A stretch of DNA of 64,000 nucleotides from Burkholderia stabilis (GTDB lineage Bacteria > Pseudomonadota > Gammaproteobacteria > Burkholderiales > Burkholderiaceae): contig NZ_CP016443.1 of NCBI RefSeq assembly GCF_001742165.1, positions 1,116,001-1,180,000 of the forward strand. Reading direction: 5' to 3'. The notes under the pieces were generated by a model that had not been told where the DNA came from, searched no databases, and saw nothing but the letters and a program-made list of their open reading frames with translations. A program made the translations under genes and the position numbers. Shown one piece after another: positions 1-64,000 of this stretch; positions within the stretch are counted from its first letter, which is position 1, and each line of letters opens with the position of its first letter.

Positions 1-3000
1 ATTTCCACCGCCGACCGTGACAGGTTTGCCGTTGCCATCCAGGTACCACGTGGTCGGCAACGACACGGCCAGGTCCGAAATATTGCCGCCGGCACTGATC
101 GCGACGTTGCCGCCGACACTCATCACGCCTTGGTCGAACGCACCGAAATCGATTGATGTCCGGGTCAGCGGAGCAACGATAAAATTGCCATCCGAGGTTT
201 TCCCTGCCGTGATCTGCATCCACTGCCACCAGTACTGGCTAATGCTGTTGCCCGCTCCCCCCGTCACCGCGCCTGTTGCATCAATCACGTTCTGGAGGCC
301 GTTTATATCGCCCTGCACACGAATAGAAATGTCTCCCGCCGAGTCGGGATTCACGGCCGGCGTGACCAGAATATCCGCCTTGCCTACCCCCCCATTCATC
401 ACCGCCGAAGCAAGCCCCAACGTCGGTGAACCCTGCGCCGGCGCGCCCGCCGTATACACGACACCCGGCGCGACCGTATCCGCCAGCGTGAAATCGTTGG
501 CCGCGGCGATGTCGATCGACCCGGTTCCCGTTCGGATCGTCGTCGGCTGAAGCAACGTCAGTCCGTTCGAATCGACATAGGCCGTGTGCTGATTCAACGT
601 CACGTTGCCCGCAGATACGCTGGCGGAATCGAGCGCCGCATTCGGCTGTACAGCGAGCGGATTGGCACTTGCCAGATCTGCGCCACCAACAATGCGATAT
701 GACGTGCTTTGACCACCTAGCAATGCTGCATAGCTGATCGGCAACGGGTTGTCTTTCGTTGCAACGTTGGCCGCCGTATTGCCTGGCAGTGCACCGATGT
801 TGACGCCCGTGTTAGGAATCGACAGCGGAGAGGCAGGCGCATAGAAGAAGCTATACGCGTTCCTTGGATCAACGAACGCAAAATTGGGCGATTTCGTGAA
901 AGTCAATCGCGACAGATAGTTCCCGTATAAAGCGATGTACTGTCCGTAATCGCCAGGCTTTGACGACATGACCGGCGGCGTCGGCGTGCCAAATTTCTCA
1001 AAGAAAACCACGCCGTTTCGCACCACTCCGGCAACGGTATTACTTGCATACCCAAACAACCAGGAACCCGGACCAAAGTACGCGTTCGCATAATCCTGGT
1101 ATGACGCATAGTTCGACAGCACCGGTGCGGGAATACGCAACGGGACATAAGGCATGATGTGGAATGCATAGTTCCCGCTTGCCCAGTATCCGTAATACGA
1201 ACCCCACGAATTGCCGTACTCCAGATAGTCGGAGTAGTACAGAGGCGCCTGATTCTGGAGTGGTGCAGTCAATGCAACGTTCGGGTCGTAGAGCGGATTC
1301 GTCGAATCTTTACTGATCGACGTCAGTGACTGAGTTGATCCATCGGTAAATTGCACGCTGATCGACGCCGGATCATCCAGCGACATCAGGCTGTTGTACA
1401 ACGCCAGCGCTGCCGCATACGTCCCGGTAGCAGAACCCGTCCCCGCCGCCCCCAGAATCGTCGCGACCTGGCTCTGGAAGAACCCGTCGGTAATACTCGC
1501 TTTCGCGTCGAAATTGTTCGTCGCCCGGAACGTCAGCATCGGCGCGATCGTTCGGTTATAGCGATACGCAGGATCGATCGTCCCGCTATTGTTCGGCAGC
1601 CCCGCGCCCAGATTCCAGTTCGACAAGATCGAGATATTGCCGCTGTTGATCGCCGTGCTCGGGTTGTCGAATTCGATCCCTGGCGCCACGCGGAAATTCG
1701 CGATATTCCCCGTCGACCCTTGCAGCGTCGGCCCGTTGGCACCGAGTCCGCTCTGAATGAATCCCATCAGCGTGCCGGGCGTCATCGACAGCGTGCCGTC
1801 GCTCGCCTTGACGATCTGTCCGCCGTAGAAATTCTGATGATCGGCGTTCGCGGTCGTCGGCACGAAGTACGTGCTGCTCATCCCCGGGAAGCCGATCGAC
1901 GTGACGCCGTTATACAGTGAGGCCTGGTCTGCGTCGCTACCCGTCAATGTCACCTGCGCACCGGTCGCATTGTTCGTCAGCGTGCCGCCGCCGTCGCCGT
2001 TCGCGTTCGGTGCGAACGTGAAGGTCGGCGGATTAGCGCCTTGTGCGGTAAATGTGCCGCCCAGCAAATGCCCTTTGCTGTCGTACCAGCCCGCCGGATC
2101 GACGATGCCGTCGAAGTGCTGTGCGCCCGACGTCGCGTCGGTCGTGCTCCACGTCGCATACGCTTCGAGCGTCGTCGCACGCGAACCGACGATGCCCTTG
2201 CCGCTGTTGAACGTATTCGGCAACTGGACATCGACGCTGCCGTCCGCAAGCAGCGGCGCACGGAAATTCACGGTGCCGCCCGACAACCCGCCGGCCGTCC
2301 CGCCCGACACGTCGATCAGCGCATCCGCACCGACGCGAATCAGCCCCGAGCGCGACGGATCGATGTTCTCGTAGCCGTAAGTCGCGTTGTACGGATTCGC
2401 GACGGTCGGATCGAACACTGCGCTCGTGCCGATATTCACCTTGCCGCCGCGCTGCGTCGGATCGGAGCCGCGCGCGAGCAGCGTGCCCTCCACGTCGACG
2501 CCGCTGCGGCCGTACAGGTCGATCTGTCCGCCCGCCTTGCCCGACGCGTCGATCGTTCCCAGCACGTTCACGTTGCCGTTTGCCGTATCCGATGCATTGC
2601 CCGCGCCGCCGTCGGCCGTCAGCGACACCGAGCGCGCGGTCAGCGCGTTGCCGGCCGACAGCGTCAGGTTGCCCGACTTCGTATGAACGGCAATCGACTG
2701 GTTCACGCCGCTCGATGCGAGTGTCTTCGCGAGCGAATCGAGATCGGCCGCGCCGGCCGTGTCGAGCGACAGCGAACCGCCTGCATAGCCATTCGTCGCA
2801 CCGCCCTTGATCGTGCCGTTCAGATTCACGACCTGCTTCGGCGCCGACAGCGTCAGGCTGCCCGCCGCGCCGCCGCCCTTCGCGCCCGAGAAATCGAGCG
2901 TCGTGCCCGACTGCACGTCGACCGTCCCTGCATCGGCGGTCAGGGTGATCGAACCTGCCGGCGCGTATTGCGTCACGTCGAAGAACTGCTTCGACACGCC

Positions 3001-6000
3001 CGCGGCGCTGACCGTCGAGCCGCTGCCGATCGTCAGGTTGCCGGTGGTCGCCTCGAGGCTCACGTTGCCGGCCGGCGCGGCGATCGTCGCGCCGTTGTCG
3101 GCGAGCGTGCCGCCAACGAAATGCCATGCGCCGCCCACCGGCGTCTTCGTCAACGCAGTGCCGGCCGCGCCGTTCAGCGTCAGTGCGCCGGTCGTCTTCA
3201 CGGTCGATGCGGAACTCGTATCGGCCAGATACACAGGCGCATTGAGCGTGACCGGCAGCGCACCGAAATCGAACGTCCCCGTGCCTTGCCCGACGATGCC
3301 GCCGCTTGCCGTCATGTTCGCCGACGAGAATCCGCTCAACGCCTTCGTGCCCGTGCCGAAGTCGATCTCCTTCGCGTTGACCGTCAGCGTGCCGTTACCC
3401 GGCGTGACCGTGCCATTCGGCGCACCCGTCTCGTTCGTGAACGCGATCTGCTGCCCGTTCAGCGTCACGCGGCCGCCATCGCTCGTGAACGTGCCCGCGC
3501 TCAGGTCGACGCTCTTGCCGAACGTCGCGTTCACGTCGCCGACGAAACCCATCGCGCCATAGCTGCGCAGCGTGACGAGATCCGCGTTGGAAAGCTGCGC
3601 AAGCCCGGCCTGGTCGATCACGAAGCCCGGCAGGTTCGCCGCGGCTGCGCCAGTCGCATTGGTGAACGTGATCGCCGAACCGTCAGCCGTGATCGCCTTC
3701 GCCGACAGCACCGCACTCGGGTCGACCTTCAGGTTGCCCGACGAATCGAGCATCAGCGCCTGACCGCCCGACAGCGTCGCGCCTGCGCCGACCGTCAGCA
3801 ATCCCGTGCCGGTGCCGCCCGTGCGCGTGAGCGGCGCCATCGCGCCGTTCGACACGCGCAGCAGCGCACCGTCGCCGGCGATCGTGATCGGCTGGTCCTT
3901 CGCCGCCGGATAATCGCCTGCCGCTACGATCGATGCGCCTGCGTCGACACGCAAGCCGTTTGCCGCGTTCGAATCCGTACCGCTCGCGTCGGTCTTCGTC
4001 ACCAGCAGAATCTCGGGGCCCTTCAACGACGTGTTCGCGTCGTTCGACACCACCACGCTGTTCGCGATCGGCGTGATGGTCACACCTTTCGTCGTCGCTG
4101 CGCGCGTGCCGCCGATCAGCAAGCTGCCGGCGGTCAACGAATCGAGCGCATCGCCGCCGATCTGCAGATAGCCGGGCAGCGCCGCGCTGCCGTTGCCGGT
4201 GATCTGGATGTCACGCGACGCGATGTCGACCTCGGCCGGTGCGCCGCCCGCGCCGGCGACTGCGTTCAGCGTCGCACCGAGCGTGAGCGCCTTCGTCGCG
4301 GCCAGTACGAGCTGGCCGGCATCCACCGGCAGCGGCGGTGTCACGTTGCCCTGCTTCGCGGCCTGCGCGGTGAAGAAGTCGTTCGCACCCTTCAGCGTGT
4401 ACTGAGAGTACTGCTGCCACACCGCCCCCGACTGCACGTTGAAGAGCGTCGGCGTTGCGCTGCGCCCGCCCGTCACGGCATCGGCGAAGTACCCGGCCGT
4501 CGTCACGGTGCCGTCCGGCAGCACCTGCGACGCGCCCGGCACGACGTTGCCGGTGGTCGCCGACACCGTCACGCGGTACGCGCCCGGCAGCGTCGCGTAC
4601 TTGCCCGGCAGCAGCGTGTAATAACCGGCCGCGAGGCCCGGCACGCCGGACAGGTACACGGCTTTGCCGATCGCGTCATTCATCCCGGCCTGGCCGACGC
4701 CGAGCGTCACGGTCTGCGTCGTCGGCGTGCCGTTGCTGGCGACGTCCGGCTGTATCGACTGTGCGAACAGCGGATCGTATGCGGCCACCGGCGATTGCGC
4801 GCCCGGCACGATGGCGTAGACGTTCCCGGCGCCCGCGTTGACCGGCACCGCCGTCGCCCCCTTGCCGCTTGCGTAGCTCACGTTGTATTGCGACAGCACG
4901 TCGCGCGTGCCGCCCGTGCCCGGCACCCATTCGGCTGCCTGCAGGTCGCCGCCGCCGGACAGGTCGATCGTCGCGCCCTTGTTGAGCGCGACGCTGGTGC
5001 CGTTCACGCCGATGTACTTGGCCGGCGGCGCATTCAGGTCGGATGCGGTCGTGCCCGCGAGCGGGTTGAACTGCCATTCGACGCCGTCGATCGTCGTGCC
5101 GTAAGGAATGGTCGATCCGCCGTTCGAAACCGACGTCACGCTGCCGTTCGCGAACGTCACCGAATCGGTCGCGACGAGCGGCAGGTTGCCGAACTGCTTC
5201 TGCGTCGCGGCGTTCGTCGGATCGCCGACCCCGAACACGAGCGTGCCCGACGGGGCGCGTACGTTACCGCCCTGCACGATGTTCGTCGCGTCGACGAGCA
5301 GCGTGCCGCCGGCCGACAGCGGCGTGCCGGACGAACCGGTCGTACCGAACGTGACGGTGGTCGGCGCGGGTTTGCCGGTGGTCGAATCGACCGGGCCGAC
5401 TGCGTCGACGATGAAGGTGCTGCCGGTGGCCGGATACACGTCCGCCGCATTGAACGACACGTTACCCGGCGTATACAGCATGCCGGGGGCCAGCGCGGCA
5501 GGCCCGCTCGTCGCCACGCTGGTCGAACTCAGCCGGATATCGCCGCTGCTCGCCAGATTCGCCTGGCCGATATTGTTCAACTGGATCTGATTGCGCAGGT
5601 CGAGAAACGATGCGTTCACGTTCAGCGTTGCATCGGAAAGCGTCGCGACCGGCGCGAATGCGGGCGTTGACGAGGTGGCGATCGGGCCAACCAGCGCGAC
5701 ATAAGGCGCGTTGATCGTCACCGTCGTGCCGAGCGGATTGGCTGGCGGCTGCGCGAGTTGGTCCGCGAGCACCGAACTGCCGCCGGCCGGCTTGGCCGGT
5801 GTCGACAACAGCGTCGAAAGCTGATCCATCCCGATCGCCGCGATCCGGCCGGCATTCAGCGTCACGGATTCGGGTAGCGTCAGGTTCACGTTGCCCGCAA
5901 ATGCGATCGGCGGCACCGGCGCGGGAATCGGGGACGGCGTGCCGTCACCCAGCACGAGATTCGCGATTCCAGAACCGTTCAGGCGATCGGCGGCGAACTG

Positions 6001-9000
6001 GATCACGCCCGTCGGCTGACCGATCGGCTGCCCGGTGGTCGGATCGATCGCAGCCGAGAAATCCTGGCCCGGCGCAAGTCCGGCGGGAACGAGCGTCCCG
6101 CTCTGCCGCACGACGAGCGCCGTCGCACCGGCCGAGCTACTGTTCTGATGCGGCAGAATCGCAAGCGTGCCGCCGCGCGCCTGCGAAGCGCCACCGTGGC
6201 CGGCCAGCGTCCCGTCCGCGAAGAGGCCGTACGCGGCCGACAGCGTGATCGAACCGGCATCGCTCCACACGGGCTGCGACGCATAAGTGCCGTTCGCCTG
6301 CAAACGATCGAAGTTCGCCGACGTGCCCGACACGTCGATCGTCGAACCGGTTTGTGCGACGACGTAACCCGCATCGCTCGACAGCGTCACCGAACCGCCC
6401 GGCAGAACCTTGCCGGAATTGGGCACGACAGTCGTTCCCCCACTTTGACAGGCGTGGCGAGCGGATTGGCGAGCGCGACACCGGATACGTCGAGCGTCGC
6501 ATCGGAACCGAGCCAGACAGATCGGCTGTTGCTCGGCGTGTAGACATTGAATTGCCCCGGTTGACCGGTCGTGCCGCCAGTATCGGCACTCAGCACGATC
6601 GCGCCGCCCGGCGCGACCACCAAGCCGAGCACGGTAACCTGCTTCGGTGAAGCGAGCGCGATGCTCGCCCCCGCATCGGCATTGATCGATGCCCCGGACG
6701 ACAGCGTCACCGCACCGGTTACGCCCGGATACGATGGCGGCGGGCCGTCCGGCCCGTTTTGCCACGCAACGTAACTCCCGCCCGTCAACACGAGGTTCGT
6801 CGGTTGCCGGTGATAGGCGTCGAGCTGACCGATCGTCGTCAGGCTGCCAGCAGACAGATTCGCGCCCGACCCTGTCTGCTGGAGCGCCAGTGCATCCGGA
6901 ATACGGTTCAACTGAGTGAGTGCGGCCGCTGCACCCGGCGCGACGGTCGAATCGTAGTACGCATTCAGCACGTACTTGCCGAAGCCCTGTTGCGAGAAGA
7001 AGTTTTCGGGCAGATAGACGTCCCACGGCGCCGCCGCCGCGCGGTCTCCACCGATCCGGAAGCCGAGCGCCTCCAGCGTCAGTGTGCCGCCCCCCGAAAA
7101 ACCTTCGCTCAGAATCGTACCGCCCATCGCGATCGTGCCTGCAACCGGTTGGGTAGCAGGCAGCGGCGAACCGCTGTCGCGCGTATGACCGAACTGCTGC
7201 GTCGCCTGCGAAGCGGCGTATGTCTGCAACGTAACGTTGCCTCCGCGTCCGGCCGGGACACCGTTCTGCATCAGCAACTGACCGTTCGCGAGCATTTCGC
7301 CGCCGCTCGATACGTCGAGCACGCTGCCCGGTTGCAGCAGGATCGATCCTGTCGCGTCCACGGCGACGCCGTCCACGAAGGTCGAATTCTGCTTTGCCGA
7401 CAGCGAAATGCTGCCGCCGTTGATGAACTGGCTGTTGCCGGGCGTCGTACCCGGCGCGGCCTGCACATCGTTGTTCACCCACTGGCCTGCGGCATTGATC
7501 GCGCCCTGCGGCCCGACGACCACATTGCCGCCGCTCGTGATCGAAATCGAACCGGACGGCGCGGACAGCCGCCCCGCGACGTTCACGTCGGCGCCGACCG
7601 CCGGGCTGTTGAGCGAGATCGAACCACCCGGCTGCAGATTCAGTTGCGTGCCCTGCGCAACCACGATGCCCTTGCCCGTGTTCTTGTCCTCCGACACGTT
7701 CAGGTTCGCGAAACTGCCGCTGTTCAACTTCGCAACGGGCACGATCTGCGTCGTCAGCAGGTTGTTCGGATCGTTGGCGGCCAGCGACTGGTACGCGGTC
7801 TTGTCGATCGGCGTACCGATCGAGAAACCCGGCATCAGCGCGCCGAGTTGCGGCGCGTTGTCCTGCAGGATCGCGAAGCCCGAGATGCCGTTGAACGTGA
7901 TCGTCGGGTTAGCGCCGGTGTTCCACGTCATCCCGGCCAGCGCGCCGCCGGCCAGCTTCGGATCGGCGCCGAGGTTGAACGTGCCGCCCGACGGCAGGCT
8001 GTTGCCCTGCATCTGCTTCGCGCCGCCGAACGCCTGCGCGCTGATGTCGCCGTCGAGCACCAGCGCCTGCGACGCGAACAGGTCGAGCGTGCCCGCATTG
8101 CCGCCGACGATGTAGTCGGACTGGTAAGTGCCGCCCGTCTGCAGCGGGTTGAACCAGGACTTCGTCACGCCCCAGCGCGGGTGACTCTCGACGAACTGCC
8201 CGGCGATGCCGATGTAACGCTCATAGGGGCTCGCCTGTCCGATCGGCACGATTGCACCGTTGGCGTCGACGAGCCGCGTCGTGTTGACCATCCCGCCGTT
8301 GTAATGCACGTACCCGCCGTTCAGGTTCATCGACGAACCGGTCGCGGTCATCACCTCGTTGCCCGACAGCGTGATCGTGCCGCCGTTGGTCAGCAGTTGA
8401 TCGACGGTGCGCGGAATCAGGTTCACGTAGCCCGACAGGTTCAGGATCGGGCTGCCGACCCACTGCACGCCGTCGCTGCGCGTGCCCGTCAGCGTGCTGT
8501 CGACGACGACGCCCTTCAGCCCGAACAGGAAGCTGTTGCGCAGCAGCGGCGAATCGGCCAGTTCGTTCTGGCCGATCCGGTCGATCGTCACGAGCGTCTG
8601 CGAGATCGGCGCCTGCACGTTTGCGAGCCCCGACACGTCGATCGTCGCGCCGTCATCGACGTAGATGCGACCCGGCACCGCGGTCTGGCCCGGCACCTTG
8701 TTCGACACGATCGACGGCGCATAGGCCGTGACCGACACGTTCGATCCCGGCGCCTCGATCAGCGAGCCACCCTGGAACCAGACCGAACCGGCCGTCATCG
8801 TGATGCCGCCCGGCGTGAACGTCGTGCCCGGCGTCGACGTCGCGGTCTGGCCATTGTTGTCGGACAACACGGTCGTCACCGATCCCGGCCCGAAGCTCAG
8901 CAGGCCGGCGCGATTGACGTTGTCGCCGCCGCCGGTGCCGCCCGTGACCGGGACCGTGCCCGTATACGGATTGCCCAGCGGATTGTTCGACGCATACTCG

Positions 9001-10437
9001 TCCGCCGTCGAGATCGTGATCGTGCCCGGCGTGTTGACGCTCGTCGTCACGCCCACCACGCCGTTTTGCGCAACGCGGCTGCCAAGCAGGTTCACGTTGC
9101 CGCGGGCAGCCTGGACGATGCCCGTATTGGTCAACGTGCCAGCCGGCGTGACGTCGATCGTCCCGCCGGTCTGAAAATCCGTCGTCACGATCTGCCCGCT
9201 CAACTCCGGCAGCAGGACTTGCGGGTTGCCCGTCGCCCCGGCTCCGTTCGGCCGCAGGCTCACCCCCACGCCCGCCGCGAGCACGACTTGCCCCGACGTC
9301 GCCGAAATGCTGCCCGCGTTCGTCACGTTCGGCGCCGCAACCAGCACGAACCCGCCGTCGCTCGCCGTACCGTTGGTATGCGTCGTGATCGACGCCCCCT
9401 GCTCGATCGTCACGTCGCCCGGCGCCTGATACGTCCCGATCAGCAGCGCCTGACTACCGAGCCCCAGCACCTCGTTCGGCTTGCCCCCCCGCCCCGACCG
9501 TTCCGCCCGAACTCCCCGACTCCGGATAAGCCAGCCCGCCCGTCGTCCCCGCCGGCAAACTCAGGAACTGCTGGTTGCTCGCAACGATGCCCGCCGGCGT
9601 CGGCACGAGCTGATTCTTCATGTCGAGCAGGTTCAGCGACGACGCAACCAGCGAATGCACGTTGACCTGCGACCCCGCACCGAACAGCACGCCGTTGCGG
9701 TTGATCACGTACACCGCGCCCTGCGCGGTGATGTTGCCGAGAATCTGGCTCGGCCGCCCGCTCGGGTCGTTGATCCGGTTCAGCACGGCCCAGTTGTTCG
9801 CGCCGTTCGTCTGCGTGCCGGCCGACTGGTCGAAGTTCAGCGTGGTCTGCCGGCCGACGTTCATCGTCTCCCACGTCAGCACCGCGTTCTGCCCGGTCTG
9901 CTTGACGTCGACGTTCACGTGCCCGCTGCCGTCGACGGTCTGCTTCGGTCCGTTCGCGTTGACCCACAGCAGCGGGTTGCCGGCATCCGTGTTCTGACTG
10001 ATCGGGTTGCCGTTGTTGTCCGTCACGAAGGTCACGCCGTTCGCCACCTGCAGCCCGCCCGGCGCAAGCCCGTTCGGCACGGTCGACGGCAGCTTCGCCG
10101 CCGCGGCAGCCGCGTTCTGCTGCGCGGCGATCTGCGCGGCGATCGCATGTGCGGCATAGCCGAGGTTGCGGATCGACGGCTGGCTCGCCTGCAGCGCCTG
10201 CTGCGGCGACACGCCGAGATTCGGCATGCCCGGCGCACCGCCGGCGCCTGCCGCGCCGCCCGACGCACGCGGCGTCGCCGCCCCGAGGTTCATGATCCCC
10301 GCGGCCTGCACGTGCGCGGACGCGCCCGCCAGCAGCATCAGCGCCACGGCCTGAACCAGCGGCCGCAGTTCCGATTTCAGGGTCGAGCGCGACCCCGTCG
10401 CGTCAGGTTGTCGTGCCGTGCGTGCGCGTGCTGCCAT
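1..10437 (-). pseudogene. Giant filamentous-haemagglutinin-like (TPS) exoprotein, N-terminal part, two frameshifts, runs off left edge
   Basis: The gene starts at 10437 and is still open at base 1, so over 3,400 residues are visible. Residues 1-46 are an extended signal peptide ending in AHVQAA. Residues about 150-300 form a two-partner-secretion/haemagglutination domain with an INRNGVLFG-type motif and SQVNVHSLVASSLNL. The rest is glycine/asparagine/threonine-rich, cysteine-free beta-helix-like repeat sequence. The reading frame breaks twice. A G7 run (9484-9490) carries one G too many for the frame, giving a stop at 9454. A G5 run (6437-6441) carries one too few and restores the original frame, which then stays open to base 1. 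Family knowledge: such proteins are secreted adhesins usually exported by a TpsB porin, which is not in the window. Without repair only about 327 residues would be made. Sequencing error, phase variation and decay are all possible. Confidence 0.85.
9484..9490 (-). repeat. G7 homopolymer at the first frameshift of the exoprotein gene
   Basis: Seven G on the coding strand follow codons for TVGA. With six G the frame continues into GKPNEVLGLGSQALLIGTY, the expected continuation of the TPS domain. With seven it ends at a TAG about 30 bases later. It is a possible slipped-strand switch or a base-calling error. Confidence 0.6.
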
Positions 10438-10593
10438 TCTTCACCCCGAATCCTATGAAATTGCGCTTGACGACGGTCGCGCCGAAAGCGGTGCCGATCC
10501 GTTGCCGCGTCTGGTCATTGCGTCCCGGCCTGAACCCGGCCGCCAGAATCACAAGAACATACGAAGACGCGATGGCAACCGCGTGGCGGGTGT

Positions 10594-10628
10594 TACGGAC
10601 CATTCCGGCCGGATGCGAAAGGTCCGTA
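10594..10628. promoter_or_regulatory. Inverted repeat upstream of the exoprotein gene, containing the shared AATGGTCCGTA word
   Basis: The plus strand reads TACGGACC (10594-10601), 19 bases, then GGTCCGTA (10621-10628), a perfect 8-bp dyad. The left arm is part of the 11-bp word TACGGACCATT (10594-10604), also found at 17510-17520 and 18791-18801. It lies in the 212-bp gap between the TPR operon and the exoprotein start. No T-run follows the dyad on the minus strand, so it looks like an operator or activator site rather than a terminator. Confidence 0.5.
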
Positions 10629-10649
10629 GCTTTTGTCACAGTGGGCCGG

Positions 10650-12890
10650 TCACGCGCTTGCGCGATGCGCGCCAATGCGGGCTGCCAGCGCCTCGGCCAC
10701 ACGCTCGACCAGCGCCGGCCAGTCGCCGGGCCGCTGCTGCCGGAACAGCGTTGCGTGCGGATACCACGGGCTGTCGTCGCGTTCGAGCAGCCAGCGCCAG
10801 TCCGGCACGCGCGGCAGCAGCACCCACGTGGGCCGCCCGAGCGCGCCGGCCAGATGCACGACCGACGTATCGACCGCGATGACGAGGTCCAGCGTGTCGA
10901 CGAGCGCAGCCGTTTCCGCGAAATCGGTCAACTCCGCCTCGAACGACAGCACGCCGCTCGCGGCGAACGCGTCGGCGTCGCGCGCACGCACGCCGACCTG
11001 CAGGCTCACGAACGTCGCATCGAGCGCGACGAGCGGCGCGAGCGCGGCGAACGTCATCGACCGGTTTTCGTCGTTCGCGTGGTCCGGATTGCCCGACCAC
11101 GCGAGCCCGATGCGCAACCGTCGTGACGGCGCGGCCGCGTCGAGCCGCCCGATCCATTCGGCGCGCCGCCGCGGGTCGGCATGCAGGTACGGCACGCCGG
11201 CCGGCACCGTGTCGAGCGTCGTGCGGAACGCGAACGGCAGACTCAGCATCGGGCAATGGAGATCGAACGCGGGCGCCGGCTGGCCGTCGACGACGACGCG
11301 GCTCACGCCGCGCAGCGTGCCCAGCAGACCGGCCAGCGCGGCCGGCGCGTCAATGAGCACGGTCGCGCCGCGATCATGCGCGAGGCTCGCGTAACGGCAG
11401 AACTGCAGCGTGTCGCCGAAGCCCTGCTCCGCATGCAGCAGCAGCGTGCGCCCCGCGAGCGGCGCGTCGCCCGTCCATTGCGGGCGGTCCGCATGACGCC
11501 GGTGCAGCGTCACGTCGGCGGCATCCCAGCGCGTTTCGTGCTGCCGCCAGCCCGCATCTAAGTCGCCCATCACCAGGCGGCAGAACGCCTCGGACCGGCG
11601 CGCGACGCCATGATTCGGATCGCGCACGCACGCCAGCGCGAAATCGGCCAGCGCGGCGGCGTAGTCGCCGAGCTGCTGGCGTGCGACCGCGCGCGTATAA
11701 ATCTCCTGCGCCGTGCGGCTGGGCGCGCTGGCGGCGGCCGCGTAACTCGCGAGCGCGTCGTCGTAACGGCCGAGCAGTTGTTGCGTGATCGCGCGATTGC
11801 ACAGCACTTCCGCGTGCGGGCCGCGCGCGTCGAGCGCACGGTCGTAATGCGCGAGCGCTTCGTCGTACGCGCCGGACGCCCGCAGCGCGCCGGCCCGATT
11901 GCGCAGCGCGTCGAAATCCGCCGGCGCGCGCGCAAGCGCTTCGCCGTACGCGTGCGCGGCTTCCTCGTGGCGCCGCAGCCCGAGCAGCGCGTTGCCGCGG
12001 CCGACCCACGCGCCGACGTGGTCGCGATCGCGCGCGAGCAGCCGGTCGCTGCGCTTGAGCAACGCGTCGCGCAGATGCAGCAGATCGAGTGCGACGCAGC
12101 TCACGAACAGCAGCTGCATGTCGTCCGGCAGCCGCGCGAGCGCTTCGTCGAGACACGCCAGCGCTTCGGCCGGCCGCCCCAGCTCGATCAGCGTATAGCC
12201 GCACGCATAGACGAGATCGGGCGTCTTGCCGCGCACGACCATCGCGAGCTGGAAACAATGCAGCGCCTCGTCGCCGCGGCCGAGCGCGCGCAACGCATGG
12301 CCGCGTTCGGCGAGCGCTGCCGGGTCGTCCGGATCGAGCCGCAGCGCGCGCTCGATGCTGATCAGCGCGTCGGCCGGCCGGCCGAGCGCGCGCAATGCCT
12401 CGCCGCGCCGGACCCACGTCGACGCGCGGCCCGGTTCGCGCGCCAGCGCGAGATCGCAGGCGCCGACCGCTTCGCCGTGCCGCCCGAGCGCGTGCAGTGC
12501 GTCGCCGCGCGCCGCATGCGCCGGCGCATGACCGGGGTCGCGCGCGAGCGCCTGGGCAGCGGCATCGAGTGCCTCACGATGACGGCCCGCGCCGGTCAGC
12601 GCCGCCGCATGATTCGCGAAATTCCACGGATGATTCAAGCCGGATCGCATCGATCGCGCGATCAACGGCTCCGCGCGCACGGGATCGCCGCGCTGAAGAT
12701 GCACGACTCCGAGCAGGTGCAGCGCCTCGACGTGGTCGGGCATCATCGCCAGCACTCCCTCGTAGAGCCGCCCCGCGCCCGCGAGATCGCGCTGCTCGAG
12801 CCGCGCGCGCGCATGGCGCAACGCATCGTCGACCGCCGCCCGCAACGGTGCGGCGCCCGCGCCGAACGCCGGCGCCTGCGCCATGCTCAT
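10650..12890 (-). CDS. TPR protein with C-terminal GT9-like glycosyltransferase domain (third of three tandem paralogues)
   Basis: A 746-residue protein. The first roughly 480 residues are tandem 34-residue TPR units (patterns such as GRHGEAVGACDLALAREPG and GRYDDALASYAAA). The rest is a glycosyltransferase-family-9/heptosyltransferase-like domain with HAEQGFGDTLQFCRY, RIGLAWSGNPDHANDENRS, DLVIAVDTSVVHLAGALG and a DDSPWYP signature near the end. The ATG at 12890 overlaps the stop of the upstream paralogue (ATGA), so the two are translationally coupled. The EQG-GD nucleotide-sugar-site-like motif is intact. Standing directly before the giant exoprotein gene, it may be a cytoplasmic partner that modifies or chaperones it; that is inference, since enzymatic activity is not shown by sequence. 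There is no signal peptide or membrane segment. Confidence 0.85.
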   Translation of the reverse strand: MSMAQAPAFGAGAAPLRAAVDDALRHARARLEQRDLAGAGRLYEGVLAMMPDHVEALHLLGVVHLQRGDPVRAEPLIARSMRSGLNHPWNFANHAAALTGAGRHREALDAAAQALARDPGHAPAHAARGDALHALGRHGEAVGACDLALAREPGRASTWVRRGEALRALGRPADALISIERALRLDPDDPAALAERGHALRALGRGDEALHCFQLAMVVRGKTPDLVYACGYTLIELGRPAEALACLDEALARLPDDMQLLFVSCVALDLLHLRDALLKRSDRLLARDRDHVGAWVGRGNALLGLRRHEEAAHAYGEALARAPADFDALRNRAGALRASGAYDEALAHYDRALDARGPHAEVLCNRAITQQLLGRYDDALASYAAAASAPSRTAQEIYTRAVARQQLGDYAAALADFALACVRDPNHGVARRSEAFCRLVMGDLDAGWRQHETRWDAADVTLHRRHADRPQWTGDAPLAGRTLLLHAEQGFGDTLQFCRYASLAHDRGATVLIDAPAALAGLLGTLRGVSRVVVDGQPAPAFDLHCPMLSLPFAFRTTLDTVPAGVPYLHADPRRRAEWIGRLDAAAPSRRLRIGLAWSGNPDHANDENRSMTFAALAPLVALDATFVSLQVGVRARDADAFAASGVLSFEAELTDFAETAALVDTLDLVIAVDTSVVHLAGALGRPTWVLLPRVPDWRWLLERDDSPWYPHATLFRQQRPGDWPALVERVAEALAARIGAHRASA

Positions 12891-15128
12891 CGCAGCGCCC
12901 CCGCCGCCAGCGCCGGCAGCGCGTCGCGAATCCGCTCGACGACCGGCGCCCACTGGCCGCCCTCCGGCTGGCGGAACAGTCGCGCGCCCGGATACCACGG
13001 GCTGTCGTCGCGATCGAGCAGCCAGCGGAAGTCGGGCGTGTGCGGCAGCATCACGGCGAGCGGCCGGCCGAGCGCGCCGGCCAGGTGCGCGACCGACGTA
13101 TCGACGCTGATCACCGCGTCCATCACATCGGTCAGCGCGGCCGTTTCCGCGAAATCCGTCAGCGCGTCGCCGACGAAGCGAATCGCGCTCGCGTCGAGCG
13201 TGGCGCGATCCTCGTCGCGGATCACCTTGTGCAGGCTGATCCATTCGTAGCGGTCGTCGAGCAGCGGCACCAGGTCGGCGAGCGTGATCGAGCGATTGCG
13301 GTCGTTCAGGTGCAGCGGGTTGCCGGCCCAGACGAGGCCGATGCGCGGCCGGTCGGTCGCACCCAGGCGCGTACGCCAGTGCTCGACGCGCGCGGGATCG
13401 GCACGCAGGTACGGCGCGCCCGCCGGAATCGACGCAAGATCGGTGCGAAATTCGAGCGGCAGGCTCAGCAGCGGGCAATGCAGATCGAACGGCGGCAGCG
13501 GGTCGCCGCGCGCGACGAGCACGTCGACGCCGTCGAGCGTCGCGAACAGCGCCTTCAGTTCGACCGGCGCCTCGAGCACGACACGCGCGCCGAGCGCCTT
13601 CACGAGCGGCACGTAACGACAGAACTGCAGCGTGTCGCCGAGCCCCTGCTCCGGATACAGCAGGATCGTCTGCCCGTCGAGCGGCATCCCGTGCGTCCAG
13701 CGCGGCTGCGCGAAGTCGCGCCGGCTGCCGTCGAGCTGGCTGTCGCGCCAGCGCCATTCGTATTCGGCCCAGCCGGCTTCGAAATCGCCGATCGACAGGC
13801 ACAGGAACGACCGCATGCAGTGCGCGTGCGCATAGTCGGGATCGATGTCGATCGCTTCCGCATACGCGCGCAGCGCGTCGTCGTTGCGTCGCAGCGCGCG
13901 CAATGCGCTGCCGCGATGAAAATGCGCGAGCTTGTCGCGCGGCGTTGCGGCGATCACGCGTGCGAGATCGTCGAGCGCATCGTCGTAGCGGTGCGATTCG
14001 AGCCGCACGCGTGCGCGCGTGAACGACGCAGGCGTGTAGTGCGGGTCGATCGCCAGCGCACGGTCGCACAGGTCGTGTGCGTCGTCGTGACGATCGACAC
14101 GCATCAGCGCGCTCGCGTAGTTGCACAGCACGCCGATGCTGCCCGGCTCGGCATCGAGCGCGCGCGCATAGCTGTCGACCGCCTCCGCGTAGCGGCCCAG
14201 GTAGCTCGCCGCGTTGCCGCGATTGGCGAGCGCGCGCATGGCGCGGATCGATCGCGATCGCGCGGTCGCAACGCATCAGCGCCTCGTCGTGCCGGCCGAG
14301 CTGTTCGAGCGCGACCGAGCTGTTGAAGATCGCCTCGACGAACGCCGGGCTCGCCGCAATCGCCGCATTGAAATCGGCCAGCGCGTATTCGGGGTCGTGC
14401 AGGTCGAGATAAGCGACGCCGCGCAGGAACAACGCGTCGGCGCTGCCCGGCCGCAGCGCGAGCGCGTGGCCGTAGCTGTCAGCCGCGTCGCGGAAGCGGC
14501 CGAGTTCGCGCAGCGCGAGCCCGCGCCCGCGCATCGCGTCGAACGTGCGGCCCGCGAGCGCGATCGCGCGGTCGCAGTCGGCGAGCGCGTCGTCGAAGCG
14601 GCCGAGCGCGCGCAGCATGTCGCTGCGTTTCACGTAACCGTCGGCGAAACCGGGCGTCAGTTCGAGCAGCCGGTCGTAGACCGCTCGCGCCTCGTCGTAC
14701 CGCGCAAGTTGCGCGAGCAGCCCGGCCCGCTGGAACAGCACGCGCTGATGCACGGGATTGATCGCGAGCGCCTCGTCGAGCCGCGCGAGCGCATCGTGTT
14801 CGCGCCCGAGCCCGGCCAGCACCGCCGAGTAGTTCGCGAGCGCAAGCGGCACCGGCTGGCGCTCGACCGAGCGCCGCATCAGCGGTTCGGCATCGTCGAG
14901 CCGCCCCTGCTGGAAACGCACCGCGCCGAGCAGGTGCAGCGCCTCCGGATGCTCGGGATCGATCGCCAGCAATTCGGCGTACGCGTTCTCCGCGTGCTGC
15001 AGCGCGCCCTCGTGATGCGCCTTGCGCGCACGCACGAGCAGCCGTTCGAGCTGCGCGGTATCGGGCGGACGGCGTTCCGGCGCGAGCAGCGCGCTCGCCA
15101 GTGTCGTCCCTTCCCCATTCGGTGTCAT
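12887..15128 (-). pseudogene. TPR/GT9-like glycosyltransferase paralogue (second of three), frameshifted near 14235
   Basis: Residues 1-296 (15128 down to about 14240) are TPR units; the frame then slips and continues from about 14239 to the stop at 12887. The junction lies in an alternating GC tract, where two missing bases would restore DPRHARALANRGNAASYLG. Repaired, the protein is about 747 residues, matching its neighbours. The C-terminal domain carries LLYPEQGLGDTLQFCRY, RIGLVWAGNPLHLNDRNRS and VISVDTSVAHLAGALG. The start at 15128 lies 42 bases after the upstream paralogue's stop, and the stop overlaps the next start. If the frameshift is real, the C-terminal half could be translated only by reinitiation. 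Family assignment is firm; whether the gene is broken is not. Confidence 0.8.
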
Positions 15129-15170
15129 CGTGTGGCCCCCACTTGTCGCTGTTCGTGTCGCGTGTCGTGT

Positions 15171-17393
15171 CTAACGTGTCATCGGTTCGAGCGCGGCGCG
15201 CACCGCGCCGATCGCATCGGCCCAGTCGCCGGGCGCCGGCTGGCGAAACAGCCGCGCGGACGGATACCACGGGCTGTCGCCGCGCGTACGCATCCAGCGC
15301 CATGCCGGCGGATCGGGCAACAGCACCCAGACGCGCGCGCCCAGCGCGCCCGCCAGATGCGCAACGGCGGAATCGGCCGCGATCACGAGATCCAGCGCGC
15401 CGATCAGCGCAGCCATATCCGCGAAATCGCCGAGTTCGTCGTCGACGCGGCGTACCGGCGTATCCGCCAACCGCGCGTCGTCGTGTTCATGCACGGGTTT
15501 CTGCAGGCTGATCCAGTCGACGTCGAGATCGAACAGCGGCGTGAGCCGCGCGAAGTCGATCGACCGGCCGGCGTCGTGCCGTTGCGCCGGATCGCCCGCC
15601 CATGCGAGCCCGATGCGCGGCCTGCGCCGTTCGCCGAGCAGCGCGTCCCACTCGCGCGTGCGTTGCGGGTCCGCATGCAGGTAGGCCGCGTCGCGCGGAA
15701 TGGTGTCGGTTTCGGTGCGAAACGCGTATGGCAGGCTCGGCAGCGGCACATGGCAATCGAAGGCCGGCAGCGGCGCGCCGCGCGATATCACGTGGGCCGC
15801 GCCGGCAAGCGACGGCATCAGCGCGTGCAACGAAGGCGGTACCTCGAGCACCACACGCGCGCCGCGCGCGGCGACGAGCGGCACGTAGCGGCAGAACTGC
15901 AGCGTGTCGTCGAAGTCGGGCTCTGCGTGAATCAGGATCGTCCTGCCATCCAGCGGCTCGTCGCCGCGCCACGCCGGCTGCGTGAACGACCGCGCATACC
16001 GCGCGAATTGCGGATCGCGCAGCCGCCATTCGTACCCATGCCAGCCGCGCGCGAAATCGCCTTCCATCAGGTGCAGCGATGCACGCGCGCAATGCGCGCC
16101 GGCCCAGTCGGGTTGCAGCGCGAGCGCGCGGTCGTAGGCCGCAAACGCGTCGGCCGCCTGCGCACGGTCGGCGAACAGGTTGCCGCGCGCGAGCCAGCTC
16201 GCCGCGTGATCGGGACGCAGCGCGAGCGCGCGATCGAGCGACGCGAAGGCTTCGTCGTAACGGTGCAGGTCCTGCAGCACGCGGCTTCGGTTCGTCCACG
16301 CTTCGGCGAAACGGGGGTCGAGCGCGAGCGCGTCGTCGTAGCTGGCGAGCGCCGCATCGAAACGCTGCAGATGTCGCAGCGCCGTGCCGCGATTGCACAG
16401 CGTGTCGGCCGAACGCGGCTCGATGGCGAGCGCACGCGCGTAGCTGTCGAGCGCTTCGTCGTGACGCTCGAGCTGCAGCAACGCGTTGCCGCGGCTCGCG
16501 AGCGCGCGGGCGTCAGCCGGATCGTGCGCCAGCACGCGGTCGCAACGCGCGAGCGCTTCATCCGCGCGGCCCAGCCGTTCGAGCACGGCCGCGCTGTCGC
16601 ACAACGCATCGAGCCGCGCGGGATCGGCCGCGATCGCCTCGTCGAATGCGGCCAGCGCTTCGTTCAGGCGGTCGAGATCGGCAAGCGTGCGGCCGCGCTC
16701 GGCCACGATCGCGGCGACGCCCGGCCGGATCGCGTTCGCGCGATCGAAACAGTGCAGCGCGTCGGCCGCGCGCCGCATCTCGCGCAACACGAGCCCGCGG
16801 TTGAACCACGATTCGAACGAATGCGGATCGACCATCAGCGCGCGGTCGTAGGTGTCGAGCGCTTCGTCGAAGCGGCCGAGCGCACGCAGCGCGCCGCCGC
16901 GATTGCAGAGGGCGTCGAGCACGAGCGGCGACACCGCGAGCGCGCGGTCGAACGACGCGAGCGCGTCGTCATGGCGGCGCAAATCGGTCAGCGTGTTGCC
17001 GCGGCGCACGAGCGTCTGCACGTCGTCGGGCGATGCGCGCAGCGCGGCCGCGAAATGGGCGAGCGCCTCGTCGGTGCGGCCGCGCTCGCCGGCGATCGCG
17101 CCGAGATCCGACAGCGCACGCACGTCCGGCGCGATCGCGATCGACTGACGCAGCAGCGCTTCCGCATGATCGGCCGCGCCACGCTGGAATTGCAGCACGC
17201 CGTACAGATGGAGCGCCTGCGGATGATCGGGCGCCTTCGCGAGCACCGCGAGATAGTCGCGTGCCGCATCGTCGAACCGACCGGCGCCGTGCCACTGCTG
17301 CGCGCGGTTCAGGATCGCCGTCAATTGCCATTGCCCGGGCGCGTCGTGTCCCGACGCGCCCGCGTGTGCATCATGCCGGTGCTCGACCGTCAC
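15171..17393 (-). CDS. TPR protein with C-terminal GT9-like glycosyltransferase domain (first of three), altered motif
   Basis: A 740-residue protein, first gene of the TPR operon. About 14 TPR units fill residues 20-490 (for example GRFDEALDTYDRALMVDPHSFESWFNRG). A GT9-like domain follows, with RIGLAWAGDPAQRHDAGRS, DLVIAADSAVAHLAGALG and GDSPWYPSARLFRQPAPGDW. Its two paralogues have EQG(L/F)GDTLQFCRY, but here the run is EPDFDDTLQFCRY, so two glycines of the presumed substrate loop are replaced. It may therefore be a non-catalytic or re-targeted copy. The start at 17393 is preceded by a 188-bp gap holding the shared AATGGTCCGTA word, so the operon probably has its own promoter. Confidence 0.85.
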   Translation of the reverse strand: MTVEHRHDAHAGASGHDAPGQWQLTAILNRAQQWHGAGRFDDAARDYLAVLAKAPDHPQALHLYGVLQFQRGAADHAEALLRQSIAIAPDVRALSDLGAIAGERGRTDEALAHFAAALRASPDDVQTLVRRGNTLTDLRRHDDALASFDRALAVSPLVLDALCNRGGALRALGRFDEALDTYDRALMVDPHSFESWFNRGLVLREMRRAADALHCFDRANAIRPGVAAIVAERGRTLADLDRLNEALAAFDEAIAADPARLDALCDSAAVLERLGRADEALARCDRVLAHDPADARALASRGNALLQLERHDEALDSYARALAIEPRSADTLCNRGTALRHLQRFDAALASYDDALALDPRFAEAWTNRSRVLQDLHRYDEAFASLDRALALRPDHAASWLARGNLFADRAQAADAFAAYDRALALQPDWAGAHCARASLHLMEGDFARGWHGYEWRLRDPQFARYARSFTQPAWRGDEPLDGRTILIHAEPDFDDTLQFCRYVPLVAARGARVVLEVPPSLHALMPSLAGAAHVISRGAPLPAFDCHVPLPSLPYAFRTETDTIPRDAAYLHADPQRTREWDALLGERRRPRIGLAWAGDPAQRHDAGRSIDFARLTPLFDLDVDWISLQKPVHEHDDARLADTPVRRVDDELGDFADMAALIGALDLVIAADSAVAHLAGALGARVWVLLPDPPAWRWMRTRGDSPWYPSARLFRQPAPGDWADAIGAVRAALEPMTR

Positions 17394-17496
17394 GTTCGCC
17401 CCCTTCCCGTTTGACGATGCCGCCGCTGAACCGGCCGATGGAACCGGTCGCGGCGGTCATGCTCGTCACGAGACTAACGGACGGCCAATAACAGAC

Positions 17497-17520
17497 GTAT
17501 GACGAAAGTTACGGACCATT
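17497..17520 (-). promoter_or_regulatory. Shared AATGGTCCGTA motif upstream of the TPR-glycosyltransferase operon
   Basis: The coding strand reads AATGGTCCGTA followed by ACTTTCGTCA. Aligned with the two other copies, the pattern is AATGGTCCGTA-M-C-W-Y-Y-C-G-N-C-A. It sits about 104-117 bases upstream of the start codon at 17393. It could be an activator site or an alternative-sigma promoter; I cannot name the factor. Confidence 0.5.
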
Positions 17521-17581
17521 TTGTGCGGGGGACGGAACGGCTTTCCGCATATGGGCGCGCGTACCGGGCCGCATTGCGCAT

Positions 17582-18244
17582 TCATTGACCGATCGGGATC
17601 GTTCGCACGTACTCGACCGCCGGCGCGCCCATCGTGACCGCGAAGCGGACGCCGCGCGGCACCGGCGCACCGATCGACGTCGAGTTGCTGATGCCGTGCT
17701 GCGCGAGAAACTGCGCATAGGCCTGCTCGATGACGGTCTGGCTCGTCGTCCATCCGTCCGGCGGAATCCATACGGAAAGCTGCATCGAGCGCGCATCGTT
17801 GCTGACGACCACGCGCGCGAACGCATCCATGTGATGCAGCGCGTCGTCGACCTCGGCCAGCGACGCCAGCGGCTGCGACGCGCTGCGCACGAGCTCGCGC
17901 CCCGTCAGCCGGTAACGCACGACCTGCATGTGCGTCGGCCCGCCGCCGACACCGAGATGGCGCACCATCACGAGTTCGTCCGGGCGGATGCGCAACGGCG
18001 GCCCGAACACTTCGTCGGGCGTCACGAGGTTGGTCAGGTCGAACTGCAACTGGGAGAAATAGCGGCCGAGCAGGCGCGTTTGCGCCAGATTCGACGCGAT
18101 ATCGTCGCGGCCGCGGATCGTCGCGTCGAGGCCGCGCCACGACAGCAACGCGATCACGGCGAGCAGCGTGATCGCGACCAGCATCTCGATCAGCGTGAAG
18201 CCGCGGGCGCGCGCCGCCGCACGCGGTTCAGCGGCGCGCTTCAT
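17582..18244 (-). CDS. Type II secretion-like minor pseudopilin, GspJ-like
   Basis: A 220-residue protein with a class-III prepilin leader: a short positive N-terminus, the RG|FTLIE processing site at residues 14-20 (Phe16 as mature residue 1, Glu20 as the conserved Glu5), then a hydrophobic helix LVAITLLAVIALLSW. The C-terminal domain (DDIASNLAQTRLLGRYFSQLQ, FGPPLRIRPDELVMVRH) resembles GspJ. It overlaps the upstream gspI-like gene by 17 bases, as in T2SS operons. No gspG, H, K, D, E or prepilin peptidase is nearby in the window, so the pair is orphan here. It could form a pseudopilus tip with a T2SS encoded elsewhere, or act in a separate assembly linked to the adjacent exoprotein. Confidence 0.8.
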   Translation of the reverse strand: MKRAAEPRAAARARGFTLIEMLVAITLLAVIALLSWRGLDATIRGRDDIASNLAQTRLLGRYFSQLQFDLTNLVTPDEVFGPPLRIRPDELVMVRHLGVGGGPTHMQVVRYRLTGRELVRSASQPLASLAEVDDALHHMDAFARVVVSNDARSMQLSVWIPPDGWTTSQTVIEQAYAQFLAQHGISNSTSIGAPVPRGVRFAVTMGAPAVEYVRTIPIGQ

Positions 18245-18659
18245 TCTGGATCACCGTGACGACTTCGGCGAGCACGTTGCGGCTCGACGCGGACGGATAG
18301 ACGCTCACCGTCACGCGGCGCACCAGCGGGCTCGGCAGCGCGGCCACCGACTGGCGGCACACGAACCGGTAGCGGCCCTGCGGACACGCGAACGTGTTCG
18401 TGCCGACGGACGGCCAGGTCGACGCGATGCGGATTTCGCCGAGCGCATTGTCGGCGCTCCATAACGCGAGCAGGCGCATGCGGGCCATATCGGTGTCCGA
18501 CGCGAGCGCGCCGATCGCGCGCATCACGGCGCCGAGCGCCACCGCGACGATCGCCAGTGCGATCAGCACCTCGATCAGCGTGAATCCCCGTTGCGGCGCC
18601 CGCGCCGTGCGCGATCCGCCGCGCCCATGGCAGTTGGTGTCGGTTCTGTCGTCGCACAT
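18228..18659 (-). CDS. Type II secretion-like minor pseudopilin, GspI-like
   Basis: A 143-residue protein from the ATG at 18659; a longer start at 18743 would give an implausible 53-residue leader. The prepilin site is RG|FTLIE at residues 24-30, followed by VLIALAIVAVALGAVMRAIGAL. The body (ADNALGEIRIASTWPSVGTNTFACPQGRYRFVC) fits GspI: the position of the pair of cysteines and the RRVTVSVYP strand are typical. It is the first gene of a two-gene unit with the gspJ-like gene. The shared AATGGTCCGTA word lies about 130 bases upstream. GspI normally nucleates the I-J-K tip of the T2SS pseudopilus in the periplasm; no gspK is seen. Confidence 0.78.
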   Translation of the reverse strand: MCDDRTDTNCHGRGGSRTARAPQRGFTLIEVLIALAIVAVALGAVMRAIGALASDTDMARMRLLALWSADNALGEIRIASTWPSVGTNTFACPQGRYRFVCRQSVAALPSPLVRRVTVSVYPSASSRNVLAEVVTVIQNEARR

Positions 18660-18790
18660 GACCTGCGTTCTTGTCGATGGGTCGTCGCCCGGCGGCCGGC
18701 GATCGAGCCGCGGCCCGGGCCCCATCGCCGGCGCGACGGACACCGTGCACGGACGTTAAGCGCGGCGTGTGGCACGCACGTGTCGGATGG

Positions 18791-18801
18791 TACGGACCAT
18801 T
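18791..18801 (-). promoter_or_regulatory. Shared AATGGTCCGTA motif upstream of the gspIJ-like pair
   Basis: The third copy reads AATGGTCCGTA on the minus strand, followed by CCATCCGACA, which fits the same extended pattern as the copies at 17510 and 10594. Distance to the preferred gspI-like start is about 130 bases. Confidence 0.5.
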
Positions 18802-18969
18802 TGGCGCGGGCAGACCGGGGCGCATCGGCGCGCGGGGGCACCGCATGCGGCGTCGCGCGACGAACGCGCATTGCGGCAAACGGAAGACGGGAAACGATCG
18901 GGAGAAAACCGCCCGGCAGCGAATGGCCGGCGGTGATGGCGATCCCCGGACGGGATCGGCGCGACGGCG

Positions 18970-19176
18970 TCAGGCCGTCACGGCGTCGGCATACTCGGCG
19001 CGGGCAAGCTGGCCGGCGGCGTATGCCTCGGCTTCGCCGCGCAAGCCATCCCGGCTGAACGCGACGACTTTCACGCCAACGCCGGACGCCCGCTGTACCG
19101 TCAGCGCCCATTGCCATCCGCCGTCTTGTTCAAAGACGTGCAGCGAGGGTTCGAAGGTAGGGTCGAGTACGGTCAC
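18970..19176 (-). CDS. Conserved-looking small hypothetical protein (68 aa)
   Basis: It encodes an acidic 68-residue soluble protein (MTVLDPTFEPSLHVFEQ...), with aromatic residues in the first half (GGWQWALTV) and an alanine-rich helical end (GEAEAYAAGQLARAEYADA). There is no signal peptide, membrane segment or cysteine pair. Codon use matches neighbouring real genes and the opposite frames are not better, so I accept it as a gene. I do not recognise a function. It is single, with 168 bases before the gspIJ promoter motif on one side and 343 bases before alkB on the other. Confidence 0.6.
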   Translation of the reverse strand: MTVLDPTFEPSLHVFEQDGGWQWALTVQRASGVGVKVVAFSRDGLRGEAEAYAAGQLARAEYADAVTA

Positions 19177-19519
19177 GCGTTATGCTCCTGCCCCCTTGCG
19201 CATTGCATCGGCAACGCACGGGGCATGTCGAAAAGGTCGCGCCGGGATCCGACGCGTTTCAGCCATTCGACAGTCTAGCCAATGATTGTTGCGACGCACC
19301 ATCAGAGGTTTCACTCATCTATCGGAACCGGACGGTCGATCGAATATGTCTGAAACCCATATAGGACAAGCCTTTGGGCCGTTTCGGGCCACATCGTCCC
19401 GCGTTCGTGCGGCAACGTGCCGCATGCTGCGTCGCTTGCTTGCCTTGGTCGTTCGTGGATTGCGAAAACGGGGCGCGATTTATCCCGCGGCCCTGGCACG
19501 CCAGGATGACGGCCGGATG
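19177..19519. other. Intergenic region between the small hypothetical gene and alkB
   Basis: It must carry the promoter of the 68-residue protein and the 3' end of the alkB transcript. I see no convincing gene, terminator hairpin with a T-run, or repeat in it. Confidence 0.5.
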
Positions 19520-20125
19520 CTAGCGCTCCGCGCCGGCCGGCATCACGCGCCGGAACGTCAGGTTGACCCGCTCGCCCTGCACGCCCGGCGCCTTGGGCAC
19601 GCGATGCTGCCATTCGGCCTGCGTGCGCCCGCGCATCACGAGCAGGCTGCCGTGCACGAGGCGATACGCATGCGTGACGCCCGTCGCACGATGACGGAGA
19701 TCGAACACGCGCATCGCGCCAAGGCTCACCGACGCAATCACGGGCGCATCACCGAGTTCCGGTTCGTTGTCCGCGTGCCAGCCCAGGCTGTCCAGCCCGT
19801 TGCGGTAGCGGTTGAGCAGCACGCTGTTGAAACGCGCGCCGCACGTCGCTTCGACCGCCCGCTTCAGTTCGAGCACGGCTGGCGTCCACGGCGCGGGCAC
19901 GTTGCGAATGCCCGAATACACGTAAACGGCGTCCGGCTCGCCCTGCAACGCGGTGAGCCTCGGCAACGGAATGCGTCCGCGCGGCGTGCGGATCGTGTCC
20001 TGCCGCCACGCGACCTCGCCGATCAGCGCGGCCAGCACGCGATCGGCGTCGGGCTGCGCAAGCCAGTCCGGGTACCAGTCCACGTCGGGCGCGGGCGTGT
20101 CGGCAAAAAGATCGGGCGTCGACAT
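19520..20125 (-). CDS. alkB: AlkB-type 2-oxoglutarate/Fe(II) dioxygenase (alkylated nucleic acid repair)
   Basis: A 201-residue protein from ATG 20125 (MSTPDLFADTPAPDV); an upstream ATG at 20164 is less likely. Family features: the substrate-lid region PRGRIPLPRLTALQG, RFNSVLLNRYRNGLDSLGWHADNE with the iron-binding H-x-D pair, the distal iron histidine in QHRVPK, and 2-oxoglutarate-binding arginines in RVNLTFRRV. The enzyme family oxidatively demethylates 1-methyladenine and 3-methylcytosine in the cytoplasm. The gene is single and divergent from the nitroreductase gene across about 225 bases. The sequence is closest in form to the ALKBH2/3-like bacterial subgroup, so alkB is a family label rather than proof of orthology with E. 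coli AlkB. Confidence 0.88.
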   Translation of the reverse strand: MSTPDLFADTPAPDVDWYPDWLAQPDADRVLAALIGEVAWRQDTIRTPRGRIPLPRLTALQGEPDAVYVYSGIRNVPAPWTPAVLELKRAVEATCGARFNSVLLNRYRNGLDSLGWHADNEPELGDAPVIASVSLGAMRVFDLRHRATGVTHAYRLVHGSLLVMRGRTQAEWQHRVPKAPGVQGERVNLTFRRVMPAGAER

Positions 20126-20350
20126 GTCGGAGGGAACGGGCGATGAACGGGGCGAACGATGCATGCCTGCATACTAGCCAACCGCGCCGCGCACCGCCAT
20201 GCGCTGTCATTCGCCGCCGGCGGGAAGCCCGCTGCGCCGGCGCGCATCACGCTATCATCGCGGCGTGTCGCGGCGCGCCCTGCCGGGGGCGCCGCTTTCT
20301 TCAGCCACGCCGGCCGGCGCGACCCGGCCGCTTTCTTCCCGGACCCCATC

Positions 20351-20938
20351 ATGACGACGCTCTCCGATTCCGCCCTCGATCAACTGTTCCTCACCGCGCG
20401 CACGCACAACGCATGGCAGGACAAACCCGTCGACGACGCACTGCTGCACCGGCTGATCGACCTGACGAAATTCGGCCCGACCTCGGCGAATTCGAGCCCC
20501 GCCCGCTTCGTGTTCGTCAAGTCGCCCGAAGCGAAGGCGCGCCTGAAGCCCGCGCTGTCCGAAGGCAATCTCGCGAAGACGATGGCTGCGCCCGTCACGG
20601 TGATCGTCGGCATGGATTTCGCGTTTCACGAGCACCTGCCGCGGCTGTTCCCGCACGCCGACGCGCGCAGCTGGTTCGCCGGCAACGACGCGCTGATCGA
20701 GACCACCGCGTTCCGCAACGCGTCGCTGCAAGGCGCCTACCTGATCCTGGCCGCCCGCGCGCTCGGCCTCGACGCGGGCCCGATGTCCGGCTTCGACAAC
20801 GCGAAGGTCGATGCCGCGTTCTTCGCGGGCACCGCGATCCGGAGCAACTTCCTCGTGAATCTCGGTTACGGCGATCCGGCCGGCCTGTTCCCGCGCAGCC
20901 CGCGCTTCGATTTCGACGACATCGCGCGGATCGAGTGA
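20351..20938 (+). CDS. Nitroreductase-family protein, RutE-like (malonic semialdehyde reductase type)
   Basis: A 195-residue flavoprotein from ATG 20351. Family motifs are [27 protein letters not shown], the FMN-contact segment [40 protein letters not shown] and [21 protein letters not shown]. Length and motifs match the RutE/HadB subgroup of NAD(P)H-dependent nitroreductases. The other rut pyrimidine-degradation genes are absent here, so the physiological substrate is unclear. The gene is convergent with the metallophosphoesterase 50 bases downstream. Confidence 0.85.
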
Positions 20939-20988
20939 CGGCCGCCGGCAAGGCCCGTTCGCAAGCCCGTTGTTAGCGGGAACCGGCC

Positions 20989-22134
20989 CTAGCCGCGCGT
21001 CAGGCGAATCAGCGTGATCTCGGACGGCACGCCGAAGCGGTTCGGCGGCCCCCAGTATCCGGTGCCGCGGCTCGTATAGAGCCACAGATCGCCGAAACGG
21101 CTCAGCCCGCCGATCACCGGCTGCTGCAGCCGCACGAACGGCGGCCACGGCAGGAACTGGCCGCCGTGCGTATGCCCTGAAAGCTGGACGGTAAAACCGG
21201 CCCGGTTCGCCGCTTCCGCGCTGCGCGGCTGGTGCGCGAGCAGGATCTTCGTGCCGACGTCGTGCGGCGCGCCCGCCAGCGCCCGTTCGGGGTCGCTGCG
21301 ATGTGCGGGATCGAAGCCGCCCGCCGCGAAGTCGGTCACGCCCGCGAGCACCGCGCGCGCACCGCCGCGCTCGATCAGCACGTGCTCGTTCAGCAGCACC
21401 GTCAGCCCGATGCGCCGGAATTCGTCGATCCAGGCATGCGCACCCGCGTAATACTCGTGGTTGCCGGTCACGAGGAAGCTGCCGTACCGCGACTTCATGC
21501 GGCCGAGCGGCGCCGTGTGCTCGCGCAGGCGCTTGACCGAACCGTCGACCACGTCGCCGGTCACGACGACGACGTCCGCATCGAGCGCGTTGACCGCACG
21601 CACGATCCGTTCGATATAGGGCCGCTTGATCGTCGGCCCGACGTGGATGTCGGACAGCTGCACGATCGTCAGCCCGTCGAGGCCGGCGGGCAGCCCCGCG
21701 ACCGGAATCGACACCCGCTTGACCGCCGCCGTGCGGCGCGCGCCGACGAACCCGATCGCCGTGACGAGCACCGCGGCCGCCAGCACGCCGACCGCCGTAT
21801 CGCCTGATGCTCCGCTCCACGCGCCGGCATGCACGAACTGCCGCCACACGACCACGCCGAGCAGCACGAATTCGCGCAGCAGCGTCAGCGCGAGCAGCGA
21901 CGAGAAGAAGCCCATCACGAGCGAGCCGACCCAGCCGACGAGCGTCGCGGCCCAGCCTTCGTCGAAGCGGCGCGAGAACATGCCGACCGGGATCAGCACG
22001 ACGAAGCTCGCCAGCACGAGCGCGGCGACCGTGCGCGCGACCGGCGACGCGAACGCATCGGGAATGATCCGTATCCCGACATACAGATGGAACAACACGC
22101 CGATTGCAATGAACCGGACAAAGAAACTTCGCAT
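20989..22134 (-). CDS. Membrane-anchored metallophosphoesterase (YaeI/YkuE-like)
   Basis: A 381-residue protein from ATG 22134 (MRSFFVRFIAIGVLF). The first 150 or so residues hold four or five hydrophobic segments. The calcineurin-like phosphoesterase domain then shows the full dimetal set: QLSDIHVG, VTGDVVDG, TGNHEYY, LLAHQP and GHTHGGQF. Related proteins hydrolyse phosphodiesters or UDP-diacylglucosamine-type lipids at the membrane, but this sequence does not settle the substrate. The gene stands alone with 612 bases of non-coding DNA upstream. Confidence 0.85.
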   Translation of the reverse strand: MRSFFVRFIAIGVLFHLYVGIRIIPDAFASPVARTVAALVLASFVVLIPVGMFSRRFDEGWAATLVGWVGSLVMGFFSSLLALTLLREFVLLGVVVWRQFVHAGAWSGASGDTAVGVLAAAVLVTAIGFVGARRTAAVKRVSIPVAGLPAGLDGLTIVQLSDIHVGPTIKRPYIERIVRAVNALDADVVVVTGDVVDGSVKRLREHTAPLGRMKSRYGSFLVTGNHEYYAGAHAWIDEFRRIGLTVLLNEHVLIERGGARAVLAGVTDFAAGGFDPAHRSDPERALAGAPHDVGTKILLAHQPRSAEAANRAGFTVQLSGHTHGGQFLPWPPFVRLQQPVIGGLSRFGDLWLYTSRGTGYWGPPNRFGVPSEITLIRLTRG

Positions 22135-22746
22135 GGAGCGTTCACCTTCGTTGCGATACGGCTTCCGCGACGAGCATCGCACGGGGCGATGACGCCCCAT
22201 GCCGCGCTTCGCGCCATACGCACGATGGTACACAGATCCCGTTCCCGACGACCGGTCGTGCCCGTCGGCGGCACATCGCGCGGGGCCGGACGATGACCGG
22301 CGATCCCGTGTCGGTCACGACCATCCGCACCGATCTCGACGACCTCGATCCCGTCACGCCCCTCGAGGAAACGACCGGACCGACCTGACCGGATTCCCAT
22401 GCGTTCGAGCGGCAAACAGCCGTTTCCACATCGATTGCGCTGCGTGGGCGCAGCAAACATCTTCCGCCTTCTTTCGTCTGACGATCCTTTACAGTCCGTT
22501 AGCAACCCTACACGAGCTTGCGCTGGCAGAATCGCGGCGGCCCGGGCGCCGTCACCGAAACACGATGCCGGACGGAACGGCGCGGCCGCGACCGGCCACG
22601 GCCCGTGTCGCGAACGCGGACCGGATAGCTGGCGGTCCGCATCGCGCTGCTTTATTATCGGCTCCGTATCGCGGAACAGTCGTCGCGGCGACCAACCGCA
22701 TTGCGCCGTGCCCGGCATCCACCCCCATCGTCGAGCTCGCCACACC
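22135..22746. other. Intergenic region upstream of the metallophosphoesterase and the efflux operon
   Basis: About 610 bases separate two divergent units. I find no gene that beats its antisense frames, and no tRNA. A lower-GC patch at roughly 22430-22510 is the likeliest place for the efflux-operon promoter. No regulator is encoded next to the pump. Confidence 0.5.
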
Positions 22747-23040
22747 ATGAGAAAAACAACGCCGCGCGCGCCCCTGCGCGTCGCCGCCGTCCTGGCGCCC
22801 GCCCTGCCGCTCGCGGGCTGCGCATCGCGCGGCGCGCCGTCGTACGTCCTGTTCGGCGCGTATTTCCCGCTCTGGCTCGTCAGCGCGATCGTCGGCATCG
22901 TCGGCGCGATCGTCGCGCACCGCGTGTTCGTCGCGACCGGCTGGGCCGCCACGGTCCCTTACCAACTGGCCGTGTGCACCGCGATCGGGCTCGTGATCGC
23001 CGTGATCGTCTGGCTCACCGGCACGGGGCCGTTCGCATGA
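22747..23040 (+). CDS. YtcA-family small lipoprotein of an efflux operon
   Basis: A 97-residue protein with a lipoprotein signal (ALPLAGC lipobox near residue 24) and two hydrophobic segments (YFPLWLVSAIVGIVGAIVAHRVF and LAVCTAIGLVIAVIVWL). APSYVLFGAYFPLWL is characteristic of the YtcA family, which precedes mdtNOP-type pump genes. The stop overlaps the next start (ATGA at 23037-23040), indicating translational coupling. Its function is not established; it probably assists assembly of the pump. Confidence 0.8.
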   Translation: MRKTTPRAPLRVAAVLAPALPLAGCASRGAPSYVLFGAYFPLWLVSAIVGIVGAIVAHRVFVATGWAATVPYQLAVCTAIGLVIAVIVWLTGTGPFA

Positions 23041-24086
23041 AGGCCGCCGGAAACGCCCGCCCCTCCATGAAAGGCCGCGTGATCGCGCTCGCGATCGTCG
23101 CGCTCGGCATCGCGGCACTCGCGTACGCGTACCACCGCACGACCGCCTTCCCGTCCACCGACGATGCGTCGATCGACGCGGACGTCGTGCACGTTGCATC
23201 GCCCGTCGGCGGGCGCATCGTGCGGCTCGCGGTGCATGAAAACCAGCGCGTCGCGAAAGGCGACCTGCTGTACGAAATCGATCCCGTGCCGTACCGGCTG
23301 ACGGTGGCACAGGCGCAGGCCGATCTCGAACTCGCGCGCGCATCGCTCGACACGCGGCGCCGTTCACTGATCGGCGAACGCTCGAACGCGTCGGTCGCCG
23401 CCGAGCAGGTCAAGCGCGCGACGCAGAACGCCGATCTCGCGACGCGCGACGTGAACCGGCTCGCGCCGCTCGCCGCGCAGGGCTATGTCAGCGCGCAGCA
23501 GTTCGACCAGGCGAAGGTGCGCCAGCGCGATGCGGCCGTGTCGCTCGCGCAGGCCCAGGAACAACAGCGCGCATCCGCACAGACGATCGGCGACGAAGCC
23601 GATGCGATCGCGACGCTGCATGCGCGCGAGGCCGCACTGGCCCGCGCGCAGCACGCGCTCGACGATACGGTCGTGCGCGCGCCGCACGACGGGCTCGTGA
23701 CGGGCCTGACCGTCCTCGCCGGCGAAACCCTGGCGCCGAACCAGTCCATCTTCACGCTAATCGACGCGAGCGAATGGTTCGCCGTCGGCAACTTCCGCGA
23801 GACGGCGCTGAACCGCATCGAGGTCGGCGATTGCGCGACCGTCTATTCGATGATCGACCGCAGCCGCCCGATGACGGGCAAGGTCGTCGGCATCGGCGCG
23901 GGCATCGCGGACAGCGCCCGCATCAACCTGCCGCGCTCGCTGCCGATCGTGCAGAACTCGGTGAACTGGGTGCACGTCGCGCAGCGCTTCCCCGTGCGCG
24001 TGAAGCTCGACGAACCCGACGGCAAGCTCGTGCGCGTCGGCGCGAGCGCGATCGTCGAGGTCCGGCATGGCTCAGCCTGCCGCTGA
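23037..24086 (+). CDS. HlyD/EmrA-type membrane fusion protein (MdtN-like)
   Basis: A 349-residue periplasmic adaptor. One N-terminal membrane segment (VIALAIVALGIAALAYAY) is followed by a beta-barrel/lipoyl half (TDDASIDADVVHVASPVGGRIVRL), a long alpha-helical hairpin of about 130 residues rich in Ala/Gln/Arg, then the second lipoyl half (VVRAPHDGLVTGLTVLAGETL). It would join the FUSC inner-membrane protein to the outer-membrane factor encoded next. It overlaps both neighbours (ATGA upstream, 20 bases downstream), so the four genes form one operon. Confidence 0.88.
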   Translation: MKAAGNARPSMKGRVIALAIVALGIAALAYAYHRTTAFPSTDDASIDADVVHVASPVGGRIVRLAVHENQRVAKGDLLYEIDPVPYRLTVAQAQADLELARASLDTRRRSLIGERSNASVAAEQVKRATQNADLATRDVNRLAPLAAQGYVSAQQFDQAKVRQRDAAVSLAQAQEQQRASAQTIGDEADAIATLHAREAALARAQHALDDTVVRAPHDGLVTGLTVLAGETLAPNQSIFTLIDASEWFAVGNFRETALNRIEVGDCATVYSMIDRSRPMTGKVVGIGAGIADSARINLPRSLPIVQNSVNWVHVAQRFPVRVKLDEPDGKLVRVGASAIVEVRHGSACR

Positions 24087-26088
24087 CGTCCGCTCGCCGG
24101 GCCCGCGCGAAGTCCTGCGACTGCTCGTGCCGTTTCCGGGGCGCGCGGCGATGGCCGTGCGCGTCGCGCTGATCTGCGCGCTGGTCGTGCTCGTGACGAG
24201 CGGGTACGGCACGCCGGAAGCCGCGATTTCCGCATACGTCGTGTTCTTCCTGAACCGAGCCGACCGCGTGACGAGCGTCGTGCTCGCGGTCGCGATGCTG
24301 CTGCTCGTCACGGTCGTGATCGCGCTCGTGATGGGCGTCGCGATCTTCAGCATCGACTATTCGATCCTCCGCGTCGCGTGCATGACCGTGATGTCGGTCG
24401 GGCTGCTCTACCTGACATCGGCGAGTAAGCTGCGCCCGGTCGGCGCGATCCTCGCGATGATCGTCGGCTTCGGGCTCGACCAGCTCGGCCTCGCGCCGTT
24501 CGGTGAAGCGGCGACGCGCGCGCTGCTCTATGCATGGCTGATGGTCGCGATCCCGGTCGGCGTCGCGATCGTCGTCAACCTGCTGATCGCGCCGTCGCCG
24601 CGCAAGCTCGCGCAAGCGCAGCTCGCGAAGCGGCTGCGGCTCGCGGCGCAACGACTGCGCGGCGATCATGACCACGACGCACGCGCCGCGTTCGACGCAA
24701 GCCTGCGCGAAGGCGACAAGCAGCTGCTCACGTGGCTCAAGCTGTCGAAGCTCGAAGGCTCGTCGTCGGCTGCCGATGTCGTCGCACTGCGGCAGGCCAT
24801 CGCGTCGAGCACCGCGCTGCTCGTGGCCGTCGCGCTCGCCGACCGCGAGCCCGATGCCCGGCTGCCCGACGCGTTCGCCGCCCCGATCGCCACGACGCTC
24901 GACGAGATGGCCGCCATCCTCGAACAGGGCGGCTATCCGGTCGATGTGACGCTCGCGCTGCCGGCCACCGATGCGCTGCCGCCGCTCGCGCGCGTCGTCG
25001 CAACCGACCTGCACACTGCGATCACGCATTTCGCGGAACCGGCCGCGGCCGATACGGCCGCCGCGCCGGCGCAGCCCGCCGCGCCGTCTGCGCCCCCCGC
25101 CCCGCGCGGCGGCTTCTTCCTGCCCGACGCACGCACCAATCCCGACCACGTCCGCTACGCACTGAAAACGACGGCCGCGGCGATGTTCTGCTACCTGCTG
25201 TACTCGCAGCTCGACTGGTCGGGCATCCATACCTGCTTCATCACCTGCTACATGGTGTCGCTCGGCTCGACGGCCGAAACGGTCGAGAAGCTCACGCTGC
25301 GCATCGCCGGCTGCATCGTCGGCGCGCTGCTCGGCACCGCCGCGCTGGTGTTCGTCGTGCCGTCGCTGTCGTCGATCGGCGAGCTGATGGCGCTCGTATT
25401 CGCCGGCGCGTGGCTCGCCGCGTGGGTCGCCTTCGGGTCGCCGCGCATCGCGTATGCGGGCTTCCAGGTCGCGTTCGCGTTCTTCCTGTGCGTGATCCAG
25501 GGCGCCGGCCCCGGCTTCGACCTGACGCTCGCGCGCGACCGCACGATCGGCATCCTGCTCGGCAACGTGGTCGTGTATCTCGTGTTCACGCGGATCTGGC
25601 CCGTCAGCATCGGCAAGCAGATCGACACGGCGCTCGCGGCGCTGCTCGACCAGTGGCGGCGCCTCGCGCAGATCGCGCAGCCGGCCGAGCGGCGCGCGCT
25701 GGCCGCCGAAGCGTTCGCGCGCCACGGCGCGATTTCGCAGGAACTCGGGCTGATCCACTACGAACCGTCGTGGGTGCGGCCGGCCGCCACGTGGCTCGCC
25801 GCGCGGCGGCGCGCGCTCGCGGAACTCGGCGCGCTCGAAGGCCCGCTGTTCCTGCTCGCCGAGCGCGCGCCGGGCGACGCGGCGATCGGCGCGCAGCTCG
25901 CGCGCGTGGCCGACCTGCGCGACGACGAAGCCGCGCCTCGGACGGACGCCCCCGCGCCGTCGGGCGACGCCCCCGCCGACCCCGCGCGCGACGCGCTGCT
26001 GCACCTGATCGACGCGCGGCTCGCGCATATCGCCGACGCCGCCCGCCAAGCCACACCGAAGGAGCCCGTCCCTCATGCGCCTACCTGA
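24067..26088 (+). CDS. FUSC/MdtO-family inner-membrane transport protein
   Basis: A 673-residue protein with two halves. Each carries a cluster of about five or six membrane helices (residues 25-190 and 360-510), separated and followed by soluble helical domains. This is the layout of MdtO, AaeB and fusaric-acid-resistance proteins. GIHTCFITCYMVSLGSTAETVEKLTLRIAGCIVGALLG is the typical second-half signature. These proteins export aromatic acids or related weak acids with an adaptor and an outer-membrane channel. The Pro/Ala-rich linker at about 340-355 is probably disordered. The substrate is unknown. Confidence 0.88.
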   Translation: MAQPAADVRSPGPREVLRLLVPFPGRAAMAVRVALICALVVLVTSGYGTPEAAISAYVVFFLNRADRVTSVVLAVAMLLLVTVVIALVMGVAIFSIDYSILRVACMTVMSVGLLYLTSASKLRPVGAILAMIVGFGLDQLGLAPFGEAATRALLYAWLMVAIPVGVAIVVNLLIAPSPRKLAQAQLAKRLRLAAQRLRGDHDHDARAAFDASLREGDKQLLTWLKLSKLEGSSSAADVVALRQAIASSTALLVAVALADREPDARLPDAFAAPIATTLDEMAAILEQGGYPVDVTLALPATDALPPLARVVATDLHTAITHFAEPAAADTAAAPAQPAAPSAPPAPRGGFFLPDARTNPDHVRYALKTTAAAMFCYLLYSQLDWSGIHTCFITCYMVSLGSTAETVEKLTLRIAGCIVGALLGTAALVFVVPSLSSIGELMALVFAGAWLAAWVAFGSPRIAYAGFQVAFAFFLCVIQGAGPGFDLTLARDRTIGILLGNVVVYLVFTRIWPVSIGKQIDTALAALLDQWRRLAQIAQPAERRALAAEAFARHGAISQELGLIHYEPSWVRPAATWLAARRRALAELGALEGPLFLLAERAPGDAAIGAQLARVADLRDDEAAPRTDAPAPSGDAPADPARDALLHLIDARLAHIADAARQATPKEPVPHAPT

Positions 26089-27619
26089 ACCGCCGGCCGC
26101 CTCGATCGCCGCCGCCGCCCTCGCGACCGCCGTCGCGCTGGCCGGCTGCGCGACGTCGTCGATCGATCTGGCGCCGGAGGCGTCCGACCGCCCGTGGCAG
26201 CCGCAAACATCGGCTGCGGGCGAGATCGTGCCCGCGCCGCCGCGCGCGTCCACGCAAGGCGCGCACGACTACACGCTGCCGCCCACGCCCGCGCTCGCGT
26301 CGGTATCGCCGCCGGCCGCGCTCGATTCCGCACATGCGTACACGCTGCCCGAACTGATCGACCTCGCCGAATCGGCGAACCCGCTGACCCGCATCGCATG
26401 GAACGACGCGCGCAACGCGGCGCTCGCGGTCGGCATCGCGAAATCCGCCTATCTGCCGAAGCTGTCCGCAACGGCCATGGGCGCGTACCAGGCGAGCCAC
26501 GGCTCGACGTCGACGATCCTCGGCGATTCGTCGAGCGACACGACCGTGCACGGCACGATTTCAGCGCTGTCGCTGCAATGGCTGCTGTTCGATTTCGGCG
26601 GCCGCGCGGCGCGCGTCGAAGCGGCCGAGCAGGCATCGATCGCATCGAACGTCGCGTTCACGGCCGTGCACCAGCAGGTGATCCACGACGTGACCGTTGC
26701 GTACTACCGCTACGAAGCCGCGCGATCGCGCGCACTCAGCGCGCAGCAAGGCCTCGCGAACGCGGACGCGATCCTCGCGGCATCCCGCGCACGGCTCAGG
26801 CACGGCGTCGGCACGGTCGTCGAACTCGCGCAGGCGACGCAGAACCGCGCGCAGGCGAACCTCGCGCTCGTGCAGGCGAACGGCACGGAGAGCGACAGCT
26901 ACCTTGCCCTCGTCTCCGCGCTCGGCATCTCGCCGCTGTCGAAGCCGACGATCGCCGCGCTGCCGAAGCGGCCGCTGCCGCCCGCGCTCGGTTCGTCGGT
27001 CGACGCGATCGTGTCGGACGCGATCGCGCGCCGCCCCGACCTGCAGGGCGCGTTCGCGCTCGAAAAGGCCAACCGCGCGAAGATCAAGGCCGCCGAGGCT
27101 GCGTTCATGCCGAAGATCTTCCTGTCCGCATCGACGTCGTATGCGAGCGGCGGCACGGCGATCTCCGCGCTGCCGGCGATCGGCGACCAGGCGCCGACCG
27201 TCAATCTGAACGGCAGCCGCTACGGCGGCGGCGTGTTCCTCGGCGTGACGATCCCGCTGTACGACGGCGGGCTGCGCTCGGCCGTGCTGATGCAGGCGCG
27301 CAACGATGCGCAAAGCGCCTCCGCGCGCCTCACGCGGACCAAGGAGGAAGCCGTCCGCCAGGTCGTCGCCGCGCAGAACGCGGTGCAGACGAGCCTCGCA
27401 TCGCACGATGCCGCGAAGGCGCTCGTCGATGCCGCGCAGACGAGCTACGACGCGGCGCTGACCGCGTACCGGAACGGCGTCGGTTCGGTGACCGACGCGA
27501 CGATCGCGCAGAGCCAGCTGCTCGCGGCCCGGAATGCGGAGGTCGACAGCTATGCCGGTGCGCTGTCGGCGGCTGCCGCGCTCGCGCTCGCCACGGGGAC
27601 GATCGGGTCGGCGCAGTAG
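26075..27619 (+). CDS. TolC-family outer-membrane efflux lipoprotein (MdtP/CusC type)
   Basis: A 514-residue protein with a signal peptide ending in a lipobox (ALAGC near residue 25) and two repeated helical-coil regions typical of outer-membrane efflux proteins (YTLPELIDLAESANPLTRIAWNDARNAAL; YTLPELI-type repeat and LSLQWLLFDFGGRAARVEAAEQA; GVTIPLYDGGLRSAVLMQARNDA). It overlaps the FUSC gene by 14 bases and closes the operon. It forms the trimeric exit channel of the tripartite pump. Confidence 0.88.
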   Translation: MRLPEPPAASIAAAALATAVALAGCATSSIDLAPEASDRPWQPQTSAAGEIVPAPPRASTQGAHDYTLPPTPALASVSPPAALDSAHAYTLPELIDLAESANPLTRIAWNDARNAALAVGIAKSAYLPKLSATAMGAYQASHGSTSTILGDSSSDTTVHGTISALSLQWLLFDFGGRAARVEAAEQASIASNVAFTAVHQQVIHDVTVAYYRYEAARSRALSAQQGLANADAILAASRARLRHGVGTVVELAQATQNRAQANLALVQANGTESDSYLALVSALGISPLSKPTIAALPKRPLPPALGSSVDAIVSDAIARRPDLQGAFALEKANRAKIKAAEAAFMPKIFLSASTSYASGGTAISALPAIGDQAPTVNLNGSRYGGGVFLGVTIPLYDGGLRSAVLMQARNDAQSASARLTRTKEEAVRQVVAAQNAVQTSLASHDAAKALVDAAQTSYDAALTAYRNGVGSVTDATIAQSQLLAARNAEVDSYAGALSAAAALALATGTIGSAQ

Positions 27620-27696
27620 CCCGACCGTCGCCGGGCGGTTGACGCATGCACGCGCCGCCCACTAGAATGCCGCCCATTCTTCCTTCAGGAACCATC

Positions 27697-27741
27697 GTGG
27701 ACAGTTGCAGCACTCCGTTGCGTGCGCCGCTTGCCGCCTGA
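27697..27741 (+). CDS. Possible 14-codon leader peptide upstream of mgtC
   Basis: A GTG-initiated frame encodes MDSCSTPLRAPLAA, with AGGA seven bases upstream. A stem-loop follows 30 bases later (GGCTCGCG at 27771-27778, loop TTC, CGCGAGCC at 27782-27789). It lies 186 bases before the mgtC start in a 307-bp gap. Family knowledge: enterobacterial mgtC leaders contain short ORFs that control transcription. Whether this one is translated is unproven. Confidence 0.3.
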   Translation: MDSCSTPLRAPLAA

Positions 27742-27926
27742 ACGCCTGTCCGACGCAGTTCTCCTGCCCCGGCTCGCGTTCCGCGAGCCCGTACGCCTAC
27801 CGTTTCACACTGAATGACGCATTCGCGCGGTACAGTACCGCGCGATGACGGCCATCTTCGCGTCGCCTTCGGCATTGCGCCGCGGCGGCGCGAGCCGGCA
27901 TGCGCTCCTTGCACGGCAGGACAACC

Positions 27927-28634
27927 ATGACTTTCGATTTCGCACTCCGTCTTTTCACCGCGTTCGCCTGCGGCGTCGCGATCGGCCTCGAGCGCCAGAT
28001 GCGCCAGCGCACGGCCGGCCTGCGCACGATCACGCTCGTCGCGAGCGGCGCATGCCTGTTCGTCACGCTCGGCGTACTGACCGGCAACGGCGTTGCGGGG
28101 GTCACGCAGATCGCCGCGTACGTCGTGTCGGGCGTCGGCTTTCTCGGCGGCGGCGTGATCATGCGCGACAAAGGCTCGATCCAGGGCATCAACACGGCCG
28201 CGACGCTGTGGTGCTCGGCTGCGGTCGGCGTGCTGTCCGGTTCCGGTCATTACGTGCCCGCGCTCGCCGGCACGGGCGTCGTGCTGCTCACCAATACCGT
28301 GCTGCGGGGCGTCAGCCAGGCGATCAACGCGACACCCGTGTCGAATGCCGATCTCGTGCGCGAATACCAGATCACCGTGATCTGCCTGGCCGCCGACGAA
28401 GTGCACATCCGCACGCTGCTGTCCAACTCGATGTACGCGAAGCCGCTATCGTTCCAGAGCCTCACGAGCGAGGACGTCCCCGACCAGCCGGACCGTTTGA
28501 AGGTGACCGCGACGCTGAAGCTGCATCCGAAGGATCAACCGAAGCTCGAGCAGATCGCGAGCCGGATAAGCATGGAGAAGAGCATTTCCAGCGTGAGCTG
28601 GACCGCGAAGGAAGCGGAGCCGATGATGGAATGA
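27927..28634 (+). CDS. mgtC: MgtC-family membrane protein
   Basis: A 235-residue protein from ATG 27927 (MTFDFALRLFTAF). The N-terminal half has four or five membrane helices and the MgtC signatures GVAIGLERQMRQRTAGLRT and GVGFLGGGVIMRDKGSIQGINTAATLWCSAAVG. The C-terminal soluble ACT-like domain spans about residues 150-230. Family knowledge: MgtC supports growth in low magnesium and survival in macrophages, in part by acting on the F1Fo ATPase; a homologue lies next to cepR in B. cenocepacia. The gene is monocistronic and convergent with cepR 45 bases away. Confidence 0.9.
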   Translation: MTFDFALRLFTAFACGVAIGLERQMRQRTAGLRTITLVASGACLFVTLGVLTGNGVAGVTQIAAYVVSGVGFLGGGVIMRDKGSIQGINTAATLWCSAAVGVLSGSGHYVPALAGTGVVLLTNTVLRGVSQAINATPVSNADLVREYQITVICLAADEVHIRTLLSNSMYAKPLSFQSLTSEDVPDQPDRLKVTATLKLHPKDQPKLEQIASRISMEKSISSVSWTAKEAEPMME

Positions 28635-28679
28635 GCGGCATGGCGGCCGCCGTGTTCGGCGCCGCCGCCCTCGCCCGCG

Positions 28680-29399
28680 TCAGGGTGTCTCGATGAGCCC
28701 GGCGGAGATCGCCTTGACGACCGCCTGGACCTTGTTCGTCGCGCCGAGCTTCTCGAGGATGTTGTTGACGTGGAAGTTGACCGTCCGCTCCGAGATGCTG
28801 AGGATCTGGCCGATCTCGCACGCAGTCTTGCCCTCTGCCGTCCAGCACAGCACCTCGCGCTCGCGCGCGGTCAGCGTGACGCCCGCCGCGGGCGACAGCT
28901 TCGGCACCATGAAGCGGCTCATCAGCGAATGCGACAGGTTCGCGAGCCAATTCGTCTGCAGCGTCAGCATGTTGATCTCGGCCGGCGTCAGCCGGTCGGC
29001 ATGGCGCGCGATGCTCAGCAATCCGAATGCGCCGCGGGCCGCCCAGCTCGACTGGGCGACACCCACCGACAACCCGAATTCGCGCGCGTCCTGCCACAAC
29101 GGGCCTGGATCGCTCCGGTCGACATCCGGCCAGACGATCATGTTGGTACTGAGCGCGCCGTCACGCACCGTCGAATCGATCTCGATGTAGTTCTGCGCCT
29201 GGTAACGCGCCATCCAGCCGTCGGGATAGGTATCGAAGATCGCGACCGACGGCTTCGACACGGGCAGCGGCACGCGAATGCCGTAGCAGCAGTATTCGAA
29301 TCCCAGCCGTTTGGAATAGGCAGCGATCCGCTGGAAGAGCTGTTGCTCGTCTTCCGCGGCACTGAATTGTTGATAGGCATCCTGCCAGCGCAGTTCCAT
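28680..29399 (-). CDS. cepR: CepR, LuxR-type acyl-homoserine-lactone receptor
   Basis: A 239-residue regulator. The N-terminal autoinducer-binding domain (about 1-160) keeps the hallmark Tyr/Trp/Asp residues (YCCYGIRVP, YPDGWMARYQAQNYIEID). The C-terminal LuxR HTH is LTAREREVLCWTAEGKTACEIGQILSISERTVNFHVNNILEKLG. Family knowledge: with octanoyl-HSL it binds cep boxes and activates cepI and virulence genes in the B. cepacia complex. It is divergent from the rsaM-like gene; together with cepI at 30127 this matches the known locus order. Confidence 0.95.
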   Translation of the reverse strand: MELRWQDAYQQFSAAEDEQQLFQRIAAYSKRLGFEYCCYGIRVPLPVSKPSVAIFDTYPDGWMARYQAQNYIEIDSTVRDGALSTNMIVWPDVDRSDPGPLWQDAREFGLSVGVAQSSWAARGAFGLLSIARHADRLTPAEINMLTLQTNWLANLSHSLMSRFMVPKLSPAAGVTLTAREREVLCWTAEGKTACEIGQILSISERTVNFHVNNILEKLGATNKVQAVVKAISAGLIETP

Positions 29400-29420
29400 T
29401 CGTTCTCCGACAACGTCACG

Positions 29421-29438
29421 CTGTCATACTTGTCAGGT
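29421..29438 (+). promoter_or_regulatory. Probable CepR box upstream of the rsaM-like gene
   Basis: CTGTCATACTTGTCAGGT fits the pattern CTGTNANNNTTNNCAGNT and matches the cepI box at 12 of 18 positions. It lies between cepR and the rsaM-like gene, 35 bases before the latter's start, and so could influence both. Confidence 0.65.
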
Positions 29439-29472
29439 TCCAGCTCCGGTTCGAGGCTGATACATTCCGCGC

Positions 29473-29916
29473 ATGACTTCACCTTTGCTGCATCCGGTCT
29501 CCGGCCCGTCCGCGGACGGCTACGTACGCCTGTCAGAAGGCGCACTGGCCGCGCTTGCGATCGACCACGTCGCAAGCGGCCTCGATGCATCACTGCTGGC
29601 GGAACTGCGCGACAACGCGATCGACGCACGCCTCGCCGGCTATACCGAATGGCAGCGCACGGCCCGCGCCGGCGTCGCTTACGTGACAGTCGGCTGGGAC
29701 TGGTATCTCGAACGCGCGACAGGCACGTTCGTGATCGCGGGCAGCGACGTCCGCAGCAACGTGATGATCGTCGATGCCACGGGCGCCGACATCGGCATGT
29801 TCCGCACGGCCGCCGCGCTCGCCGCGCGGCTCGCCTCCATCGACTGGGCCGCGGCGGTCGCGTCGGCCCTGCTCGGCCGCAACGGCACCTATCATGCCGG
29901 TCCCACGCTCCAGTGA
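29473..29916 (+). CDS. RsaM-like quorum-sensing modulator
   Basis: A 147-residue soluble protein between cepR and cepI. Features include VAYVTVGWDWYLERATGTFVIAGSDVRSNVMIVDATG and LASIDWAAAVASALLGRNGTYH, typical of RsaM homologues in this position in Burkholderia. There is no HTH or known enzymatic motif. Family knowledge: RsaM proteins hold back homoserine-lactone production and tune CepIR output. It has its own CepR box upstream, suggesting an incoherent feed-forward or negative-feedback arm. Confidence 0.85.
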   Translation: MTSPLLHPVSGPSADGYVRLSEGALAALAIDHVASGLDASLLAELRDNAIDARLAGYTEWQRTARAGVAYVTVGWDWYLERATGTFVIAGSDVRSNVMIVDATGADIGMFRTAAALAARLASIDWAAAVASALLGRNGTYHAGPTLQ

Positions 29917-30047
29917 CAACCGGCCACGCATTCCTCTGACCATTTCCGTGATGCTGGCGGTCTTTATAAGCAAAAGCGGCCCGGTTTTCAATCCCGTCGA
30001 TCAAGAAACCGTTACCACGTCCTGAATGACGCTTTCGCGTCGCCACC

Positions 30048-30069
30048 CTGTAAGAGTTACCAGTTACAG
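30048..30069 (+). promoter_or_regulatory. CepR box of cepI
   Basis: An imperfect dyad beginning CTGTAAGAGTTACCAGTT and ending in ACAG; the outer arms CTGTAA and TTACAG are perfect inverted repeats. It sits 58 bases before the cepI start. This is the site type described for CepR at cepI. Confidence 0.9.
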
Positions 30070-30126
30070 CGTCCTCGTGCCGCGCGATGTAATGCGTGCA
30101 TACAAAAGCACAGACCCGAGGACACC

Positions 30127-30735
30127 ATGCGGACCTTCGTTCACGAGGAAGGGCGGTTGCCACACGAACTTGCAGCGGATATCGGGCGCTACCGGCGCCG
30201 CGTGTTCGTCGAGCAGCTTGGTTGGGCGCTCCCGTCGGCGAACGAAAGTTTCGAGCGCGATCAGTTCGATCGCGACGATACCGTCTACGTGTTCGCGCGA
30301 AACGCCGACGGCGACATGTGCGGATGTGCGCGCCTGCTGCCCACGACGCGCCCGTATCTGCTGGGTTCGTTGTTCGCCGACCTGATCGCCGAGGACATGC
30401 CGCTGCCGCAATCAGCCGCTGTCTGGGAGCTGTCCAGGTTCGCGGCGACCGACGACGAAAGCGGTTCGGGCAATGCCGAATGGGCGGTGCGCCCGATGCT
30501 CGCGGCGGTCGTCGAATGCGCGGCGCAGCTTGGCGCGCGGCAGCTGATCGGCGTGACGTTCGCGAGCATGGAGCGGCTGTTTCGCCGGATCGGCATACAC
30601 GCGCACCGCGCAGGCCCGCCGAAACAGGTGGACGGGCGTCTGGTGGTCGCGTGCTGGATCGATATCGATCCGCAAACGTTTGCCGCATTAGGAATCGAGC
30701 CGGGGCAGGCATCCCGGCAAGCCATCGCCGCCTGA
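30127..30735 (+). CDS. cepI: CepI, acyl-homoserine-lactone synthase
   Basis: A 202-residue LuxI-family enzyme. The conserved N-terminal residues are present: YRRRVFVEQLGW (Arg, Phe, Trp), FERDQFDRDD (Glu, Asp, Asp), then GCARLLPTTRPYLL and VWELSRFA. It makes N-octanoyl- and N-hexanoyl-homoserine lactone from S-adenosylmethionine and acyl-ACP in the cytoplasm. A GAGG ribosome-binding site precedes ATG 30127. The CepR box upstream gives positive autoregulation. The next gene follows after 51 bases and is probably co-transcribed. Confidence 0.96.
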   Translation: MRTFVHEEGRLPHELAADIGRYRRRVFVEQLGWALPSANESFERDQFDRDDTVYVFARNADGDMCGCARLLPTTRPYLLGSLFADLIAEDMPLPQSAAVWELSRFAATDDESGSGNAEWAVRPMLAAVVECAAQLGARQLIGVTFASMERLFRRIGIHAHRAGPPKQVDGRLVVACWIDIDPQTFAALGIEPGQASRQAIAA

Positions 30736-30786
30736 ACCGGAACGCGTATTCCCGTCCGGGCGGCATCGTAACGAAGGAGAACCAAC

Positions 30787-31551
30787 GTGGACCAGTCTCA
30801 GGTCTTTCGCGCGATGATGCCCGGGTTGACGCGCGCCAGCGGCGCTCGCATCGCGGTCGCCTATCCGTCGTTTCCCAGGCCGCTGCCGCTCGTGCGGCTC
30901 GACCGCCACGGGCTCGTGTTTCGCGCCGCCGGCGTCGCGCCGCTCGTCTGCGGGCTGCCGCGCGCGGCGACGCTGCTGGTCGCGGACGAACCGCTCTGCT
31001 CGCTGCGCCTCGTGATCCGCGACATCGTCCCGGCCGGCGACGGCCAACACGACCTGACGATGCAGCCGTCCGGCGCCGCCGGAGACGAATTGCTGTGGCA
31101 TGCGCTGCGCGATCGCGAACCGTATCGGCGGATTCAGCACCCGCTCGCGCCGGTCGACACGCCCCTCTCCGGCGACAACGAGCCGCATGCAGCCGCCAGC
31201 GAAGCCACGCCGCGCCCGTCGCGCAGCACGGCCTTCCGGTTGCCGTGCCGCAGCGATGCGTTGTTCTTCGCGGACTGGCTCGAATATCACTTCGACGAGC
31301 TACGCGCGCTGTCGCAACGGCATGGTCCGCAACTGCAGCTCAATCAGCTCGAACGACAGGTTGCCGACGACGAGGTCGGCGTGCGCTTCGTCTACGACAT
31401 CGACGGGCATGCGACGCGGCACGCGCTGACCGATTGCGCACGCGAAGCCTGTGAGTGGATCGAAACCGAGATGCGCAACAAGTACGCGCTGCCGGTCGCG
31501 CAGGATCGGTTCGGCGCGTTTGCCGCGCACGCGCGGGCCGGCGGCATGTGA
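30787..31551 (+). CDS. Conserved protein downstream of cepI (quorum-sensing-associated, function unknown)
   Basis: A 254-residue soluble protein with an AAGGAG ribosome-binding site, 51 bases after cepI and in the same direction. I see no enzymatic motif. A proline/threonine-rich linker (about 125-150) separates two parts; the C-terminal part (LPCRSDALFFADWLEYHFDELRALS; GVRFVYDIDGHATRHAL) is Asp/His-rich. Position and size match the gene known to follow cepI in B. cenocepacia, which affects homoserine-lactone activity. No further function can be read from the sequence. Confidence 0.8.
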   Translation: MDQSQVFRAMMPGLTRASGARIAVAYPSFPRPLPLVRLDRHGLVFRAAGVAPLVCGLPRAATLLVADEPLCSLRLVIRDIVPAGDGQHDLTMQPSGAAGDELLWHALRDREPYRRIQHPLAPVDTPLSGDNEPHAAASEATPRPSRSTAFRLPCRSDALFFADWLEYHFDELRALSQRHGPQLQLNQLERQVADDEVGVRFVYDIDGHATRHALTDCAREACEWIETEMRNKYALPVAQDRFGAFAAHARAGGM

Positions 31552-31589
31552 GCGCAATAGCGGCCGCGTCGATGCGAGGCGGTCGTTAC

Positions 31590-31710
31590 GGCGGGAAGTT
31601 GCATGGATACAACGGGGGCTTGCCAACCTCCGGGTTTTCCCTTAAATTTACGTTTGTCTCCTCCATGTCTCCAAACATGGATTCAGCCCGCTCAAGCAGT
31701 GGGCTTTTTT
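31590..31710 (+). ncRNA. Candidate small RNA or structured 3' region ending in a strong terminator
   Basis: After the cepI unit an AT-richer stretch contains CTCCTCC (anti-Shine-Dalgarno-like), a hairpin CCATG-N8-CATGG (31663-31680), then a rho-independent terminator. No ORF fits. It may be a processed 3'UTR RNA of the cepI operon or an independent sRNA. Confidence 0.3.
31685..31710 (+). terminator. Rho-independent terminator after the cepI operon
   Basis: An 8-bp stem AGCCCGCT/AGTGGGCT (one G-U pair) with loop CAAGC is followed by six T. It lies about 130 bases after the stop at 31551. Confidence 0.85.
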
Positions 31711-31825
31711 ATTGCCTGCGCGGATTACGGGGCCATACCATTCGCCGCCCCCGGCATCTCGGCGCGACACAATCCGGACCGACCGGATTATCATCGGCGG
31801 GACTGCCACGCTCCCCGAGGCCATC

Positions 31826-32212
31826 TTGCACGCACACCTGCGCATTGCCCGCCCGGTTGCCAACCTCACCAGAACCGAGCGCATGTATCGCGACGCCCTC
31901 GACTTGTCGGTACTCGCACGCTTTGAAGATCACGACGGCTTTTCCGGCGTCATGCTCGGACGCAAAGGGCTCGACTACCACTTCGAATTCACGCACTGTC
32001 CGGACCATCCGATCGCGCCGTCCCCGACGCCGGAGGACCTGATCGTGTTCTACCTGCCCGATCGTCCGGAATGGGAAGCCGCATGCGAGCGCGCGACTGC
32101 GCACGGCTTCATGCCCGTGACGTCGTTCAATCCATATTGGGATATATCAGGCCAGACATTCGAGGACGCAGACGGCTACCGGATCGTGCTGCAGAATGCC
32201 GACTGGCGTTGA
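31826..32212 (+). CDS. VOC-family (glyoxalase/bleomycin-resistance-fold) protein
   Basis: I choose TTG 31826 as the start (GAGG nine bases upstream), giving a 128-residue protein beginning MHAHLRIARPVANLTRTERMYRDAL. That is the normal VOC beginning, whereas the ATG at 31712 adds 38 residues lying over the cepI-operon terminator. Paired beta-alpha-beta modules are visible: LTRTERMYRDALDLSVLARFEDHDGFSGVMLG, then WEAACERATAHGFMPVTSFNPYW and FEDADGYRIVLQNADW. VOC proteins bind a metal through His/Glu and do diverse dioxygenase, isomerase or resistance chemistry; the substrate is not evident. It is convergent with the GNAT gene, seven bases away. Confidence 0.8.
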   Translation: MHAHLRIARPVANLTRTERMYRDALDLSVLARFEDHDGFSGVMLGRKGLDYHFEFTHCPDHPIAPSPTPEDLIVFYLPDRPEWEAACERATAHGFMPVTSFNPYWDISGQTFEDADGYRIVLQNADWR

Positions 32213-32219
32213 CGAGCCG

Positions 32220-32782
32220 TTACGCGCTGGCGTCGCCGCGGTGGGCAACGTACACGACGTGCCGCCGCAGCGCATGCCCTTCCGGCAACGCGGGATGATC
32301 GAAATCGCGCGCCGGTTGGCGCTGCATGCCAAGCCGCTGCATCACGTGCTGCGATCGCAGGTTGGTGTCGGCCGTCCACGCGAAGATCTCGCCGAGCCCG
32401 CTCCGGTCGAACCCGTCGGCCAATGCCGCGACCGCCGCTTCGGCAATATAGCCATGCCCCAAGCGTGATGCGCCTGCCGCCACATGATTTCGACACATGG
32501 CGTCATCGGATGCGTTACACGCGTTTCGTGCGACAGCCCGCAAAGTGCGATCAGTGTCGCATCGGCTCGACGCTCGACCGCCCACACGCCGAAACCGTGG
32601 GCCTCGAAATGCGCGTCGAAGCGCGCGATGACGTCGCTCGCCTCGTCGACCGACATCGGGCCGCGCGCTAGCCACGCAGTCACTTCCGGATGCGCGTGCA
32701 TCGCCGCAAGCGCGGCCGCGTCTTCCGGTCGCCAGCGACGCAGCGTCAGACGTTCGGTTTCGATCTTCGATCGCGTGGTCAT
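32220..32782 (-). pseudogene. GNAT acetyltransferase (RimJ/RimL-like), frameshifted at 32456-32461
   Basis: The N-terminal part from ATG 32782 reads TRSKIETERLTLRRWRPEDAAALAAMHAHPEVTAWL and VWAVERRADATLIALCGL, typical of ribosomal-protein-type GNATs. The C-terminal part, in another frame, reads LGHGYIAEAAVAALADGFDRSGL and FAWTADTNLRSQHVMQRLGM. The junction is a G4 run that needs a fifth G to restore AWGHGYIAEAA. Repaired length is about 187 residues, normal for the family. As it stands the protein loses the acetyl-CoA-binding motif and would be inactive. Sequencing error is possible. Confidence 0.8.
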
Positions 32783-32932
32783 GGGTGAGTGGGATCGTAT
32801 CGGTGGCGCAACGCAACTAGCATCACGAACCCGGACGCAAGACGGATGAGACGGGAATCGCGATCGTCGCCTCGGCCGGCGACGATCGGAAGGGCACGCG
32901 GCGGCGAGAAGCCGCCGAAGCGCCGGATGCGA

Positions 32933-33583
32933 TTACTCGTTTTCTTCGAAGTAGTGCCCAAACTTCGTCTGCTTCGTGCGGATATAACGCTCGTTTTCTT
33001 CGCGCACGGGCACCGCGAGCGCCACGCGTTCGCAGACCGGAATGCCGTGCTTCACGAGCGTGTCGAACTTCTTCGGGTTGTTGCTCATCAGCCGCACCGA
33101 CGTCACGCCGAGGATCCGGAGGATCGCTGCGGCCGAGTCGTATTCGCGCGCGTCGTCGGGCAGACCGAGGTCGAGATTCGCCTCGACGGTGTCGCGCCCC
33201 TGCTCCTGCAGCGCATATGCGCGGATCTTGTTGCTGAGGCCGATCCCGCGCCCCTCATGGCCGCGCAGATACAGCAGCACGCCGCGGTCTTCGGCCGCGA
33301 TGTAGCGCAACGCGAGATCGAGCTGCTCGCCGCAATCGCAGCGATACGAGCCGAACACGTCGCCGGTCAGGCATTCGGAATGCAGCCGCGTCAGCACGGA
33401 CTGCTCGCCGGTCACGTCGCCCATCACGAGCGCGAGATGTTCGGCATCGCTGCCCGATACGCGGAACGCGTATGACGTGAACGTACCGTAGCGCGTAGGC
33501 AGCGACGCCGTGGCGACGAGCGTCACGCACTCGTCGGCCTGGCCATTGCCCTGCGCGGGCGATTGGGAACGCGAAGACATCAT
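32933..33583 (-). CDS. ribA: GTP cyclohydrolase II (riboflavin biosynthesis)
   Basis: A 216-residue stand-alone RibA. It has the zinc site [22 protein letters not shown] (Cys-x10-Cys-x-Cys), the phosphate/GTP segment [31 protein letters not shown], and [13 protein letters not shown]. It opens GTP to 2,5-diamino-6-ribosylamino-pyrimidinone phosphate, the first step of riboflavin synthesis. The first 20 or so residues are a non-conserved extension. No other rib gene is adjacent and I recognise no FMN riboswitch upstream. Confidence 0.93.
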
Positions 33584-33759
33584 GAATTCAGTCGAAACGA
33601 TCAGGAATGTAGGAGTTGTGTGGATAGTGCGTGACGGGAGTTTACCGCTAATCTGGAAACGTCACGCGACTGCCGCCACCCGCCCGGCTATACTGGCCTC
33701 ATCGGGTGACGCGCATCACGCCTGCCTTCCCTGTATCGACCTGCACACGGAGAAAGCGA

Positions 33760-34221
33760 ATGAGTACGACTGTCGCGCAGATTCTCAAGGCCAAGCCGGA
33801 TTCCGGCCGCACCATCTACACCGTCAGGAAGACCGATCTCGTCTACGACGCCATCAAGCTGATGGCGGAAAAGGGAATCGGCGCGTTGCTGGTCGTGGAC
33901 GGCGACGACATCGCGGGCATCGTTACCGAGCGCGACTACGCGCGCAAGGTCGTATTGCAGGACCGCTCTTCGAAGGCCACCCGCGTCGAGGAAATCATGA
34001 CGGCGAAGGTGCGCTACGTCGAACCGTCGCAATCCACCGACGAGTGCATGGCACTGATGACCGAGCACCGGATGCGCCACCTGCCCGTCCTCGACGGCGG
34101 CAAGCTGATCGGCCTCATCTCGATCGGCGACCTCGTGAAGAGCGTGATTGCCGATCAGCAGTTCACGATCAGCCAGCTCGAACACTATATCCACGGCACT
34201 CCCGCGGTCACGTCGGTCTGA
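33760..34221 (+). CDS. Two-CBS-domain protein
   Basis: A 153-residue protein from ATG 33760 (MSTTVAQILKAKPDSGRTIYTV). It holds two CBS motifs back to back: about 10-65 (YTVRKTDLVYDAIKLMAEKGIGALLVVDGDDIAGIVTERDYARKV) and 75-135 (VEPSQSTDECMALMTEHRMRHLPVLDGGKLIGLISIGDLVK). Stand-alone CBS pairs sense adenine nucleotides or regulate partner enzymes; no partner is encoded in the same unit. An ACGGAGAAAG ribosome-binding region precedes the start. Confidence 0.9.
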   Translation: MSTTVAQILKAKPDSGRTIYTVRKTDLVYDAIKLMAEKGIGALLVVDGDDIAGIVTERDYARKVVLQDRSSKATRVEEIMTAKVRYVEPSQSTDECMALMTEHRMRHLPVLDGGKLIGLISIGDLVKSVIADQQFTISQLEHYIHGTPAVTSV

Positions 34222-34232
34222 CCCGCACCAGC

Positions 34233-34263
34233 AAAAAAGGCCCAAACGCGTAAGCGTCTGGGC
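34233..34263 (-). terminator. Rho-independent terminator for the DUF4148 gene
   Basis: On the minus strand GCCCAGACGC, loop TTAC, GCGTTTGGGC is followed by CTTTTTT. It lies about 110 bases downstream of the stop at 34376 and may also limit the convergent CBS gene. Confidence 0.75.
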
Positions 34264-34375
34264 GGAAAGCCGCCGGAATGCGGCGACGGAGGTTCTGCTC
34301 CTGCGGGCGAACAACGCGCGCAAATGGCGCGCGTCTCGTCGATTAAGCGGTGCGCTCGGGCAGACCCGGGGACGT

Positions 34376-34705
34376 TCAGTTACCGAAGTAGACCGAGTTC
34401 ACGGGATTCGGCGCTTCCCGCGTCATGCGGCGACCCGCTTGTGCTGCGCCCGTCGGCACGGCACCGTAGCCGCTCGTATCGGCCTGCGCGAGCATCGGCT
34501 GGTTCGGCTGAATTCGTTGTTCGGCTGCCTGGATGTTGCTCGGATACTGCGAATCGCTCGCCAGCGGCTTGTAGCCGTTCTGTTCGAGTTGCACGAGTTC
34601 GGCCTTGACCTGATCACGGGTCAGCCCTTGCTCGGATTGCGCAAACGATGCGATCGGAGCGGCAAGGACGGATGCGGCGATGGCTGCGTAGATGATCGAC
34701 TTCAT
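34376..34705 (-). CDS. DUF4148-type small periplasmic protein
   Basis: A 109-residue exported protein with a clear signal peptide (IIYAAIAASVLAAPIASFAQ) and the DUF4148 core GLTRDQVKAELVQLEQNGYKPLASDSQYPSNIQAAEQRI. The tail is short and hydrophilic. Such proteins are numerous in Burkholderia, small, and of unknown function, often induced by stress. A good AGGTAAAT ribosome-binding region precedes ATG 34705. It is monocistronic with a strong terminator. Confidence 0.85.
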   Translation of the reverse strand: MKSIIYAAIAASVLAAPIASFAQSEQGLTRDQVKAELVQLEQNGYKPLASDSQYPSNIQAAEQRIQPNQPMLAQADTSGYGAVPTGAAQAGRRMTREAPNPVNSVYFGN

Positions 34706-34989
34706 GATTTACCTCCGGAATATGTTCTCTTTTGATGTCGCCTCGGCAGGACTGTCTGAAGCGATTGAATCCAGTGTAGTGCTCGTCACCCCGAGGGGAA
34801 ACCCTTAGTTTGAACATACAGCGTTGCGATTTTGGCAAATATCGCCCGCCTTTTCCGAATCGCAACGCCGCCACTTGCTTCATCTACACAACAATCTCTG
34901 ACGAAACGCCAACAGCCAGATCACATATCCCGAAGGTTGTGTTGTAGAATCGTAAGGTTTTATTCGCCAGTCGATATTCCACATCCACC

Positions 34990-35124
34990 ATGCACGCGCT
35001 CACGCCTCTTTCGGTTTCGCCGTCCGGCCCCGCCGGCGTGCGCGCGCGCGCCGATTATCCGGCGCATCCCCTCGCTCGACGCACGGCCCAGGCGCCGCTC
35101 GCCCCTGCCCGGCGCCTGATCTGA
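34990..35124 (+). CDS. Possible upstream small ORF in the rnk leader (44 codons)
   Basis: An ATG frame encodes MHALTPLSVSPSGPAG... ending in PARRLI. A lower-GC, promoter-like stretch precedes it (34930-34970). A 9-bp perfect hairpin follows (CCCGGAGCC at 35139-35147, GGCTCCGGG at 35158-35166), then the rnk start. It may be a leader ORF or chance coding; no homology is recognised. Confidence 0.3.
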   Translation: MHALTPLSVSPSGPAGVRARADYPAHPLARRTAQAPLAPARRLI

Positions 35125-35219
35125 CGGCTCGGTCTCCTCCCGGAGCCAGGTCAGACAGGCTCCGGGCGATCCTCATGGGCACGCCACGCCTGCCCCTGCC
35201 GATCATTTGGAGAACTGCC

Positions 35220-35618
35220 ATGAAACAACGCCTTTACCAGTTGACTGAACTCGACGTCGCTCGCCTCGAGAAGCACGCCGAGCACAACCCGCGATTCCAG
35301 ACCATGCTCGACACGCTGCTCGAGCGCGCCGACATCGTTCAGCCGGACACCATCAAGGCGAACGTCGTCACGATGAATTCGCAGATCACGCTGCTCGACG
35401 AAGCAACCCAGGAACAGACCACCTGGACGATCGTTTATCCTGACGCCGCCAATCTCGAACTGGGCCGCCTGAACGTGTTCTCGCCCGTCGGCATGGCGCT
35501 GCTGGGCACGCAGCGCGGCCAGATGGTCAAGGTGATGCAGCCGAGCGGTGCCGAAAAGCTGATGAAGGTCTCCGCGATCGTGTTCCAGCCGGAAGCCAAC
35601 GGCGAATACACGCGCTGA
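35220..35618 (+). CDS. rnk: Regulator of nucleoside diphosphate kinase (Rnk, GreA/GreB C-terminal-like)
   Basis: A 132-residue protein from ATG 35220, with TTGGAGAA ribosome-binding sequence. A short N-terminal coiled-coil (QLTELDVARLEKHAEHNP) precedes the FKBP-like domain shared with GreA (SQITLLDEATQEQTTWTIVYPDAANLELGRLNVFSPVGMALLG, GQMVKVMQPSGAEKLMKV). Rnk binds RNA polymerase near the secondary channel and affects nucleotide-pool and alginate-type regulation in pseudomonads. It is monocistronic, with a terminator 41 bases after the stop. Confidence 0.88.
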   Translation: MKQRLYQLTELDVARLEKHAEHNPRFQTMLDTLLERADIVQPDTIKANVVTMNSQITLLDEATQEQTTWTIVYPDAANLELGRLNVFSPVGMALLGTQRGQMVKVMQPSGAEKLMKVSAIVFQPEANGEYTR

Positions 35619-35658
35619 CGCCAGCCGGCCAGCACCGCGCCGTGACCGGCGCAGAACG

Positions 35659-35689
35659 AAAAAAAGCGAGGCATGTGCCTCGCTTTTTT
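35659..35689. terminator. Bidirectional rho-independent terminator between rnk and the porin gene
   Basis: The stem GCGAGGCA/TGCCTCGC is flanked by A-run and T-run (TTTTTT), so it works on both strands. Confidence 0.9.
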
Positions 35690-35731
35690 GCATCCGGACG
35701 ATATGAATCGTCGTTATCCATTCCGCAGACG

Positions 35732-35760
35732 AAAAAAAAGGCGCCCGAAGGCGCCTTTTT
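35732..35760 (-). terminator. Rho-independent terminator of the porin gene
   Basis: The stem GGCGCC/GGCGCC, extended by AA/TT pairs, with tetraloop (CGAA on plus), is followed by eight T on the minus strand. It lies about 36 bases after the porin stop. Confidence 0.9.
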
Positions 35761-35795
35761 CGATGCTGCGAAGCGGGTTACCCCGCCTGTCACGC

Positions 35796-36914
35796 TTAGA
35801 AGCGGTGACGCAGACCAACCGTTGCTGCGGTTTGGTTGATCGACGAGCTCGGCAGCGTGCTGTTGTCGCCGTTGTAGATCGATGCGCCAATGCCGTTCTT
35901 CGCTGCACGCTGGTACACAGCTTGTGCGTAGACGTCCGTGCGCTTCGACAGTGCGTAGTCAGCTTGCAGGCCGAACTGGTTCCAGTGCGTGCTGCCGTTG
36001 TTGATCTTCGCGTTCGTGTACGTGTAAGCAGCACCCAGGCCGAGAGCCGGCGTCAGGTTGTACTTTGCGTTGACTTCGTAGTTGTCGGTGCGCACCGAGC
36101 CCAGGCTACCGACAGCGTTGTTGTCGAGACGTGCTTGCGTCCATGCAGCGCCGACTTGTGCCGGGCCGAATGCGTAGCCAGCAGCAGCACCGTACGTGCG
36201 GACGCGGCCTTGGCTAGCGATGCCACCGATCGCCGACGACGTTGCGCCGTTTGCGTTCGTACCGTCACCCAGGTTCGCTTGCGAGTATGCAGCAGCCAGC
36301 TTCAGACCTTGGAACTGGTATGCAGCACCCGCGCTGTACGCACGGTTGTTGCCGAAGTTCGTGTTGTTCGAGAACGAGTACGTGCCGCCGAATTGCAGGC
36401 CAGCGTAGTTCGCGCTCGTGTACTTGATCGTGTTGTTCTGAGCGACATCGCCGTTCGTGCTCAGACGGTCAAGGTTCAGCGGGTGCGCGAAGTACGTGCC
36501 GCCCCACGAGCCCGTTGCCGTCAGCGGCGCCAGGTAGTCTTGCGTTGCGTCGTATTGCTTACCCAGCGTGACCGTGCCGTACTGGCTCGACAGGCCGACG
36601 AAAGCTTGACGGTTGAACATGCCGCCGTTGCCGTTCGCGAACTTGCCGTTACCGATGTTGAAGCCGCTTTCCAACGTGAAGATTGCCTTCAGGCCGCCAC
36701 CCAGGTCTTCCGAGCCACGCAGGCCGAAACGGCTCTGGTCAACGCCCGAACCCATCGACCAACGCGACTTGCCAGCTTGGCCCAGGGCCGGCTGAACGTT
36801 GCTTTGGTAGGTGATGCCTGCGTCCAGCACGCCGTACAGCGTGACGCTGCTTTGCGCGTGAGCGACGGTTGCGAACGATGCTGCAGCTGCTGCAACGATC
36901 AGAGTCTTGTTCAT
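35796..36914 (-). CDS. General outer-membrane porin (Gram-negative porin family)
   Basis: A 372-residue porin with a typical 20-residue signal (MNKTLIVAAAAASFATVAHA) and QSSVTLYGVLDAGITYQSN, the standard first strand of betaproteobacterial porins. SRFGLRGSEDLGGGLKAIFTLESGF and the C-terminal GLRHRF ending in phenylalanine match the 16-strand trimeric porins. Codon use is strongly biased (GGC, GCA, CAG), as in highly expressed genes, and the ribosome-binding site AAGGGAG is strong. It resembles the OpcP/Omp38 group; an exact symbol is not assigned. Confidence 0.92.
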   Translation of the reverse strand: MNKTLIVAAAAASFATVAHAQSSVTLYGVLDAGITYQSNVQPALGQAGKSRWSMGSGVDQSRFGLRGSEDLGGGLKAIFTLESGFNIGNGKFANGNGGMFNRQAFVGLSSQYGTVTLGKQYDATQDYLAPLTATGSWGGTYFAHPLNLDRLSTNGDVAQNNTIKYTSANYAGLQFGGTYSFSNNTNFGNNRAYSAGAAYQFQGLKLAAAYSQANLGDGTNANGATSSAIGGIASQGRVRTYGAAAGYAFGPAQVGAAWTQARLDNNAVGSLGSVRTDNYEVNAKYNLTPALGLGAAYTYTNAKINNGSTHWNQFGLQADYALSKRTDVYAQAVYQRAAKNGIGASIYNGDNSTLPSSSINQTAATVGLRHRF

Positions 36915-37501
36915 TCGTGGAGCTCCCTTCTAAAAAGAGGCAGGTCTCGCGACCTTGTTCATAAACGGTCTTCAACCGCCCGGGAGCGCCATCGGTCCTG
37001 CTGGCCGCGCCCGGATAGTTGCCCGTTTGGGAACCGTGAGTATAGGGGTGTACCCTAGGGGAGCGATCCGCAAATAAAGAAATAAGCTTTTCCAGAACTA
37101 GAAATAATGAAAGTAGGGCCGCGTTATAAGTATTTGTTTTGATGCTTGTTTTTGACTTCTTGACGACGGCTTTTTGGAGCCTCCCATCGCACCATTCTTA
37201 CATGTCATCGTCTTGACGGTTGCATAGAAACAACAAACGGATTCGATTGGGCACCCTCGAATCGGCAATTTTTACTCAGTTTAGTCTCAAATACCAGGCT
37301 CTCGCCGTCTAAAACGTGTCGGCCGGTCAGTAAACAACGCACGACATCCGTGAAGCGGGTCATGTCCACCCGCCGGCAGGGCCGGCAACGGCGGCCTGCG
37401 GCTGCCGTGACACGCGGTAACAGCCTTAACCGCTCGCGTAACCCGGTCGGCGCACCGGCAGGCTAATGTAAGGCGGCCTCGAATACAGAACAGGACACGC
37501 C
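36915..37501. other. AT-rich regulatory region upstream of the porin
   Basis: About 590 bases without a gene. The part from 37060 to 37300 is the most AT-rich of the window (for example AAATAAAGAAATAAGC and TATTTGTTTTGATGC). This is consistent with a strong porin promoter and nucleoid-protein or OmpR-type binding. No ORF is supported. Confidence 0.55.
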
Positions 37502-37873
37502 ATGAATCGACGCTCGTTGTTGCGCGCCATCGGACTGACCGCCGCCTTTGCCGGCACCGGCTGGCTGCGCGCCGCCTCGGCTCAGCCCGCACCGCCCGTC
37601 TATCGGCCGTCCGGCCCGAATCGCGTGCCCGGCGGGCCGCCTTATGCCGACCGCCCGGGCTTCGGACCGCCGGCGGCCCGGCACGATCGCCGTCCGCCGC
37701 CGCCTCGGCCGCACGGCTATATATGGACCGACGGCTACTGGAGCTGGCAGCGCGGCCGCTATATATGGGTGTCCGGCCGCTGGGTCGCACGGCGCCCCGG
37801 GCGGCGGTGGGTACCCGGCTACTGGCGTCGCCAGGGGCACGTGTGGATCTACGTCGACGGTTCGTGGCGATAG
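37502..37873 (+). CDS. Exported YXWGXW-type repeat protein
   Basis: A 123-residue protein with a twin-arginine-looking signal (MNRRSLLRAIGLTAAFAGTGW) and a proline-rich middle. Three aromatic repeats follow: YIWTDGYWSWQRGRYIWVSG, RWVPGYWRRQGHVW and IYVDGSW. This matches the YXWGXW-repeat family of small secreted or envelope proteins of unknown role. The gene is single; no terminator is obvious after it. Confidence 0.8.
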   Translation: MNRRSLLRAIGLTAAFAGTGWLRAASAQPAPPVYRPSGPNRVPGGPPYADRPGFGPPAARHDRRPPPPRPHGYIWTDGYWSWQRGRYIWVSGRWVARRPGRRWVPGYWRRQGHVWIYVDGSWR

Positions 37874-38374
37874 ACAACCAACCGGCTCCGGCCCGTGGAG
37901 GGGCCGGAGCCGGTCCGGGCGCGAATCCGCACCGCGCCCCGGCCGCGGAATCCTGGCGAGCGGCACGCGTGCCCCGCAAATCCCGCACATCCCGCACATT
38001 CGGCCCTTCTCCGGCGCGCCCCCGGCCGCGATACCGATACTCGTGCTCCATCCGATCGGACAACGTCGGTAATCGACACGGCCGCCTCTTTGCGGTCTCG
38101 TCATCCTGCACCGCGCGAATTCCTGCTGTCCTCTTGTCGCGCCCCATACAACAGAAGACGCCATGTTTCGGTCGCGCCGACGCTGGCCGTCGACTTGGGT
38201 GTCGCGTCGCACACGCGTTGCTGTATTTGCGACGAACGCGGCAGCGTATCGTCAAGCCGTCCACCTGGACGAGGCCCTTCGGATAACGAACATCCGATGC
38301 CGAGCCGACATACGTCGCCAAGCCGAGCCGTCGGCAACACACCACCCTTCAAAGGAACTGAGCCAGCGCGCCGC
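37874..38374. other. Intergenic region after the YXWGXW protein
   Basis: About 500 bases. Short frames on both strands lack ribosome-binding sites and look like chance. I see no RNA gene or repeat. Confidence 0.5.
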
Positions 38375-38761
38375 TCAGCGGCCACCGCCCTCCAGCTCCC
38401 GCGCTCGACGGCGCGCGGCGCAGATCGCGCGATGATGTTCGTCGGCCCACCGGATCATCGCGTGCATCGGCGTCAGGAACGAACGCCCGAGGTCGGTCAG
38501 CGCATATTCGACACGCGGCGGCACCTCGGCGAACAGCGTGCGGCTGACGAAACCGTCCTGCTCGAGCCGCTTCAGCGTGCGCGACAGCATCTGCTTCGAC
38601 ACATCGCCAATCGCACGGCCCAGTTCGTTGAAGCGCATCGTCCCGCCGGACAGCGCTTCGAGCACGAGCAGGCTCCACTGGTCGCCGATGCGGTCGAGCA
38701 CATCGCGGATCGGGCACGGCTGATCGAGTTCGACGATTTCGTCGGCGGAGGGCAACGGCAT
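38375..38761 (-). CDS. HxlR-family transcriptional regulator
   Basis: A 128-residue winged-helix regulator from ATG 38761. HxlR hallmarks are QPCPIRDVLDRIGDQWSLLVLEALSGGTMRFNELGRAIGDVSKQMLSRTLKRLEQDGFVSR and VPPRVEYALTDLGRSF. The cysteine in CPIRD is the usual candidate redox or electrophile sensor of the family. It is divergent from the SnoaL-like gene, and a perfect palindrome lies 31 bases upstream of its start, suggesting autoregulation and control of the neighbour. Confidence 0.88.
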   Translation of the reverse strand: MPLPSADEIVELDQPCPIRDVLDRIGDQWSLLVLEALSGGTMRFNELGRAIGDVSKQMLSRTLKRLEQDGFVSRTLFAEVPPRVEYALTDLGRSFLTPMHAMIRWADEHHRAICAARRRARELEGGGR

Positions 38762-38791
38762 GACGGGATTCTCTTTCACGGACAATGCATG

Positions 38792-38826
38792 GTCAGCGCG
38801 GTGTGACCTGTTCACACCGCGCTGAC
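38792..38826. promoter_or_regulatory. Perfect palindrome, probable HxlR operator
   Basis: The arms GTCAGCGCGGTGTGA (38792-38806) and TCACACCGCGCTGAC (38812-38826) are exact inverted repeats 15 bp long around CCTGT. With no T-run it is not a terminator. It lies between the divergent HxlR and SnoaL-like genes. Confidence 0.7.
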
Positions 38827-39096
38827 TTCTTGTGACGGGTTCGCGGCAACTGTACCATTCGATCGGCCCGGCAGCCGCCCGGATTCGCCAGTTCAACGAA
38901 ACATGACGATGCCGCGCGGCCTCGCACCATCGGCAGCGCTGACGGCATGCGTTTCGCGCCGATCCCTTCGCATCGACGCGCAATGCGTGCTCGCAGCCAC
39001 GCGCACATGTGCCGCCGGTCACCGCGACCGACCGGTGCAGCCCGCAGCCGTGTATCGCACATCAGTCCACGAAACGTCAGACAAGGAAAACGCTAC

Positions 39097-39573
39097 ATGT
39101 CATCGCTCCGCTCCCCCGTTCGCGCCGTTGCCGCGCTCGTCCTGCTGGCCGCGTCGACGGCCGCGCTGGCCGCCGGCCCGGCCACGCGCGACCTGGCCGC
39201 CGAGGAAGCCAACCGCCAGCTCGTGCTGACGTTCTACGACCGCTTCTTCAACAAGCATGAAGCGGTCGAAGCCGCCGCCGTCGTCGCGGACGACTACAAG
39301 CAGCACAACCCGCACGTGCCGGACGGCAAGAAGCCGTTCGTGTCGTATTTCGTCGGCGCCTTCCAGAAGAACCCGGCATCGCGGGCGCGCATCGTCCGCA
39401 GCGCGACCGACGGCGACCTCGTGTACCTGCACGTGCATGCGACCGAGCGTCCGGGCGATCGCGGCGAAGCGATCGTCGATATCTTCCGCGTGAAGGACGG
39501 CAAGATCGTCGAGCACTGGGACGTGATCCAGCCGGTGCCCGAAACGTCCGCGAACCGGAACACGATGTTCTGA
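39097..39573 (+). CDS. Exported SnoaL-like (NTF2-fold) protein
   Basis: A 158-residue protein from ATG 39097, with a signal peptide (VRAVAALVLLAASTAALAAG). The SnoaL/NTF2-like domain reads NRQLVLTFYDRFFNKHEAVEAAAVVADDYKQHNPHVPDGKKPFVSYFVGAFQ, GDLVYLHVHATERPGD and VDIFRVKDGKIVEHWDVIQPVPE. The family includes polyketide cyclases and many uncharacterised enzymes. Its position opposite the HxlR gene across a palindrome suggests it is a target of that regulator. Confidence 0.85.
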   Translation: MSSLRSPVRAVAALVLLAASTAALAAGPATRDLAAEEANRQLVLTFYDRFFNKHEAVEAAAVVADDYKQHNPHVPDGKKPFVSYFVGAFQKNPASRARIVRSATDGDLVYLHVHATERPGDRGEAIVDIFRVKDGKIVEHWDVIQPVPETSANRNTMF

Positions 39574-39808
39574 CGCACGGGCCGGCAAGCGGCATCCGAC
39601 GACGCGCGCCGTGCGCCGGTCGTCGACGGCAATCCGCCGTGTCGCCCGCCCGCATGGATGCCCGGTCGCGGCGAAGTCCCCTACAATCGTAGCTTCGCCG
39701 CCGCGCCGGCCGCGGGCCCGCATGACCGCACGCCGCCGCCTGCCAAGCGCGCCGCCGCACGCGAAACCCGGCCGGCGCGGGCGGCCGTTCGCGAAGACGG
39801 TGTCAACG

Positions 39809-40624
39809 ATGAGCCCCGCCCACATTTCCCTGAGCAACGCCGGCGACCTGGTCGCCAGCCTCGGCAGTCCGCAGTTTCCCGCCCGGCTTTGGGCGTGGCT
39901 GCGCGAAACCGTCGACCCGCAATCCCATTACTGCGTCGCGATGCGTTACCGGCGCGATACGCCGTCGCAATCGGTCGACAACGTCGACGTGCTGTTCTTC
40001 GCCGGCGGCGACGATCCCGACGGCACCCGCCATGCGCTCGATCTGTATACACAGGGCGACTGGCGCACCGATACGCTGCTTCCGCATATCGAGCGCGCGA
40101 CCGACTCGCAGCTCGTGTTCTCGTGCAACGAAGACATCGACACGGCGACCGAATACGGCCGCCAATTTGCGCTCGGCGAGCTCGGCGAAGACTGCACGCT
40201 GCTCGGCAGCGAGCGCGACTACGTCTATGCGTTCTCGCTGTTCCGCCGGCGCGGCCAGCCGTCCTACACGCTGGCCGAACTGGCCTTGCTGCGGCAGCTC
40301 GGCGATTTCGTGCTGCCGCTGCTGATCCAGCATGCGCGGCTCGCCCGCCTGACGCCGCGCTCGGACGACGACGCGTTGCTGCAGCGCTTCGAACAGCGGC
40401 TGTCGGCCAGCGGCGCGGCGCTGTCGCAGCGCGAGCGGCTCGTCTGCCGCGCCGTGCTGCAAGGCCGGCCCGTCCCGCAGATCGCCGATACGCTCGCGCT
40501 CAAGCCCAGCAGCGTGCGCACCTATCTCGGGCGCGCGCTCGCGAAGCTCGGCGTTGCGAACCGGGCCGGGCTCTTCGCGTGGTGCGTGACCGAAGAGGAA
40601 ACGCCGGAAGCCCGCAGCCGGTAG
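39809..40624 (+). CDS. LuxR-family (HTH) transcriptional regulator
   Basis: A 271-residue protein from ATG 39809. The first 180 or so residues form an unassigned sensory domain (PQFPARLWAWLRETVDPQSHYCVAMRYRR; LYTQGDWRTDTLLPHIER). The C-terminal LuxR HTH is LSQRERLVCRAVLQGRPVPQIADTLALKPSSVRTYLGRALAKLGVANRAGLFAW. It lacks the Trp/Tyr/Asp set of homoserine-lactone receptors, so it is not an obvious quorum sensor. It may control the amidohydrolase gene 415 bases downstream. Confidence 0.8.
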   Translation: MSPAHISLSNAGDLVASLGSPQFPARLWAWLRETVDPQSHYCVAMRYRRDTPSQSVDNVDVLFFAGGDDPDGTRHALDLYTQGDWRTDTLLPHIERATDSQLVFSCNEDIDTATEYGRQFALGELGEDCTLLGSERDYVYAFSLFRRRGQPSYTLAELALLRQLGDFVLPLLIQHARLARLTPRSDDDALLQRFEQRLSASGAALSQRERLVCRAVLQGRPVPQIADTLALKPSSVRTYLGRALAKLGVANRAGLFAWCVTEEETPEARSR

Positions 40625-41039
40625 ATCACCCCGGCACATCGCCCTACCTCCCGCCGCCTTTGTCGCGCGTTGTCCTCAAAACGATGACAGACAGCCGGCC
40701 GCCCCGCTCCTAGTATCTGACTCACCCGGCGACAGGAACACGTCGGATGCCACGGAGACACCGAATGCCGAATACCGGATGGACGCCGGCCCGCGCGGCC
40801 GCACATGCGTCCCCCACCGATTTGCCGATCGGGAGCCGTCGGCGAAACCGGCATGACGCACCGCCCGTCGCGGCCGGCGGTGACCGCGGCACGACGCCGT
40901 CGCATCCGGCGCGCAGCGCCGGTACGTAACGCCCCGCACCCCATTCCAACCCGACCGGGTTCACGCGACCGGACGAGCCAGACGGCCCGCCCGCCGGACG
41001 CGTGCGCCCGTCGACACGCCCCCTATCCGGAGGAGACAC
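40625..41039. other. Intergenic region upstream of the amidohydrolase gene
   Basis: About 415 bases. A frame at 40747-40929 has arginine/proline-rich composition and no ribosome-binding site, and I reject it. CCGGAGGAGA just before 41040 is the ribosome-binding site of the next gene. Confidence 0.5.
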
Positions 41040-42665
41040 ATGCAACACGCCGACACCGTCTATCTGAACGGCCTGCTTTACACGGGCGACGCGCAGCGCC
41101 GCTTCGCGCAGGCGCTCGCCACGAAGGACGGCAAGATCGTCGCGGTCGGCCGCGACGACGACATCCGCCCGCTCGCCGGCCCCGCCACTCGCATGGTCGA
41201 CCTCGCCGGCCGGCTGATGCTGCCGGGCCTCATCGACGGCCACGTGCACCCGCTCGAAGGCCACCAGATCCTCGGCGACTTCGACCTGTCCGGCATCAAC
41301 GACCCCGACGCGATCCTGCAGCGCATCCGCGCGTGCGCCGACGCGACGCCGAACGAGCCGTGGGTCTACCTCGGCGGCGCCAATCTCGCCGCGTTCGGCG
41401 CCTACCCGACCCGCGAACTGCTCGACCGGATCGTGCCCGACCGGCCGCTGCTCGTGGTCGGCTTCGACGTGCACAGCGGCTGCCTCAACACGAAGGGGCT
41501 CGAAGCAGCCGGCATCAAGGCCGATACGCCCGACCCATCGGGCGGCGTCTACGAGCGCGATGCGTCGGGCGCGCCGAACGGCGTCGTGCACGAAGCGGCG
41601 TTCTATCGCGTCTGCCCGATCATTCCGCAACTGAGCCCGGCCGGCTATCCGAAGTCGCTCGCGAAAGCGCACACGATGGCGCACGGCTACGGCATCACGG
41701 GCTGGTTCGACGCGCGCGTCGAGGAAGCCGAGCTCAAGGCATACGCCGCGGCGCAGCGCGCCGGCACGCTGAAGGCGTACATGAGCGCGGGCCTCTATGC
41801 GAACCCGCGCCGCGATCCGCGCGAGCAGGTCGAGCGTTTTGTCGGATGGCGTCAGGAATACGAGCGCGACAACCTGCGCCTGCATACGGTGAAGATCTTC
41901 GTCGACGGCGTGCCGGAATCGAAAACCGCCGCGCTGCTCGAGCCGTACGCCGGCACCGACGACTGCGGCCTCGCGCTGTGGAGCCAGGACGCGCTGAACG
42001 AGATCTGCCTGCTCGCCGATACGGCCGGCTTCGACCTGCACTTCCATACGCTCGCCGACCGCGCGGTGCGCATGACGCTCGACGCGCTCGAATACGTGCA
42101 GCGCCGTAACGGCATGCGTGACCGGCGCGCGCAGCTCGCGCACCTGCAGCTCGTCGATCCGGCCGACATGAGCCGCTTCAACCGGCTCGGCGCGATCGCG
42201 AGCGTGCAGACGTTGTGGACGGCCGCGCGCGAAGAACAGCAGCAGCTCTATCGCGACCTGCTCGGCGACGAGCGCGCCGCGCGCAATTACCCGTTCCGCA
42301 GCATGCGCAACGCGGGCGTGATGCTCGCGGCCGGTTCCGACTGGTCGGTCAGCACGATGGACCCGATGCAGATCATCCAGACCGGCGTCACGCACCTGCT
42401 GATCGACCAGCCCGACAGCCCGCCGTGGAATCCGCACGAGCGCCTCGACCTGCTGACGATGCTCGAGGCCTATACGGTGAACACCGCCTATGCGCTGCGC
42501 TTCGACGACTGCACGGGCTCGCTCGAAGCGGGCAAGGACGCGAGCTTCGCGATCTTCGATCGCAATCCGTTCGCGCACCCGGTCGAGACGTTCGCGCAAA
42601 CCCGCGTGATCGAGACGAGCTTCCGCGGTGAAGTCGTGTACGCCGCGCCGGGCTGGGCCGACTGA
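41040..42665 (+). CDS. Amidohydrolase, YtcJ/NfdA-like
   Basis: A 541-residue metal-dependent hydrolase. It has the N-terminal beta-sandwich (ADTVYLNGLLYTGDAQRRFAQALATKDGKIVAVG), the metal motif MLPGLIDGHVHP, the long mobile lid region of the YtcJ subgroup, HFHTLADRAVRMTLDALE, RAQLAHLQLVDPADMSRF, AAGSDWSVSTMDPM and the closing LEAGKDASFAIFDRNPF. Family members hydrolyse N-acyl or formyl amides. The convergent neighbour is an isochorismatase-like amidase and transporters follow, so a role in degrading an amide or cyclic amide is likely. The substrate is unknown. Confidence 0.85.
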   Translation: MQHADTVYLNGLLYTGDAQRRFAQALATKDGKIVAVGRDDDIRPLAGPATRMVDLAGRLMLPGLIDGHVHPLEGHQILGDFDLSGINDPDAILQRIRACADATPNEPWVYLGGANLAAFGAYPTRELLDRIVPDRPLLVVGFDVHSGCLNTKGLEAAGIKADTPDPSGGVYERDASGAPNGVVHEAAFYRVCPIIPQLSPAGYPKSLAKAHTMAHGYGITGWFDARVEEAELKAYAAAQRAGTLKAYMSAGLYANPRRDPREQVERFVGWRQEYERDNLRLHTVKIFVDGVPESKTAALLEPYAGTDDCGLALWSQDALNEICLLADTAGFDLHFHTLADRAVRMTLDALEYVQRRNGMRDRRAQLAHLQLVDPADMSRFNRLGAIASVQTLWTAAREEQQQLYRDLLGDERAARNYPFRSMRNAGVMLAAGSDWSVSTMDPMQIIQTGVTHLLIDQPDSPPWNPHERLDLLTMLEAYTVNTAYALRFDDCTGSLEAGKDASFAIFDRNPFAHPVETFAQTRVIETSFRGEVVYAAPGWAD

Positions 42666-42690
42666 CGTCGAAGCGCACGCCGGGCGGCCG

Positions 42691-43302
42691 TCAGGCGACG
42701 TCGAGCGCCAGCACCTGCGCGGTCGTCAGCACATCGCCGAACGTGTCCGACAGCGCGGCCAGCGTCGCGCGATGGAGGTCGCGGTGCGGCACCGTGCCGC
42801 CGTCTGCGACATCGAGGTCGCGCGTCGCGCATGCGTCGTCGACGACGATCACAGCATAGCCGAGCGGCACCGCATCACGTGCCGCGCCGGCGACGCACGC
42901 GTGCGTCATCAGGCCCGTGACGATCAGCGTGTCGATGCCGCCCGCTTTCAGGCGCGCGTCGAGGTCGGTGGTCGGGAACACGCTCACCGACGTCTTCTTC
43001 ACCACCGCGTGATGCGGCGCCGGCTGCAAATCCGCGTGGAAACGGAAGCCGTCGCTGCCGTCGGCGAAGATCGGGCTGTCGGCGGTATCGACGTGCTGGA
43101 CGTGAAACACCGGAATGCCCGCGCGGTCGGCGAACGCGATCACGCGCTGCGCGTTGCCGAGCGCGCGCGGCCCTTCCGGAATCGGCAGCCGGCCGCTGAA
43201 ATATTCATTCTGGAAATCGATCACCAGCAGTGCGGTGCGGGCGGCGGCGATCGACGTCGGCGCCGTCGCGCCGGCCAGGGTACGGATGGTCGGATGTTGC
43301 AT
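42691..43302 (-). CDS. Isochorismatase-like cysteine hydrolase
   Basis: A 203-residue protein from ATG 43302. The Asp-Lys-Cys triad is visible: LLVIDFQNEYF (Asp), HAVVKKTSVSVF (Lys) and VTGLMTHACVAGAARDA (Cys). The family includes nicotinamidases, N-carbamoylsarcosine amidases and biuret hydrolases. The upstream MFS gene reads in the same direction with a 185-base gap. Likely a cytoplasmic amidase working with the adjacent amidohydrolase. Confidence 0.87.
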   Translation of the reverse strand: MQHPTIRTLAGATAPTSIAAARTALLVIDFQNEYFSGRLPIPEGPRALGNAQRVIAFADRAGIPVFHVQHVDTADSPIFADGSDGFRFHADLQPAPHHAVVKKTSVSVFPTTDLDARLKAGGIDTLIVTGLMTHACVAGAARDAVPLGYAVIVVDDACATRDLDVADGGTVPHRDLHRATLAALSDTFGDVLTTAQVLALDVA

Positions 43303-43487
43303 GGGTCGTTCTCTACTCCAGGTTGGCACATCGAACGGAACGGCGGGCCGGCCCTGCCGGCGCCGCCGGACGCGGCCTGGCGCTTCCAGCACCGCGAGAC
43401 GCCAGTGTCGGGCCACGCGGCTTCGCGCGACAGCGGCACGCGGGACAACGTCCGACAGGATCGGGCCAACCCGCTCGACCGCCCACG

Positions 43488-44738
43488 CTACGACAGCGCG
43501 GGCGTACGCGCGCCCGGCTGCGTGCGCCCGTACGCGACCATCATCACGAAGCTGAGCAGGAAGCCCGCGCCGCCGATCAGCAGCAGGCCGATCTCGCCGA
43601 ATACGGGCAGCAGGTTCGTCAGCGCGCCCGTCACGACCCACGCGACGGCCATCACCGAACCCGCGACGCCGAGCGCCCAGCCCTGCCGGTCTTCGCTGAC
43701 GGCGTCGGAGAACGCCGTATACATCGTCGTATGCGCAACCATGTCGAAGCAGCCGACGACCATCGCTAGCGCCCACAGTACGGGCTCCTGCGGGAACAGC
43801 GCGGACAGCACCTGCCCGAGCCCGGCGACGAGCAGGCCCGTCTTCGCGATGTCGATCACGCGCCACACGCGCAGCATCAGCCGCACGACGAACAGCAGGC
43901 CGAACACGAAGCAGATCCCGATCACGCCGCTGAACAGCCCGAGCCGCGCGCTCGTATAGCCGAACTTCGCCTGCAACAGCAGCATGATGGTCTGCAGGTA
44001 GAGCCCGTAGCCGACCTGCATCAGGAAGAACACCACCGACAGGAACGCGACGTTGCGCTGGCGTGCGGCCTCCCAGATGATCCGCAGCGGCAGCAGCGGA
44101 TCGATGCGCGTGTCGCCGCGCGGTGCGGCCGAGTCGCGGTACGACGCCCAGGTCCAGAACGCGCACGCCAGCGACAGCGCGGCGACGAGCACGAACGGCG
44201 TGCCGTAGTCGAACAGCGGCGAGATCGTCCGGTCGGACGTGACGCCGCCGAGCACGGGGCCGACGATCACGCCCGCGCTGAACGCGAGCGACATGATGCT
44301 CATGTTGTACGCCTTGTTCTCCGGCGTGCTCAGGTCGGTGATCGCCGCCTGCGCGATGCCCTGGCAGCCGGCCATGAGGCCGGTCAGCCCGCGGCCCGCC
44401 AGCAGCAGCGCGACGCTCGCGTGCCACGCGCCGGCCGCCATCATCGCGTAGCCGGCCGCGAGGCCGAGCACGCACAGCAGCAGGATCCTGCGGCGGCCGT
44501 AGCGATCGGACAACTCGCCCATCAGCGACGAGCCGAAGAACATGCACAGCGGGTAGATCCCGTAGCCGAGACCGAGGTAGAAATTGCGCGCGTGCGCGCC
44601 GGCGTCGGCCGGCAGGATGCCCGCGTGCGGATCGCTGAAGATCGCGGACATCATCGGATAGACGAGCCCGAACCCCATCGCGTCGATCGCGATGGCGAGC
44701 AAACAGGGGCCGAGCAGCTTGTAATCGAGCCGGGACAT
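43488..44738 (-). CDS. MFS transporter (drug/metabolite:H+ antiporter-like)
   Basis: A 416-residue protein from ATG 44738 (MSRLDYKLLGPCLLAIAIDAMGFGLVYP) with 12 hydrophobic segments. The MFS motif A-type loop is MGELSDRYGRRRILL and motif C-like GVIVGPVLGG lies in helix 5. There is no solute-binding partner. Gene context suggests uptake or export of the substrate of the amidohydrolase pair. Confidence 0.85.
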   Translation of the reverse strand: MSRLDYKLLGPCLLAIAIDAMGFGLVYPMMSAIFSDPHAGILPADAGAHARNFYLGLGYGIYPLCMFFGSSLMGELSDRYGRRRILLLCVLGLAAGYAMMAAGAWHASVALLLAGRGLTGLMAGCQGIAQAAITDLSTPENKAYNMSIMSLAFSAGVIVGPVLGGVTSDRTISPLFDYGTPFVLVAALSLACAFWTWASYRDSAAPRGDTRIDPLLPLRIIWEAARQRNVAFLSVVFFLMQVGYGLYLQTIMLLLQAKFGYTSARLGLFSGVIGICFVFGLLFVVRLMLRVWRVIDIAKTGLLVAGLGQVLSALFPQEPVLWALAMVVGCFDMVAHTTMYTAFSDAVSEDRQGWALGVAGSVMAVAWVVTGALTNLLPVFGEIGLLLIGGAGFLLSFVMMVAYGRTQPGARTPALS

Positions 44739-44895
44739 GGCGACCTTCCGGACAGAGTGGATGATCGCCCAAGCGTAATGACCGGACGGCCGCCGCGGTA
44801 GGCCGCCGCCCGCGATGCTCATCATCGGACGCACCGATACCCAGGATGCCGCCCGCGCCGATGGCTCGCCGGCGCGGGCATCAGGCCGCCGGCCG

Positions 44896-46210
44896 TTACT
44901 TGACGCTCAGCGGTTCGCCCTGAAACTGCCGGCGCGCGAGCACGCACGGCGCGCCGTCGTGCATGAACACGCTCGCGAGCAGCCCGAACGACGCCGCGAA
45001 CAGCACGTACCACGCGGGCGCGACGGGCGACCCGCTCGCGTGCGTCAGCCACGTGACGATGAACGGCGCGAAGCCGCCGAAGATCATCACCGCGACGTTG
45101 TACGCGAGCGCGATGCCGGTCGAACGCGAGCGCGTCGCGAACTGTTCGGCGAGCGTGGTCGGCGCGGGGCCGTAGCAGATCCCGATGATCGTGCAGATCA
45201 CCAGTTGCATCACCAGCAAGCGCCCAATGCTCGGCGCCGCGGCCAGCCACGAGAACAGCGGATAGGTGACCGTCAGCATCGCCAGCATGCCGGCGATCAG
45301 CACGGGCCGCCTGCCGATGCGGTCGGACACGATCGCGGCGACCGGAATCGTCACCGTCAGCAGCGCGACCGCCAGCATCTGCACCTTGAACACCTGGTCG
45401 AGCGGCAGCCCGAAGGTCTTGTGCACGAACGTCGGCATGTTGACGAGCATCACGTAGAACACGGCCGTGCCGGTGATCGTCTGCCCCATCGACACCAGCA
45501 CGCCGCGCAGGTTGTCGCGCAGCACGCGCGCCACGCTCGCCGGCGGCTCGACGGCCGACTTGCTCGCATCGATGAACGCCTCCGTCTCCTCCATGTGCCG
45601 GCGGATCCACAGGCCGACCGGCCCGATCAGCAGCCCGAGCGCGAACGGCACGCGCCAGCCCCAGCTGTGCAGCGCGGCATCCGACAGCGACTGCGTCGCC
45701 CACGCGCCCATCGCCGCGCCCGAGAACACCGCGAGGCACTGGCCGATCAGTTGCCACGACCCGTACAGGCCGCGCCGGTTCTCGGGCGCGCTCTCGACGA
45801 GGAACGCCGTCGCGCTCGCGTATTCGCCGCCGGTCGCGAAGCCCTGCAACAGCCGCGCGAGGACGATCAGGGCCGGCGCTACCGGGCCGATCGTCGCGTA
45901 CGACGGTGCGAACGTGATCAGCGCGATCGACAGCGTCATCAGGAGTGATGAGCTGCATCGCGGCCTTGCGGCCCTTGCGATCCGCATAGAGCCCGAGCAG
46001 GATGCCGCCCACCGGGCGCATGAAGAAGCCGACGCCGAACGTCGCGAGCGACATCAGCAGCGACGCGTACTGGCTCTCGGCGGGAAAGAACAGCCGCGCG
46101 ATGATGCCGGAGAAGAACCCGTAAACGATGAAGTCGTACCACTCGAGGGTATTGCCGACGACGGCGGCAACCACTTGCCGATGCCGCGTGTTCCGACGTG
46201 AGTCGTGCAT
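44896..46210 (-). pseudogene. MHS-family (MFS) metabolite:H+ symporter, frameshifted near 45945
   Basis: From ATG 46210 the protein begins MHDSRRNTRHRQVVAAVVGNTLEWYDFIVYGFFSG, the standard MHS opening (AxxGxxxEWYDF), with GGILLGLYADRKGRKAAMQLI. The frame then breaks at 45942-45950. The other frame continues LLMTLSIALITFAPSYATIG to the stop at 44896. A two-base loss (or one-base gain) explains it. Repaired length is about 438 residues, normal for shikimate/proline/citrate symporters. It is divergent from a LysR gene. Real inactivation and sequencing error are both possible. Confidence 0.82.
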
Positions 46211-46522
46211 GCTTATCTCCTGCAGTCTCGTGGTGCCGCACCGCATGCCGGCCGCCGTGCACGGCAGGCATGGGCGAACCGACCGTTCGCACGCTGGCCC
46301 GAGACAGGTAAAAGCAACCCTCTCGGCGCACGCACGACCGGCTTGAAACGATCATAGGGACGCCAAAAACCCGCATCAATTAACGCCCGCGGAAGAAACT
46401 TAGCCGGAGATTAAATGTTTCCGCAGCGCGCCTTTGCCCCGCGAAAAACCCGGTGATTCGCGCATTGTTGCGGCCCGGGTTCTGCGGCAGAATCGTCAGC
46501 TGCCCTTCCCGTCGCCTGGATC
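46211..46522. promoter_or_regulatory. Divergent promoter region between the MHS transporter and LysR genes
   Basis: About 310 bases. The part from 46340 to 46420 is lower in GC and probably holds the promoters. A LysR-type site is expected here but I cannot point to one with confidence. Confidence 0.4.
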
Positions 46523-47440
46523 ATGCGCAACCGCATCAACGAAGAGATCACGTTCCGCAAGCTCGAGGTGCTCCTCGCGTTCATGGAAGCCGGCAGCCTC
46601 GCGAAAGCCGCCGAAGCGCTGGGCGTCAGCACGGTGAGCGTGCATCGCGCGCTGCATACGCTCGAGGAAGGCATGCATTGCGCGCTGTTTCGTCACGAGG
46701 GGCGCAACCTGATTCCGACCGACGCCGCGCTGGTGCTCGCCGAAGTCGCGGGCGAAGTGCTCAAGACGATGACGGACGGGATTCGCTCGACGCGCGAAGC
46801 GGCCGGCTACGGCGCCGGGCAGTTGAAGATCGGCTCGCTCTATTCGCTGACGATCCGCACCGTGCCCGAAGTCGTGATCGCACTGAAGGAGCGCCGCCCC
46901 GAGTTGCAGGCCGAACTCGTGCTCGGCTCGAACGCCGACCTGCTCGACAAGCTCAGGCAGGGCGCGATCGACGCGACGCTGATGGCGCTGCCCGACCCGG
47001 ACGCCGAGATCGAATCGATCGCGTTGTTCCAGGACGAGATGTTCTTCGCCGCGCCGATCGATTCGCCGTACGCGCAGCGCAACGCGATCGATCTCGACGC
47101 GTGCCGCGACGTGCCGTTCGTATCGCTCGGCGAAGGCTTCGCGACGCACCACGGCTTCACCGAAGCGTTCCGCGCGGCCGGCGTCACACCGAACGTCGTG
47201 ATGCGCGTCGGCGACATCTTCTCGCTGATCAACCTCGTGTCGGGCGGCGTCGGCTGCTCGCTGCTGCCGGGCCGCGTACGCGACCTGTTCGCGCACAAGA
47301 TCGCGCTCGTGCCGCTCGCCGGGCCCACGATCCGCCAGACGATCGGCCTGAGCTTCCTGCACCGGCGCGAACGCGACCCGAACCTGCTCGCGCTCGCCAC
47401 CGTGTGCCGGCTGACGGTCAAGGGGCCGAACGCGCGGTGA
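46523..47440 (+). CDS. LysR-family regulator, MdcR-like
   Basis: A 305-residue regulator. The HTH is TFRKLEVLLAFMEAGSLAKAAEALGVSTVSVHRALHTLEEGMHCALFRHEGRNLIPTDAA, with the unusual HRALHTLEE recognition helix seen in MdcR-type LysR proteins. The substrate-binding half runs from about residue 95 (QLKIGSLYSLTIRTVPEVVIALKERRPELQAELVLGSNADLLDKLRQGAIDATL). Malonate-decarboxylase genes are not present, so the effector may be another small acid. It probably controls the divergent MHS transporter and perhaps the VOC/SDR genes downstream. Confidence 0.88.
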   Translation: MRNRINEEITFRKLEVLLAFMEAGSLAKAAEALGVSTVSVHRALHTLEEGMHCALFRHEGRNLIPTDAALVLAEVAGEVLKTMTDGIRSTREAAGYGAGQLKIGSLYSLTIRTVPEVVIALKERRPELQAELVLGSNADLLDKLRQGAIDATLMALPDPDAEIESIALFQDEMFFAAPIDSPYAQRNAIDLDACRDVPFVSLGEGFATHHGFTEAFRAAGVTPNVVMRVGDIFSLINLVSGGVGCSLLPGRVRDLFAHKIALVPLAGPTIRQTIGLSFLHRRERDPNLLALATVCRLTVKGPNAR

Positions 47441-47612
47441 CGCGCGGCTCGATCCGCCTCACTCGCCTGCCCCGCCCCTCTTCCGTCCCGACTCCCGGCG
47501 ATACGAACAGCGCGTGCTAGTCCATTCGGACGGCACGAAGCACGGGCTTTGTTGCCATCATGGCCGTCATTCATTGCGCGCCGCGCACACGTGCGCCCGC
47601 CACGGAGACGAC

Positions 47613-48149
47613 ATGAACGACCCAGTCCTCGGCCCCATCGACCAGCTCGGCTACGTGGTCGCCAACCTCGACACCAGCGTCGCGCGCTGGCGTGCGCGCC
47701 ACGATCTCGGCCCGTGGACCGTGTTCCGCAACGTGCGCCTCGACGGCCGCCATCTCGGCGAACCGGTGACGGTCACGATGGACGTCGGGCTCGCGTATCG
47801 CGGCGATCTGCAGATCGAACTGATCCACGTGACGAACGATTCGCGCTCGCCGTACCGCGACGCGCACGGGCAGCCCCTCGTCGGCCTGCATCACGTCGCG
47901 TGGGTCGTCGACGATCTCGATGCGGCGCTGGCGCAGCTCACCGCGCGCGGCCTGCGCGTCGTGTTCGAAGCGCACAACCCGTCCACGCGCGTCGCCTATC
48001 TCGACGACGCCGACGATCCCGGCGTGCGCGTCGAAATCATCGAAGGCGCCGGCATGCGCGACATGATCGCGCACGGCATCTCCGAAGCCCGCACATGGGA
48101 CGGCGCCAATCCCGTCCGCATCATCGACGTGGCGGCCGCCACCGCGTGA
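47613..48149 (+). CDS. VOC-family dioxygenase/glyoxalase-like protein
   Basis: A 178-residue protein from ATG 47613, preceded by CCACGGAGAC. It has two VOC modules: IDQLGYVVANLDTSVARWRARHDLGPWTVFRN and GLHHVAWVVDDLDAALAQLTARGLRVVFEA, with metal-ligand candidates at the histidine in GLHHVA and the glutamate in VRVEIIEG. LGPWTVFRN resembles a subgroup linked to aromatic or lactone catabolism. It lies 40 bases upstream of the SDR gene in the same direction. Confidence 0.83.
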   Translation: MNDPVLGPIDQLGYVVANLDTSVARWRARHDLGPWTVFRNVRLDGRHLGEPVTVTMDVGLAYRGDLQIELIHVTNDSRSPYRDAHGQPLVGLHHVAWVVDDLDAALAQLTARGLRVVFEAHNPSTRVAYLDDADDPGVRVEIIEGAGMRDMIAHGISEARTWDGANPVRIIDVAAATA

Positions 48150-48189
48150 GCGGCCGCGCGCGTCTCTCTCACCCACAGGAGCAATCAGG

Positions 48190-48945
48190 ATGAAACGACT
48201 CGAAGGCAAGGTGGCGCTGATCACGGGCGGCGCCCGCGGCCAGGGCGAAGCGGAAGCGCGCCGGTTCGTCGCCGAAGGCGCGCGCGTGGTGATCGCCGAC
48301 GTGCTGGACGACGCCGGCCGGCGCGTCGCGGCCGAACTCGGCGACGCCGCGCATTTCCAGCATCTCGACGTGACGAGCGAAAGCGATTGGCAGGCGGCCA
48401 TTCAGGCGACGCTCGCGCATTTCGGCCGGCTGGACATCCTCGTGAACAACGCGGCGATCCTGAAGCTCGTGCCGATCGAATCGTGTTCGCTCGACGACTA
48501 TCGCAAGGTGATCGACGTGAACCAGGTCGGTTGCTGGCTCGGCATGAAATCGGCGCTTGCCGCGCTGAAGGATGCGGGCGGCGGCTCGATCGTCAACGTG
48601 TCGTCGACGGCCGGGATGGAAGGCGTCGCGGGCGGCAGCGCGTACGTGTCGAGCAAGTTCGCGGTGCGCGGGATGACGAAGGCCGCCGCGCTCGAATTCG
48701 GCCGCTACGGCATTCGCGTGAACTCGGTGCACCCGGGCGGCATCGATACGGTGATGGCGCGCCCGCCCGAGTACGCGGATTTCGATCCGTCGTCGATTTA
48801 CAGCGGCCTGCCGATCGCGCGCATCGGCAAACCCGACGAGGTGGCCAGTCTCGTGCTGTTCCTCGCGTCCGACGAATCCGCGTATTGCACGGGGTCGGAA
48901 TTCATCGTCGACGGCGGGATGCTCGCGGGCAGCACGTTCCACTGA
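48190..48945 (+). CDS. Short-chain dehydrogenase/reductase (SDR)
   Basis: A 251-residue classical SDR. It has the NAD(H)-binding TGGARGQGEAEA, an acidic residue after strand 2 (VVIADVLDD) favouring NAD+, NNAAIL, the catalytic serine in IVNVSSTAG and the Y-x3-K pair in AYVSSKFAVRG, and the closing GSEFIVDGGM. It is similar in form to 3-alpha/20-beta-hydroxysteroid dehydrogenase-like enzymes. Probably co-transcribed with the VOC gene. Confidence 0.88.
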   Translation: MKRLEGKVALITGGARGQGEAEARRFVAEGARVVIADVLDDAGRRVAAELGDAAHFQHLDVTSESDWQAAIQATLAHFGRLDILVNNAAILKLVPIESCSLDDYRKVIDVNQVGCWLGMKSALAALKDAGGGSIVNVSSTAGMEGVAGGSAYVSSKFAVRGMTKAAALEFGRYGIRVNSVHPGGIDTVMARPPEYADFDPSSIYSGLPIARIGKPDEVASLVLFLASDESAYCTGSEFIVDGGMLAGSTFH

Positions 48946-49059
48946 TACGCATCGCATCGCCGTGCCGGCAGGCCGCCGTCCTGCCGGAAGCGACAACGCC
49001 GCCGGCGGCTATGCCCGCACGGCGGCGTTGTCGTTCCGGGGTCAGGCGCAACGCGCCGC

Positions 49060-50577
49060 TCAGTATCCCTTCGGCTGGATCGCCGGCGCACCGGCGCCGC
49101 GCGCCGATTGCCGGCCGCCGCGCACGAAGCGGCGCCCGTGCGGGCCGTACACGCCGTCCGGTTCCGGATACAGCGTCAGCAGCACGAAGTACAGCATCCC
49201 GCCTATCACCAGCGACACCGGCACGCTCAGGTCGAGCCCGCCCGCGAGGTTGCCGAGCGGCCCGACGAACTGGCCCGGCAGGTTCACGAACGCCAGCCCG
49301 ACGAACGCGGCCGGCAGCCATGCGCCCATCGCGCGCACGTTCCAGCCGTGCGTGAACCAGTAGTGTCCGCCGTGCAGCCCGCGGTTGAACACCTGCAGGT
49401 CGTCGGCGAGATAGTAGCCGCGGCGCGTCACGTAGCCGATCACCATGATCGCCATCCACGGGCAACTGAAGGTATCGATCAGCGTCGAGAACGTCGCGAC
49501 GCTCTCGACGAGGTTGAACCAGAAGCGGCCGACGAAGATGAACGCGATCGCGATCGTGCCGATCAGCAGCGTCGCGCGCACGCGGTTCAGGAAGCGCGGG
49601 AACATGCTCGACACGTCGAGGCCCGTGCCGTACAGCGCGGTCGTGCCGGTCGACATCCCGCCGATGATCGCAATCAGGCACATCGGCAGCAGGAACCAGC
49701 GCGGCGAGATCGCGAGCAGCCCGCCGACGTAGTCGTTCGACGCGATGAACGCGGGCGCCTTCGACGCGATGATCGTCGCGGTCGCGAGGCCGAAGAAGAA
49801 CGGCACGAAGGTCGCGATCTGCGCGGCGAACACGGCGCCCATCACGCGATGCTTCGGCGTGTGCTGCGGGATGTAGCGCGCCCAGTCGCCGAGCGTCGAC
49901 GCGAACGACACCGGATTGCTCAACGCCACCAGCACCGCGCCGACGAACGCGGCCCAGAAGCCCGCGCTGCCCTGATGCAGCGTGCCGGCGTAGTTGACGT
50001 CGAACAGCCCGGCGAACGCGAACAGGCCCGCGACGAACAACACGCTCGCGGCCCACACGGCGATCTTGTTGACCCACAGCATGAAGCGGAAGCCGTAGAT
50101 GCACACGATCAGCACGAGCACCGCGAACACCATGTAGGCGGCGCCGAGCGTGAAGCCGTTGACGGGCACGCCGACCATGTTGTGCGCGCCGCCGACGAGC
50201 GCGTCGCCCGAGCTCCACACCGCGAGCGAGAAGAACGCGATCGACGTGAGCAGCGCGAGGAACGAGCCGACGATCCGGCCGTGGATGCCGAAATGCGCGC
50301 CGGACGACACGGGGTCGCTCGTGCCGTTGCGCGGGCCGAACAGGCTCATCGGCGCGAGGATGCAGGTGCCGGCGAGCACGCCGAGCACGATCGCGGCGAC
50401 GCCCGCCTTGAACGACAGCCCGACCAGCACGGGAAAGCTGCCGAGCACCGATGTGGAAAACGTATTGCAGCCGCCGAACAGCAACCGGAACAGATCGATC
50501 GGCCGCGCATAGCGCGATGCATCGGGAATGCGCTCGAAACCGAACGATTCGACCTGCGTAATCCTGCCTTCACCCAT
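49060..50577 (-). CDS. NCS1-family permease (cytosine/purine/hydantoin type)
   Basis: A 505-residue membrane protein with about 12 helices. NCS1 features are FERIPDASRYARPIDLFRLLFGGCNTF, SLFGPRNGTSDPVSSGAHFGIHGRIVGS, NPVSFASTLGDWARYIP, and YGTGLDVSSMFP with FWFNLVESVATFSTLID. These transporters take up nucleobases, hydantoins, allantoin or thiamine precursors with Na+ or H+. A hydantoin-like substrate would fit the nearby amidohydrolase and cysteine amidase, but that is inference. The gene is single, with its own promoter region (50578-50700). Confidence 0.88.
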   Translation of the reverse strand: MGEGRITQVESFGFERIPDASRYARPIDLFRLLFGGCNTFSTSVLGSFPVLVGLSFKAGVAAIVLGVLAGTCILAPMSLFGPRNGTSDPVSSGAHFGIHGRIVGSFLALLTSIAFFSLAVWSSGDALVGGAHNMVGVPVNGFTLGAAYMVFAVLVLIVCIYGFRFMLWVNKIAVWAASVLFVAGLFAFAGLFDVNYAGTLHQGSAGFWAAFVGAVLVALSNPVSFASTLGDWARYIPQHTPKHRVMGAVFAAQIATFVPFFFGLATATIIASKAPAFIASNDYVGGLLAISPRWFLLPMCLIAIIGGMSTGTTALYGTGLDVSSMFPRFLNRVRATLLIGTIAIAFIFVGRFWFNLVESVATFSTLIDTFSCPWMAIMVIGYVTRRGYYLADDLQVFNRGLHGGHYWFTHGWNVRAMGAWLPAAFVGLAFVNLPGQFVGPLGNLAGGLDLSVPVSLVIGGMLYFVLLTLYPEPDGVYGPHGRRFVRGGRQSARGAGAPAIQPKGY

Positions 50578-50780
50578 TTGTCTCCCACTCCTCTGGTGCG
50601 TCTGTACGGCCCGGGGCTGCGGCCATGCGACGCATCGTCATCGATTCGCGGCCACTCTAAACCGGATCGAGCGGCGCAAATATCACGCATTCGAGACGTT
50701 TACGACGAAGGAGAACGATGTTTCGGGGCGGGCAACCTGCCCGGTTTCCGCGCCGCGCGTGCGGCGCGGGCGATGTAACG

Positions 50781-51428
50781 TCAGTGCGCCTGTTCCGCCA
50801 CCGGCGCACGGCATGCGATCAGGCCCCGCTGAACGGCCGGCCGCGCTTCGATGTCGGCCAGCCAGCGCTCCACATGCGGATAGCCCGCGATGTCGAGATC
50901 GAGCTCCGCCGCCGTGCGCAACCACGGAAACGCGGCAATGTCGGCGATCGAGTATCGCGACGATGCGAGATACGCGGATTCCGACAACCGGCCGTTCACG
51001 ACCGCATAGAGACGCTTCGCCTCGTTGCGATAGCGGTCGATCGCTTCCACATTGACCGTCTTCGATGCACGCAGGAACCACCACAGCTGGCCGAGCATCG
51101 GCCCGATGCCGCCGATCTGGAGGTGCAGCCATTGCTGGACCGCCGTGCGCTCGGCCAGCGTTTCGGGTTGCAGAACGCCCGTCTTCGCGGCGAGATAGCC
51201 GAGGATCGCGCCGGATTCGAACACGGCCAGGCCGGTGTCGTGATCGACGATCGCCGGAATCTTGCCGTTCGGGTTGATCGCGAGAAACGCCGGGCTGCGC
51301 TGCTCGCCGGCGGACAGGTTCACGTGCACGCGATCGTGCGCGAGCGCGGCCTCTTCCAGGTAGATCGCGACCTTGTGCCCGTTCGGCGTGTCGGCCGTAT
51401 AGAACGTGAGGGAGTGAGTCGATGTCAT
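50781..51428 (-). CDS. Glutathione S-transferase, nu-class/YfcG-like
   Basis: I choose ATG 51428 because AAGG sits eight bases upstream, giving 215 residues. The thioredoxin-like N-terminal domain has FYTADTPNGHKVAIYLEEA, NPNGKIPAIVD and FESGAILGYLA, the nu-class pattern of YfcG/YghU, which bind two glutathiones and reduce disulfides or peroxides. The all-alpha C-terminal domain follows from about residue 90. It is divergent from the half-E1 gene across a 105-bp region with a TTGCAATTGCAA palindrome. Confidence 0.9.
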   Translation of the reverse strand: MTSTHSLTFYTADTPNGHKVAIYLEEAALAHDRVHVNLSAGEQRSPAFLAINPNGKIPAIVDHDTGLAVFESGAILGYLAAKTGVLQPETLAERTAVQQWLHLQIGGIGPMLGQLWWFLRASKTVNVEAIDRYRNEAKRLYAVVNGRLSESAYLASSRYSIADIAAFPWLRTAAELDLDIAGYPHVERWLADIEARPAVQRGLIACRAPVAEQAH

Positions 51429-51468
51429 GTCGGTCCTTGTCATCCGGTTATCGTTGCAACTACAATCG

Positions 51469-51480
51469 TTGCAATTGCAA
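51469..51480. promoter_or_regulatory. TTGCAATTGCAA palindrome, probable MarR operator (GST / half-E1 promoter)
   Basis: A perfect 12-bp palindrome, with a weaker copy GTTGCAACTACAAT just upstream (51453-51466). The identical palindrome is in the marR-E1 intergenic region at 53195-53206. Confidence 0.7.
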
Positions 51481-51533
51481 TCCTATGCCTGGACCAACGG
51501 TCCCGGCAACATGCCAACACTCGAAGGAGGGAC

Positions 51534-52649
51534 ATGCAGACTGCGCGATCCGGTCCGCCCGTGCGGACGCCCGACACCCGCCGCGCCGCGGCGGCCTGCC
51601 TCGAACGACTGGTGACGCGGCGGCTCGCGCCGCGCGGCCGAGCGGTGTCACCGCTCGGCGCGATGCGTGCAGCCGCCGATTGCCTCGAACACGATGCGGC
51701 GACGTCGGAACGCGTATGGATCGTCCGCGCCGATGACCCCGCATCGGCGGCGGGCGACAACGCGCATCGTCGCATCAGCGCGTGGCCGCTGCGCTTTCTC
51801 GCGGCGGGCCAGCGTTTCGAGCGGCCTTTGCTGTATCTGCTGCAGGCGCGCGCGACCGACCGCCTGCGGCTGGCGTCAGCCGAGACCGTCGCGCGCGGGA
51901 TCTTCGTGAACGACGCCGAAACGACCTTGTCGTCATGGCCCAAGGGCGTGACGCCCGACGTCCCGCACTGGCTGGCCGCGAACCCGGCGTGTACGCCGTA
52001 CGACCCGGCTTCGGGCCACGAGGCGATCGCGATCCTGCGCCACGCGCTGCACGCGCTCTATGTCGACGGCCAGCCGGGATTCTTCTACCTCGCGAGCCAC
52101 GACGACTGCATGCCCGACACGAAACCGCTGTCGGCCACCGCGGCCCGGGATGCGTTCAGGGGTATGGTGCGGGCCGGCCGGCGCTCGGCGGCCGGCGCGG
52201 TCGCGCAGATTCGGCTGTGCGGCGCGGGCAGCACACTCGCGCACGTGATGGAAGCAGCCGACCTGCTGCACGACGAATGGCGTGTCGATTCGACGATCTG
52301 GAGCTGCCCGAGCTATACGCAACTCGCGCGCGACGGCCGCGAGGCCGATCGCTGGAACCTGCTGCATCCGCATGCCGAACCGCGCATCGCGCACGTCCGT
52401 GCGTGTCTCGGTGAAGGCAATGCGCCGGTGCTCGCGGTGACGGGCTATGCGCGGCACATCGCCGCGCAGATCGGTGCGTTCGTCCCTGCCCGCTTCGCGG
52501 CGCTCGGCGCGGATTCGGCCGGCGCTGGCGGCGCACGCGCGCCGAATCCGCGATGGATCGTGGCGGTCGCGCTGCGCCTGCTCGCCGACGCCGGCCGTGT
52601 ACCGGCCGACCGTGCCGCGCAGGCCATACACCGGTATGGGCTCGCCTGA
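51534..52649 (+). CDS. Half-length paralogue of the pyruvate-dehydrogenase-type E1 (C-terminal transketolase-like part only)
   Basis: A 371-residue protein from ATG 51534, with AAGGAGG five bases upstream. It aligns with the C-terminal portion of the full E1 encoded at 53297: CGAGSTLAHVMEAADLLHDEWRVDSTIW against GSGAILREVLAASDLLAQDFGVSSDVW, and DRWNLLHPHAEPRI against ERWNLLHPDASPRV. The thiamine-diphosphate motif (GDG...N) and the catalytic GEGLQHNDGHS histidine loop are absent. It is therefore not a catalytic E1 and more likely a regulatory, decoy or assembly partner, or a degraded duplicate. An intact frame and strong ribosome-binding site argue against decay. Confidence 0.75.
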   Translation: MQTARSGPPVRTPDTRRAAAACLERLVTRRLAPRGRAVSPLGAMRAAADCLEHDAATSERVWIVRADDPASAAGDNAHRRISAWPLRFLAAGQRFERPLLYLLQARATDRLRLASAETVARGIFVNDAETTLSSWPKGVTPDVPHWLAANPACTPYDPASGHEAIAILRHALHALYVDGQPGFFYLASHDDCMPDTKPLSATAARDAFRGMVRAGRRSAAGAVAQIRLCGAGSTLAHVMEAADLLHDEWRVDSTIWSCPSYTQLARDGREADRWNLLHPHAEPRIAHVRACLGEGNAPVLAVTGYARHIAAQIGAFVPARFAALGADSAGAGGARAPNPRWIVAVALRLLADAGRVPADRAAQAIHRYGLA

Positions 52650-52667
52650 CGCGCGGCGCGGCCGCTG

Positions 52668-53123
52668 CTACTTCGCGTCCGTCGATGCCTCGCGCGCGGC
52701 GGCCGTCGCGCGATCGAGCGCGGCGGCCATCGCCGCCTGCTCCTTCGCGCCGAACTGGTCGAGAAAAAGCTCCGCGACCGTCGACTGGTACACCTTCCAC
52801 ATCTTCTTGCGCAGCGTCCGCCCCTTGTCGGTGATACGCGCGAACGCGGCGCGGCCATCGTCCGCCGAGCGCGCGCGCGTGACGAGCTCCTCCTGTTCGA
52901 GCCGGTCGACGAGCCGCGTGAGGTTGTAGCGCTCGATCGCCAGCACATCGGCGAGTTCGTGCATGCGACGCGTGCCGTCCGGCCCGCTTTCGAGCCCCCA
53001 CAACGCGTCGTACCACGCATAGGCGGGCAGGCCGGCCTCCGCGAGACGGCGTTCGATCTCGCGAATCATCGTCCGGTGCGCGCGGACGAACGAGAACCAC
53101 AGATCGGGTTCGGGTGCGCTCAT
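52668..53123 (-). CDS. MarR-family regulator
   Basis: A 151-residue winged-helix protein. The HTH region is MHELADVLAIERYNLTRLVDRLEQEELVTRARSADDGRAAFARITDKGRTLRKKM. It is divergent from the E1 gene; palindromes ATTGCAGTTGCAAT and TTGCAATTGCAA lie between them, the first just before its own start. The same palindrome precedes the GST/half-E1 pair, so I infer it represses all four genes and itself. The inducer is unknown. Confidence 0.88.
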   Translation of the reverse strand: MSAPEPDLWFSFVRAHRTMIREIERRLAEAGLPAYAWYDALWGLESGPDGTRRMHELADVLAIERYNLTRLVDRLEQEELVTRARSADDGRAAFARITDKGRTLRKKMWKVYQSTVAELFLDQFGAKEQAAMAAALDRATAAAREASTDAK

Positions 53124-53145
53124 GTCAGGTCGTTCCTTTCGTTGA

Positions 53146-53206
53146 ATTGCAGTTGCAATTAAATTTTACCTCGATACAATTGCCTTCGACATGATTGCAA
53201 TTGCAA
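53146..53206. promoter_or_regulatory. Two TTGCAA-type palindromes between marR and the E1 gene
   Basis: ATTGCAGTTGCAAT (53146-53159) and TTGCAATTGCAA (53195-53206) lie about 48 bases apart in a low-GC stretch. They are probable MarR sites for the divergent promoters. Confidence 0.7.
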
Positions 53207-53296
53207 CTATCTACCCGCCGATCGGCGGGTGTTCCGTCGCGCGACGCGGCGCCACGACCGTCGCCCCGCGCAGCCTTATGCTTCTGGAGACATTGC

Positions 53297-55978
53297 ATGA
53301 CCGCACCTCTCGCGCTACCCGACATCGACCCGCAGGAAACCCGCGAATGGATCGATGCGCTCGAATCCGTGATCGCCCTCGAAGGCCGCCCGCGCGCGCA
53401 CTACCTGCTCGACCAGCTCGCCGATCTCGACGCGGCCCGCCACGGCGACCTGCACGGCCGCGTGACGACCGCCTACGTGAACACCGTGCCGCGCGAGCGG
53501 CAGCCGGCCTACCCGGGCGATCTCGCGCTCGAGCGGCGCCTGAACGCGATGATCCGCTGGAACGCGATGGTGATGGTGCTGCGCGCCGGCCGGCATTCGA
53601 ACGTCGGCGGCCACATCGCGACCTACCAGTCGGCCGCCGTACTGTACGACGTCGGCTTCGATCATTTCTTCCGCGGCCGCACCGATGCTTTCGACGGCGA
53701 CATGGTCTACATCCAGGGGCATTCGGCGCCCGGCATCTACGGCCGTGCGTATCTGGAAGGCCGCATCACGGACGCGCAGCTCGACAACTTCCGCCGCGAG
53801 ACCGGCCGTGAAGCGGGACGTGACGGGCTGTCGTCGTATCCGCATCCGCGCCTGATGCCGGATTTCTGGCAATTCCCCACCGTGTCGATGGGGCTCGGGC
53901 CGCTCACGGCCGCCTATCAGGCGCGCTTCATGCGCTACCTCGAATATCGCGGACTGAAAGCGCATCAGGGCCGCAAGGTCTGGGCGTTTCTCGGCGACGG
54001 CGAAATGGACCAGCCCGAATCGCTCGCCGCGATCTCGCTCGCCGGGCGCGAGCGGCTCGACAACCTGATCTTCGTCGTCAACTGCAACCTGCAACGTCTC
54101 GACGGCCCCGTGCGCGGCAACGGCAAGGTGATCCAGGAACTGGAAGGCACGTTCCGCGCGGCGGGCTGGAACGTCGTCAAGGTGATCTGGGGCGGCGGCT
54201 GGGATCGCCTGCTCGAACGCGACACGACCGGCCTGCTGCGCCAGCGCATGATGGAATGCGTCGACGGCGACTACCAGACCTTCAAGTCGCAGAGCGGCGC
54301 ATACGTGCGTGAGCATTTCTTCGGCAAGTATCCGGAATTGCTTGAACTCGTCGCCGATCTTTCCGACGACGACATCTGGAAACTGGCGCGCGGCGGCCAC
54401 GATCCGGAAAAGGTCCATGCGGCCTACGCGCAGGCGATGCGCGCGGACGGACGGCCGACCGTCGTGCTCGCGAAAACGGTCAAGGGCTTCGGGATGGGCG
54501 AAGCCGGCGAAGGCCAGAACGTGAACCACCAGTTGAAGAAGATGAGCGCGGACGCCGTGCGCGCGTTCCGCGACCGCTTCGCGCTGCCGGTCAGCGACGC
54601 GCAGCTCGACGAACTGCCCTATCTGAAGCCCGAGCCGGGCAGCGCCGAAGCGCGTTACTTCGCCGAGCGCCGCGCGGCGCTCGGCGGCCACGTGCCGGCC
54701 CGCTTCAGCCGCGTCGAGCCGCTGCCGGTGCCGCCGCTCGCCGCATTCGACGGCCAGCTCAGGAGCAGCGGTGAACGCGGGCTGTCGACGACGATGGCGT
54801 TCGTGCGCATCCTCACCACGCTGCTGAAGGACCCGGACCTCGGCAAGCTCGTCGTGCCGATCGTGCCGGACGAATCGCGTACGTTCGGGATGGAAGGCCT
54901 GTTCCGCCAGATCGGCATCCATTCGCATCTCGGCCAGCTCTATACGCCGCAGGATGCCGGCCAGCTCAGCTACTACAAGGAAGCGAAGGACGGCCAGATC
55001 CTGCAGGAAGGGATCAACGAATCGGGCGCGATCGCATCGTGGATCGCGGCCGGCACCGCATACAGCAACCACGGCCTGCCGGCGATTCCGTTCTACATCT
55101 TCTATTCGATGTTCGGGCTGCAGCGTGTCGGCGATCTCGCGTGGGCGGCCGGCGACGCGCGCACGCGCGGTTTCCTGCTCGGCGCGACGTCGGGCCGCAC
55201 GACGCTGATGGGTGAAGGGTTGCAGCACAACGACGGACACAGCCACGTGTTGTCGTCGGTGATCCCGAACTGCGTGTCGTACGACCCGACCTATGCGTAC
55301 GAGCTCGCGGTGATCGTGCGCGACGGCCTGCGGCGGATGTTCGCGGAACAGGAGGACATCTACTACTACATCACGTTGCTCAACGAGAACTACCCGCACC
55401 CGGCGCTGCCCGACGGCGCGGAAGCCGGCATTCTCAAGGGTCTCTATCTGCTGCGCGACAGCGCGGTGCGCACCGATGCGCCGCACGTGCAACTGATGGG
55501 CAGCGGCGCGATCCTGCGCGAAGTGCTCGCCGCGAGCGACCTGCTCGCGCAGGACTTCGGCGTGTCGAGCGACGTGTGGAGCGCGACGAGCCTGACCGAG
55601 CTGCGCCGCGACGGGCTCGCCGCGGAACGCTGGAACCTGCTGCATCCGGACGCGTCGCCGCGCGTGCCGTATGTGCAGCAATGCCTCGACGGGCGTACGG
55701 GGCCGGTGGTCGTCGCGACCGATTACATGAAGATCGTCGGCGACCAGATCCGCGCGTTCGTCGACGGCCGGCGCTTCGTGTCGCTCGGCGCCGACGGCTT
55801 CGGCCGCTCGGATACACGCGAAGCGCTGCGCACGTTCTTCGAGGTCGACCGGCACTTCATCGTGATCGCCGCGCTGAAGGCGCTCGCCGATGAAGGCGCG
55901 ATGCCTCGCGCGCGGGTCGGCGAAGCCATCCGGCGTTACGGCATCGACATCGGCAAGATCGATCCGGCGACGGTGTAG
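53297..55978 (+). CDS. Homodimeric 2-oxoacid dehydrogenase E1 (AceE/MdeB type)
   Basis: An 893-residue protein from ATG 53297. It has the thiamine-diphosphate motif GDGEMDQPESLAAISLAGRERLDNLIFVVNCNLQRLDG, KTVKGFGMGEAGEGQNVNHQLKK, the transketolase pyrimidine domain around RTFGMEGLFRQIGIHSHLGQLYTPQD, and the catalytic loop LMGEGLQHNDGHSHVL. It decarboxylates a 2-oxoacid and passes the acyl group to a lipoyl E2. No E2 or E3 is adjacent, so it must use subunits encoded elsewhere. MdeB-type enzymes with this layout handle 2-oxobutyrate from methionine. MarR regulation points to stress or substrate induction; it is probably a second copy besides the housekeeping AceE. Confidence 0.88.
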   Translation: MTAPLALPDIDPQETREWIDALESVIALEGRPRAHYLLDQLADLDAARHGDLHGRVTTAYVNTVPRERQPAYPGDLALERRLNAMIRWNAMVMVLRAGRHSNVGGHIATYQSAAVLYDVGFDHFFRGRTDAFDGDMVYIQGHSAPGIYGRAYLEGRITDAQLDNFRRETGREAGRDGLSSYPHPRLMPDFWQFPTVSMGLGPLTAAYQARFMRYLEYRGLKAHQGRKVWAFLGDGEMDQPESLAAISLAGRERLDNLIFVVNCNLQRLDGPVRGNGKVIQELEGTFRAAGWNVVKVIWGGGWDRLLERDTTGLLRQRMMECVDGDYQTFKSQSGAYVREHFFGKYPELLELVADLSDDDIWKLARGGHDPEKVHAAYAQAMRADGRPTVVLAKTVKGFGMGEAGEGQNVNHQLKKMSADAVRAFRDRFALPVSDAQLDELPYLKPEPGSAEARYFAERRAALGGHVPARFSRVEPLPVPPLAAFDGQLRSSGERGLSTTMAFVRILTTLLKDPDLGKLVVPIVPDESRTFGMEGLFRQIGIHSHLGQLYTPQDAGQLSYYKEAKDGQILQEGINESGAIASWIAAGTAYSNHGLPAIPFYIFYSMFGLQRVGDLAWAAGDARTRGFLLGATSGRTTLMGEGLQHNDGHSHVLSSVIPNCVSYDPTYAYELAVIVRDGLRRMFAEQEDIYYYITLLNENYPHPALPDGAEAGILKGLYLLRDSAVRTDAPHVQLMGSGAILREVLAASDLLAQDFGVSSDVWSATSLTELRRDGLAAERWNLLHPDASPRVPYVQQCLDGRTGPVVVATDYMKIVGDQIRAFVDGRRFVSLGADGFGRSDTREALRTFFEVDRHFIVIAALKALADEGAMPRARVGEAIRRYGIDIGKIDPATV

Positions 55979-56034
55979 TCGTGCGGCCGCGCGGCAGGCA
56001 TGCGCATCCAGCCTGCCGCGCAAACGCGCCCGCG

Positions 56035-57546
56035 CTATCGCCTCGACTCCGCGAGCGGGCCTTGCGCGCCCTGCCCCGTTCCCGACGGCCAGCCGCCCGC
56101 GAGCGCCTTGTACAACGCGACCGTCGACGCCGCACTGCGCATCCGCCCGTCGGCCGCCGCGTCCTGCGCCTGCAGCAGCGTCCGTTGCGCGTCGAGCACT
56201 TCGTAGTAGTCGATCGCGCCCGCCGAGAAGCGCGCCTGCGCGAGCTGCTCGGCACGCGCGCTGTCATCCGCCGCACGCACGAGGTGCGCCGTCTCGTCAC
56301 GCGTGCGCGCGACGCGCAGCAGCGCGTTCTCCGTTTCCTCCAGCGCACCGAGCACGGTCTGACGGTACTGCGCGAGCTGGCCGGCCGCTTCCGCGTCGCT
56401 CGCCGCGATCCGCGCGCGCACGCGACCGACGTCGAGGAACGACCAGTCGATGCCGAGCGCGATCAGGTTCGTATCGCTGCCCGCGCGGAAGAACCCGTAG
56501 CTGCTCGTCGCGCTGCCGAGCAACCCCGACAACGTGAAACGCGGAAACAGGTCGGCCGTCGCGACGCCGACGCGCGCGGTCGCCGCGTGCAGCCGCGCTT
56601 CGGCTGCCGCGACGTCCGGCCGCCGGCGCAACAGGTCGCCCGGCGTGCCGGGATCGATGTCGGCGGCAAGCGCCGGCAGCGGCACGGGCGTGCCCGGCGA
56701 GACGGCCGCCTTCGGCCAGTCGAAACGGCCGATCAGCGCATCCGGCGTCTGCCCGGTCAGCACCGCGAGCCGGTGCTCGTCGACGCCGATCGCCGCTTCG
56801 TACACGGCGATCCGCGACGTCGTCGATTCGTATTGCGCCCGCGCGCGCGCCGCGTCGAGCTCCGAACCGCGCCCCGCGCCGACGCGCGCATTGATCAGCG
56901 CGAGCGTCTGCTTCTGGTTGTCGGCGTTGTCGCGCGCGATCCGCAGCCGTTCCTGCGAGCCGCGCAGATCGACGTACGTGCTCGCGACCTCGCCCGCGAT
57001 CGCGACGCGCACCGCGCGCACGTCCGCCGCACTCGCCGCCGTTTCCGCGCGCTGCGATTCGATCGAGCGCCGCACGCGGCCGAACAGGTCGAGTTCCCAT
57101 GCGGCATTGATCCCGATGCTGGACGTCGGATTATCGCGCTGGCTGCGCGGCGCGCCGAACGCCTGGTCCTTGCTCATCAGCTGATGGCCGATCTGGCCGC
57201 TCGCGGTAATCGTCGGAAAGCGGTCGAACGTCGCCTGCGACAGCAGCGCGTTCGATGCGTCATAGCGCGACACGGCGACCTGCAGATCCTGGTTCGCCGC
57301 GAGCGCCGCGTCGATCAACTGCGTCAGCGCCGGATCGCCGAAGCCGCGCCAGAAAGCGGCATCGGCATCGGCCGACACATCGGGCGGCGTATCGGACGGC
57401 GACGCGTCGCGCTGCGTCGCCGGATGTTCGTCGCGCGCGAACCGCACGGCGCTCGCCGTGTCGGGTCGCTTGAAATCAGGGCCGACCGCGCAGGCGGCCA
57501 GCGTCACCGACATCGCGAGCGCGGAAAGACGGAAAGCGGCGCTCAT
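56035..57546 (-). CDS. Outer-membrane factor of an RND pump (OprM/OprN-type lipoprotein)
   Basis: A 503-residue protein from ATG 57546. The signal ends at the lipobox TLAAC; CAVGPDFKRPDT is the standard NodT/OprM start. It has two OEP repeats (FGDPALTQLIDAALAANQDLQVAVSRYDASNALL and the RRPDVAAAEARLHAATARVGVATADLFPRFTLSG signature). Its ATG overlaps the stop of the RND gene (ATGA). It forms the outer-membrane duct. Confidence 0.92.
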   Translation of the reverse strand: MSAAFRLSALAMSVTLAACAVGPDFKRPDTASAVRFARDEHPATQRDASPSDTPPDVSADADAAFWRGFGDPALTQLIDAALAANQDLQVAVSRYDASNALLSQATFDRFPTITASGQIGHQLMSKDQAFGAPRSQRDNPTSSIGINAAWELDLFGRVRRSIESQRAETAASAADVRAVRVAIAGEVASTYVDLRGSQERLRIARDNADNQKQTLALINARVGAGRGSELDAARARAQYESTTSRIAVYEAAIGVDEHRLAVLTGQTPDALIGRFDWPKAAVSPGTPVPLPALAADIDPGTPGDLLRRRPDVAAAEARLHAATARVGVATADLFPRFTLSGLLGSATSSYGFFRAGSDTNLIALGIDWSFLDVGRVRARIAASDAEAAGQLAQYRQTVLGALEETENALLRVARTRDETAHLVRAADDSARAEQLAQARFSAGAIDYYEVLDAQRTLLQAQDAAADGRMRSAASTVALYKALAGGWPSGTGQGAQGPLAESRR

Positions 57547-60500
57547 CGGTTTTCTCCTTCGAGGGTGCCGTGCTGTTCGCTCCACACGGCCGGCGTGCCG
57601 CCCGCGAGCTTGCGGATCGCCACATAGAACACGGGCGTCAGGAACAGCCCGAACAGCGTGACGCCGAGCATCCCCGCGAACACGGTGACGCCGGTGGCCG
57701 CACGCACTTCGCTGCCCGCGCCGCTGCCGATCAACAGCGGCACCGAGCCCGCGATGAACGCGACCGACGTCATCACGATCGGGCGCAGCCGCAGCTTGCA
57801 CGCTTCGAGCGCGGCTTCGATCACGCCCTTGCCCTGGATTTCGAGCTCGCGCGCGAACTCGACGATCAGGATCGCGTTCTTGCATGCGAGCCCCATCAGC
57901 ACGACCAGGCCGACCTGCACGAACACGTTGTTGTCGCCGCCGGACAGCCATACACCGAACAGCGCCGCGCACATGCACACCGGCACGATCAGGATCACCG
58001 CGAGCGGCAGCGTCCAGCTCTCGTACAGCGAGGCCAGCACGAGAAACACGAGCATCACCGCGAGCGGGAACACGACGATCGCCGCGTTGCTCTGCGTGAC
58101 CTGCTGGTAGCTGAGGTCGGTCCATTCGAGCGTGATGCCGGGCGGCAGCACCTCCTTCGCGATCTGCTGGAGCTTCGCGATCGCCTGCGACGACGACATC
58201 ACCTTCGGATCGGCGTCGCCGATCAGGTCGGCAGCCGGATAGCCGTTGTAGCGGACCACCGGGTCGGGCCCGTACGCGGGCCCGACCGTCACCATCGAGC
58301 CGATCGGCACCATCTCGCCCTTCGCGTTGCGCGTGCGCAGGTTCGCGATGTCGGCGGCCGTCTGCCGGTGGCCGGCGTCGGCTTGCGCCATCACGCGGTA
58401 CACACGGCCGAACACGTTGAAGTCGTTCACGTACATCGAGCCGAGATACACCTGCAGCGTATTGAACAGGTCGGTCAGCGCGACACCCTGCGCCTTCGCC
58501 TTCAGCCGGTCGACCTTCACCTCGAGCTGCGGAATGTTCGCCTGGTACGAGCTGACCGGGTAGCTCATCCCTGGCGTCTTCGCGACCGCCGCCTGGAACG
58601 CCGTGAGCGCGTTCTGCAATGCGCCGTAGCCGAGCCCGCCGCGATCCTCCAGGTACAGCGAATAACCTGAACCATTGCCGAGGCCCTGGATCGGCGGCGG
58701 CATCAACGCATAGGTGATGCCGCCGCCGATCGCCGCGAAACGCGCGTTCAGGTCCGCGTTGATCTGCGCGGCGCTGCGATGACGCTGGTCGAACGGCTTC
58801 AGGATCACGTACGAGTTCGTGATGTTCGGCGTGTTCACGCCCTGCAGCGCGTTCAGCCCCGCGAACGCCGGCACCATCTCGACGCCATCGGTGCCGAGCG
58901 CGATCTTCGTCATCTGCTCGGTCACGGCGCTCGTGCGCGAGAGCGACGCGCCTTCCGGCAGCTTCGCGCCGGCGAACAGGTAAAGCTTGTCCTGCACGGG
59001 GATGAAGCCGCCCGGCACCGCGTTGAACAGCAGCGCGGTCGCCGCGAGCAGCGCCGCATAGACCGCGAACACCACGCCGCGCTTCTTCAGCGTGCGGCCG
59101 ACGACGCCGTGATAGCGATCGGAGCTGCGCTCGAAGAAGCGGTTGAACGGATGGAACAGCCAGCCGAATGCGCGGTCGAGCGCGCGCGTGAGCGCATCCT
59201 TCGGCGCGCCGTGCGGACGCAGCAGCTTCGCGGCGAGCGCGGGCGACAGCGTCAGCGAGTTGATCGCGGAGATCACCGTCGAGATCGCGATCGTCACTGC
59301 GAACTGCCTGTAGAACTGGCCCGTGACGCCCGACATGAACGCCATCGGCACGAACACCGCGCACAGCACGAGCGCAATCGCGACGATCGGCCCCGACACC
59401 TCGCGCATCGCCTGGTGCGCGGCGTCGCGCGGGCTCAACCCTTGCGCGATGTTGCGCTCGACGTTCTCGACGACGACGATCGCATCGTCGACGACGATCC
59501 CGATCGCGAGCACGAGCCCGAACAGCGTCAGCGTGTTGATCGAATAGCCGAGCAGATGGAGAAACGCGAACGTGCCGACCACCGATACCGGCACCGCGAC
59601 GAGCGGAATGATCGATGCGCGCCAGGTCTGCAGGAACAGGATCACGACGAGCACGACCAGCACCACCGCTTCGATCAGCGTGTGCTGCACCGCGCGGATC
59701 GATTCGCGCACGAACACCGTCGGGTCCCACACGGGGCGGTACGCGACGCCGGGCGGGAACCGTTTCGACAGTTCATCGAGCTTCGCGTACACGGCCTTCG
59801 CGACGTCGAGCGCGTTCGCGCCCGGCGACAGGAAAATGCCGACCACGGCCGAATGCTTGTCGTTGAAATACGAGCGCAGCGTGTAGTCGCCCGCGCCGAG
59901 CTCGATGCGCGCGACGTCGGACAGCTTCACGACCTGGCCGTCGTCGCCGTTGCGCAGCACGATGTCGCTGAACTCCTGCACCGTGCGCAGGCGGCCGCGC
60001 ACGTTGATCGACACGAGGAAATCGTGCGCCTTCGGCGACGGCTCCGCGCCGAGCTGGCCGGCCGACACCTGCACGTTCTGCTCGCGCACGGCCGCGATCA
60101 CGTCGCTGGCGGTCAGCCCGCGCGATGCAAGCCGGTTCGGGTCGAGCCACAGCCGCATCGCGTAGTCGCCGGAGCCGTACACGCCGACGTCGCCGATGCC
60201 GGTGAGCCGCGACAGCTCGTCCTTCACGTGCAACGTCAGGTAGTTGCGCAGGTACAGCGAATCGCGGCTGTTGTCCGGCGAATAGAGGCTCACGTACATC
60301 AGCGGCGTCGGCGACTGCTTCTGCGTGGTCACGCCGTACTGGCGCACCTCGTCGGGCAGGCGCGACAGCGCCTGGCTCACGCGGTTCTGCACGCGCACGG
60401 CGGCCGTGTCGGGATCGACGCCCTGCAGGAACGTGACGACCACCTGCAGGCTGCCGTCCGACCCGGCGACCGACTTCATGTACATGATGCCTTCGACGCC

Positions 60501-60716
60501 GTTGATCGCCTCTTCCAGCGGTTCGGCGACCGATTCGGCGATTTCCTTCGGGTTCGCACCCGGGTACGTCGCGCGCACGACGACGCTCGGCGGCACGACT
60601 TCCGGGTATTCGCCGGCCGGCAGCATCGGAATCGAGATCAGGCCGATCGCGAAGATGACGATCGACAGCACGACCGCGAAGATCGGCCGGTCGATGAAGA
60701 ATCGGGAGAAATCCAT
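57543..60716 (-). CDS. RND inner-membrane multidrug transporter (HAE1 family)
   Basis: A 1,057-residue protein with the MDFSRFFIDRPIFAVVLSIVIFAIGLISIPMLPAGEYP start typical of MexF/AcrB relatives. The proton-relay aspartates are in LAIGIVVDDAIVVVENVERN and the partner lysine in GLACKNAILIVEFA. Two large periplasmic loops and 12 helices are present. The substrate is unknown, but control by SoxR suggests redox-active compounds such as phenazines or quinones. It lies 13 bases after the adaptor gene. Confidence 0.94.
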   Translation of the reverse strand: MDFSRFFIDRPIFAVVLSIVIFAIGLISIPMLPAGEYPEVVPPSVVVRATYPGANPKEIAESVAEPLEEAINGVEGIMYMKSVAGSDGSLQVVVTFLQGVDPDTAAVRVQNRVSQALSRLPDEVRQYGVTTQKQSPTPLMYVSLYSPDNSRDSLYLRNYLTLHVKDELSRLTGIGDVGVYGSGDYAMRLWLDPNRLASRGLTASDVIAAVREQNVQVSAGQLGAEPSPKAHDFLVSINVRGRLRTVQEFSDIVLRNGDDGQVVKLSDVARIELGAGDYTLRSYFNDKHSAVVGIFLSPGANALDVAKAVYAKLDELSKRFPPGVAYRPVWDPTVFVRESIRAVQHTLIEAVVLVVLVVILFLQTWRASIIPLVAVPVSVVGTFAFLHLLGYSINTLTLFGLVLAIGIVVDDAIVVVENVERNIAQGLSPRDAAHQAMREVSGPIVAIALVLCAVFVPMAFMSGVTGQFYRQFAVTIAISTVISAINSLTLSPALAAKLLRPHGAPKDALTRALDRAFGWLFHPFNRFFERSSDRYHGVVGRTLKKRGVVFAVYAALLAATALLFNAVPGGFIPVQDKLYLFAGAKLPEGASLSRTSAVTEQMTKIALGTDGVEMVPAFAGLNALQGVNTPNITNSYVILKPFDQRHRSAAQINADLNARFAAIGGGITYALMPPPIQGLGNGSGYSLYLEDRGGLGYGALQNALTAFQAAVAKTPGMSYPVSSYQANIPQLEVKVDRLKAKAQGVALTDLFNTLQVYLGSMYVNDFNVFGRVYRVMAQADAGHRQTAADIANLRTRNAKGEMVPIGSMVTVGPAYGPDPVVRYNGYPAADLIGDADPKVMSSSQAIAKLQQIAKEVLPPGITLEWTDLSYQQVTQSNAAIVVFPLAVMLVFLVLASLYESWTLPLAVILIVPVCMCAALFGVWLSGGDNNVFVQVGLVVLMGLACKNAILIVEFARELEIQGKGVIEAALEACKLRLRPIVMTSVAFIAGSVPLLIGSGAGSEVRAATGVTVFAGMLGVTLFGLFLTPVFYVAIRKLAGGTPAVWSEQHGTLEGENR

Positions 60717-60729
60717 TACATGTCTCCCG

Positions 60730-61956
60730 TTATTGCGCGGCCGGCGCGGTGGCGTCGGCTACGGCCTGCGCGCCGCCAGCGGCGCCGGTGCCGGCGTCGT
60801 TGCCCGTTCCGGCGTCGGCGCGCGCGGGCAGCGCCTTCGGCTTCACCTGCGCGCCCGGGTAGTAGATCCGCTGCATGCCGTCGACCACCACGCGGTCGCC
60901 CGCCTGCAGCCCCTTCTCGACGATCCGCTCGCCTTCCAGCTCGCGGCCGATCGTCACGTCGCGGCGCAGCGCCTTGTCGCCGGGGCCGATCACGTACACG
61001 TACTTGCGGTCCTGGTCGGTCAGCACGGCCTTGTCGTCGACGAGCATCGCATCCTGGTCGCGGCCGCTGACGAGCTGCACGCGCGCATAGAGCCCCGGCG
61101 TGAACGTGTGATCCGCATTCGTCAGCCGCACGCGCGCGCGGATCGTGCCGGTTTGCGGATCGAGCCGGTTGTCGAGGAAATCGACGGTGCCCGCGTGCGG
61201 GAAGCCCGTCTCGTTCGCGAGGCCCACGCGCACCGGATCGGCGCCGATCGCGCGATGCTTCGGATCGGCGCGCCGCGCGTTGTAGCGCAGATAGCTCTGT
61301 TCGTCGCAATCGAAATACACGTAGACGGGGTCCTGCGACACGACGGTCGTCAGCAGCGTATCGTCCGCGCGCGCCAGGTTGCCGACGGTCGCGATCGCAC
61401 GGCCGACGCGGCCCGCGATCGGCGCACGCACTTCGGTGAAACCGAGATTGAGCTTCGCGTCGGCGACGGCCGCGTCGGCCGCCTGCAGATCCGCGCGGGC
61501 CTGCTCGGCGGTGGCGCGCGCGTTGTCGAGTTCTTCCTGCGACGTCGCATGCGCATCGATCAGCGTCTGCACGCGCTTGAGCTGCACGTTCGCGAGGCTC
61601 GCGGCCGCGCGGGCCCGCTGCAGCTGCGCGTTTGCGCGGTCGAGCGCGATCCGGTACGGGCGCGGGTCGATCTCGAACAACAATGCGCCCTGCGCGACGA
61701 GGTCGCCCTCCTTGTACGCGACACGCTGAAGATAGCCGCTCACACGCGGCCGCAGTTCGACCGCGTCGACGGCTTCGACGCGTCCGTTGAATTCGTCCGC
61801 GAGGCGGACCGTGCGCGGCGCGACCGTTGCGACGCCGACTTCGGGAAGGGGATGGGCCGACGATGCGCCTTTGCCGTCGTGACAGCCCGACAACGCCAGC
61901 AACAGGGCACAGGCCGCGCCCAAAGGCGACGTCCTGCGTAGGGATAAGGAGAGCAT
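60730..61956 (-). CDS. RND periplasmic adaptor (membrane fusion protein) lipoprotein
   Basis: A 408-residue protein with signal and lipobox (LLALSGC). It has a lipoyl half (VELRPRVSGYLQRVAYKEGDLVAQGALLFEIDPRPY), a helical hairpin, then LGFTEVRAPIAGRVGRAIATVGNLA, a beta-barrel and the C-terminal barrel-proximal domain (RDVTIGRELEGERIVEKGLQAGDRVVVDGMQ). The tail is Ala/Gly-rich. It is the first gene of the pump operon, 79 bases from soxR with the SoxR box between. Confidence 0.93.
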   Translation of the reverse strand: MLSLSLRRTSPLGAACALLLALSGCHDGKGASSAHPLPEVGVATVAPRTVRLADEFNGRVEAVDAVELRPRVSGYLQRVAYKEGDLVAQGALLFEIDPRPYRIALDRANAQLQRARAAASLANVQLKRVQTLIDAHATSQEELDNARATAEQARADLQAADAAVADAKLNLGFTEVRAPIAGRVGRAIATVGNLARADDTLLTTVVSQDPVYVYFDCDEQSYLRYNARRADPKHRAIGADPVRVGLANETGFPHAGTVDFLDNRLDPQTGTIRARVRLTNADHTFTPGLYARVQLVSGRDQDAMLVDDKAVLTDQDRKYVYVIGPGDKALRRDVTIGRELEGERIVEKGLQAGDRVVVDGMQRIYYPGAQVKPKALPARADAGTGNDAGTGAAGGAQAVADATAPAAQ

Positions 61957-61996
61957 GATGCCTCGCGACGGGTTAAACTGCCGCGTAGCATAAAAG

Positions 61997-62012
61997 TTGA
62001 AGTTAACTTCAA
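61997..62012. promoter_or_regulatory. SoxR box between the RND operon and soxR
   Basis: TTGAAGTTAACTTCAA is a perfect 16-bp palindrome sharing the AAGTTAACTT core of the known soxS operator. It is centred 49 bases from the pump start and 32 bases from soxR, in a place suited to control both. Confidence 0.8.
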
Positions 62013-62035
62013 GTCAAGCTTTCCCGGAGGGCGTC

Positions 62036-62515
62036 ATGGGTATCCAGGAAACCCCGCAATGGCCGCTGATGTCGATTCGCGAAGTGGCCGCGCGCAGCGG
62101 CGTGCCGGCGTCGACGTTGCGCTTCTACGAAACGCGCGGGCTCATCAAGTCGCACCGCAACGGGTCGAGCCACCGCCACTATTCGCGCGCGGTGCTGCGG
62201 CTGATAGCGTTCATCGTGTTCGCACAGAAGATCGGCTATTCGCTCGACGAGATCGCCGAGCAGCTCGTCAGCCTGCCGGAAGACACCGCGCCGAGCAACA
62301 AGGACTGGCAACGGCTGTCGCGCGGCTGGAAGCAGCGCGTCGCGAACCGGATCGAAGAGTTGCAGCGGCTCTACATCAATCTCGACGAGTGCATCGGCTG
62401 CGGCTGCCTGTCGCTGAAGCGCTGCAAGCTGACCAACCCGGAAGACCGCGCGGGCCGCAACGGGCCCGGCGCGCGGCGCTGGCTCGGCGACAAGCCGCCC
62501 GCGGACCTCGAATGA
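62036..62515 (+). CDS. soxR: SoxR, [2Fe-2S] redox-sensing MerR-family activator
   Basis: A 159-residue protein from ATG 62036 with a GGAGG ribosome-binding site. The MerR HTH is MSIREVAARSGVPASTLRFYETRGLIKSHRNGSSHRHYSRAVLRLIAFI. The iron-sulfur site is CIGCGCLSLKRC (Cys-x2-Cys-x-Cys-x5-Cys). No soxS is nearby, as usual outside enterics, where SoxR directly controls pumps and oxidoreductases. Here the divergent RND pump is the obvious target. Confidence 0.95.
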   Translation: MGIQETPQWPLMSIREVAARSGVPASTLRFYETRGLIKSHRNGSSHRHYSRAVLRLIAFIVFAQKIGYSLDEIAEQLVSLPEDTAPSNKDWQRLSRGWKQRVANRIEELQRLYINLDECIGCGCLSLKRCKLTNPEDRAGRNGPGARRWLGDKPPADLE

Positions 62516-62551
62516 CGGGCGAGCCTGCACGCGCCGCCGGCGCGGGTTGCC

Positions 62552-63313
62552 TCACCCGACGCGCCAGCCGCCGTTCACCGCGATCGTCGCGCCCGTGACG
62601 AACGACGCGCGCGGCCCGGCGAGCCACGCAACGGCATCCGCGATGTCGTCCGGATGGCCGGCGCGACCGGCCGGCGTCTGCTCGCGGATCGTCGCCGCGA
62701 TGCCCGGCGCGACGCCGCCGTCGCCGAAGAAACGTGTATCGGCAATATAACCGGGCGCGACCGTGTTGACCGTCGCGCCGCGTGGCCCGAGCTCGCGCGC
62801 GAGCGCGACGGTGAACCCTTCGACGCCTGCCTTCGCGGCCGCATACGCCAGGCCGCCCGGCAGCAGGCTGCCGGCGCGCGCCGCGATCGAGCCGATGTTC
62901 ACGATCCTCGCGGCGCGTTCGGCCAGATGCGGCAGTACGGCCAGCGTCGTCACGAACATGCTTTTCAGGTTCGCATCGAGCACGGCGTCCCAAACAGCCT
63001 CCGCCTCGCCCGCCTCCGTATCCGCGCCGACCCGGCCGGTCAGCCCTGCGTTGTTGACCAGCACGTCGATGCGCGGCCACCGCGCGACGATCGCGGCGAC
63101 GACCGCCTCCGCGTCGCGCCGCACGCTCAGGTCGCCTGCGTGCCCGATCGCCGCATCGCCGAACCGTGCGACCGCCGCCTGCAATCGCGTCACGTCGCGC
63201 CCGACGATCGCGACACGATACCCGTCCTCCACCAGCCGGCTTGCAATGGCAAAACCGATCCCGCTCGACCCGCCCGTGACGATCGCCGTGCGTTGCTGTT
63301 CGCTGCCCGTCAT
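62552..63313 (-). CDS. Short-chain dehydrogenase/reductase (SDR)
   Basis: A 253-residue classical SDR from ATG 63313. It has TGGSSGIGFAIA, NNAGLTG, the catalytic serine in IVNIGSIAARAG and Y-x3-K in LAYAAAKAGVEG, and the ending VTGATIAVNGGW. The arginine in VGRD after strand 2 suggests NADP(H). It is divergent from a LysR gene that probably controls it, and convergent with soxR. It is close in form to FabG-like and sorbose-type reductases; the substrate is unknown. Confidence 0.88.
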   Translation of the reverse strand: MTGSEQQRTAIVTGGSSGIGFAIASRLVEDGYRVAIVGRDVTRLQAAVARFGDAAIGHAGDLSVRRDAEAVVAAIVARWPRIDVLVNNAGLTGRVGADTEAGEAEAVWDAVLDANLKSMFVTTLAVLPHLAERAARIVNIGSIAARAGSLLPGGLAYAAAKAGVEGFTVALARELGPRGATVNTVAPGYIADTRFFGDGGVAPGIAATIREQTPAGRAGHPDDIADAVAWLAGPRASFVTGATIAVNGGWRVG

Positions 63314-63402
63314 GACCTGCCCTCCTGAATGTTGACGGTTGATGACAAGGGCATTCTGGGCAGCACCGGGTGATAGGTAAAATACGAATTCGATGATCCA
63401 CT

Positions 63403-63419
63403 GATACGCAAAAAGTATC
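63403..63419. promoter_or_regulatory. LysR-type box GATAC-N7-GTATC before the last LysR gene
   Basis: An inverted repeat with the ATAC-N7-GTAT form of T-N11-A LysR sites. It ends two bases before the LysR start codon and about 90 bases from the divergent SDR start, fitting autorepression and control of the SDR gene. Confidence 0.55.
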
Positions 63420-63421
63420 GC

Positions 63422-64000
63422 ATGATCGATCTGCGGCAATTCAGGCAATTCATTGCGGTCGCCGAGGCGCTCAGCTTCCGGCGCGCGGCCGAGCGGCTGC
63501 ATATGGCTCAACCGCCGCTCAGCGCGGCGATCCGCAAGCTCGAAGAAGAACTGGGCGTCACGCTGCTCGAGCGCGACAACCGCGGCTCGGCGCTGACGCC
63601 GGCCGGCGAAGCCTTCCTGCTCGAAGCACGGCGCGCGATCGAGCAGGCCGAGCGCGCGGTGGCCGTGGCCCGCCGCGCGGGCGCCGGCCTCGGCGGCACG
63701 CTGCGGCTGCGATTCGTCGACAGCACGGTCAACGCACTGTTGCCGCTGATCCTCCGCGCATTCCAGGAGCGCCATCCGGACGTCGCGTTCCAGCTCGAGG
63801 AAGGCACGACCGCCGAGCAGGTGCTCGCACTGCGCCAGGACCGTACGGATGCCGGCCTCGTCGTGCTGCCGGTGGCCGATGCGGGCGACGTGCGCGTCGA
63901 GCCGCTGCTGCGCGACCGGATGGTCGCCGCGTTGCCCGACGGCCACCGGCTCGCGCGCCGCCGGCGCATCGCGCTCGCGGAGCTGGCGGACGAACCGTGG
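63422..64000 (+). CDS. LysR-family regulator, 3' end beyond the window
   Basis: 193 residues are visible. The HTH is MIDLRQFRQFIAVAEALSFRRAAERLHMAQPPLSAAIRKLEEELGVTLLERDNRGSALTPAG, an orthodox LysR domain of the CbbR/BenM-like form (MAQPPLSAAIRKLE). The effector domain starts at about residue 92 (GTLRLRFVDSTVNALLPLILRAFQERHPDVAFQLEEG). It is divergent from the SDR gene with 108 bases between. Confidence 0.9.
   Translation, partial: MIDLRQFRQFIAVAEALSFRRAAERLHMAQPPLSAAIRKLEEELGVTLLERDNRGSALTPAGEAFLLEARRAIEQAERAVAVARRAGAGLGGTLRLRFVDSTVNALLPLILRAFQERHPDVAFQLEEGTTAEQVLALRQDRTDAGLVVLPVADAGDVRVEPLLRDRMVAALPDGHRLARRRRIALAELADEPW

Follow-up and report, generated by a model that had tools for sequence, protein, structure and literature searches.

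The closest described system is the PUMA3 locus of Pseudomonas aeruginosa, in which, according to the part of the source available, VreI controls the Hxc genes, PA0690 (TpsA), a transposase-like gene, TpsB, ExbBD and PpiC (PMC2729926); a homologous PUMA3 locus in B. vietnamiensis is already mentioned in the same text. The available sections of PMC4971064 report that P. aeruginosa pdtA and phdA require both PhoB and sigma-VreI, that pdtA depends on three elements of its promoter (pho box, −35 and −10), and that a pho box also precedes vreA, which lies outside sigma-VreI control. In pdtA the same sections place the pho repeats at −56 to −50 and −45 to −40, the −35 element at −34 to −29 and the −10 element at −11 to −5 (PMC4971064). 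Homologous loci were known before; in the literature searched, which holds few subscription-journal papers, the promoter element presented here was undescribed and no study of the regulation of this regulon in Burkholderia was found.

The DNA analysed here (the window) is a stretch of 64,000 nt from Burkholderia stabilis. Profile searches to the left of the window identified gspF, gspC, gspG, gspH, an STN/TonB_2 protein, an ECF sigma factor, a FecR-like protein and gspK; further along the block are TpsB (ShlB/FhaC), ExbB with a lectin-like domain, ExbD, a TonB-like protein, a porin and a PpiC-type isomerase. The VreA-like receptor (264 aa) has PF07660 (STN) and PF13103 (TonB_2) domains only and no beta-barrel, and the ECF sigma and FecR-like anti-sigma genes adjoin its gene on the same strand. 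This trio is like that of PUMA3, as judged by domain content. The linked T2SS, TPS exoprotein, TpsB, ExbBD, TonB, PpiC and transposase-like gene are also alike, as far as gene content is described in the available text, and so is the pho box before vreA. The Burkholderia block differs in adding TPR-glycosyltransferase-like and PstS-like genes. Its output promoters also appear to differ in layout, consisting of a conserved word, pho-like repeats and a −10-like hexamer 10–11 bp further on. In pdtA, as far as the available sections describe it, the pho box instead lies upstream of a separate −35/−10 pair, and this spacing is unmatched by the geometry inferred in Burkholderia.

An exact search of the window returned the 11-bp word AATGGTCCGTA on the minus strand at 10594–10604, 17510–17520 and 18791–18801, where an earlier note on this DNA had placed it. 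Each copy lies 5′ of a minus-strand unit, and profile matches agree with the reading of these units as the exoprotein gene, the TPR-glycosyltransferase-like genes and a gspI/gspJ-like pair. Dinucleotide shuffles of the window contained a mean of 0.02 copies and none of 100 reached three, which bears out the view that chance recurrence is very unlikely. When up to two mismatches were allowed, eight matches were obtained against a chance mean of 6.5; this count is not above chance, so the signal is confined to exact copies. The whole genome (G000; three contigs, 8.53 Mb) holds four exact copies, of which the fourth (C1:231890) is without the bases that follow the word at the cluster sites, and genome-wide the word element is nearly unique to the cluster. 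The alignment of the following bases, which the note had written as M-C-W-Y-Y-C-G-N-C-A, was confirmed, and similarity among the sites continues for about 30 bases beyond those first noted. The word is thus a real promoter mark but only the upstream part of a longer element, and its target set reaches to the left of the window. A fixed distance to the start site had also been expected: the distance to the start codon varies, whereas that to a −10-like hexamer is nearly constant.

With position 1 defined as the first G of GGTCCGTA, the element spans about 50 bp and comprises the word box (1–8), two 7-bp direct repeats (13–19 and 24–30) with an 11-bp period that resemble a pho box, a gap of 10–11 bp and a −10-like TA hexamer at approximately 41–47. 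The conserved columns are AAT (−2 to 0), GGTCCGTA, C10, YCGNCA (13–18), TGYYA (25–29) and the TA hexamer. Hexamers were picked by inspection of the aligned sites, and none was seen at the proximal of two sites on the PstS side described below. The word box is partly palindromic, reading AATGGT-CCGT-ACCATT at many gspI sites, a feature that is suggestive only.

On the minus strand at the exoprotein promoter, the exact-word and 16-bp box searches place the word box, 16 bp including its partial dyad, at 10589–10604. It is followed by pho-box-like repeats (13–30) at 10572–10589, the best of 60 offsets (local-background p = 0.0002), and by the hexamer TATGTT at 10556–10561. The first open piece of the exoprotein gene (9454–10437, minus strand) carries the TPS domain (PF05860, TIGR01901). 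By the same searches, the box of the TPR-glycosyltransferase-like promoter lies at 17505–17520 (minus strand), with the strongest repeats of the set at 17488–17505 (score 16.3) and TAGTCT at 17471–17476. Two TPR proteins with weak GT9-like tails follow by profile matches on the same strand, of 740 aa (15171–17393) and 1492 aa (10650–15128). The gspIJ promoter, also on the minus strand and found in the same way, has its box at 18786–18801, repeats at 18769–18786 (best of 60 offsets, p = 0.001) and TAACGT at 18753–18758. Downstream on this strand are gspI (18228–18743; T2SSI PF02501, TIGR01707 above its curated cut-off), the true start of which is probably downstream of 18743, and a gspJ-like pseudopilin (17582–18244; N_methyl, TIGR01711 below its curated cut-off).

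A search of the genome with the pho consensus, allowing up to two mismatches, gave 25 matches against eight for the reversed control; only the match adjacent to pstS, where the promoter has tandem pho-type repeats, was used further. For class and locus counts the pho matrix was built from the five repeats of this same-genome pstS promoter alone, and offsets 1–32 were scanned for the class counts; the matrix for single-site tests also took in two consensus repeats. Of the 85 distinct sites that make up the three window classes, 79 had their optimum at offset 13 (exoprotein 20/25, TPR 28/28, gspI 31/32). These sites are related, not independent, and were gathered using GGTCCGTANCNNNCGNCA, which builds the conservation of its own columns into the set; loci L074, L075, L086, L102, L104, L106 and L124 had been removed before the count as chance or non-cluster matches. 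At all three window sites offset 13 was also the best of 60 offsets (−14 to +45). At the level of sequence there is good support for a PhoB-type box within each of the three promoters of the window. An alternative box formed by the word and the second repeat (offset 2) was rejected, with p = 0.08–0.71 in five of six promoters and 0.03 at the TPR site. In having two 7-bp direct repeats, 11 bp apart, and by inspection a −10-like hexamer about 10 bp later, the Burkholderia output promoters are like PhoB promoters such as pstS. They differ in that their repeats are degenerate and stand behind a far more conserved word, one that neither pstS nor vreA was seen to carry in its promoter.

When 118 kb around the window were scanned with a matrix, the three word sites ranked top (50.2, 42.8 and 40.8). 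Next came two AATGTTCCGTA sites upstream of a PstS-like gene, just beyond the left edge of the window (30.0 and 21.3), and an inverted copy near the exoprotein promoter (18.5); a gspF site, also left of the window, was weak (10.9) and ranked lower. Five Markov sequences of 118 kb gave maxima of 22.8, 11.6, 14.0, 10.5 and 11.4, so the case for the weaker sites depends on where they lie and on their recurrence, not on score. A score of 14 was passed by the distal PstS-side site in 12 of 13 further Burkholderia loci and by the proximal one in 11. At the gspF promoter, most of the loci listed retained a second-repeat match and a TAGTCT-type hexamer. In the window genome another offset outscored 13 at both PstS-side sites, where 13 came second, and the optimum at gspF was 14. 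A strong pho box (p < 1e-4) was found at gspF in 0/19 loci and at the PstS-like gene in 1/21, figures that speak against a pho box shared uniformly by all targets. Two genes for PstS-like periplasmic binding proteins, possibly exported phosphate binders, lie between gspF and the exoprotein gene (L127:11991–15099, plus strand). An assignment of one site to each (PBP1 and PBP2) was discarded, as both variant sites precede the first gene; the mislabelling arose because the two genes cross-match. The 118-kb scan gave no word site before the second gene. The proximal site falls within the longest ORF of the first gene, the real start of which is probably a Met near L127:12264, judging from the sequence.

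Across the genus, TGGTCCGTANCNNNCGNCA matched 122 times in 45 of 65 genomes, against ten matches for the reversed pattern; the matches lie in the cluster in 34 genomes, in a relic in three and only at an ftsZ-side or unrelated copy in eight. A longer pattern matched 46 stretches in a wider contig collection, 41 from Burkholderia or Paraburkholderia and five from unrelated MAGs, the latter looking like chance. The 41 stretches hold 56 sites. For 54 of these, the 700 bp downstream contain a match to gspI, a TPR gene or the exoprotein gene, in one case to a relic gspI; the remaining two are at stretch ends. In six sigma-bearing Paraburkholderia-type genomes, scores above 14 were obtained for the exoprotein site in 6/6, the TPR site in 5/6 and the gspI site in 3/3 where the upstream region was covered, and for the proximal and distal PstS-side sites in 6/6 and 2/6, respectively; in G551 the one TPR gene examined is 44% identical and without a site. 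Conservation before orthologues, the test named beforehand in the earlier note, thus holds in both genera and, with the near uniqueness of the element genome-wide, strongly supports a shared cis-element of the cluster. Two kinds of copy were set aside as targets. Lone gspI-type sites in G008, G031 and G044 are relics of a lost cluster, with a truncated gspI alone in the stretches examined; loci L048, L057 and L062, from cluster-less genomes, keep the gspI promoter and truncated gspI as a deletion scar. A fourth extended-pattern copy (G000:C1:2050675) is conserved, but is without the AAT lead and third repeat; it lies between ftsZ and a peroxiredoxin-like gene (names from sequence reading without a family search), and its letters recur in the sigma-less genomes G009, G013, G023, G038, G045 and G047.

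The ECF sigma factor is likewise present in 34 of the 65 genus genomes. Motif and sigma occur together in 33 and are both absent from 30; the one motif-only genome is G058 (82% complete) and the one sigma-only genome is G030, which has paralogues of 58–61% identity. Fisher's test gives p = 3e-16 (5e-13 if the three relics are entered as motif-only genomes), values that overstate independence because the species are related. In 369 class-sampled genomes the sigma search gave one match, the window's own genome. G030 has a near-match before gspI (score 38.9) even though its sigmas are only 58–61% identical, a point against strict dependence on a close sigma. The word is missing from the exoprotein paralogues that lie next to paralogous sigmas in G030 and G048 (best score ≤ −0.7). 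As a preliminary lead, two of the four paralogues share TTGCGGTATYCGG, a different tandem word before the exoprotein gene of these vre-exoprotein units (L203:9232 and 9382; L205:8410 and 8563); five of the eight TTGCGGTATYCGG copies in these two genomes fall in the paralogue loci, from which the pattern was derived. A strong pho box (p < 1e-4) precedes the vreA-like gene in 20/20 loci, 44–54 bp before the start in 19 and elsewhere in L181, compared with 3/20 for vreI, 0/13 for gspG and 0/19 for gspH; word-matrix scores at the vreA-like promoter are low (median 3.1). A transposase/Phd-like gene is present in 33 of the 65 genomes, a set identical to that with the close sigma. In locus L127 its product (2979–4811, minus strand) is 610 aa long and is matched weakly by DDE-transposase and Phd/YefM profiles; the same locus encodes a conserved 309-aa block protein with no Pfam match (4691–5620, plus strand).

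Taken with the PUMA3 precedent, these features make it probable that the output genes belong to a cell-surface-signalling locus of the PUMA3 (VreA-VreI-VreR) type and are driven by composite promoters, in which the word forms the upstream box and on which PhoB and a VreI-like sigma factor act. The earlier note had proposed a common, unnamed regulator or sigma factor; the shared element agrees with a common one, but 'unnamed' was too strong. PhoB, together with the VreI-like sigma, is the most likely candidate because of the pho-box-like repeats inside the element, the VreA-VreI-VreR-like trio in the block, the precedent of PhoB acting with the ECF sigma VreI, and co-occurrence. Use of the element by the sigma is likely, on the basis of linkage, co-occurrence and precedent. 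We infer that when phosphate is scarce PhoB would occupy the two direct repeats just 3′ of the word and would separately bind the pho box before vreA, leading to production of the VreI-like ECF sigma. PhoB and sigma-VreI polymerase would then fire the gspIJ, TPR-glycosyltransferase-like, exoprotein and PstS-like promoters, and probably gspF, from predicted start sites downstream of the hexamers, with the word box setting these promoters apart from plain PhoB promoters (vreA and pstS). By analogy, the signature probably lets Burkholderia co-activate a secretion and surface-protein cluster at low phosphate. We tentatively suggest that the word box may be a second lock tying PhoB-type promoters to one signalling branch. 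Its reader would be either sigma-VreI polymerase, contacting it at an upstream position that is unusual, or a dedicated factor not yet recognised, and paralogous PUMA3 units in the genus would use words of their own. The signature is a testable one for a putative regulon of phosphate starvation and cell-surface signalling, carried by about half of the genus genomes (34/65). It places the giant exoprotein, the TPR-glycosyltransferase-like proteins, the pseudopilins and a PstS-like protein under one putative switch, and raises the concrete question of how a promoter can be shared between PhoB and an ECF sigma.

PhoB might instead bind the repeats and work together with the housekeeping sigma. 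The word, which at many gspI sites forms the partial dyad AATGGT-N4-ACCATT, would then be the operator of a further, dedicated DNA-binding protein, and the linkage of the VreI-like sigma would be incidental. The repeat-to-hexamer spacing does resemble that of the vreA promoter, G030 retains the motif before gspI without a close sigma, and the linked transposase/Phd-antitoxin-like gene is one candidate reader of the word. Yet G030 is without the Phd-like gene, no clear helix-turn-helix regulator was seen among the subset of block ORFs scanned, and the comparable P. aeruginosa outputs require the sigma (available sections of PMC4971064), so that we regard this arrangement as unlikely. Assigning the word as the −35 and TGYYAT (25–30) as the −10 element of the VreI-like sigma, with the intervening bases as spacer and the TA hexamer incidental, would give a start-to-start distance of about 23 bp, equal to that from −34 to −11 in pdtA (PMC4971064, available sections), and would suit a word that is tied to loci with the close sigma and missing from exoprotein paralogues beside paralogous ones. 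YCGNCA (13–18) would then be conserved within a spacer, the TA hexamer would be left unexplained, and no pho box was seen upstream of the word, offset 13 being the best of the 60 offsets scanned at the three window sites; we consider this assignment distinctly unlikely. That the word is a chance repeat, hairpin or mobile-element remnant of no regulatory role is highly improbable: an inverted copy just past the TPR gene stop codon could pair in RNA at the exoprotein site, but no exact inverted GGTCCGTA was found in the window beside the other two, and the shuffles, the cluster specificity and the conservation before orthologues in more than one genus contradict it.

The inverted copy, comprising the word and its following bases (10618–10638, plus strand; matrix score 18.5), sits between the TPR gene and the exoprotein promoter and is conserved in relatives. 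A search of positions 5000–23000 of the window against Rfam gave nothing at gathering scores. The exoprotein frame shifts twice in this genome, around 9454–9560 and 6387–7908 (region 6387–10440 and leftward). In fifteen relatives the frame is long and open from the promoter onward over the stretch examined, and the changes seen here may reflect either assembly error or decay.
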